The translations under genes and the position numbers were made by a program. Shown in pieces: positions 1 through 30,820 of a stretch of 30,820 nucleotides of DNA (positions are counted from its first letter, which is position 1; the number at the start of each line of letters is the position of its first letter). This stretch comes from a virus: positions 1 through 30,820 of IMG/VR virus record IMGVR_UViG_3300045970_000325; one strand, 5' to 3'. The notes beneath the pieces are model-generated. The model was not told where the DNA came from and made no database searches. It saw nothing but the letters and a program-made list of their open reading frames with translations.

Positions 1-268
1 TGGCACCCTCGTACTTGGCGTCCATGCACTGGGTGTGGTTGCCGGAAGGGTTGTAGATCTGGAAGCCGCCAGCGTAGTCATCCGTGCTGCCCAGATCTGC
101 CTCCTTCATGGCCTTCACGAAGGAACCGTTGGCCGGCCGGATCTTGACCCAGGCGAAGCCGCAGGGATACCACTGATCCGGATGCTTGTCCAGGTAGGCC
201 TGGGTGGCCTTTGAGGCCTCCTGCTGGGCCAACGTGTAGATCAGCATCTCGTCATCGTAGGTCTTCAC
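1..268 (-). CDS. Conserved phage hypothetical protein (C-terminus beyond window)
   Basis: The frame is open from a GTG at 268 to the window edge, so the C-terminus is missing. The visible product starts VKTYDDEMLIYTLAQQEAS and contains a Trp/Gly-rich core (YPCGFAWVKI, then GGFQIYNPSGNH, then DAKYEGA). It looks soluble, with no signal peptide or membrane segment. The start is chosen because GTG overlaps the TGA of the upstream gene (GTGA), the same coupling used throughout the window; an ATG eight codons in is the alternative. I recall similar proteins in other large phages but no function. It is last in a three-gene unit that starts at 773, so it should share that promoter. Confidence 0.75.
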   Translation of the reverse strand, partial: MKTYDDEMLIYTLAQQEASKATQAYLDKHPDQWYPCGFAWVKIRPANGSFVKAMKEADLGSTDDYAGGFQIYNPSGNHTQCMDAKYEGA

Positions 269-489
269 TTGGAGACCCCCAGAAATACCTGTTGAAACTC
301 CTTGAACTTGCAGAGCGTCTCGAAGTTGAGCATCTTGAAGAGCATACCATCCGTCAAGAAGATGTGCTGGCCATTGTCGGCCGTGATGGTGATACCAACC
401 CCACGAACTCGCTCCATGCGCAGTTCGTCTGCAGTCCCGCGGTTGATGATGGCCAGGGGCTGGCCACAGTCGTTGTGTCCGATATGCAT
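265..489 (-). CDS. Small phage protein, 74 aa, unknown function
   Basis: The product begins MHIGHNDCGQPLAIINRG and contains a mixed beta-type stretch (RVRGVGITITADNGQHIFLTD), then an amphipathic C-terminal segment rich in Phe and Lys. The frame is open upstream, but ATG 489 is chosen because it overlaps the stop of the preceding gene as TGATG, implying re-initiation. Its end overlaps the GTG of the next gene by 4 nt. No domain is recognised. It is the second gene of the 773 to 1 unit downstream of the extended -10 promoter and RBS hairpin. Confidence 0.7.
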   Translation of the reverse strand: MHIGHNDCGQPLAIINRGTADELRMERVRGVGITITADNGQHIFLTDGMLFKMLNFETLCKFKEFQQVFLGVSK

Positions 490-773
490 CAGTCTGCTCC
501 GTGGAAGATGTGGTGGACGACCATGAACATGATGTCGCGGACGGCGGTGTCGGTCGCCCCGTAGAACTGCCATACCTCAGCGTGGGCCTCGAGGTGACGC
601 AGGGTCGTCAGAGCGTCGGCACCCTCATCGTTGACCAACTTCATCAACTCGCGGTTGAGGTCGTTCGCTACATTCTCGGCACCCTCGTAACCTTCGCCGG
701 TGTAGAGGCCCCAGTCATCAGCACTCAGCCAGGCTGAACACTTGATAGTTCGTGTGACATTGATACCTCTCAT
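489..773 (-). CDS. Small phage protein, 94 aa, unknown function
   Basis: The product begins MRGINVTRTIKCSAWLSAD. It is mostly helical in appearance, acidic in the middle (GEGYEGAENVANDLNREL), and ends with a His-rich segment (MFMVVHHIFHGAD). ATG 773 is preceded by a strong Shine-Dalgarno (CGGAGG, 4-5 nt spacing), and that SD is one arm of a 17-bp hairpin at 778-814 (see the regulatory entries). First gene of a three-gene unit. No family is recognised; the sequence supports it as a real gene through its RBS, dedicated promoter and coupling to the next gene. Confidence 0.75.
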   Translation of the reverse strand: MRGINVTRTIKCSAWLSADDWGLYTGEGYEGAENVANDLNRELMKLVNDEGADALTTLRHLEAHAEVWQFYGATDTAVRDIMFMVVHHIFHGAD

Positions 774-777
774 GAGA

Positions 778-814
778 CCTCCGTTGCGATAGAACTATTC
801 TATCACAACGGAGG
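778..814 (-). promoter_or_regulatory. RBS-sequestering hairpin containing a promoter -10
   Basis: Arms 778-794 and 798-814 pair over 17 positions with a single mismatch (787/805) and a 3-nt loop. On the minus strand the 3' arm carries CAACGGAGG, the Shine-Dalgarno of the gene starting at 773, and the 5' arm carries its complement CCTCCGTTG. The -10 element TAGAAT lies inside the hairpin, so a transcript from this promoter would start past the 5' arm and leave the SD free, whereas read-through from the protease gene would bury it. This is the logic described for T4 genes e, soc and 49. The hairpin also sits where a terminator for the protease gene would be, but no U-run follows. Confidence 0.7.
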
Positions 815-825
815 GCAGAGGTGTA
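797..825 (-). promoter_or_regulatory. Extended -10 promoter for the 773 operon
   Basis: Minus-strand TACACC (820-825), 17-nt spacer, then TGTGA-TAGAAT with the -10 at 797-802. It is one of three near-identical elements (others near 3875 and 4838) sharing GTGRTANAAT preceded 16-17 nt upstream by TACAC/CACAC. It lies 23 nt upstream of ATG 773. Confidence 0.55.
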
Positions 826-853
826 GGTCGATGTGTAACCGACCTGAAAGTTG

Positions 854-1657
854 TTACTTCGCTACGATGGTCCAGGCGTCAGAGACCAGAGCATTCATGT
901 TGTTGAACCAGGCATAGTCCATCGTGAAGTAGCCTTGATTGCCCCAGGTAGGACCGAAGGAGTTGCGGCAGAGGACCTGTTGTGAAGCGTCGTCGTAGCC
1001 GACAGCAACAACCGCGTGAGCACCAATCATCTTTGTGCCGGCGGCTGGGTATGGCAGCTTGCCTGTTGGCTTGGTGATGGAGATGAAGGTATCAGGGACG
1101 GTGAAGCCGAAGGCAACTGGACGACCGTTGGCCAGTGCATCCTTCATACCGGCGAAGGTGGTGACCCGCACATAGGAGGCGATGAGACCAGCGACAGGCT
1201 TGCCGGTGATGTAGGCGCCGCTCGGTGGTTGGGTCAGGACCTTGCTGGTGTCGTACGGCCAGGTAGTCTCATCAGCAGCACCGAGCGTGGACACAGACTT
1301 GACGGCGTTGCGGATCTGGCAGCCACTGTCAGATCCCGTGCGGCCTTCAAGGGCGCGTGCGTTCCAGTAGACGAAGAGACGTGAGCGGTCAGAGATCTTC
1401 AGGACTGTCTCGAGGACGCCAGTGACAGCATGACCAACGCATGAGTTGGGTACACCTTGTTGCTCGACCGGACCGAAGCGACCGCGCAGGTCAACCTCAG
1501 TAGGAGCGTTGCCAAGTCCACAAGTCTGTTCGTAGGTGTGGTCCCGTGGGTCATGGACGTCAGGGATCCAGCTTGCGAGAGACTGCTCGACTGCCTTGGT
1601 GGCGGCCATACCGAACAGCTTGAGAAGGAGGGCCTTGAGGAAGGAAAGAAAGGACAT
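854..1657 (-). CDS. Papain-like (C1A) cysteine protease with N-terminal hydrophobic segment
   Basis: A 267-aa protein. Residues 1-20 (MSFLSFLKALLLKLFGMAA) form a hydrophobic helix that could be an uncleaved anchor or signal. The papain catalytic set is complete: oxyanion Gln67 six residues before nucleophile Cys73 (QQGVPNSC), His214 in IGAHAVVAVGYD, and Asn232 in CRNSFGPTWGNQGYF. The propeptide-like stretch is short (about residues 28-60, with DPRDHTYEQ). ATG 1657 is preferred over the TTG four codons upstream because GGAG lies 6 nt before it. It has its own late promoter box (1696-1702) and directly follows two PEP-CTERM genes. Such a protease could process virion or cell-surface proteins; the substrate is not evident. 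Confidence 0.88.
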   Translation of the reverse strand: MSFLSFLKALLLKLFGMAATKAVEQSLASWIPDVHDPRDHTYEQTCGLGNAPTEVDLRGRFGPVEQQGVPNSCVGHAVTGVLETVLKISDRSRLFVYWNARALEGRTGSDSGCQIRNAVKSVSTLGAADETTWPYDTSKVLTQPPSGAYITGKPVAGLIASYVRVTTFAGMKDALANGRPVAFGFTVPDTFISITKPTGKLPYPAAGTKMIGAHAVVAVGYDDASQQVLCRNSFGPTWGNQGYFTMDYAWFNNMNALVSDAWTIVAK

Positions 1658-1674
1658 GGGTAGCTCCAATGAAA

Positions 1675-1696
1675 AGAGGGATCAATTGATCCCTCT
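1675..1696 (-). terminator. Intrinsic terminator after the 200-aa PEP-CTERM gene
   Basis: A perfect 22-bp palindrome (AGAGGGATCAATTGATCCCTCT) followed on the minus strand by TTTTC. It sits 23 nt past the stop of the gene ending at 1719. The late promoter box ATAAATA abuts and overlaps its 5' arm, so the local promoter would start inside the stem. Confidence 0.75.
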
Positions 1697-1702
1697 ATTT
1701 AT
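1696..1702 (-). promoter_or_regulatory. T4-type late promoter box, protease gene
   Basis: Minus-strand CATAAATAG, matching the TATAAATA-type late -10 of T4-like phages, located 38 nt upstream of ATG 1657. The expected start lies within the 5' arm of the 1675-1696 terminator hairpin. Confidence 0.65.
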
Positions 1703-1718
1703 GGAGCCGCGCAGCTGA

Positions 1719-2321
1719 TCAACGGCGGCGACGAAGTGCCAGTAGACCCAGGACGCCAAGACCTGAGAGGCCCATCGCGCCTGTTGTCGGTTCAGGCACT
1801 GCTGCTGCCGCGTAGACGTACTGTGTGTAGGTCTTGTTGTCCAGCGAGAAGGCGGAGAAGGCCGAGTTGCCAGAGCCAGCAGCTGACATCCATGTCAGGG
1901 CCAGCGGCACCGCGTTGCCCAGCGAGATGTTGTCGACGATTTCGAAGTTGACACCAGAGAGGACCCAGACACCAAGCTGGACAGCAGCGGTAGTCTCAGC
2001 GGAGTTGACCATCGGGGCCGTGTAGGTCAGGAAGTTGGCGAGGTTGCCGCTGATGCCGCTGCTGACGTAGTCCATCGTCGATGGTGGGGTGTTGCTCGAG
2101 CCTGGCAGCGACGTCGAGTAGATCGTGAGGCTGTCGCCGTTGTAGGTAGCGAGCAAGCCACCAATGGTCGTCGTGAAGTTGTTGACAAACCCCGTGCCTG
2201 TCGAGATGGTGCCTTGACCCTGCGGTGCGAAGGCTGGACCGTTGAAGGCGACTGGGCCAAAGGTAACGGCTTGGGTAGCCATCGAGATGGTGAGTGCGGC
2301 GAGTGCGAGAAGCTTCTTCAT
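1719..2321 (-). CDS. PEP-CTERM sorting-domain surface protein (short paralog)
   Basis: A 200-aa secreted protein. Signal peptide at residues 1-18 (MKKLLALAALTISMATQA). The beta-rich, Ser/Thr/Gly-rich body ends in a canonical PEP-CTERM tripartite signal: VPEPTT at 175-180, a hydrophobic helix, then RRRR. In exosortase hosts this signal directs export, cleavage and surface/EPS attachment. It is a diverged paralog of the next upstream protein: TIYSTS (66-71) aligns with TVFCVD, and TAAVQLGVWVL with SAGLQLAVWEL. It has no Cys at all, so the putative thioester of its paralog cannot form. The SD AAGGA lies 6 nt before the ATG. Own late promoter box at 2365-2371; terminator at 1675-1696. Confidence 0.85.
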   Translation of the reverse strand: MKKLLALAALTISMATQAVTFGPVAFNGPAFAPQGQGTISTGTGFVNNFTTTIGGLLATYNGDSLTIYSTSLPGSSNTPPSTMDYVSSGISGNLANFLTYTAPMVNSAETTAAVQLGVWVLSGVNFEIVDNISLGNAVPLALTWMSAAGSGNSAFSAFSLDNKTYTQYVYAAAAVPEPTTGAMGLSGLGVLGLLALRRRR

Positions 2322-2340
2322 GATAGGTCCTTGATATGGA

Positions 2341-2366
2341 AAGGGGAGATCCGTAGATCTCCCCTT
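2341..2366 (-). terminator. Hairpin terminator after the 245-aa PEP-CTERM gene
   Basis: A perfect 11-bp stem (2341-2351 with 2356-2366) closed on the minus strand by C(UACG)G, a stable UNCG-type tetraloop. Only a weak T-run (CCCCTTTCC) follows. The 5' arm overlaps the TAAATA late box, the same arrangement as at 1675-1702 and 24082-24111. Confidence 0.65.
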
Positions 2367-2371
2367 ATTTA
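2365..2371 (-). promoter_or_regulatory. T4-type late promoter box, 200-aa PEP-CTERM gene
   Basis: Minus-strand GCGTAAATAAGG, 43 nt upstream of ATG 2321. The box runs straight into the 5' arm of the 2341-2366 hairpin, so transcripts initiated here should lack part of that arm. Confidence 0.6.
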
Positions 2372-2391
2372 CGCCTTGCAGCGCGGTAGGC

Positions 2392-3129
2392 TTAGACCTT
2401 GTTCTTGCGGCTCAGGCCGAAGACGCCAAGCAGACCCAGACCGGCGAGGGCCAGGCTGGTAGGCTCAGGGACGTCGCAGGCACCGTTGCCGATGGAGCAG
2501 CTGTCACCAGGAGTGAACGACGCGGTGATGAAGTTCTGGTAGTTCGGCTTCGAACGGTAGGCTTCGTCGGCGAACAGGCTGATCGTGTAGTCAGCGTTCG
2601 ACGTTACAGCACCGGCCAGGAGCGTGTTAGCCCAGGCTTGGGCTGCAGCCGGAGCAGAGCCAGCGTTGAAATTGCCAGTGCCCAGTGAGCCGCCTTCGCC
2701 GTCGTACAGGAGTTCCCACACAGCGAGTTGCAGGCCAGCCGAGGTAGCCGCATCGATGCTGGAGACACCGTTGTTGTACGTGAACAGCTTGGACAGAGCG
2801 TTGATGTTGGCAGGCTCGAGCGCGACGCCGAAGTCAGCTTGCGCGTAGTCGATCTTGTCGTACGTGATGGCTGAACCGAATGTACCGGCGTGCGAGAACA
2901 GGTCCACGCAGAACACCGTGTAGGGTGCAGGCCCGAAACTGTCAGTAAACGTGGCAGACAGGCCGCCGATACCAGCGGAGACCGGGCTGCCCCAGCCAAA
3001 CACGACGCCGCCGGGAGCACCAGCTTGTTCGAAGCCGGTGAGGGTCAGAGTGCCGGAGGTGGTGACCGGCGAGGCAGATGCGGCAAAGGCTGCGACAGCC
3101 AGAGCCAGGGAAGAGAGGATACGCTTCAT
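2392..3129 (-). CDS. PEP-CTERM surface protein with thioester-like Cys/Gln signature
   Basis: A 245-aa secreted protein. Signal peptide at residues 1-19 (MKRILSSLALAVAAFAASA), VPEPTS at 220-225, then a hydrophobic helix and the basic tail SRKNKV: a full PEP-CTERM signal. The body contains YTVFCVDLF (Cys74) and, about 60 residues on, SAGLQLAVWELLYDGEG (Gln134). This spacing and context resemble Cys-Gln thioester adhesin domains, in which Cys and Gln crosslink and then attack target surfaces; that reading is an inference. Cys211 and Cys218 near the C-terminus could form a disulfide. Driven by a sigma70-like promoter (3176-3205) rather than a late box, suggesting earlier or host-polymerase expression than its neighbours. 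Confidence 0.88.
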   Translation of the reverse strand: MKRILSSLALAVAAFAASASPVTTSGTLTLTGFEQAGAPGGVVFGWGSPVSAGIGGLSATFTDSFGPAPYTVFCVDLFSHAGTFGSAITYDKIDYAQADFGVALEPANINALSKLFTYNNGVSSIDAATSAGLQLAVWELLYDGEGGSLGTGNFNAGSAPAAAQAWANTLLAGAVTSNADYTISLFADEAYRSKPNYQNFITASFTPGDSCSIGNGACDVPEPTSLALAGLGLLGVFGLSRKNKV

Positions 3130-3175
3130 GGGAAACCTTTCGGTTGATGGTTATGAAAATTCAAGTGACAGATGC

Positions 3176-3205
3176 ATTGTAGTCTATGTAGGGCAATCTG
3201 TACAA
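3176..3205 (-). promoter_or_regulatory. Sigma70-like promoter for the 245-aa PEP-CTERM gene
   Basis: Minus-strand TTGTAC (3200-3205), 18-nt spacer, TACAAT (3176-3181), in an AT-rich gap, 46 nt upstream of ATG 3129. No late box is present in this gap. Confidence 0.5.
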
Positions 3206-3209
3206 GTGT

Positions 3210-3425
3210 TTACGATGTTTTTATAGGTTGAACTGCCTCCACGTAGACGGTGAATAACATACCCTGGGCCAGGTAGCGGATCCTGACCTCGAGCACCTTG
3301 AACTTGGTATGGCCATCGAAGATGACGTCGTCCTTGCGCGGGACGAAGGGTACCACGTCAGTCTGGCTCGTCTGCAAGACGTCATCGCCCCGCAGAATGC
3401 AGACCTCGTAGAGACCGTTGGCCAT
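3210..3425 (-). CDS. Small phage protein, 71 aa, unknown function
   Basis: The product begins MANGLYEVCILRGDDVLQTS and is beta-rich (VVPFVPRKDDVIFDG, then FKVLEVRIRYLAQGMLFTVYVEAV). The reading frame is open 69 nt further upstream, but ATG 3425 overlaps the stop of the preceding gene (TGATG), so coupled initiation there is preferred. No homologue is recognised. Second gene of the 3850 unit; the sigma70-like promoter of the next gene begins immediately after its stop. Confidence 0.7.
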   Translation of the reverse strand: MANGLYEVCILRGDDVLQTSQTDVVPFVPRKDDVIFDGHTKFKVLEVRIRYLAQGMLFTVYVEAVQPIKTS

Positions 3426-3850
3426 CAGAAGTGCGGGTTCTGTTCGTAGATGTGACCAGCGACCATGCCCCAGGTGCCACCTGGCTGGTACCATCCAGAG
3501 GTCAGGCCCTTGCGGCGATAAGTGTGACCGGTTGAAGTCGTCACCTGGAAGGTAGGCGTGATCTTGACGATGGTGCCGTCCGGGTAGTAGTCACCATTGA
3601 AGCCGTAGGAGACCTCGTCACCCACCGCCGGGGCATTGATGATGTCGTACCGAGGGCTGTGATGGGGACCGTTGTCAATCGGGAGATAGTCACGTGCAGT
3701 CATCGCCGTGATGTACCTGGACAGGCGTGAGACCGTCTCGAAGTCCTTCCAGTCCCAGCGTGATTGCCAGGTCGGGTCCGAGTGTTGCTGGGCGACCAAC
3801 TGGGTGGCTACCTCTACAGGCAGACCGTTCTCAACTTTCACGAAGATCAT
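3425..3850 (-). CDS. Phage hypothetical protein, 141 aa, two-part architecture
   Basis: The product begins MIFVKVENGLPVEVATQLV. Residues 1-60 are helical and charged. The C-terminal half is a Gly/Trp/Tyr-rich beta region (GDEVSYGFNGDYYPDGTIV, then GHTYRRKG, then SGWYQPGGTWGMVAGHI) resembling a small barrel repeated in other phage proteins; no function is known to me. ATG 3850 has a strong SD (AAGGAG, 7 nt spacing) and is preferred over an ATG 36 nt upstream that would overlap the promoter. A promoter of the shared extended -10 family lies 24 nt upstream. Confidence 0.75.
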   Translation of the reverse strand: MIFVKVENGLPVEVATQLVAQQHSDPTWQSRWDWKDFETVSRLSRYITAMTARDYLPIDNGPHHSPRYDIINAPAVGDEVSYGFNGDYYPDGTIVKITPTFQVTTSTGHTYRRKGLTSGWYQPGGTWGMVAGHIYEQNPHF

Positions 3851-3874
3851 GATGGGTCTCCTTGCAATATGCCC

Positions 3875-3902
3875 ATTATACCACACTGGCCAGGAAAGTG
3901 TA
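3875..3902 (-). promoter_or_regulatory. Extended -10 promoter for the 3850 operon
   Basis: Minus-strand TACACT (3897-3902), 16-nt spacer, GTGTGG-TATAAT with the -10 at 3875-3880: a perfect hexamer with the TGn extension. Second copy of the motif seen at 797-825 and 4838-4866. A short imperfect inverted repeat (ACACT ... AGTGT) surrounds the spacer. Confidence 0.65.
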
Positions 3903-3915
3903 GGTTGTTACACGC

Positions 3916-4314
3916 TCAATCCAGGACCCTGCGCAGGAGGATCTCCTGCTCTCGGAGGGCTCCGAGCTCCCACGGCTGCTCGAGGTAGGGTGTGTCTGCC
4001 TCGTAGACCTTGCCACACCAGGACCGTCGGTTGTCTCCGAGGTTCTTCAGCCTACCGGAGGCGTACTGCTGCACATGGATCAGCTCATGGGCCAGTGCTA
4101 TGCCGATCTCGTGAGGGCCATTGACTGGGTCAAGCTCCAGCTCGAAGTGCTTGCCATCGAAGGCGACCTGCCCCGGATCCTTCAACCCCTTGACCAAGGA
4201 GATGTGCAGGGTGTGCGTGTAGCGGTCCAGCTTCAGCTCCTTCATCATCCTCGGGACGATGTAGGCGACGTAGCGACCCTTGCGGATCTTCAGGCCGAAG
4301 ATGCCGACGTTCAT
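3916..4314 (-). CDS. Putative zinc metalloprotease (HExxH), 132 aa
   Basis: Residues 73-83 are ALAHELIHVQQ: an HExxH zinc site (His76, Glu77, His80). A downstream acidic/Trp stretch (LEQPWELGALREQE, about 111-124) is a candidate for the third ligand, as in phage metallopeptidases with a PWE-x-A segment. Residues 51-65 are likely the edge strand of the fold. There is no signal peptide, so it probably acts in the cytoplasm. The frame is open 60 nt upstream, but ATG 4314 overlaps the preceding stop (ATGA), so that start is chosen. Last gene of the 4831-3916 unit. Substrate unknown; a small phage metalloprotease could process virion proteins or host factors. Confidence 0.75.
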   Translation of the reverse strand: MNVGIFGLKIRKGRYVAYIVPRMMKELKLDRYTHTLHISLVKGLKDPGQVAFDGKHFELELDPVNGPHEIGIALAHELIHVQQYASGRLKNLGDNRRSWCGKVYEADTPYLEQPWELGALREQEILLRRVLD

Positions 4315-4583
4315 GTGTGGCTCTGGGGTGGCCAGTCCTTCGGGCGGTGCTGCCACCTGATCTGGTCCTGACACCGGCTGATGATAGTTGCCCAGATCTG
4401 GACCTCAATCTCATCGCAGTCGCTCGACAGTGGGTAGGACCAGCACTGACCATTCCACCACCGGACCACGGTAGGCTGACCGTAGATGCTGGCTGGCCAC
4501 CAACCGATGGAGGGCGGTGGTCCGCTGTGCCAGATGGACGCCCGAAGCCTGTCCTCGAAGTCCTCAAGAAAGGTGATGGTCAT
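4311..4583 (-). CDS. Trp-rich phage protein, 90 aa, unknown function
   Basis: The product begins MTITFLEDFEDRLRASIWH and has eight Trp residues in 90, including GWWPAS, VVRWWNGQCWSYP and the C-terminal DWPPQ. The pattern W-W-N-G-x-x-W recalls small Trp-rich domains in many phage and actinobacterial proteins, but I cannot assign it. It overlaps the gene on each side by 4 nt (ATGA), so it is translationally coupled in the unit 4831 to 3916. Confidence 0.7.
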   Translation of the reverse strand: MTITFLEDFEDRLRASIWHSGPPPSIGWWPASIYGQPTVVRWWNGQCWSYPLSSDCDEIEVQIWATIISRCQDQIRWQHRPKDWPPQSHT

Positions 4584-4831
4584 GGGCGCCGCTTCTTCCA
4601 GGTGTAGTCGACCCCGTCTGGGGTCTTGCCGTCTACGACGCTGTCAACACCCGGCTTGCCGATGCTGTCGGGGTTTTCAACGCACATGGTGACAAAGGTC
4701 CGACCGAGGTTGCGTAGAACCTGCATCCTCTCGAGGGCGTAGGACATCTCGCTCATGTCGAGATACTCGGCAGTCGGGAAGAGGTCGGTACCGCCTGGAT
4801 CTGGCGTGTGGTAGTAGATTACGATGCTCAT
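4580..4831 (-). CDS. Conserved phage hypothetical protein, 83 aa
   Basis: The product begins MSIVIYYHTPDPGGTDLF and contains a helical mid-section (YLDMSEMSYALERMQVLRN), then GRTFVTMCVENPDSIGKPG and a basic end (YTWKKRRP). I recall similar small proteins in other large phages, without a function. No Shine-Dalgarno precedes ATG 4831, and the -10 (4838-4843) ends only 6 nt before it, so the mRNA may be leaderless. First gene of a three-gene coupled unit ending with the metalloprotease. Confidence 0.72.
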   Translation of the reverse strand: MSIVIYYHTPDPGGTDLFPTAEYLDMSEMSYALERMQVLRNLGRTFVTMCVENPDSIGKPGVDSVVDGKTPDGVDYTWKKRRP

Positions 4832-4837
4832 GGTTGC

Positions 4838-4866
4838 ATTGTATCACACTCTCCGAAGAAAGTGTG
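4838..4866 (-). promoter_or_regulatory. Extended -10 promoter for the 4831 operon
   Basis: Minus-strand CACACT (4861-4866), 17-nt spacer, GTGTGA-TACAAT with the -10 at 4838-4843. Third copy of the GTGTGRTANAAT family. The predicted start coincides with ATG 4831. Confidence 0.55.
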
Positions 4867-4872
4867 ATACAA
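4839..4872 (-). terminator. Very stable UUCG-capped hairpin between the LamG adhesin gene and the 4831 operon
   Basis: Arms 4839-4850 and 4861-4872 are perfectly complementary (12 bp). The 10-nt interior extends the stem on the minus strand and ends in C(UUCG)G. It lies 14 nt past the stop of the gene ending at 4886 and could stop or process that transcript, although no U-run follows. It includes most of the promoter for the next gene. Confidence 0.6.
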
Positions 4873-4885
4873 GTGTAACCTGAGT

Positions 4886-7800
4886 TTATGCCGTTGGCAG
4901 AGCCCCAGTTGGCGGCGTGAAGGCAGCGGTGTATCGAGCAACACCGACGGTGATACGGATGTCGTCGAAGTAGCCGTTGGTGACAGCACGAAGATCGGAG
5001 TTGCGGGATCCGATCATAGTTGCAATCTGAGCCAAGCTCACAGTGCTTGTTGCCGGAGTTCCCTGCGACAAACCGTTGACCCAAAGAGTGAAAACGTTTG
5101 TTGCGCTTCTGGTAAGTGCAACGTGATGCCAGGTACCTGTTGCGTATCCGCCCGAGAGGGTGGACGTAATGGTTCCAAATCCACCGCCGGTGGTTGGACA
5201 GTCAACGACAAAGTTGTTGGCTGTATCGGCGTATCGGAAATCAATTCTTCCGGTGCCGCCGCTGTACTGAGTTACAAGACACTGGGAGGTGGCGTTTGTG
5301 ATCGGATAGAACCAGAACTCGACAGTGAATGCTCCAGTGGCTGGGTACAGCGGTGCATCGCAGGTAATGTAGCTGCCTGTAGGGATAAACAGCGAGCGTG
5401 CACCGTATTTTACAACGCTGGTGCTCACTGCAGCAGATGTTGACGATGCTGCCATGTTGGTTGACATCGAGTAGTCGATGATGCCCGAGTTGGTGTACGA
5501 CAGCAGCATTCGCGTGTTGGTGATAGCGGTCAGCGGGGAGGTCGGGACCGACAGCGTCGTAGCGGTAGGGTCGTAGACAGAATTGGTCACCACACGGGTA
5601 TCACTGACATAGCCAGCAAGCGGCTGGCCGCCGGCGGATGTGCGACCAACGTAGTAGCTGTTGGTCGAGCTGAAGTCGGTCGAGTTGGTGGTTGTAGCGA
5701 CACGTGCACCGTTGAGGAACATCGAGAGAGTGGTACCGCTGCGAGCAACGGCAATGTGGTTCCATGTGTTGACGGCAATACCGGTGCTGGAGGTCAGGAA
5801 GGTAGTCGTGCCACCACGGAAGACCGGCACGCCGGTGGTGATGGTCAGAAAGACTTCCCACGTAGTGTCGCTGTTTAAGAAGTAGTTGCCAAAGACTGAC
5901 TGGGCTGCCGCCAGGCTGGTCGGGTAGACCCATGTCTCAGCAGTGAAGTCGCCGGTGCCGTTGGCGGTGATGGCGTTGGTGCTGACATAGCTGGTGCTTG
6001 AGACAAGCACGCTGCCACCCAGCGCAGTAGTGTATGACGATGAAGGTTCAAATGGCGACAGAGATGATACGGCTGGAGTACCAGTTCTGGTGAGGGCATA
6101 GGCATTCGGGCTGCGATCTACGAAGCGGTTGTCCTGCAGTGTCAACAACGCGGTGTTAGGTACCGCGGTGAGTGGCGACCGTGGCGGTGGGAAGTTCGCT
6201 GTATAGAGAGCAGTTCCATTGACTACGCGAAGATTGGAGAGGTAGCCGTTCCAGTAGTAGGCATTGTTGTTGTTGGTACCGATACCTGGAGCCAAAGTCC
6301 CATAGGTAAAGCTGTTGCCTGCACTTGCCAGTGCGCTTGTTGCCACCAACACACCGTTGAGATACAGCTTGGTGCCAGTCGAAGCAGTGCTGCTTCTGAC
6401 CAGTGCCAAGTGGACCCACTGACCGATAGGCAGCGTGGTTGTGGTGTAGGTGTAGGCGATAAAGTTGGCAACGTTACCGCCCCAGACGATCTGCGTAGCG
6501 CTAATGAACAGGAATGGTGCTGTATCAGTGGTGTTGCGTGCACCAAAGATGGTGTAGTTTGTAGTTGGGGTAGCATTCAGCTTTACCCAGCACTCGATTG
6601 TAAAGTTGTTGGTGCCAAAGTTCAGCGCAGTCTGGGTAGTTGGGAGCAGGAACCAATCAGTCGAACCGTTGAAAGTGGTCGACCATGAATTTGCGCTAAA
6701 CGGTGCCAGTGGCGAAACAGTGACGTTCGTGGCTGTCAGCGTCATCGACGTGGAGCCTTGGTTGATGAATGTCGGACCGTTGCAAGTAAGCAAGGTGACG
6801 TTGCCAGAAGACACAGAGGTCGTTAGCTGAGAGTTTGGTGGAGTGAATGCACTGGTGTAGAGTGCAGCACCGTTGGTAAAACGCAGATTAGAGATGTAGC
6901 CATTGAATGGAGTGGCACCAGCGGTGGAGGCGCAGCCAATAGCGGTAAGGTGGCTCGTAAAAGCTGCATATGTTGCTGTATCGGTTGCCGTTCCAACCTG
7001 TACACCATTCAGATAGCACTTGTATGTAAATGAGGTGCCGCCAGAATCGGTTGCAACAAAAGCAAAGTGGAACCACTGATTTAGTGGAAGAGCAGTCGAC
7101 AGCGTGATATTAACCCACCCATTTGAAGAAGCTCTATCGGTAACGATAAACAGATTAGCATTGCCGAAGCCCCAACCTCTCCAGGGATTTGCCCCAATAC
7201 TGCTAGTAGTGTTGAGAATACCATTAGCCCCTACAGGAGTGCTCGCAGTGGCGGTGCCCTGAGCATTCTGGTAAAAGAAACCCTCGAGCGTGTATGACGA
7301 TGAGGTATCAACTGCTGCGGCAGTACCCGTCTGACTGGCGATGTACTTGTTTCCAGTCGCGCTGAAGTCAGCCGAGTTGTTGGCAGTAAATGCAGATATG
7401 TTGAACGGCGACAGCGTCGTGATAGCAACGTTTGTGGCGGACAGCGTCATTGCTGTCGATCCTGCATTGACATATGAGTTGGAATTTGCCGTCAGCAATC
7501 TCACTGTGCCTGAAGACACCTGTGTGGTCAGCGCAGAGGTCGGTGGAGTAAACGCACCGGTGTAGAGCGTAGCACCAGTGGTGAAGCGCAGATTAGAGAT
7601 GTAGCCGTTGAAGGGAGCAGCCAGACCATTGGTCGTAGTTGCGCCAATAGCCAGATAGTAACCAGTGTGAGCCGAATAGGTCGTCGTGTCAGTCGGGGTG
7701 CCCGAGGTGACATCAACACCATTGAGGTAGCACTTGTAGGTACACGAGGAAGCACTGGTGACAGTACAGACCAGTGCAAAGTGGAACCAGGTATTCAGTG

Positions 7801-8317
7801 GCAGGGCCGTCGTCAACGTGATAGTCGTATAGGCAGCAGAGGACCGTTGCAGAACCATAAATGTAGTTGAACTCTGAAAACCGCAACCATCATAAGCACC
7901 ACCACTGCCCAATACGTTTGATGCGCCATACCATCCATTGGTCGTTCCAGGTGTGCCACCGCCCTGACCAAGCTGATAGAAGAAGCCTTCGGCTGTATAT
8001 GAGGATGCAGCATCGATCGCAGCAGCACCGCTTGCACCACTGACAAGGCTCTTTGAAGACGAACTGCTGAAGTCGAGAGAGTAGTTCACCGGCTGTCTAA
8101 ATGGGCTGAAGGTGCCCTGCGCCGGGTTGCCCGTAGCCGCGATCGTCAGCGGAGAAGCGCTGCTGTCAACAAATACGTTGTTAGAGGTAGCCGATACCAG
8201 ACTTTCACCGTTTAGCAACAGGCGAACGTTCTGAAAGAAGCTATCTCTCGATGCTGTTGCCAGCAGTGCCGCGAACGAGGTGTAGTACCCCGTTGATGCA
8301 ATCATAATTCCAGACAT
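4886..8317 (-). CDS. Large adhesin/tail-associated protein with five LamG/ConA-like domains
   Basis: 1143 aa. After a short N-terminal region (FFQNVRLLLNG, SPLTIAATGN), about five concanavalin-A/LamG-type jelly-roll units follow. Their recognisable starts are YTAEGFFYQ, YTLEGFFYQ, FTIECWVKL, FTAETWVYP and FTVEFWFYP. Each carries W-x-H-x-A-x-x-R and G-Y-x-S-x-x-R-x-x motifs followed by a conserved ALYTxxFTPP type linker. Such domains bind carbohydrate, so the likely role is host-surface or polysaccharide recognition at a fibre tip or capsid decoration. No signal peptide. ATG 8317 has AAGGAA upstream and lies 10 nt after the preceding fibre gene, so the two are co-transcribed. Internal repeats favour domain gain and loss. 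Confidence 0.85.
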   Translation of the reverse strand: MSGIMIASTGYYTSFAALLATASRDSFFQNVRLLLNGESLVSATSNNVFVDSSASPLTIAATGNPAQGTFSPFRQPVNYSLDFSSSSSKSLVSGASGAAAIDAASSYTAEGFFYQLGQGGGTPGTTNGWYGASNVLGSGGAYDGCGFQSSTTFMVLQRSSAAYTTITLTTALPLNTWFHFALVCTVTSASSCTYKCYLNGVDVTSGTPTDTTTYSAHTGYYLAIGATTTNGLAAPFNGYISNLRFTTGATLYTGAFTPPTSALTTQVSSGTVRLLTANSNSYVNAGSTAMTLSATNVAITTLSPFNISAFTANNSADFSATGNKYIASQTGTAAAVDTSSSYTLEGFFYQNAQGTATASTPVGANGILNTTSSIGANPWRGWGFGNANLFIVTDRASSNGWVNITLSTALPLNQWFHFAFVATDSGGTSFTYKCYLNGVQVGTATDTATYAAFTSHLTAIGCASTAGATPFNGYISNLRFTNGAALYTSAFTPPNSQLTTSVSSGNVTLLTCNGPTFINQGSTSMTLTATNVTVSPLAPFSANSWSTTFNGSTDWFLLPTTQTALNFGTNNFTIECWVKLNATPTTNYTIFGARNTTDTAPFLFISATQIVWGGNVANFIAYTYTTTTLPIGQWVHLALVRSSTASTGTKLYLNGVLVATSALASAGNSFTYGTLAPGIGTNNNNAYYWNGYLSNLRVVNGTALYTANFPPPRSPLTAVPNTALLTLQDNRFVDRSPNAYALTRTGTPAVSSLSPFEPSSSYTTALGGSVLVSSTSYVSTNAITANGTGDFTAETWVYPTSLAAAQSVFGNYFLNSDTTWEVFLTITTGVPVFRGGTTTFLTSSTGIAVNTWNHIAVARSGTTLSMFLNGARVATTTNSTDFSSTNSYYVGRTSAGGQPLAGYVSDTRVVTNSVYDPTATTLSVPTSPLTAITNTRMLLSYTNSGIIDYSMSTNMAASSTSAAVSTSVVKYGARSLFIPTGSYITCDAPLYPATGAFTVEFWFYPITNATSQCLVTQYSGGTGRIDFRYADTANNFVVDCPTTGGGFGTITSTLSGGYATGTWHHVALTRSATNVFTLWVNGLSQGTPATSTVSLAQIATMIGSRNSDLRAVTNGYFDDIRITVGVARYTAAFTPPTGALPTA

Positions 8318-8327
8318 ATTAGTTTCC

Positions 8328-11300
8328 TTAAGCGATGCTGCCGCCGACGACTACTTCAGTTGCTGTGTTGTACCAGATCGTGCAGGAGCCGCGTGCTGCG
8401 AGAGACACTGATGTCACTGATGCAGCAGTACCGTCCTTGTACATCGTTGGCGCAGTGCCTGCAGTGCCAGTAGCATTTGCTGCTGCTGTCAACGTGACAG
8501 TACCACCTGTGTTGTTGTAGAAGCTGACGATGTCACCAACTGCAATCGAGACGCCATCAGAGTAGGAGGTACCTGGGATGTTGGTGCCTGCTGCCAGAGC
8601 AACACGCTTGCCGCGGGCAGTCGAGTCTAATGTGGTAACGCGTGGCAGGTTGCGATAGCCAATTTCAATGCCACCGACAGTTGCTGCTGCTGCTACCGAA
8701 GTGAGCGATGAGCTAACGACGGTTGCTGCGAGTGTTGTACCAGTCAGTGCGCTTGCTGCAACACCAATCGTCTGCCACGTAGGAGCAGCACCAGTGCCGT
8801 TTGAGGTGATAACCTGTCCAGAAGTACCGTAGTTAGCACCGCCGAGACCCCAACCGCCGTTGCTTTCAATGTACAGACGGTTTGCGCCGCCCGTAGCGAT
8901 AGAGACGCCAGCGCTGCCAGTATTACGAGATGCCAGCAGCAAGGTGCCGTTTGCATTACCTACGTTGAAGGTCGTCGCGGTACCAGCCCAACCAACAAAG
9001 CAGTCCTGCGCTGAAGTGATAGTGCCACTGACAAAGCCGACCTGAAGAGAACCGGCACTGCCGTTCAATGGGACGCTTGTCGAGGAACCAAACGATGCAC
9101 CAGCAGAGCCGGAGATAAGACCCGTAGAGAGCGAGGTCAACGTACCTACAGAAGTCAGTGACGACGAGACAATGGTTGAAGCCAGTGATGTGCCAGTTAG
9201 TGCAGATCCAGCAACAGAGTTTGTCTGCCAGGTAGGAGCAGATGCACCATTGGATGCCAATACCTGACCAGCAGTACCCGTTGAACCATTGAGCTGAATG
9301 TTACCAACAACGTTCAGTGCTGAAGGCACCGTGGCAAGGCTGGATGTTACTGTGAACCACTGCGTTGGGCTCAGACTGGTTGGTGACGTAGCTTGACCAA
9401 GGAACATTGAGCTGTTGTTGCCGCCCAGACCCATAACGCCCGAACCAGAGTGGTTCAGCACATAACGCAGCTGATTTGTACCTGCTGTTGACCAGTCAGC
9501 AAGTGCGATAGTCGATGCTGCTACTGCGCCAACTGTTCCACTGGATCCTACCTGTACGGTAGAGCCGCCGAGGACAGTGCCACCAGCGACTGTAAGTGAA
9601 GTCAGGTTACCAACTGAAGTCAGCGATGAGCTAACAATGTTAGAAGCGAGTGAAGTGCCAGTCAGAGCAGAACCGGCAAAGGTGAAAGTCGACCACGTTG
9701 GCGCTGCGCTCGAACCTGCTGAGGTGAGCACCTGACCAGATGTACCGTAGTTAGCACCAGATAGACCGAAGGCACCAGATGCGTCGATGCGCAGGCGCTC
9801 AGTTACCGTAGTATTAACGGCTGTCGAGAAGAAGATTGAACCGCCGCCGATGAGACCTGTGCCACTTGCAGCACCCGTGCCACCGGTAATATTGATTGAA
9901 CCGCCACGATGTACAGTACTTGCACCGCCGGTAATGTTGACATAACCTGCACCCGATGTGCTATCACCGGTACCGCCAGCGATGTTAACGTAACCACCAG
10001 TAGAACCACCATTACCACCCGTAATGTTGACTGGACCACCACTAGCAGCACCTGTACCAGCAGCACCTGATAGGTTCAACGAACCAGCTGGCGCACCAGC
10101 AACGTTATTCGAAGGCGTCCAGGCACCTGGAGCAATGGTGATATTTCCAGGGTTGTTTGCAGATGATGGTGATGTGCCAGTCGTGATGTTGATTGATGAT
10201 ACTGTCTGACCAGCTACTCCAGTGGTGCTGGCGGTAGTGATGGTAGCCGTAGCGCCTGCAGTGCTACCAAGTTGAAGGGTCTGCGTGCCGTTAGTCCACG
10301 TAAACAACGATGATCCAGCGAGAGCACCGGCGTTATTATACTGGATTTGGGTGTCTGCACCAGCAGCACCAACAGTTGCCAGCGACCAGGTAGGAGTTGC
10401 ACCGGCACCAGCCGATGTCAGAACTTGACCGGCTGTACCTGCAGAAGCGCCAACCTGCAGTGGTGATGCGGCACCAGCCAAGTTGAATGCGCCGGTCTGT
10501 GTGTGCGTACCAGTGACAGCGAGCGATGACAGAGTGCCAACTGATGTCAGTGATGACGTAACGACGTTAGCGGCGAGTGTTGTGCCAGTCACAGTTGAAG
10601 CATTGACAACGCCTGCGGCAAACAGTGCAAACACCATTGCCTGCGAACCAACTGTCGTGATGGTGGCAGTTTGTGTCCACGAGGTCGAAGCATTGGTTGT
10701 ACCAGCAATGACGTAGACTGCGGCACCGTTAACTTCACCAACAGATGGAGCGCCGTCCATATCGGTAGAGCGGGTCCATGAACCAGCAGCAGCAACGTAG
10801 ATGCCGTTTTGGGTAGCAGTCGTCTGGTCCTTGACCAGCACGCGGGTGCCTGCAACAACTGACACGCCGTCGATTGTTTGAACACCCGTGAGGGAGATGT
10901 TGGCTGTCGTTGCAGCACCAACAGCGTTCTTCCATGTCAGACCGTTGACTGCGGTATCAACGTATGACTTGGTAGCAAGGTGGGTAGAGACGGTTGGATC
11001 AGCAGCTGTAACGTTACCAGTTACTGTCAGTGAACCGAGAGTACCAACGGAAGTCAGCGATGACGAGACAACGTTAGCTGCCAGGGTTGTTCCAGTCAGT
11101 GTCGAGGCTGCACCTGCAGCAGCCGACTGCCATGTTGGTGCAGCATTGCCGTTCGAGGTCAGAATTTGACCTGTAGTACCATAGTTGGCACCGCTCAGAC
11201 CCCATCCGCCCTGTGCAGAAATGTACAGACGTGATGTGCCGCCAGTAACCAGCGAGATACCCGTGTTGGTGTTGTTACGACCGGCGAGAAGCAGGGTACC

Positions 11301-11972
11301 ATTGCCACCAACTGACTGTGTAGTATTGGCGCTTGCGCCTGCCCAAGCAACATATGCGTCTTGGACAGAGGTGATGTCGCTATTGACATAACCAAACTGA
11401 AGATAGCCAGTGGTGCCAGTGGTAGAGATGGCAGAACCACCACCCAGTGTCAGCCCGCTGGAGATTGACAGTGAGCCAAGGGTACCTACAGATGTCAGTG
11501 ACGACGAGACAACGTTAGAAGCGAGTGATGTACCAGTCAGTGTCGAGGCTGCGCCTGATGACGCTGTCTGCCATGTTGGCGTTGTGCCAGTACCAGCTGA
11601 AGTCAGCACCTGTCCAGAGGTACCCGCAGAGCCCTGCAGCTGCAGCGATGATGTGGTACCAGCCAGATTGAGAGCACCTGTCTGCGTGTGTGTACCTGTG
11701 ACAACGAGTGAACCGAGTGTACCAACAGAAGTCAGTGAAGATGAGACTACGTTGGATGCCAGTGTCGTGCCGGTGAGGGCAGAAGCAGCAGAAGAACCGC
11801 CACCAGATCCAGTAGATGCCCAGGCGCTGCCAGTGTACACGTACAGGAGGCTATCCGTCGTCTTGAAGAACAACTCACCAGCATTGGCGGTCGTAGGGAA
11901 GGTGGTGCCAGTTTCAACTGACGCATTAGAGATTGAAGAGCCCTCAAAGAGCTTGATACCGTCTACGAGCAT
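8328..11972 (-). CDS. Long repeat-rich tail fibre protein, 1214 aa
   Basis: The N-terminus (MLVDGIKLFEGSSISNAS, then PTTANAGELFFKTTDSLLYVY) is a virion-attachment-type segment. The body has seven copies of a ~25-residue unit (ALTGTTLASNVVSSSLTSVG and variants), alternating with three modules: AQDxxVxWAG...RLYIxxxGGWGLxGANYG; one LVKDQTTATQNGIYVAAAG domain as in T4-like fibres; and a Gly/Ile-rich SINITGGTG triplet-repeat region probably forming a beta-helix. The C-terminal ~100 residues (RGKRVALAAGTNI...) differ from its paralog and may be the receptor-binding end. SD AGGGG is 7 nt before the ATG, with a late box at 12001-12006. Paralog of the gene at 12136-13563. Confidence 0.88.
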   Translation of the reverse strand: MLVDGIKLFEGSSISNASVETGTTFPTTANAGELFFKTTDSLLYVYTGSAWASTGSGGGSSAASALTGTTLASNVVSSSLTSVGTLGSLVVTGTHTQTGALNLAGTTSSLQLQGSAGTSGQVLTSAGTGTTPTWQTASSGAASTLTGTSLASNVVSSSLTSVGTLGSLSISSGLTLGGGSAISTTGTTGYLQFGYVNSDITSVQDAYVAWAGASANTTQSVGGNGTLLLAGRNNTNTGISLVTGGTSRLYISAQGGWGLSGANYGTTGQILTSNGNAAPTWQSAAAGAASTLTGTTLAANVVSSSLTSVGTLGSLTVTGNVTAADPTVSTHLATKSYVDTAVNGLTWKNAVGAATTANISLTGVQTIDGVSVVAGTRVLVKDQTTATQNGIYVAAAGSWTRSTDMDGAPSVGEVNGAAVYVIAGTTNASTSWTQTATITTVGSQAMVFALFAAGVVNASTVTGTTLAANVVTSSLTSVGTLSSLAVTGTHTQTGAFNLAGAASPLQVGASAGTAGQVLTSAGAGATPTWSLATVGAAGADTQIQYNNAGALAGSSLFTWTNGTQTLQLGSTAGATATITTASTTGVAGQTVSSINITTGTSPSSANNPGNITIAPGAWTPSNNVAGAPAGSLNLSGAAGTGAASGGPVNITGGNGGSTGGYVNIAGGTGDSTSGAGYVNITGGASTVHRGGSINITGGTGAASGTGLIGGGSIFFSTAVNTTVTERLRIDASGAFGLSGANYGTSGQVLTSAGSSAAPTWSTFTFAGSALTGTSLASNIVSSSLTSVGNLTSLTVAGGTVLGGSTVQVGSSGTVGAVAASTIALADWSTAGTNQLRYVLNHSGSGVMGLGGNNSSMFLGQATSPTSLSPTQWFTVTSSLATVPSALNVVGNIQLNGSTGTAGQVLASNGASAPTWQTNSVAGSALTGTSLASTIVSSSLTSVGTLTSLSTGLISGSAGASFGSSTSVPLNGSAGSLQVGFVSGTITSAQDCFVGWAGTATTFNVGNANGTLLLASRNTGSAGVSIATGGANRLYIESNGGWGLGGANYGTSGQVITSNGTGAAPTWQTIGVAASALTGTTLAATVVSSSLTSVAAAATVGGIEIGYRNLPRVTTLDSTARGKRVALAAGTNIPGTSYSDGVSIAVGDIVSFYNNTGGTVTLTAAANATGTAGTAPTMYKDGTAASVTSVSLAARGSCTIWYNTATEVVVGGSIA

Positions 11973-12008
11973 GGTGTTACCCCTGTTTGGTTGAACCGTG
12001 TATTTAGG
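11962..12008 (-). repeat. Duplicated fibre-gene leader and promoter, copy 1
   Basis: Promoter, leader and first codons are nearly the same as 13553-13599: TAAATA box, GTTCAACCAAACAGG, TAACACC, ATGCTCGTAGA. The gene duplication therefore included the control region. Confidence 0.75.
12001..12006 (-). promoter_or_regulatory. T4-type late promoter box, 1214-aa fibre gene
   Basis: Minus-strand CCTAAATACAC, 28 nt upstream of ATG 11972, the same distance as in the paralogous gene. Confidence 0.65.
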
Positions 12009-12057
12009 GAAATCGTTAGACTTGGGTCAAAACCGTAAGCGTGTTTGAAGACAGCAG

Positions 12058-12083
12058 CCCAGGCTGTAGATCTACAGCCTGGG
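12058..12083 (-). terminator. Perfect 26-bp palindrome after the 475-aa fibre gene
   Basis: CCCAGGCTGTAGA followed by its exact complement. A second, shorter GC-rich inverted repeat (around 12100-12117, GCCGG/CCGGC) lies between it and the fibre stop at 12136. No U-run follows, so terminator function is likely by position but not proven. The gap 11973-12135 holds only these hairpins and the late promoter. Confidence 0.55.
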
Positions 12084-12135
12084 ACACCGCCTGGATTATG
12101 CCGGCGTGACCGGCGGCTTGTATAGCTGAACACTC

Positions 12136-13563
12136 TTAGAAGTTCAAACCAGCAACGAAGCCGTACCAATTTGTGCCGCCGTCCGGCGTCATCAGCGATA
12201 CGATATCAGTCTTTCCGGCGGTGGTCGTCAGAGTTGGCGCAGTGCCACCAGACCACTTGACTGAAGCTGGCCACGCGATTGTAGTAGAAGCAACACTGTG
12301 GTTGATGACGAGCGTGACGCTTGCAACACGACCAGATGCTGGAACATTAGAGAAAGCCAGCGTCGTGATGCTCACACCCAGCGTGACGGTGAACGTGTTT
12401 GCCGTGCTCAGATCCAGCGTAGTCGATGCGGTTGCAGTAACTGCTGTGCTCTGCTCATCGTAGGCACCCTTGAATGATGTGACACCGGTTGATGATACGA
12501 ACAGGCGGGATGTACCGGCGGTAGCGATAGAGACACCAGCTGAACCGGCGTTACGTGCTGACAGGATCAGCGTACCACCAGCTTGACCTGGGCTCAGGGT
12601 TGCGGCTGCAGAAACACCACCCCAGGCAACGTATGCGTCCTGGGTAGATGTGACCGTGCCATTCAGGTAGCCGAGCTGTAGGGCACCTGCAGTGCCAGCG
12701 AGTGGGATGTTGCTGGTATTCGTATCAACTGCAAGACTACCGCCAACGTTCAGCGATGCGCCAGCGGTACCTGTGCTGTTCACCTTCGTGCCAGAGACCA
12801 ACGTACCAACAGAAGTCAGCGATGAAGCCAGCACGTTGGATGCCAACGTTGTGCCCGTAAGTGTGCTTGCAGCAGCTGCGCCAGTGGCAGCGAACTGTGC
12901 AAATGTCATTGCCTGTGAACCAACTACAGTGATCGTCGCAGTCTGTGTCCATGCAGTGTCAGCGAACGTAGTACCGTCAGTGACGTACACCGCTGCGCCG
13001 TTTACTTCGCCAACTGATGGGGCGCCGTCCATATCAGTAGAACGGGTCCATGCTCCGGCAGCAACGACATAGACGCCGTTCTGAGTAGCAGTTGTCTGGT
13101 TCTTGACCAGCACGCGGTTGCCTGCAGCGAGTGCAACGCCATCAACTGTCTGGGTGCCCGACAGTGTCAAGTTAGCGGTAGATGCGGCAGAAACGGCTGT
13201 CTTCCAGGTCAGACCGTTGATTGCGGTGTCAACATATGACTTGGTGGCGAGGTGACCAGAGGTCGTTGGGTCAGAAGCCGTAACGTTGCCGGTGACTGTC
13301 AGTGAACCAAGAGTACCAACAGAGGTCAGTGACGAACTAACAACGTTAGAAGCAAGCGTCGTGCCGGTCAGCGATGATGCTGCGCCAGTGCCGCCCGAGC
13401 CAGCGGCGGTCCAGACGGTGCCGTTATACACGTACAGCAGGTCATCAGTCGTCTTGAAGAACAACTCACCCATGTTTGCAGTTGTAGGGAAAGCAGTGCC
13501 AGTTTCAATTGACGCATTTGAAATTGAAGAGCCTTCAAGTAGCTTGATGCCATCTACGAGCAT
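12136..13563 (-). CDS. Tail fibre protein, 475 aa, paralog of the 1214-aa fibre
   Basis: The first ~65 residues match the paralog almost exactly (MLVDGIKLLEGSSISNAS, PTTANMGELFFKTTDDLLYVY). Next come one TLASNVVSSSLTSVG unit, one LVKNQTTATQNGVYVVAAG domain, a second repeat unit and one AQD-type module (AYVAWGG...SRLFVSSTG). It ends in a distinct C-terminal domain (LGVSITTLAFSNV ... TNWYGFVAGLNF) of a kind common at phage fibre ends. It is a shorter fibre or base segment that could trimerise and pair with the longer protein. SD AGGA 7 nt before the ATG. A late box lies 28 nt upstream and a small hairpin (13572-13589) sits in the leader. Confidence 0.88.
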   Translation of the reverse strand: MLVDGIKLLEGSSISNASIETGTAFPTTANMGELFFKTTDDLLYVYNGTVWTAAGSGGTGAASSLTGTTLASNVVSSSLTSVGTLGSLTVTGNVTASDPTTSGHLATKSYVDTAINGLTWKTAVSAASTANLTLSGTQTVDGVALAAGNRVLVKNQTTATQNGVYVVAAGAWTRSTDMDGAPSVGEVNGAAVYVTDGTTFADTAWTQTATITVVGSQAMTFAQFAATGAAAASTLTGTTLASNVLASSLTSVGTLVSGTKVNSTGTAGASLNVGGSLAVDTNTSNIPLAGTAGALQLGYLNGTVTSTQDAYVAWGGVSAAATLSPGQAGGTLILSARNAGSAGVSIATAGTSRLFVSSTGVTSFKGAYDEQSTAVTATASTTLDLSTANTFTVTLGVSITTLAFSNVPASGRVASVTLVINHSVASTTIAWPASVKWSGGTAPTLTTTAGKTDIVSLMTPDGGTNWYGFVAGLNF

Positions 13564-13599
13564 GGTGTTATCCTGTTTGGTTGAACAGGGATATTTAGG
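13553..13599 (-). repeat. Duplicated fibre-gene leader and promoter, copy 2
   Basis: Counterpart of 11962-12008. In this copy the leader can form CCTGTT...AACAGG (13572-13577 with 13584-13589), which has decayed in copy 1. Confidence 0.75.
13592..13597 (-). promoter_or_regulatory. T4-type late promoter box, 475-aa fibre gene
   Basis: Minus-strand CCTAAATATCC located 28 nt upstream of ATG 13563 and 12 nt past the terminase stop. Confidence 0.65.
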
Positions 13600-13608
13600 A
13601 AAATCTAA

Positions 13609-15180
13609 CTAAACAACGAATGGGACAGCCTCATCTCCAAACTGATCCTCCGGATCATCCGGACTAACGTATTCATTCACCTGTTTGAAGGCTTCGTCAT
13701 TCCACTCAGACAGCCGTTTTAGCAGCCGCGTCATGATGACAGTAGCCATGACCGCATCGTCTGTAGCCCCTGTTTTGGCTTCGTAACTACCACCCTTGGC
13801 TGAGAAGTTTTTCAGCTCATAGAGTAGATGTTCAGAGTTGATGTGTAGCCCATCGGTGACACGTTCTACCAGCTGCTTGAGCTGCAGACAAGCCAAGATC
13901 TTGTTACGACCAGAGGTGTAGACACCCAGCTTGCCCGGTTGGTCACAGAAGAGCTCGGCGTACTCTGGCTGCTTTTCGTCATTCTGGTAGAGGGCAGAGA
14001 TCGCCTCACCGATGCCATTCCGCTCGAAGGTCCAGAGCACCTCTGATCGTCCACGACCCTGGGTATAGTCGGAGAGCTTCAGTAGGATCCACTTCAGCTT
14101 GGCGTAGAGCAGCGGGATGTTGACGTCGTTGGTCCGATACTCGGCAATCTGATTGAGCTTTGGAAAGTCAAAGACCTGGATGACCGAGAAGTCCTTGCCG
14201 CTGCCGGTTGCCGGATCGCAGGCAACCAGATAGGTCTTCTGCGCACCACCCAGCTCTGTATCAGGCACCCAGAACTTGAAGCCCATATCCTCATGGTGAA
14301 CTGGCTTTCCAGACAGCTGGTGCAGGATCATCGAGTTGATGAGCAGCGCCTCAGAGGACAGGAACTCGCACCCGACCTCCTGGCGGGTCTTCAGCAGTCC
14401 GAGCTGACCGACCATTAGATCCCAGTAGTCATCGCCACGCTCAGGGTGTTCGCGCCAGTTTACCTCGAACGGCTTGTAGCCATTCAGTCCGCCCATCGCA
14501 CCACGCCAGATCTGGGCAAACAGCTCAGTGTCGCCGTTAGGTGTAGAGCTGATGATGGCAGAACCACCAGTAGACAGCGTAGGTGTCAGTGATGCCCACA
14601 GCTCATCTTGAATGCGCTTGTTGATGAATGCCAACTCATCCAGATAGATCTTGGTGATTGCAAGACCCCGTCCGGTCTTCTCAGTCGTTGCCTCGGAGAT
14701 GATACGTGAGCCATTGTCGAGTTCAAGATTGTGCCGGTTGTAGTACTTGACACCACACTTGATCCAATTAGGCAGCGCCTCGTAGGCGAAGCGAACACGT
14801 GCAGCGATCTCGAGCGCGTGACCCTGGTTCTTTGAGGCGATGAGCAGTGTGCTGTCGGGGTTGAACATTGCGTACCAGAGGAGGTACATGGCGACCGTCA
14901 GGGTCTTGCCACACTGGCGCGGTTGTAGCGTGACGACGAAGCGGTTCTCGTGCATCGCACGGACAAAGCGCTCCTGGTACTCGTAGAGGTTGAACGGGAT
15001 GGTACCACGTGTTGGGTGCTGCACCATGACAAACTTGCGCATGAAGAAGATAGGATCCTTGGATGCCTTCTTCAGATCCTGGATCATCTGCGGGGTGTAC
15101 TCGTCGGTGGCAAATGCCCGCTTGATCTGTGGGTTCTTCATGGGTGCTTTCTCGGAATGGCGCGCTGAGCGAATGTGCAT
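13609..15180 (-). CDS. gp17: Terminase large subunit (T4 gp17-like)
   Basis: 523 aa. The DNA packaging motor has an N-terminal ATPase and a C-terminal RNase H-fold nuclease. Visible motifs: Walker A QPRQCGKT (86-93), Walker B with catalytic Glu IYLDELAF (178-185), coupling motif SSTPNG (211-216), and nuclease acids Asp322 (ACDPATGSGKD), Glu386 (FERNGIG) and Asp474/475 (TDDAVMA). Length is close to the family norm, although T4 gp17 is longer (about 610). ATG 15180 is chosen for its SD (AGGAG, 6 nt spacing); an ATG 13 codons in is less well placed. It has its own late box (15200-15205). In T4 it follows gene 16; here the candidate small subunit is about 6 kb upstream. Confidence 0.96.
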   Translation of the reverse strand: MHIRSARHSEKAPMKNPQIKRAFATDEYTPQMIQDLKKASKDPIFFMRKFVMVQHPTRGTIPFNLYEYQERFVRAMHENRFVVTLQPRQCGKTLTVAMYLLWYAMFNPDSTLLIASKNQGHALEIAARVRFAYEALPNWIKCGVKYYNRHNLELDNGSRIISEATTEKTGRGLAITKIYLDELAFINKRIQDELWASLTPTLSTGGSAIISSTPNGDTELFAQIWRGAMGGLNGYKPFEVNWREHPERGDDYWDLMVGQLGLLKTRQEVGCEFLSSEALLINSMILHQLSGKPVHHEDMGFKFWVPDTELGGAQKTYLVACDPATGSGKDFSVIQVFDFPKLNQIAEYRTNDVNIPLLYAKLKWILLKLSDYTQGRGRSEVLWTFERNGIGEAISALYQNDEKQPEYAELFCDQPGKLGVYTSGRNKILACLQLKQLVERVTDGLHINSEHLLYELKNFSAKGGSYEAKTGATDDAVMATVIMTRLLKRLSEWNDEAFKQVNEYVSPDDPEDQFGDEAVPFVV

Positions 15181-15199
15181 ACAGGTCTCCTATAACCTG

Positions 15200-15205
15200 T
15201 ATTTA
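15200..15205 (-). promoter_or_regulatory. T4-type late promoter box, terminase gene
   Basis: Minus-strand AGTAAATACAGG, 19 nt upstream of ATG 15180 and immediately after the TAG stop of the preceding gene. Confidence 0.65.
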
Positions 15206-15538
15206 CTACTCGCGTGGAGGCACTTTCGGGAAAGCCTTGACTGGCTTCATGTTGACGACTTGATAACCATCGTCAAACTTCTTGAGCGTAAAGTCCTCAT
15301 CAGTCTCCTTTATGCCGAAGTAGATGCGCTCCTCTAGACCGAACTTTGGTCGAGCGTAGACTGTCTGACCCTTGGTCATGAAGACCTTGCCATTGTAGTG
15401 CACGTACTGAAGCATACCCTGCACATCCTCAAGCAGCTTGAAATTGAAGTAGACGTTAGTGCCCTTGCTCAAGAGCAGCTTGATCATGGTCAACAGCATT
15501 GAGCCGTCTTCCTCTTCGAGCAGCTGATGGACCTTCAT
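15206..15538 (-). CDS. Small protein with capsid-targeting-like N-terminus, 110 aa
   Basis: Starts MKVHQLLEEEDGSMLLTMIK. The first ~11 residues fit the module shared by many proteins in this window (short amphipathic start ending in [L/I]-x-E), resembling the T4 internal-protein capsid targeting sequence. The next segment, LLTMIKLLLSKGTNVYF, matches LLSSVIVSLLKKGEKVRCF in the adjacent gene, so the two look like diverged duplicates. The rest is beta-rich and ends in VVNMKPVKAFPKVPP, a motif echoed in other members. ATG 15538 overlaps the preceding stop (ATGA). Function unknown; I infer a packaged virion protein. Confidence 0.75.
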   Translation of the reverse strand: MKVHQLLEEEDGSMLLTMIKLLLSKGTNVYFNFKLLEDVQGMLQYVHYNGKVFMTKGQTVYARPKFGLEERIYFGIKETDEDFTLKKFDDGYQVVNMKPVKAFPKVPPRE

Positions 15539-15852
15539 ACCATAAACGGCTTGGTCTTCTTCTCACGAAGCGTCCAGATGCCATTCTCCTGCTTGAAGTA
15601 GATCTTTGAGTTCTCTTCATCGGTATCAGGAAGGTCAAACCAACTCGTCACACTCGGACTAATGCGAAAGGTGATGCGGTTGTTCTGCGCTGAGACGACT
15701 GGGTAGATGATGCCTTTGCGCAGTTTTGGATCAGGATGCCACACCTCAGCGAAGCAACGAACCTTCTCGCCCTTCTTCAGCAAGCTGACGATGACGCTGG
15801 ATAGAAGAGTTGACTTGTCTTCCTCTGCCAGAAACTGCTTGAAGGTCATCAT
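15535..15852 (-). CDS. Small protein with capsid-targeting-like N-terminus, 105 aa
   Basis: Starts MMTFKQFLAEEDKSTLLSS. The segment TFKQFLAEED is strikingly like the T4 IPIII start as I recall it (MKTYQEFIAE), with LAE as the potential prohead-protease site. Followed by an amphipathic LLSSVIVSLLKKG helix and a beta-rich body (IIYPVVSAQNNRITFRIS). ATG 15852 overlaps the upstream TGA; the frame extends 36 nt further but without an RBS. Diverged duplicate of the next gene downstream (15206-15538). Function unknown. Confidence 0.75.
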   Translation of the reverse strand: MMTFKQFLAEEDKSTLLSSVIVSLLKKGEKVRCFAEVWHPDPKLRKGIIYPVVSAQNNRITFRISPSVTSWFDLPDTDEENSKIYFKQENGIWTLREKKTKPFMV

Positions 15853-16490
15853 ACCTTGAACTTCCCGTCTTGGTCGTACACTTCCCACTCACCACGATGG
15901 TCATCATTACGGTAGATTGCTAACGTGTCATCATCGTCAGGCACAATCTCAAACCAAGTTTCTTGCTCATTACCGTCATCGTCAGGCATCAGAAAGAGGC
16001 AGTTGACGTAGAAGTGGCGACGCTCATCACCTGGCTTGTAATTAGGCTCTTCACGAATAGTCCACTGACCAGTGGCTCCGAAAATATCTGACCATACACG
16101 TTGACCTTTGTCGTTGGCATGCTTGATGGCGCGCCAGATCAGTGGTGCTGAGGCAGGGCGTTCCCAGCTTTCACCATCATGGATCTTGTAGCCAGGGGTC
16201 ACAGCCTCCGCTGTGCGTATCAGCGGGGTAGTCTTTACTGGCTTGAGTGCCTTTACTGCCTTCTCGAAGGTGAGACCCTTCGTACGCTTATAGACCTTAC
16301 CATTGTGAAACCAATCGATGTTCCACACATCATCCCTTACGTACAGGTCAGCAACCCGATACATGTTCTTGACGGTCAAGTGTGTAGAGCTGTGCTCAGA
16401 CCACCAACCGTTCTTGTTCAACCACTTATGGGCGATATCCAGATTAGTGGCATTGTCCAGTGTTTCGTATAGAAGCTCAGAGATCTTCAT
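15849..16490 (-). CDS. Protein with capsid-targeting-like N-terminus, 213 aa
   Basis: Starts MKISELLYETLDNATNLDI, with LYE as the potential cleavage site. The body contains two Trp-rich beta segments (HKWLNKNGWWSEH and VWNIDWFHNGKVYKR), then FEKAVKALKPVKTTP, a motif related to LRPVK and MKPVK in neighbouring proteins, and a very acidic C-terminal third (EIVPDDDDTLAIY). ATG 16490 is chosen because only that start gives the shared N-terminus; it overlaps the preceding gene by 14 nt. A start at 16562 would add 24 residues encoded inside the upstream gene. Function unknown. Confidence 0.75.
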   Translation of the reverse strand: MKISELLYETLDNATNLDIAHKWLNKNGWWSEHSSTHLTVKNMYRVADLYVRDDVWNIDWFHNGKVYKRTKGLTFEKAVKALKPVKTTPLIRTAEAVTPGYKIHDGESWERPASAPLIWRAIKHANDKGQRVWSDIFGATGQWTIREEPNYKPGDERRHFYVNCLFLMPDDDGNEQETWFEIVPDDDDTLAIYRNDDHRGEWEVYDQDGKFKV

Positions 16491-17499
16491 CGTGTTCAAT
16501 ACTTTTGACCCAGTAGAAGTCAGACTGTGGGTCCTTCTCCAGGGTAAAACGATCATCATCATCCGGTTTCATTGGAATATACCACGACTTGCCATAGGCA
16601 TAGACATCAACCTTGCGGGTAGTCATGTCAATGTTCATGATCTCACCTTGGATGAACTTGAAGTTCTGCCCATCTACCTCAGCTGCCATTGAAACGCGCT
16701 TGCGTCTGGCTTTCTCCTTGGCAGCAACCTGCCATACAAGTGCAACATCATCTTGGCTTTCCTTGACAGGGCGCAGGCTATCAAGTACGCGAATAATATC
16801 CTCTTCGGTAGCAGCCTTGATCTTCTGCGTTTTGCTGTCTTTATGCAGTATCATCACCCAGCCGCCCGTCTTCATTGCACTGATGACCACGAACTTCTGC
16901 AGATTGTGTACTAAAATTACCGGCGGATCACTAGCATCGGCGATAGCATGAAAGCTCTTCTTTAGAAGTTTTAGCAGCATGTTAGCGCGCTCAGCCTGAG
17001 AAAGAAGATCCTCATTGACCCTATACAATAACACTGCCTCGCCAAGAGCAGACATGTCCTTGACCATTCTGTCATAGTCAACGTGCTTCATTCCAGCAGC
17101 TTTCCACGCAGACTGCCACTCATCGGACCAGTAGCCCGACAGCCAAGGAATGTTGATCTCGCCTTCACCACTAGGCATCTCGACGCGGGTAGAGAGGAAA
17201 CGCCGTAGATGTGGTCGCTTCTTCAACTCCTCAGCTACAATCTGTCGAATTACACGTGTCTCATGGGTTGGAATGTTTTCACCGCCACCACCAAACCAGC
17301 GGAAGCTGATGCTGTGACTGTAGATGCCGATGCCACCGTAGTCATCTGTGTCCTTATAGAGGCTATCCAGCTTCTCGAGGCGCTTCTGCACAGCAAAGAG
17401 GAAACCCACCGCCTCGCGAACTGCCTGAATATCCTCAGGCTTTGCAAGTGGCAGCTTCGGCTCTACGTGCTTCGGCTTCTTAATCTCGCACAGTTTCAT
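16477..17499 (-). CDS. Phage protein, 340 aa, unknown function (divergent member of the N-terminal family)
   Basis: Starts MKLCEIKKPKHVEPKLPLA: it resembles the MKxxEL module but lacks the [L/I]-x-E site, so cleavage is doubtful. Residues 28-50 are helical. The C-terminal half contains TEEDIIRVLDSLRPVKESQ, related to the LKPVK motif of neighbours, then an acidic/Trp tail (GKSWYIPMKPDDDDRFTLE). No signal peptide or catalytic motif is seen. ATG 17499 overlaps the preceding stop (ATGA) and its end overlaps the next ATG by 14 nt, so it is embedded in the coupled chain. I do not recognise a family. Confidence 0.72.
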   Translation of the reverse strand: MKLCEIKKPKHVEPKLPLAKPEDIQAVREAVGFLFAVQKRLEKLDSLYKDTDDYGGIGIYSHSISFRWFGGGGENIPTHETRVIRQIVAEELKKRPHLRRFLSTRVEMPSGEGEINIPWLSGYWSDEWQSAWKAAGMKHVDYDRMVKDMSALGEAVLLYRVNEDLLSQAERANMLLKLLKKSFHAIADASDPPVILVHNLQKFVVISAMKTGGWVMILHKDSKTQKIKAATEEDIIRVLDSLRPVKESQDDVALVWQVAAKEKARRKRVSMAAEVDGQNFKFIQGEIMNIDMTTRKVDVYAYGKSWYIPMKPDDDDRFTLEKDPQSDFYWVKSIEHDEDL

Positions 17500-17726
17500 G
17501 GGTGTGCGATCTGCGCGTGGTAAAAGATGCTTGACTTGTTGTCGATCTTGCCAGTCTTGCGGTCAATCTTGCCGCCGTAATGCTCAGCCTGGCGGTGCAC
17601 ACGATCATGCAGCTCAGCCATCGCCACCATAACCTCGGCATGTGTCAGCGGCTTCGATGGAGATGCATCGAGCAGCTTGAAGTTGGGCTCATAGCCCTTA
17701 GCCTCGAATAGCTCGCTTACCTTCAT
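17496..17726 (-). CDS. Small protein with capsid-targeting-like N-terminus, 76 aa
   Basis: Starts MKVSELFEAKGYEPNFKLL, with LFE at residues 6-8. The remaining 65 residues include a helical segment (LTHAEVMVAMAELHDRVHRQ) and a basic, Lys-rich stretch (GGKIDRKTGKIDNKSS). Small, basic and targeted, it resembles T4 internal proteins in general properties. ATGA overlaps at both ends link it to its neighbours. Function unknown. Confidence 0.75.
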   Translation of the reverse strand: MKVSELFEAKGYEPNFKLLDASPSKPLTHAEVMVAMAELHDRVHRQAEHYGGKIDRKTGKIDNKSSIFYHAQIAHP

Positions 17727-18286
17727 GACTTCATTATCTCAGCATTTTTAGCTTCAGTCTTTGCAAGCGTCTTAGCCCGATTTGCTGCCAGCTTTGTTAG
17801 ACCAACCAGCAGTTCCTCAGGCGTTTCATACTTTGTTGTCTTCCAGTAGATAAGTCCATCACTAGCCTCGAGGTACCATTTGCCCTTCTTGTAAGAGGCA
17901 TTGAAGTACTGCTTTTCACGATTAGGTGGGGTTTTGTCCCCGGCGTTCGCAAACCACAACATGTCAGGCAGTCGTCCAACCACATGCTTCCCGCCGTCTT
18001 TGCTGTCCTTTATGGCCAAGTCGCTAGTGTTTGCAGGTGCGGCCTTTGCGATGAGTTTGAGCTGAAACTCTACCTCATCTTTGCTCATGACCTTATCTTG
18101 CAGCTGCGCCGCAAGAAGGTCCATGTCCTTTGTAGACATGCCCTTTGCCGCCAGACCGATCATCAGATCATAGGCCTTGGCATACACCTCAGGTGTAATG
18201 ATATCACGCAGCCTCTTGATCTTGGCATTACCTGCCTGGTAAAGAGTTACGTCCTCAAGGCCTTCAAGCAGCTCAGTAGTTTTCAT
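17723..18286 (-). CDS. Protein with capsid-targeting-like N-terminus, 187 aa
   Basis: Starts MKTTELLEGLEDVTLYQAG, with LLE at 6-8 and LED at 10-12. A helical region follows (ITPEVYAKAYDLMIGLAAKG, STKDMDLLAAQLQDKVM), then a beta-rich part (KKGKWYLEASDGLIYWKTT), then a Lys/Ala-rich C-terminal helix. ATG 18286 follows the upstream stop after a single base; a TTG 42 nt upstream would remove the shared N-terminus and lies within the upstream gene. No family is recognised. Confidence 0.75.
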   Translation of the reverse strand: MKTTELLEGLEDVTLYQAGNAKIKRLRDIITPEVYAKAYDLMIGLAAKGMSTKDMDLLAAQLQDKVMSKDEVEFQLKLIAKAAPANTSDLAIKDSKDGGKHVVGRLPDMLWFANAGDKTPPNREKQYFNASYKKGKWYLEASDGLIYWKTTKYETPEELLVGLTKLAANRAKTLAKTEAKNAEIMKS

Positions 18287-18287
18287 G

Positions 18288-18716
18288 TCAGCGTAGATTT
18301 TCCAGTTTGTACTTGGCGCGAGCGACAATGCCCTGCAGCTCCTCGAACTTGTTGACCAACCACTTGTCCTGCGGGATCACAGCATGCTGCCCTTCAAGAA
18401 AGGTGAACAGCTGGCGAATGAACTCCAGCGGATCTTGCTCGCTGAATGGGTTTGGGTCACTGAGCTCAACGTGAGCATCAGTGCCATACTTGCCCATGTA
18501 CATCTCAAAGAGTTCATCAGTCAGGTCGAGCAGCTCTTCATAGAGGTCACCAAGTGCCAGGTGCATTGAGAGCGACTTGACCTTCCAGTGCCACATGTGG
18601 GTGACATCGCGTGCCTTGAGCAAGAGCCCAATCAGGTTGGCCATCGGGCCGTGTGTCTCTGGGTTACTGGCTGCTACGCTCTGATCGTAGATTGCTGGAT
18701 AATCTGGGTAGTCCAT
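18288..18716 (-). CDS. Dps/ferritin-like phage protein, 142 aa
   Basis: Starts MDYPDYPAIYDQSVAASN and is almost all helical. The motif HMWHWKVKSLSMHLALGDLY followed by DELFEMYMGKYG resembles the first helices of Dps-type ferritin-like proteins and a phage family of that fold (similar to proteins I recall as DUF5856). Candidate metal ligands are the His and Glu/Asp residues in those helices. The likely role is metal or oxidant binding or DNA protection, but iron-site completeness cannot be judged here. ATG 18716 is chosen over an upstream ATG because AAGGA lies 7 nt before it and a late box (18740-18745) is 23 nt upstream. It does not carry the capsid-targeting-like start. Confidence 0.7.
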   Translation of the reverse strand: MDYPDYPAIYDQSVAASNPETHGPMANLIGLLLKARDVTHMWHWKVKSLSMHLALGDLYEELLDLTDELFEMYMGKYGTDAHVELSDPNPFSEQDPLEFIRQLFTFLEGQHAVIPQDKWLVNKFEELQGIVARAKYKLENLR

Positions 18717-18738
18717 TGTGGCGTCCTTTTTGTAGTTG

Positions 18739-19905
18739 TTATTTAGCCGTATCATCTGGCAACTTAGCGAGTTGCTCAGTCACCCACTTCTTGAAGAGGG
18801 CCTGGTCGAATGCCTCTCCGTCAGAAACTCCCTGCACAGCAATCTGCTTGCCAGTCCGGTCATGCATACTCCACCAGTAGACAAATCCTGCCTGCCGACG
18901 CTGAAAGATGTTTGCAATGCCACACACGCTATTTTCCATCAAGCGGGTGATACCAAACATCGTCTTTCCAGGTTGATGGTCATTCATAGACATGGTGTAG
19001 CCACCCTTAAGGTAGACCTCCTTGTCCCAATACCTAATGCGTTGACGAATGGGAAAGTTGTCAACCGCCTCGGCAACCTTCGGCGGATGCTTGGCAGCCC
19101 AGTCCTTGGCGGTGGTGATTACCTTGGTAGATGATAGCCCATTCCACATCTTCTTGTAGGTGCCTGCACCATCTTCCGGGCCGATACCAAGAAACCAGGT
19201 ATCATCAGCTTCACTCTGGCAGTAGAATTCATAGATCCATTTGCCCTTGACAAATCCAGCAGATAGGTCATCAGCGCTGCTATCGAGGATAAAGCCGCTG
19301 CTCTGAAAGGCCTTGAGGATCATCTTAAACTGGAAATCAGCTTCACTGCTGTCATCTTCTAGCTCTTCGGTTAAGCCCAGTTTCTGAGCTCCAGTCTTCA
19401 TGGCATCAATGGCCCACTTCTTAAACTCATTGATGTCAAAGGCTTCACCCGCCGGTACCTTGATACCAAGGCCCTGCGTAAAGTGCCCATTCTTTCCGGC
19501 GGTGTAGGATGCACCACCCTCATAGGCATCATTGTGACCACGAATAATGCCTGCTGATAGCTGCACATTGACAGGCTCACCCATCAACTCTTCAACTTCA
19601 TACTTTACGTAGTGCGGGTACTCTTCATTTCGAACAGCGACATAGGGTCCATACAGTCGAATGTGCTCAGGCCACTTCGAGAATGCCCAGGTGCTGTCCT
19701 CCTCGAGCATCATCCATTCTTTCAGAGTGACGACCTCCATCAGACCCATCATCCGCTTGAAGGTATTCATGACCTTGCCCCAATACCAGTGGCCTTTACG
19801 CTTGCCTTTGGTTATGGCCTTCTTGGCCTCAGCCCAGTGGTGCTCAGCGGTCTCTAACGAGACACCTGCGCGTTCAGCAGCATGAGCTACAAACTTGGTT
19901 GGCAT
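18739..19905 (-). CDS. Composite phage protein, 388 aa, with an internal capsid-targeting-like motif
   Basis: Residues 1-54 (FVAHAAERAGVSLETAEHHW ... GHWYWGKVMNTFKRMMG) form a small helical domain seen at the start of other phage proteins. It is followed at residues 59-70 by VTLKEWMMLEED, close to the N-termini TFKQFLLEED and TFKQFLAEED elsewhere here. The remainder has at least two copies of a loosely related beta/helix unit ending in F-K-K-W (EFKKWAIDAM, LFKKWVTEQLA). The C-terminal unit (MFGITRLMENSVCGIANIF) matches TFGIKRLMHDEEVGEASII in the gene at 20517-21056. ATG 19905 has AAGGA 5 nt upstream. Function unknown; perhaps a packaged protein with a removable N-terminal domain. Confidence 0.72.
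   Translation of the reverse strand: MPTKFVAHAAERAGVSLETAEHHWAEAKKAITKGKRKGHWYWGKVMNTFKRMMGLMEVVTLKEWMMLEEDSTWAFSKWPEHIRLYGPYVAVRNEEYPHYVKYEVEELMGEPVNVQLSAGIIRGHNDAYEGGASYTAGKNGHFTQGLGIKVPAGEAFDINEFKKWAIDAMKTGAQKLGLTEELEDDSSEADFQFKMILKAFQSSGFILDSSADDLSAGFVKGKWIYEFYCQSEADDTWFLGIGPEDGAGTYKKMWNGLSSTKVITTAKDWAAKHPPKVAEAVDNFPIRQRIRYWDKEVYLKGGYTMSMNDHQPGKTMFGITRLMENSVCGIANIFQRRQAGFVYWWSMHDRTGKQIAVQGVSDGEAFDQALFKKWVTEQLAKLPDDTAK
18740..18745 (-). promoter_or_regulatory. T4-type late promoter box, Dps-like gene
   Basis: Minus-strand GCTAAATAACA overlapping the TAA stop of the 388-aa gene, 23 nt upstream of ATG 18716. It would drive the coupled run from 18716 to 15206. Confidence 0.6.
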
Positions 19906-19923
19906 GTCAATCCTTGTGAAGAT

Positions 19924-20127
19924 TTACTCTTCAACTTCCTCGACGGAGACGTCCTTGCCAGCCATACCAGTAAACCAGTGGTTGTGATCATGGACAGCAG
20001 CCACGTCACGCGCATGCTTTGCATCACGCGCGTAGACCTTCATCTCTTGGTTGTAGCGCTTTGACTTCACAAGAAAGCACTTCTCACCTGGCTTCTTTTC
20101 AGCCTCAAATAGCTCACTGATCTTCAT
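19924..20127 (-). CDS. Nested 67-aa capsid-targeting-like protein (internal start)
   Basis: ATG 20127 is in frame inside the 198-aa gene and encodes MKISELFEAEKKPGEKCFLV. GGAAG lies 4 nt upstream. The first ten residues are nearly the same as MKVSELFEA at 17726 and MKISELLYE at 16490, which strongly suggests this is the native start of an originally separate gene. The short body is basic then His-rich (AAVHDHNHWF) and ends acidic. Confidence 0.6.
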   Translation of the reverse strand: MKISELFEAEKKPGEKCFLVKSKRYNQEMKVYARDAKHARDVAAVHDHNHWFTGMAGKDVSVEEVEE

Positions 20128-20520
20128 ATCTCTTCCAATCGTTGGTTGATGGACCGTCATTAGTCCGGCTTCTGTTATCTGTTCTCTCATCCACTGCTTT
20201 AACTTTTGGGGCTTGATAAACTCAGCCACCTCCAGAAACGGCTTGAATGAGTGCTTAAAACCAATTGCCTCCTTGACAGCTGGCACCGCGTATGCATATG
20301 CCAGCCTGCGTTCAGGATCTTCAATCTGTACGAACAGCGCGGTACGATATTGAAAGAGGTGTAACACCCACTTCCCGCCGGCGACCTCTACGCGTTCGCT
20401 CTCCAGCTCCTTGGCCTTATCAATGAGATTATCGTCAAAGTCTCTTGGTTGGATAATCATTGGCGTCTCGTTGCCTAGAAGTGCATGTATCTTGGCTCTG
20501 ATGGCCGGTATAAGGTTCAT
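19924..20520 (-). CDS. In-frame fusion: unknown N-terminal domain plus capsid-targeted small protein, 198 aa
   Basis: Starts MNLIPAIRAKIHALLGNET. Residues 1-120 form an unknown alpha/beta domain (KWVLHLFQYRTALFVQIED, then FIKPQKLKQWMREQITEAG) with an F/L-K-x-W ending like its neighbours. At residue 132 the sequence restarts as MKISELFEAEKKPGEK, the standard N-terminal module, preceded by a good SD (GGAAG). There is no stop between the parts, so one mRNA could give both a 198-aa fusion and a 67-aa protein. ATG 20520 overlaps the upstream stop (ATGA). Confidence 0.68.
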   Translation of the reverse strand: MNLIPAIRAKIHALLGNETPMIIQPRDFDDNLIDKAKELESERVEVAGGKWVLHLFQYRTALFVQIEDPERRLAYAYAVPAVKEAIGFKHSFKPFLEVAEFIKPQKLKQWMREQITEAGLMTVHQPTIGRDMKISELFEAEKKPGEKCFLVKSKRYNQEMKVYARDAKHARDVAAVHDHNHWFTGMAGKDVSVEEVEE

Positions 20521-21056
20521 GATTTTACTTGCTTTCCATTAACAAGCTTTAGCTTGAATGTTCCGAAATCACTTCTTGAGTAGAGGTGATGCTGAATAAG
20601 TTGACCTGGGTTGGCCTTGACCATATAGTTATGCTGATGGCGCGCCTGCTCTTCAGTATCAAAATATGACTTAGCATCATTCATACCACTCTCAGAGCCA
20701 CTCTTGTTAAGACGATGCAGCCAAACATTCTTGGTGTTGTTACCATAGAGGCGTGCTTCGCCAAGCTGTGTTTCAAGGTGCTTACGAACCCATTTGCTGA
20801 AGGCCTTCATATCATAGAGCGTCTTGGCGCTGTCGATACGATTGCTGCTCTTCTCGCCATTGACTTTCATGACCCAGATACCGCGCCATGCATCACCTTC
20901 AGTGCTGATAATAGAGGCCTCGCCAACCTCTTCATCATGCATCAGGCGTTTGATGCCAAACGTGATGAAACTCGGCTCCTGTCTAGCATCGTTCTCAAGA
21001 TAGAAACCGCCGCTCATCATGACGATGTCGTCTTTGGTGATCTCAGACAGCTTCAC
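20517..21056 (-). CDS. Phage protein, 179 aa, divergent member of the N-terminal family
   Basis: Starts MKLSEITKDDIVMMSGGFY from a GTG (GTGA overlap with the previous stop). The N-terminus follows MKxSE but lacks [L/I]-x-E, so processing is uncertain; the internal QLGEARLYG (about residues 96-104) offers another possible site. Residues 29-95 (TFGIKRLMHDEEVGEASII ... AFSKWVRKHLE) are paralogous to the C-terminal unit of the 388-aa protein. The C-terminal part, with QARHQHNYMVKANPGQLIQ, is unrelated to anything I recognise. Confidence 0.7.
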   Translation of the reverse strand: MKLSEITKDDIVMMSGGFYLENDARQEPSFITFGIKRLMHDEEVGEASIISTEGDAWRGIWVMKVNGEKSSNRIDSAKTLYDMKAFSKWVRKHLETQLGEARLYGNNTKNVWLHRLNKSGSESGMNDAKSYFDTEEQARHQHNYMVKANPGQLIQHHLYSRSDFGTFKLKLVNGKQVKS

Positions 21057-21517
21057 TTGAGTTCCCTCGTCTCACCGTCAACTGCGATCATACGAAGGAT
21101 ATCTTCACGTGATGCAACAACCGCACCATTGGCATTCTTGCCGGCATACGGGACAAAGGCTTGGGTCTTCTTGCGATCACCCTTTACTCGAGCACGTACC
21201 GACGCGGCATTCAGCGCGATGTTGAGGTAGTTGGCTGCGACTTCAGCGTTGCGTGCAGCATAGCGCGGCTCCATGATCTCGACCATAGCGGTCTGGTTCT
21301 GAAAGGTCTCGAGCGCAGCATCATACACCGCATCGATCTTGGCATCGATCTCTGCGTCCTCTTCATCCTTCTCAGGGGGTGCGCCATCGGCAGCTACCTG
21401 CATCTCAGCCAGCTCACCTTCAGTAACCTGGTCATACTCTACCATGTCACCTACTGGCTGCTCAGTCTGAAACAGCTCATCGAGTGGATTGACTAGCTTG
21501 GTCTTCAGTGGTATCAT
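21053..21517 (-). CDS. gp16: Probable terminase small subunit (T4 gp16-like), 154 aa
   Basis: An acidic N-terminal third (GAPPEKDEEDAEIDAKID) is followed by a helical core, VYDAALETFQNQTAMVEIM, then EPRYAARNAEVAANYLNIA. This resembles the central coiled-coil and EPK/R-YAARNAEVA region I recall from small terminases of T4-like phages of alphaproteobacteria. The C-terminus contains a basic patch (RARVKGDRKKTQAF). The small subunit recognises DNA and regulates the gp17 motor. ATG 21517 has GGGGAG upstream and overlaps the preceding stop. It is separated from the large subunit by about 6 kb of small genes. The assignment rests on pattern recognition only. Confidence 0.55.
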   Translation of the reverse strand: MIPLKTKLVNPLDELFQTEQPVGDMVEYDQVTEGELAEMQVAADGAPPEKDEEDAEIDAKIDAVYDAALETFQNQTAMVEIMEPRYAARNAEVAANYLNIALNAASVRARVKGDRKKTQAFVPYAGKNANGAVVASREDILRMIAVDGETRELK

Positions 21518-21972
21518 ATTGCTCTCCCCATTGCTGGTGCCTGACGCTTACGAACACCTGCAAACATGGTTTTCTCGGTTATTACACGGAAAGTGGCACC
21601 GTTCTGTTCGGCGAAGGCAGCGGCTGCCTTCCATTTAGCTTCATTGATCTGGAGGGCAGCAGCATCTCTCTCAGTCATGCGAGGTGTAGGCACAGTTTCC
21701 TTGTATGGCTTGATCTCTACAATCTCCTTGCGGATTGAGCCGTCCTTGTGTTTGTACATTACGATCATGTCGGGGAAATAGCGGTGCACACGCAGATCCT
21801 TCGGGCTAACATAGGGAATAGCAAGCTCTTCTGAGCCCCAACGAATGATAGCGGGGTTTGCATCGAGCCACTTCATGAATGTCAACTCCCAGCTGGAGCG
21901 AAACATTATCCGATTGACATTGCCAGTGTATTTCTCTGGATGTGGCGGCTTAAAACGTCCATATGCAGCCAT
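21514..21972 (-). CDS. gp4: Head completion protein (T4 gp4-like)
   Basis: 152 aa, the same length as T4 gp4 (about 150). The order of motifs matches: a basic N-terminus (YGRFKPPHPEKYTGNVNRI), FRSSWELTFMKWLDANPAI, IRWGSEELAIPYVSP, RVHRYFPDMIVMYKHKDGS, EIVEIKPYKETVPT, and KWKAAAAFAEQNGATFRVI. The central D...E-x-K pattern (FPDM ... EIKP) is the PD-(D/E)xK-like nuclease core reported for this family. It stabilises filled heads before tail joining. ATG 21972 overlaps the preceding TAA (TAATG), so it is coupled to the tube-type gene upstream. Confidence 0.82.
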   Translation of the reverse strand: MAAYGRFKPPHPEKYTGNVNRIMFRSSWELTFMKWLDANPAIIRWGSEELAIPYVSPKDLRVHRYFPDMIVMYKHKDGSIRKEIVEIKPYKETVPTPRMTERDAAALQINEAKWKAAAAFAEQNGATFRVITEKTMFAGVRKRQAPAMGRAI

Positions 21973-23306
21973 TAGGATCCACCTGACCCAATGATTGTAG
22001 ATTTTACTCCACCTGGAGATGTCGAATCGGTTGCTGCCGGGCGGATCATGCTTGTGAACTTGCTTGAGATGCTACTTGTTGCGCCACTCAGCAGTGATGA
22101 AGCGCTACTACTTACTACACCGGACACTGAGCTAATCTGATTACCAAGATAGCCATTGACGCTGTTGCCAACTGCTGAGCCAATGGCACCAAATGCGCCA
22201 CCGAGCGCAGTGCCAACCGCACCTTTACCAGCAACTGATGTTACCGCTCGGTTTATCAAAGTAGATGTTAGCTGCTGTGCTGCACCGCCAAGCTTGCCAG
22301 ATATGATTTTAGTGAATGGGTTGTTGCCGCCAGGCAGTGATGCGTTGTCCAGCGCGCCTGCTGCACCTCCGAGCAGATCAACAGGCGCAGTTGGTGCACC
22401 TGCTGAAACACCTGGAAATAGTGGACCGATACCAGAATTGGCTGGGATCCTGTCCATCTTGACCATCTCCATCCAATCATAGTCAAACATCATAGTCAAC
22501 AGGTTTGGATCAGAGGTCTCATGGTTCAAGTCATCAAGGTCAAATGACTTTAGTCGTGGGTTCATGAAATCATAGTACACAACATGTGGTGCATCACGCA
22601 TACTTGAACTTGGGTCCATGAAAACCTGCTTGACGCGAATGTACTTAATGGCTTGACCTGCCGTGGCATCGATAACGCCACGGTGTGCATTGTACTTCTT
22701 GTCCTGTGCCAGGAATGACATGCCGCTTGCGGGTTGAGCAGGTACTGTTGGCTTTGTGCTGACGTTGTCGCGTTCTGGTCCGCCGCGGGTAATTGGCGAG
22801 TAGATCAGCATCAACAGTCGGAAGAAGTCAAATACACGGTTTCCAACGTCATCCATGAAGGTCAACGTCAACTCACGATGGGTGATCTTCTTCAGCACCT
22901 TGGTCCGAAAGTTGTACTGATTTACCTCTTCTTCATAGTCAAAGTCGACCTTTGGGCGGTCAACTGACTTGATGAGGAAGGTAAAATCGTTGCTATGCTT
23001 GTCAAACAGCTGTGCGTATGTCTTCTCTTCCTTGAGCTTATCATTGAAAGCAAACTCAACCTTGAAGAGGAACTTGAGCTTCGGTCGAAAGCTGGTACCC
23101 GCAAGGGCTGCAGCGTATGACGATGAGTACCAAGTATTAGGGTCAGTCTGTGCAGTCGGTTGGTAGGTGCCCGTGCCATCCACAGCACTCGATGGTGGAT
23201 CCGCCATCTTCCCAGAGACAAAGTCTGCGACGGTCGCACCAAAGCTATCAGTTGCCTGCTTTTGAAGCGCAACCTTGGTTGATGAGAGGAGATTGCCGAT
23301 GTCCAT
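21972..23306 (-). CDS. Tail-tube-fold/baseplate-type structural protein, 444 aa
   Basis: Residues 75-185 resemble a tail tube domain (RPKLKFLFKVEFAFNDKLK, DFTFLIKSVDRPKVDFDYE, LKKITHRELTLTFMDDVGN). Residues 220-280 complete it (YIRVKQVFMDPSS, NPRLKSFDLDDLNHETSDP, FDYDWMEM). The last ~140 residues are Gly/Ala/Ser-rich low-complexity sequence (GGAFGAIGSAVGNSVNGYL). The tube fold and extra tail suggest a tube initiator or hub-proximal protein (T4 gp48/gp54-like role) rather than the main tube; this is inference. A late box (23329-23335) lies 22 nt upstream and overlaps the stop of the GIY-YIG gene. Confidence 0.62.
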   Translation of the reverse strand: MDIGNLLSSTKVALQKQATDSFGATVADFVSGKMADPPSSAVDGTGTYQPTAQTDPNTWYSSSYAAALAGTSFRPKLKFLFKVEFAFNDKLKEEKTYAQLFDKHSNDFTFLIKSVDRPKVDFDYEEEVNQYNFRTKVLKKITHRELTLTFMDDVGNRVFDFFRLLMLIYSPITRGGPERDNVSTKPTVPAQPASGMSFLAQDKKYNAHRGVIDATAGQAIKYIRVKQVFMDPSSSMRDAPHVVYYDFMNPRLKSFDLDDLNHETSDPNLLTMMFDYDWMEMVKMDRIPANSGIGPLFPGVSAGAPTAPVDLLGGAAGALDNASLPGGNNPFTKIISGKLGGAAQQLTSTLINRAVTSVAGKGAVGTALGGAFGAIGSAVGNSVNGYLGNQISSVSGVVSSSASSLLSGATSSISSKFTSMIRPAATDSTSPGGVKSTIIGSGGS

Positions 23307-23328
23307 GAAGACCCTATAGAGCGTGTTC

Positions 23329-23335
23329 TATTTAT
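23329..23335 (-). promoter_or_regulatory. T4-type late promoter box, 444-aa structural gene
   Basis: Minus-strand CCATAAATAGAAC, 22 nt upstream of ATG 23306, overlapping the TAA stop of the homing endonuclease gene. It would head the long coupled run toward 19924. Confidence 0.65.
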
Positions 23336-24075
23336 GGTTTGCTGGCATTCAAGTTACCCGCCATGGCGCACCGCGTGCTGCAGTGTGTCGCGTACGGACG
23401 ACCAAATCTAAAGAAGGAGACTGGCGATGAACACTGCTTACATACGGGACGTGCGTTGATGCCATGCGCGTATGCATTGATCAACTCAACCAGGTTATCC
23501 CCGATCGCCGGATTTTGGATAGCCTGCAGGATGTAGTTCCATTTGCGCGCTTTCTGAGCCTCTCGAGCACGGCTAGGAATGTCCCTATGAAAGAGGTTAC
23601 GTGTGGCATTCTTGTTCAGTAACCCGCTGGGTAGAAGCAGTTCTTCTAGGATCTGCTCACGCGTCATACTGAACGGTTCTTCTACATTTGCTGCTATACG
23701 TCGCTGTGTCTCTGTTGCCCAACGTTTGAGATTTGCTTTAGTTATCTTTGCACTTGTTTCTTCTGTTGTCGCTGGGCGGTCAATGGTACCGAGACCGCCA
23801 GGCCCGCAGTTTAGGCAGTTTGGATCTGCCCTCAGCTCCGGTGTAATCAGCACCTTTTCGCGTTCTGATGCTTGCGTTCTTGATGTGCAGTGTTCTAATA
23901 TCTCCCTAACATGCTTACTTTTTCCATACTTCTTGACTGAACGATTAAAACGAACTCCGCTACCTAGATAACCATCATCAAGCACATCGGTACTATGCAT
24001 ACCGATATAGTACCTGCCAGTCGTAATACACGTGGTCTTGTAGACGATATGGTGATTTCGTTTTGAGGCTCTCAT
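23332..24075 (-). CDS. GIY-YIG homing endonuclease
   Basis: 247 aa. N-terminal GIY-YIG nuclease: HHIVYKTTCITTGRYYIGM (residues 8-26), then GYLGSGVRFNRSVKKYG, with a catalytic Glu candidate in ASEREKVLI. Residues 108-118 (SAKITKANLKRW) look like a NUMOD3-type DNA-binding motif. The C-terminus carries a zinc finger-like module (VCKQCSSPVSFFRFGRPYA, then HCSTRC). A free-standing mobile gene inserted between the tail tube and the 444-aa structural gene. It has a perfect late box (24104-24111), and ATG 24075 directly follows the U-run of the tail tube terminator. Composition is more AT-rich than its neighbours, consistent with transfer. Confidence 0.88.
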   Translation of the reverse strand: MRASKRNHHIVYKTTCITTGRYYIGMHSTDVLDDGYLGSGVRFNRSVKKYGKSKHVREILEHCTSRTQASEREKVLITPELRADPNCLNCGPGGLGTIDRPATTEETSAKITKANLKRWATETQRRIAANVEEPFSMTREQILEELLLPSGLLNKNATRNLFHRDIPSRAREAQKARKWNYILQAIQNPAIGDNLVELINAYAHGINARPVCKQCSSPVSFFRFGRPYATHCSTRCAMAGNLNASKP

Positions 24076-24081
24076 ACAAAA

Positions 24082-24106
24082 ATACCCGGTTGTTCAGACC
24101 AGGTAT
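24082..24106 (-). terminator. Intrinsic terminator after the tail tube gene
   Basis: A 9-bp stem (24082-24090 with 24098-24106, one G-U pair), 7-nt loop, followed on the minus strand by TTTTTG. It lies 29 nt past the tail tube stop. Its 5' arm shares three bases with the TATAAATA box of the next gene. Confidence 0.75.
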
Positions 24107-24111
24107 TTATA
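24104..24111 (-). promoter_or_regulatory. Perfect T4-type late promoter (TATAAATA), GIY-YIG gene
   Basis: An exact minus-strand TATAAATA, 28 nt upstream of ATG 24075. Transcripts from it would start inside the terminator's 5' arm and so escape termination. Confidence 0.72.
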
Positions 24112-24134
24112 GCAAAGCGGGTTAAAACGTTACA

Positions 24135-24719
24135 TCAGGCGATGTTGCCGCCTAACGCGGTTCCATAGCCAGAGCCGCTTTCGACGTGACGTGCGTGGTC
24201 GAAACGAATGGACATCGTGATGGTGGCAGCTTCGGAAGCTGAGTAGTCACGGTCGCCGAAGTCGGCTGACATGATCTGAGCACCTTCGAGGTACCAGGTC
24301 TGCACAACACCTTCGTCGCCGTCGAGCTGGTCGATGACGGCTGCGAACTTGTAGTCAGAACCAGTAGCAGCAGAGTTCATCCAGCGACCGTCAAGGTCAG
24401 CACCGATGATGCGTTGTTGAGTTTCGAGCTGGGACTTGACAACTGTAGCAGCCAGACCGGTGATGTCGTCTTCAACAGTCACGTTGATTGCTTCCCACGA
24501 GTACTTGCCAGCCACATAGGCTGTTGAGTTGTAGCGGTGCAGCGCCACTTCTTCGAAGGTCAGGTTTGGCAACGTCAGCGTGGTAACCTGCATCGACAGG
24601 TTGCGGGCGTTGGTGCCAGCGACCTTGTTGCCGATGTTGCGGAAGGTAATACGAAACTTGTTCTTGAGACGTGGGTGCAGGATACCTGAACCGGCTCCCG
24701 GTATCCCCATGTTGGCCAA
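24135..24719 (-). CDS. gp19: Tail tube protein (T4 gp19-like)
   Basis: 194 aa from the TTG at 24719. LHPRLKNKFRITFRNIG opens a tube-fold beta sandwich (MQVTTLTLPNLTFEEVAL, then YVAGKYSWEAINVTVEDDI), ending in AATITMSIRFDHARHVE. Polymerises into the inner tube inside the sheath (gene at 26283-28169). The start is uncertain. A near-ideal SD (AGGAG) lies 7 nt before an in-frame ATA at 24728, 16 nt before TTG 24719, and further still from ATG 24710, which would give MGIPGAGSGI. Late box at 24774-24780. Flanked on both sides by homing endonuclease genes, typical of intrusions at conserved structural genes. Confidence 0.85.
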   Translation of the reverse strand: MANMGIPGAGSGILHPRLKNKFRITFRNIGNKVAGTNARNLSMQVTTLTLPNLTFEEVALHRYNSTAYVAGKYSWEAINVTVEDDITGLAATVVKSQLETQQRIIGADLDGRWMNSAATGSDYKFAAVIDQLDGDEGVVQTWYLEGAQIMSADFGDRDYSASEAATITMSIRFDHARHVESGSGYGTALGGNIA

Positions 24720-24773
24720 TGTAGCTATGATAGTTCTCCTCAGGGCTAAAAGCCGTTGGTTGGTCGATGCTGG

Positions 24774-24780
24774 TATTTAT
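24774..24780 (-). promoter_or_regulatory. T4-type late promoter box, tail tube gene
   Basis: Minus-strand GCATAAATACC, 45-54 nt upstream of the candidate tail tube starts, in the 24720-24845 gap between divergent genes. Confidence 0.65.
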
Positions 24781-24833
24781 GCGCAGGGCACTATGGGACC
24801 TGATTTTGCTACCAAAGTTTGGCTGTATTGATG

Positions 24834-24839
24834 TATAAT
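24834..24839 (+). promoter_or_regulatory. Consensus -10 (TATAAT) of the plus-strand endonuclease gene
   Basis: An exact TATAAT whose 3' end is 6 nt before ATG 24846. No convincing -35 at 17 nt and no extended TGn. The predicted start coincides with the ATG, suggesting a leaderless mRNA. Confidence 0.45.
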
Positions 24840-24845
24840 CAGCAC

Positions 24846-25664
24846 ATGAAAAACCTAATCAAGCAACACCTATTCACCAATGGGGTGTATGATGCTCGCC
24901 GTGCTAGAAATGTCGCAGCCATAGATGATTTTGCAACACTTGCTGGGGGCTGTGCATCAGAAAAAGTATGGCTAGTATTCAACAAGCGGCCTAGATGCTA
25001 TTGCGGAAAACAAACGGCATATATTAGCTTCACGCAAGGATATCGCCCCTATTGCTCTAGGACATGTCAGCATCACAGTGCTGTTGAAGCATTCGAGCGT
25101 CGCCAGAGGCATGATAAGCTATGGTCAGACCCCGCATGGAAGGAGAGTGCCTCACGCAAGATGCGTGAGGCACACTTCAAAACACGCGGGGCATCTAAGC
25201 TAGCGAAGATCGCAGAGAAGCAAATAGTGCCCTTAGACGAAGTCACTGCTGATAGGAAGAAAAATATTCGTTGGCAACATGTCTGCGGTCAAGTCTTCTT
25301 GAAGTCCTTTGAGAGACCCGCTGCGGTTTACTGTCCTGCGTGCCATGTCTCAACGGGGCAAGGCGAGCTTTATGAAGCCATCAGAGCGCGTTACAGTGGT
25401 AGGATAACAGTTAATGATAGGGAAGCAATCGCCCCAAAGGAGATTGATATCTACTTGCCTGAGCTGAAGCTTGGCTTCGAGTTCAACGGTCGGTACTGGC
25501 ATCCTGGGGATGGGACGCGTGAGAAGAACAAGTCAGCTGAATGCAAAGATGCTGGTATCAAACTGGTGCATGTTTGGGAAGTCGAATGGAAGAAAGACCG
25601 CACAGCAACAATCAAACTGCTTGACAAACTTCTGGGTCAGAAGACCTTCTTACCCTTCGCGTAG
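24846..25664 (+). CDS. Vsr/EDxHD-type homing endonuclease with zinc motifs
   Basis: 272 aa, the only plus-strand gene. Residues 51-74 (CYCGKQTAYISFTQ ... YCSRTC) hold a C-x-C/C-x3-C zinc-like module. Residues 147-166 hold a second one (CGQVF ... VYCPAC). The C-terminal nuclease, EIDIYLPELKLGFEFNGRYW followed by His219 and KLVHVWEVEW, is typical of the Vsr-like EDxHD family (I-Bth0305I type). ATG 24846 is preferred over TTG/ATG upstream because TATAAT overlaps those codons. AT-rich relative to the neighbours. Its last 28 bp overlap tail-to-tail with the gene at 25637. Probably a free-standing mobile element targeting an alternative allele in related phages. Confidence 0.82.
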   Translation: MKNLIKQHLFTNGVYDARRARNVAAIDDFATLAGGCASEKVWLVFNKRPRCYCGKQTAYISFTQGYRPYCSRTCQHHSAVEAFERRQRHDKLWSDPAWKESASRKMREAHFKTRGASKLAKIAEKQIVPLDEVTADRKKNIRWQHVCGQVFLKSFERPAAVYCPACHVSTGQGELYEAIRARYSGRITVNDREAIAPKEIDIYLPELKLGFEFNGRYWHPGDGTREKNKSAECKDAGIKLVHVWEVEWKKDRTATIKLLDKLLGQKTFLPFA

Positions 25665-26224
25665 ACTGATTGAAACGGGTGTCTGATGTAACGGGTAGTT
25701 CCTTGAGCGAAGCAGCCTGCTGTGAGCTCCTTGACACGGGTCGCATAGCCTTCCATCTTTTCAGTGAGACAATCGCCCCTGAGACCGTTGCGGAGGAAGC
25801 AGTGAACTGGAACAGGTTCATCTCCATTTGCCATTTGGATAGCAACCATGCGGGCAGGGCCATCATGACCCGTGATCTTCACGGGTCCATTGTCATGTTC
25901 GCCGAAACTGACCTCGAGGAATGGTGGCCCCATCGCGTAGCCCTTCAGAATTAGCTTGGCAATTCCTTTGGCACGCTCGTTTGCCGATTCGTGTGGCATC
26001 GCTACTTCGGCAAAAGTGGATGGTCTCATCCAAGCTACAAAGCCAAAGTGATAGACGCTTTCATTGTTTGGAACCTGACCGAGACCGTCGTGGCACGAGA
26101 AGGTGACTTCGCCTACGCGGTAGTCGCTCTCAGCGTTTGCAGGCGTCCACTCAGGAACATTGTCACCCAGCTTCTTGGCGCCGATCTTGTCTTCTTCGAG
26201 GAGGAACTGCTTGAATGTTTGCAT
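25637..26224 (-). CDS. Protein with capsid-targeting-like N-terminus, 195 aa
   Basis: Starts MQTFKQFLLEEDKIGAKKL, with LLE before EED: a close match to TFKQFLAEED at 15852. The body has a segment PPFLEVSFGEHDNGPVKIT-GHDGPARMVAI followed by GDEPVPVHCF, weakly recalling the GHEGRHR-containing ParB/sulfiredoxin-like domains in phages, but with the key Arg/His replaced (GHDGPARM). No Shine-Dalgarno: the late box (26230-26235) ends 5 nt before ATG 26224, so the mRNA may be leaderless. The open frame extends far upstream, but only into the sheath terminator and sheath coding region. Its 3' end overlaps the plus-strand endonuclease. Confidence 0.72.
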   Translation of the reverse strand: MQTFKQFLLEEDKIGAKKLGDNVPEWTPANAESDYRVGEVTFSCHDGLGQVPNNESVYHFGFVAWMRPSTFAEVAMPHESANERAKGIAKLILKGYAMGPPFLEVSFGEHDNGPVKITGHDGPARMVAIQMANGDEPVPVHCFLRNGLRGDCLTEKMEGYATRVKELTAGCFAQGTTRYIRHPFQSVYAKGKKVF

Positions 26225-26229
26225 GCTTG

Positions 26230-26235
26230 TATTTA
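26230..26235 (-). promoter_or_regulatory. T4-type late promoter box, 195-aa gene
   Basis: Minus-strand TTGTAAATACAA (itself nearly palindromic), immediately after the sheath terminator and only 5 nt before ATG 26224. Confidence 0.62.
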
Positions 26236-26239
26236 CAAC

Positions 26240-26263
26240 AAAGGGAGACCGAAGTCTCCCTTT
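26240..26263 (-). terminator. Intrinsic terminator after the tail sheath gene
   Basis: A perfect 10-bp stem (26240-26249 with 26254-26263) capped on the minus strand by C(UUCG)G and followed by TTTGTTG. It lies 19 nt past the sheath stop. Confidence 0.82.
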
Positions 26264-26282
26264 TGCGCAAGGTGAAAGCTGC

Positions 26283-28169
26283 TTAGATAGCAGCGCCGGT
26301 AGCAACAACGCGGATTGGAATGTAGATAAATTCCGCCGCACGCGTAGGCTTGATGGCGATGTCAAGCCACAGCTCATTCCGGTCGATACGGAAGGCAGTG
26401 TTGTTCGTCGCATCGCAGACAGAAGCGTAGTCGGTCAGACCGCGCTTGATCATGATGTCATTCATGATGCCGTCGGCTGCTGCCTTCAGGTTGTCACGAG
26501 TGAGCTGATCGTTCGGTTCGAACACGAATGGCAGAGCGCCCTTACGCAGTGAGCGACGGAGATACATCACGAGACGCACAACGTTGATGCGATCCAGAGC
26601 TGATGCAGCTGGTGCTGAGGTCTTCTGACCCCAGACCAAGAAGCCGCGACCTGGGAAGAACGCGATCGGGTTGATGTTCTTGAAGTATTCGTACAGGTTG
26701 TCGAGCTGGCCTTGGTTCAGGTTGGCTTCGATGAAGGTCGTTGCAGCGCCTGGGGTGCCGCTGTAGTAGCCAAGCTTCGAGACACCAACTACCTGACCGC
26801 GTGAGACACCAGCTGGAGGTGTCCAGACGTAGCCAACGCTGTCGCTGTAGGCGAGCGTTGCGAGGGCAGTACCTGATGGTGCTACCATTACATCACGGCC
26901 ATCTGCATTCGAGGCCAGCTGCCATGGGTAGTAGTATGCGCAGTTCGTAGAACTTTGACGAGCAGAGGTGAGGGCCCACTGCGCAACTTGGTCAGGCGTC
27001 TTGTCACCTGGGGTGTCAGCCAGTACAAAGGCTTCTTCCTTGACGTTACGCGACAGGGCGAGCATTTCGTCGACAACTTCTGGATAGCCAGGGCAGACAA
27101 TCAGGTTGTACTCATACAGATCAGAGCGAACTTCGGTGTTGCTGTTGATCTGAGCCTGCAGGGCAGCAACGATGTTACCGCGACGAACTGCATCATTGAC
27201 GCCCAGTGGCGAGCCAATAGTGATCGAACTGGCAACGATAGTGAATGCATCAAGCGCGGCAAATGCTACAGTGCCAGAGGTGATCGTGAAGTTGATGCGG
27301 TTGTTGTCGAATGGCGAACCGACGACGCCTGAACCTGCAACGCCTGACACACTGCCCGTTACGTCGAAGGCAGTTGGTGAGGTGAAGGTGATTGTGAAGG
27401 TTTCTGGTACCAGCAGAGTATCAGCGATCAGGCTGCTGATGATACCGTTGCCGGTAACTGCGCCAGCTGGGGTCCAGGTGTAGGCCAGCGAGAAGCTGAA
27501 CTTGTCACCGACAGCGAATGCTACGGAACCAGCTGAGAGGGTGAAGCTGACGGCAGTAGAGTTGAACAGCACACCGGTGTTACCAGCGCCAATGTAGCCA
27601 TCGATCGAGCCAGTAACTGTGAAGGCAGCACCGTCAGCACCAGAAGCTGGTGAGGTGATAGTCACATAGATTGTCTGTGGGCGAACGCTTGCACCGACTG
27701 CGGTGACGGTGCCGAGGGTGCCGTTACCGATGCCATTGTAACTCAGCGAAGCTGTCGACATGACAGGAGTACCGAGCGACAGGAACGTGACAGGATCGTC
27801 GTTCAAGTTGATGTTAGCACGGACCACGAAGGCACGGTTGGCAACGTTCAGGAACTGGTTCAGTGCGAACAGACCGTATTCATTGCGGCTGTCACCGTGG
27901 AACTCACCACCTGAGCTGTCCTTGCGGAACACTGGAGTGCCATAGGTGACGAAGGACTGTGTCAGCGAGGTGATAGTGCGAACAACGCCGCTTTCCAGAG
28001 TACCAGCAGCCAGGACTGACGTAGTGCCAGCATTTGGGTTAGTACCAACAGAAGCCTTGCCAGATTGGGTGGCAATGAAGAACAGCGGCACGGTAGGTGC
28101 TGATGCTGGAATGAAGTAGCTTTCGTCAATGACCGAGACGCTAACGCCTGGTGATACGAGAGTTGCCAT
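26283..28169 (-). CDS. gp18: Contractile tail sheath protein (T4 gp18-like)
   Basis: 628 aa, close to T4 gp18 (659). The N-terminal MATLVSPGVSVSVIDESYF is the classic sheath start. The C-terminal half carries the conserved sheath core: GKTPDQVAQWA-type helix (PGDKTPDQVAQWALTSARQ), GYVWTPPAGVSRGQVVGV, NPIAFFPGRGFLVWGQKTS, INVVRLVMYLRRSLRKGAL and a final AEFIYIPIRVVATG. Residues 164-229 and 255-315 are two related beta units (PQTIYVTITSP.../PETFTITFTSP..., each with VTGS and SGxVAFAxxDxF), likely surface-exposed insertions. SD GGAG 7 nt upstream; late box at 28223-28229; strong terminator downstream. Confidence 0.95.
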   Translation of the reverse strand: MATLVSPGVSVSVIDESYFIPASAPTVPLFFIATQSGKASVGTNPNAGTTSVLAAGTLESGVVRTITSLTQSFVTYGTPVFRKDSSGGEFHGDSRNEYGLFALNQFLNVANRAFVVRANINLNDDPVTFLSLGTPVMSTASLSYNGIGNGTLGTVTAVGASVRPQTIYVTITSPASGADGAAFTVTGSIDGYIGAGNTGVLFNSTAVSFTLSAGSVAFAVGDKFSFSLAYTWTPAGAVTGNGIISSLIADTLLVPETFTITFTSPTAFDVTGSVSGVAGSGVVGSPFDNNRINFTITSGTVAFAALDAFTIVASSITIGSPLGVNDAVRRGNIVAALQAQINSNTEVRSDLYEYNLIVCPGYPEVVDEMLALSRNVKEEAFVLADTPGDKTPDQVAQWALTSARQSSTNCAYYYPWQLASNADGRDVMVAPSGTALATLAYSDSVGYVWTPPAGVSRGQVVGVSKLGYYSGTPGAATTFIEANLNQGQLDNLYEYFKNINPIAFFPGRGFLVWGQKTSAPAASALDRINVVRLVMYLRRSLRKGALPFVFEPNDQLTRDNLKAAADGIMNDIMIKRGLTDYASVCDATNNTAFRIDRNELWLDIAIKPTRAAEFIYIPIRVVATGAAI

Positions 28170-28222
28170 GGTTTATCTCCTGGGTGGTAGCCGGTATCAG
28201 CTACTCTGGTTGTTTCATGGGG

Positions 28223-28229
28223 TATTTAT
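28223..28229 (-). promoter_or_regulatory. T4-type late promoter box, sheath gene
   Basis: Minus-strand CCATAAATACCCC, 53 nt upstream of ATG 28169. A small inverted repeat (GTAGC ... GGCTAC) lies in the leader between box and SD. Confidence 0.68.
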
Positions 28230-28266
28230 GGGAGAGGCAGATTTTGCATCCCAGGGGAAGTCACTT

Positions 28267-28974
28267 TCAGGGTGCTACAGGTGGCAGCGCATCAAGTTCA
28301 TCTACAACGATGCTTGCTAGGTCATTTAGCTGGATGGTGATCTTGCGAACGATCTCGTCCTTGACACCGATAGGCACGCTCAGATAGATTGGCATCTCGA
28401 AGGTCAGCGTCCACATGATGATACGACGGTCAGTCGAGGATGGGTAGTTCTCCTCATTGGCAATGTCAGTGAGCTCTACCTTCGTGAGCTTCGTCCAGTC
28501 GAACGGACCATCTGACTTCTGGATCTGTAGGTCCGGGTTGAACAGCACCAGGATCTGCTCAAGGATCTGGTCACGCTGCTGGGTGTTTGACGTGTAGATC
28601 GACAGCTCCATCGTGGCGTTGTAGGGCACAGGCATGACACGCTTCACCACTGTCAGGTCATCTGGGAAGATGCCACCGACAGGCATGGTGATCCGTGCGT
28701 CTACGATGCCAGGGGTGCGGCGGCGCTCTGGTGCAAGGGACAGATTGGACATGTGCACCGCCATCGTTGGCAGGCTGAACATCTTGTTCTGGGTGTTGCC
28801 AGCCATGATGGCAGCTACAACTCGATCCTTGTTGCCGATGACGGTTGGGACAGTGATGAACTGCTGCTCGTCGCAAGAGCCCTTGCCGGTCTGGATCTGA
28901 AGCCCATAGAAAATGGAGCAGAATTGTAGCAGGTAGGCCCGCAGTTGGTTATCAAAAAAGTAGTTTGAGATCAT
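28267..28974 (-). CDS. gp15: Tail completion / sheath terminator protein (T4 gp15-like)
   Basis: 235 aa (T4 gp15 is about 270). The pattern matches the family: a start rich in aromatic residues (MISNYFFDNQLRAYLLQFC), FITVPTVIGNKDRVVAAIM, MPVPYNATMELSIYTSNTQ followed by QRDQILEQILVLFNPDLQI, then DRRIIMWTLTFEMPIYLSV. It caps the tail tube and sheath and joins the tail to the neck. ATG 28974 overlaps the preceding stop (ATGA). Directly upstream of the sheath gene, matching T4-like order apart from the two inserted small genes. Confidence 0.82.
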   Translation of the reverse strand: MISNYFFDNQLRAYLLQFCSIFYGLQIQTGKGSCDEQQFITVPTVIGNKDRVVAAIMAGNTQNKMFSLPTMAVHMSNLSLAPERRRTPGIVDARITMPVGGIFPDDLTVVKRVMPVPYNATMELSIYTSNTQQRDQILEQILVLFNPDLQIQKSDGPFDWTKLTKVELTDIANEENYPSSTDRRIIMWTLTFEMPIYLSVPIGVKDEIVRKITIQLNDLASIVVDELDALPPVAP

Positions 28975-29327
28975 AATAGTCCGTCTGCGTCTGGCACCAT
29001 TGCCACCATGTAGATTGCCCGAGCATCATCCCACCTCACGTTTTGGGATGATAGGAAGTTGTGCTTGGGAAAGTGCTTTAGCAGTGACTTCTTAGTTGCC
29101 TTGACTGCCATCTTCTCAAAGAAGTCCTGAGCATCAAGATGGTCGCTAGGAATAGGCACTGAGATGATGATGCGCTGGCCATCATAGCCATCGTTGACCG
29201 ACCTGTTTACCATTAGCTTGTAGCGACGCACCCCTAGGTCATCGGCCACCTCTTTCTTGACTTCGCCAAGCTTTGTTAGCAGGTCACCCAGAAAGCCCTC
29301 AGCGATGTATTCCTTGAAGGTTATCAT
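28971..29327 (-). CDS. Small protein with capsid-targeting-like N-terminus, 118 aa
   Basis: Starts MITFKEYIAEGFLGDLLTK. TFKEYIAE is very close to the remembered T4 IPIII start MKTYQEFIAE, with IAE as the potential cleavage site. An amphipathic LLTKLGEVKKEVADDLG helix follows, then an alpha/beta body (QRIIISVPIPSDHLDAQDF, FEKMAVKATKKSLLKHFPK). Basic overall. It sits between neck and tail-completion genes with ATGA overlaps on both sides, so it is a cassette inserted without breaking translation coupling. Function unknown. Confidence 0.76.
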   Translation of the reverse strand: MITFKEYIAEGFLGDLLTKLGEVKKEVADDLGVRRYKLMVNRSVNDGYDGQRIIISVPIPSDHLDAQDFFEKMAVKATKKSLLKHFPKHNFLSSQNVRWDDARAIYMVAMVPDADGLL

Positions 29328-29755
29328 TTCTTGCCGAACCTTAGCTCATCATACTTGTTCCATAGCTCGGGGTATTTAGTCTTGAAGCCTAGCTCGACGA
29401 GAGGAAAGCTTTTACCCTTTTGCGTTTCCTTGCTGGTTACAGTGCAGACGTGCCAAGTGTCTACATCTTCAAAACCAGCCTTTTCAAGTATTCCCTTGAG
29501 CGCCTTAGGACCCATCAGTTCCACCATGTCAATCTCGGTCTTTGAATTGGAGATCCTGATGACAAAATTACCCTGCTCAGATGACCAGCAGTTTAGCTTG
29601 AGGGTGCGAGCTGGTATATCCAGTGCCTTGGCCAGCTCAGGCCATACGAAGTTATACAGCCGCTCAAGCCCGCGATGACTGCGGTTAGGATAGCTGTAGG
29701 GCAGCTGATACTTGCCCATCTGCTTTTTGGTCTCGAAGAGGTCATCTACCTTCAT
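29324..29755 (-). CDS. Protein with capsid-targeting-like N-terminus, 143 aa
   Basis: Starts MKVDDLFETKKQMGKYQLP, with LFE at residues 6-8. The rest is alpha/beta (GLERLYNFVWPELAKALDI, NFVIRISNSKTEIDMVELM, TWHVCTVTSKETQKGKSFP) and ends strongly basic (RFGKK). Coupled by ATGA to the gp14-like gene upstream and to the 118-aa gene downstream. No family is recognised. Confidence 0.74.
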   Translation of the reverse strand: MKVDDLFETKKQMGKYQLPYSYPNRSHRGLERLYNFVWPELAKALDIPARTLKLNCWSSEQGNFVIRISNSKTEIDMVELMGPKALKGILEKAGFEDVDTWHVCTVTSKETQKGKSFPLVELGFKTKYPELWNKYDELRFGKK

Positions 29756-30820
29756 AGCTTCCCCGACAGCGACATCGTCTTAGTAGCCCCAAAGATCTCA
29801 AGCTCTGACGGCTTGTGGGCTGAGCGTTGGCGACGGCGGTCTGTCTCATAGAAGATCCATGCATTCTTGACTGCGCTGAACTTGTAGAGGCGAGCCGGAA
29901 TGTTGAGCTTCGGGTCGTAGTTGAGACGGAAGTATTGACCGTCGGCAATGCCTGCAACGTCAGGCAGGGCAAAGCCTTCAGTGTATGGCTTGCCATCTGG
30001 CGGCAGACCGTCCTCAACGTAGGGACCAACATCTCCTGTAGACCCTGACTGGCCGAAGCGGTTGGCCCCTGATGCTTCCTCACGGACGTTGGTGCCCTTC
30101 TGCGGCACAGCCCGCACAGCATCTGCCTGGTTTGCCTCAGTGACAGTCAGTGGCGTAGTCTGGATCTGCTCGATACCTTCAAAGAAGGAGCCATCATCGA
30201 CCACATACTTCTGAGTGTCGACGGTGCCCAGAATGTCGCGGTGCTCTTGAGATGGAATGAGCTGCTGTGCAGTGAAGCGATAGAGGATTGGCTTCCAGTT
30301 GGTGCTGAAGCCCTCTGCAGACCAAGCAACATCAGTCACCTCCAGAAACTTCCGCACCGGGCGAAGGTTGTGATCAAATGCCATCTCCGGTGGTAACTCA
30401 AGCACGTCCCCTACAACGATAGGACGACCAAGCTTCGTGACCATGTCGGCAAACGAGGCGGTGAAGGTGTAGACATCAGCCACCTGGAAACCAAACTTCG
30501 ACATGTCATTCATGCCGTCGAAGGGTTGGTAGGCAACCTTCAGCTGGATGGACGCATTCGCGTAGTCGCGATCACGATTTTCCATGTAGAGCGTGTCTTG
30601 AATGTTGTCGAGACGCGTTGACTGGTAGTCAAACATCTCCAGCTTCTCGATGACCCACTGGTCATTAGAGAGGCTACCAGCAAACACGAGCGGCACGATG
30701 CGCCAGTAGCGTGAGGCGCTTGATTGCTTCAGACCAATGAGGATGGTAGGCACGCTTGGGATGTTGACCACATCCACTCGATACCAGTCAAGCTCAACTG
30801 GCACGGTGAAGAGGTCACCA
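29752..30820 (-). CDS. gp14: Neck protein (T4 gp14-like), N-terminus beyond window
   Basis: The frame stays open to the window edge (GDLFTVPVELDWYRVDVVN), so the true start is probably outside; a GTG at 30804 is an internal alternative. Diagnostic region: FGFQVADVYTFTASFADMV, GRPIVVGDVLELPPEMAFD, RKFLEVTDVAWSAEGFSTN, FRFTAQQL-type segment (LYRFTAQQLIPSQEHRDIL). This parallels gp14's FGMQVQDEVTLSI ... EGDLIYFP ... FEINWVEP. The C-terminal 120 residues (GPYVEDGLPPDGKPYTEGF, then RLNYDPKLNIPARLYKF) go beyond T4 gp14 and may be an extra domain. It forms part of the head-tail connector. Confidence 0.72.
   Translation of the reverse strand, partial: GDLFTVPVELDWYRVDVVNIPSVPTILIGLKQSSASRYWRIVPLVFAGSLSNDQWVIEKLEMFDYQSTRLDNIQDTLYMENRDRDYANASIQLKVAYQPFDGMNDMSKFGFQVADVYTFTASFADMVTKLGRPIVVGDVLELPPEMAFDHNLRPVRKFLEVTDVAWSAEGFSTNWKPILYRFTAQQLIPSQEHRDILGTVDTQKYVVDDGSFFEGIEQIQTTPLTVTEANQADAVRAVPQKGTNVREEASGANRFGQSGSTGDVGPYVEDGLPPDGKPYTEGFALPDVAGIADGQYFRLNYDPKLNIPARLYKFSAVKNAWIFYETDRRRQRSAHKPSELEIFGATKTMSLSGKL

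Follow-up and report, generated by a model that had tools for sequence, protein, structure and literature searches.

A T4-like phage fragment encodes putative exosortase-sorted surface proteins, one of which resembles thioester-domain adhesins

We analysed a stretch of 30,820 bases (the window), which makes up the linear IMG/VR record IMGVR_UViG_3300045970_000325, and found in it two neighbouring genes, PEPa and PEPb, whose products are, in our judgement, probably phage-encoded surface proteins sorted by exosortase, PEPb being of the thioester-domain (TED) type. Together with an adjoining papain-like peptidase, they would form an accessory surface-protein cassette. Judged from the sequences, known parts appear to be newly combined here, in that a phage-borne, exosortase-sorted protein of Gram-negative type has a TED-like passenger; a literature search with limited coverage of subscription journals returned no publication that treats phage PEP-CTERM proteins in their own right or links TED with PEP-CTERM. 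Any particular benefit that the phage would gain is proposed here with considerable reserve.

Results

Two PEP-CTERM proteins in a T4-like virion gene region

Both genes lie on the minus strand, PEPb preceding PEPa in the direction of transcription, and their open reading frames agree exactly with those in an initial annotation of this DNA: PEPb occupies 2392–3129 (245 aa: signal peptide, TED-like domain, PEP-CTERM tail) and PEPa 1719–2321 (200 aa: signal peptide, a diverged TED-like domain without Cys, PEP-CTERM tail). The signal peptide and full VPEP–helix–basic tail that the annotation had described were seen in both proteins. The N-termini of PEPa and PEPb are hydrophobic (MKKLLALAALTISMATQA and MKRILSSLALAVAAFAASA) and lead into AxA-type cut sites, signal peptides having been called from hydropathy and cut-site pattern. 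That of PEPb (3073–3129, minus strand, residues 1–19) is predicted from sequence and hydropathy to be cut after ASA. At the C-termini, VPEP leads into a run of hydrophobic residues, and both proteins close with basic residues (RRRR and SRKNKV).

The proposed profile check for PEP-CTERM was positive for both proteins with Pfam PF07589 (gathering cut-off 20.7 bits), which matched residues 174–199 of PEPa (29.3 bits, E = 8.5e-7) and residues 219–242 of PEPb (31.9 bits, E = 1.3e-7). TIGR02595 (cut-off 16 bits) recognised PEPb only, at 19.5 bits, with PEPa narrowly below at 14.7 bits. The sorting signals were placed at 2395–2472 in PEPb (minus strand, residues 220–245, both profiles) and at 1722–1799 in PEPa (minus strand, residues 175–200, PF07589). 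The two genes had also been described as a duplicated pair; with about 29% identity over an alignment, their products are diverged members of a family and not recent copies.

The assignment of the surroundings to a T4-like virion gene region held up, as profile searches identified TerL, tail sheath, tail tube and a gp4-like head closure protein within the window. Relatives of TerL in IMG/VR include contigs of 251 kb and 350 kb, and the nearest isolate by TerL is the jumbo phage XacN1 (42% identity). We regard the window as part of the genome of an uncultured, T4-like jumbo myovirus, whose host would be a Gram-negative bacterium with exosortase, probably a member of the Burkholderiales.

Several other features of the window are recorded here. 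Paralogous fibre-like proteins with a common N-terminus and internal repeats are encoded at 8328–11972 and 12136–13563. The tail-tube family has two members, encoded at 21972–23306 and 24135–24719, one of which is considerably extended at its C-terminus. Homing-endonuclease-like ORFs flank the tail tube gene as insertions, at 23332–24075 (minus strand, GIY-YIG-like by eye) and 24819–25664 (one of the few long plus-strand ORFs in the window). About ten short minus-strand genes (15206–21056, 25637–26225 and 28971–29755) have a common N-terminal tag, with the variants MQTFKQFLLEED, MMTFKQFLAEED, MITFKEYIAEG, MKVSELFEAKG and MKISELFEAEK. This tag seems similar to the sequence by which internal head proteins of T4-type phages are targeted to the capsid, and because of that likeness the tagged genes may represent a battery of head-packed proteins ejected with the DNA.

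A conserved place with varying passengers in three phages

Among 22 related phage records, 20 contained no match to PF07589 and the other two contained one above cut-off at the syntenic place, a distribution that argues against chance matches. The two records, IMGVR_UViG_3300045971_000431 (G003, TerL 84% identical) and IMGVR_UViG_3300016484_000735 (G017, TerL about 69%), are contigs from two other metagenomes. All three phages have in common the order W3425 (window 3425–3886), a small gene, the PEP-CTERM gene or genes, and a papain-family peptidase. In eight other relatives, in which the stretch past the fibre genes was read, different short genes follow W3425 or fill the place, with lipoproteins among the genes at the equivalent place in L016 and L017; since other short genes occupy it in these eight, we consider it an accessory place with changing contents. 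The suggested search of phage databases for homologues thus yielded syntenic PEP-CTERM genes in both contigs and a relative of PEPb in G003. GC content runs continuously from the PEP-CTERM region into the neighbouring genes, and, with the synteny in two phages and a phage promoter-like motif (xTAAATA, see below) inside the cassette, this supports the earlier view that the genes are phage-borne.

The papain-family (C1) peptidase is encoded at 854–1669 on the minus strand (PF00112, E = 7e-13; phrog_16701, E = 2e-21), its actual start probably being the ATG at 1654, and has the triad residues Cys77-His218-Asn236. Its gene adjoins the PEP-CTERM genes in the window, G003 and G017 and is missing from most relatives; only one of the eight others read (G016) has a relative of it, more distant and at a different location. 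Burkholderia phage FLC9 is among the jumbo phages in which distant relatives also occur.

The place is conserved in the three phages while its passengers vary. In G003, a TED-like protein 46% identical to PEPb over 258 columns, with C74 and Q198 kept, is paired with a mini PEP-CTERM protein of 77 aa (L087:9787–10020), whereas G017 has a 225-aa PEP-CTERM protein without TED motifs and with a similar two-Cys segment ahead of VPEP. As the tail is kept and the passengers differ, there are hints that display, rather than any single passenger, is what the place provides. TED chemistry is not its conserved function, because PEPa is without Cys and G017 has a protein that is not TED-like. The 77-aa protein consists of nearly nothing but a signal peptide and a PEP-CTERM tail, and could be an exosortase decoy.

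PEPb has the motifs of thioester domains

By its sequence, PEPb is a member of a Burkholderiales PEP-CTERM family bearing all three TED motifs. The TED is a covalent-adhesin fold reported exclusively from Gram-positive bacteria, with the signatures [YFL]C-hydrophobic-hydrophilic, TQxx-hydrophobic-W in the central helix (in most, not all, TEDs) and hydrophobic-Q-hydrophilic-hydrophobic-hydrophobic around the thioester Gln (Walden et al., PMC4450167). PEPb has all three in this order: the putative thioester Cys74 in FCVD (2908–2910, minus strand), Q134–W138 in the helix motif LQLAVWELLYD (2716–2730, minus strand), which begins with L and not T, and the putative thioester Gln198 in YQNFI (2536–2538, minus strand). 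In the family alignment of 25 sequences (22 bacterial and three from phages), Q134 and W138 are invariant, and Cys74 and Gln198 are each conserved in at least 90%. An internal Cys–Gln thioester is predicted for PEPb, its Cys–Gln spacing being 124 residues versus 129–153 in three structures of PMC4450167. All three motifs survived in two of 200,000 shuffles of mature PEPb, with a pattern that had been written after the protein was seen. Q134 of LQLAVWE was also considered as the thioester Gln and rejected, as it falls in the helix motif of PMC4450167 and the later Q198 is the thioester candidate.

Bacterial relatives of PEPb were found by genome scan in Ideonella livida, another betaproteobacterium, Armatimonadetes and Planctomyces, and the exosortase profile PF09721 matched in all five genomes in which such relatives were first found. 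A PEPb-family profile matched in 32 of 151 genomes of Ideonella's taxonomic family. When the same 151 genomes were scanned with the Pfam TED profile PF08341, nine matches were obtained, four of them above cut-off, whereas 14 control genomes gave none. The PEPb-family profile had already found the ORFs that contain seven of the nine, including two of the four above cut-off. Within the family alignment, the Pfam TED profile matches 10 of the 25 members (best E = 0.0015), and any non-TED family matches at most one of them outside the sorting tail. PEPb itself gave no match to PF08341 even at E = 5. For this reason we call it TED-like and not a member of PF08341, and base the link on its relatives, its motifs and weak structure matches.

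The AlphaFold2 models of PEPb are weak (pLDDT 40.6 for the full length and 42.6 for the mature protein). With the mature model, the top five matches in a Foldseek search of 350,542 PDB chains were TEDs (4c0z, 5a0l) of Cpa and SfbI, the best at E = 0.59, and by VIA the best seven rows were all TED entries (Z 3.0–4.8), followed by the FasR regulator at 2.1. The full-length model matched no TED and was set aside as unusable; a PDB sequence search with the PEPb-family profile returned one chance match only. The TED-like domain of PEPb is located near the anchor; known TED adhesins usually have stalk domains.

PEPa retains AAVQLGVW and a late TQYVY, has Ser69 at the Cys position and contains no Cys anywhere. 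Its C-terminal half, tail included, aligns with the PEPb family at an hhalign probability of 96%. The bacterial proteins most closely related to PEPa (35% and 32% identity) have the Cys and a QLA[VL]WE motif, the Cys being present also in its best bacterial match (E = 1.5e-9). By homology, PEPa is a thioester-dead relative of the TED-like family. A gene-dose reading of the pair was dropped, given that PEPa has no Cys.

Promoter-like motifs within the cassette

The heptamer xTAAATA, which we take to be close to the T4 late-promoter core TATAAATA, occurs in the window in 12 copies on the minus strand and none on the plus strand; the motif was picked after the sequence had been seen, and the strand bias is nonetheless strong. 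All 12 copies lie 10–90 nt upstream of a gene start (mean 1.1 with random placement, 12 reached in none of 10,000 trials), and the genes that they precede include sheath, tube, terminase, PEPa and the peptidase. The copy upstream of PEPa is GTAAATA (2366–2372, minus strand) and that upstream of the peptidase is ATAAATA (1696–1702, minus strand), the latter with the same motif and place in G003 and G017, where xTAAATA is found almost exclusively on the coding strand. Hairpins are located between PEPb and PEPa (2341–2366, 11-bp arms, no strand assigned) and between PEPa and the peptidase gene (1675–1696, minus strand); the position of the second is conserved in G003 and G017, where it directly follows the motif, ahead of the peptidase.

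PEPb has no xTAAATA upstream. A consensus scan placed a sigma-70-like promoter candidate there (TGTACA-17-TACAAT, 3176–3204, minus strand) that scores 9/12, near chance level, and at the equivalent place G003 has a sigma-70-like site of 10/12 plus ATAAATA. The xTAAATA motif suggests that PEPa and the peptidase are late-expressed, and PEPb may be separately timed.

PEP-CTERM genes in other phages

No further phage emerged when PEPa and PEPb were used in peptide-pattern and tblastn searches. The sole viral relative found for PEPb is the one in G003, and the TED type is carried by only two phage contigs. Two further phage PEP-CTERM proteins had no match among the INPHARED phages, and each of three phage PEP-CTERM proteins compared with PHROGs was without a family there. 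In 50 phage records, exosortase never matched above cut-off, and we therefore presume that the enzyme is supplied by the host.

A duplicated PEP-CTERM pair had been considered unexpected in a T4-like virion gene region. PEP-CTERM genes in phages are not rare, as shown by a single strict DNA pattern, VPEPxx[hydrophobic]A..G, which occurs in at least 120 stretches in IMG/VR (loci L095–L214): 111 of the 128 matches listed look like PEP-CTERM C-termini, counts that are not an estimate of prevalence, as IMG/VR takes in proviruses with host flanks. Among the matches listed, 27 loci have genes in common and about 40 encode a protein like that of L122, the gene for which is located between portal and terminase. 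In unrelated phages, several PEP-CTERM genes among these matches sit next to terminase or portal; in loci of other groups, the same stretch also contains terminase, portal or virion genes.

Taken as a whole, the initial annotation was right that these are real PEP-CTERM surface proteins of a T4-like phage, with relatives in exosortase-positive Gram-negative genomes. Its view of the finding as unexpected needs correcting, since PEP-CTERM genes in phages are not rare, and it overlooked the TED-like passengers, the linked peptidase and the promoter motif.

Discussion

PEP-CTERM proteins are exported by Sec and cut by exosortase, then released or attached at the cell surface or to extracellular polymeric substance (EPS). 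During infection, PEPa and PEPb would be exported by the same route, and the host exosortase would cut their tails, leaving the proteins released or attached to the cell surface or EPS. PEPb could then bind amines on the matrix or on neighbouring cells covalently through its internal Cys–Gln thioester, while PEPa would contribute a non-reactive domain. By analogy with two known systems, the surface of the infected cell may be remodelled or cross-linked: overexpression of PepA in Aquincola increases cell-bound exopolysaccharide, decreases the soluble form and restores flocs (PMC9850573), and efficient conjugation of the Bacillus plasmid pLS20 depends on its TED adhesin, whose activity is lost on a point mutation expected to prevent thioester formation (PMC8092201). 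Possible gains would be the hiding of receptors (superinfection exclusion), the holding of infected cells among susceptible neighbours and the keeping together of released matrix; one guess for the peptidase is that it trims surface proteins.

In its full form, the proposal is that a T4-like phage makes its own thioester adhesin, displayed by the host exosortase, which cross-links infected cells or matrix to neighbours for spread or exclusion of competitors, that exosortase-sorted proteins are a common and overlooked class of phage accessory proteins, and that TED chemistry exists in Gram-negative PEP-CTERM proteins. We offer it tentatively, as a possibility that merits attention more than belief.

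Other explanations have to be weighed against it. The genes could derive from a captured host matrix gene for a PepA-like flocculation or EPS protein that keeps infected cells in flocs, the TED fold being a leftover without covalent chemistry. PEPb weakly matches the model of floc-associated PepA, NF033554 (E = 3.4e-6, 27 bits, below the cut-off of 80), which other phages' PEP-CTERM proteins match more strongly (L122, E = 1e-10); the restoration of flocs by PepA in Aquincola and the loss of Cys in PEPa point the same way. However, matches to the PepA model include the common tail, and C74 and Q198 of PEPb are retained across nearly the whole family, and we consider this origin unlikely.

A decoy function, in which the host sorting enzyme is flooded with substrates and the host coat weakened, would leave the passenger hardly relevant. 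It is in keeping with the 77-aa protein of G003 and with a tail and place that are kept in three phages with differing passengers, but a decoy has no need of a passenger such as that of PEPb, which is 46% identical in G003 with C74 and Q198 kept; its probability is in our view low. Lower still is that of a virion component that decorates particles and aids sticking to EPS. It is true that virion genes surround the two genes, that the fibre genes lie upstream of them with respect to transcription, and that PEPa has its promoter-like motif in common with sheath and terminase, yet signal peptides and membrane-anchor tails direct proteins out of the cytoplasm, where tailed phages assemble, and no PHROGs virion family matches PEPa or PEPb. 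Bacterial DNA joined to the phage by misassembly, which had been named as a possible refutation and to which the bacterial relatives of the passengers might point, is contradicted by the identical gene order in contigs of two other metagenomes, the phage promoter motif within the cassette and the continuous GC content, and hardly deserves credence.

Should the reading of a phage-made, exosortase-displayed thioester adhesin be true, phages would reprogramme, via the exosortase pathway, both the surface and the matrix of bacteria that form biofilms and flocs, and a covalent-adhesin fold thought to be Gram-positive would be active in PEP-CTERM proteins of Gram-negative bacteria. The reading would also draw attention to many phage genes left unnamed in databases, as exemplified by the three tested proteins without a PHROGs family.

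Comparison with known systems

The window proteins have the same signal peptide, PEP motif, hydrophobic helix and basic end as PEP-CTERM substrates such as PepA of Aquincola tertiaricarbonis, and likewise have relatives in Burkholderiales. They differ from such exosortase substrates in being phage-borne and in lying in a virion cluster with a peptidase, exosortase itself not having been found on related phage records. Exosortase-tail proteins on virus contigs have a precedent in hot springs, where exosortase-domain proteins (TIGR03118) are listed as gene transfers of unknown function; the passage on them gives no locus anatomy or link to TED (PMC11003980).

With the TED adhesins Cpa, SfbI and BaTIE (PF08341; PMC4450167), PEPb has in common the three motifs in order and, in its weak model, a predicted layout of beta, three helices and beta; TEDs of this group are also the closest PDB matches of that model. 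Unlike them, it has a Gram-negative PEP-CTERM anchor in place of LPXTG and no stalk domains, and PF08341 is blind to it. The TIE adhesin of pLS20 (PMC8092201) offers a parallel in that a mobile element encodes a TED adhesin for display by its host; there the element is a Gram-positive plasmid and the adhesin serves mating, whereas here it is a T4-like phage.
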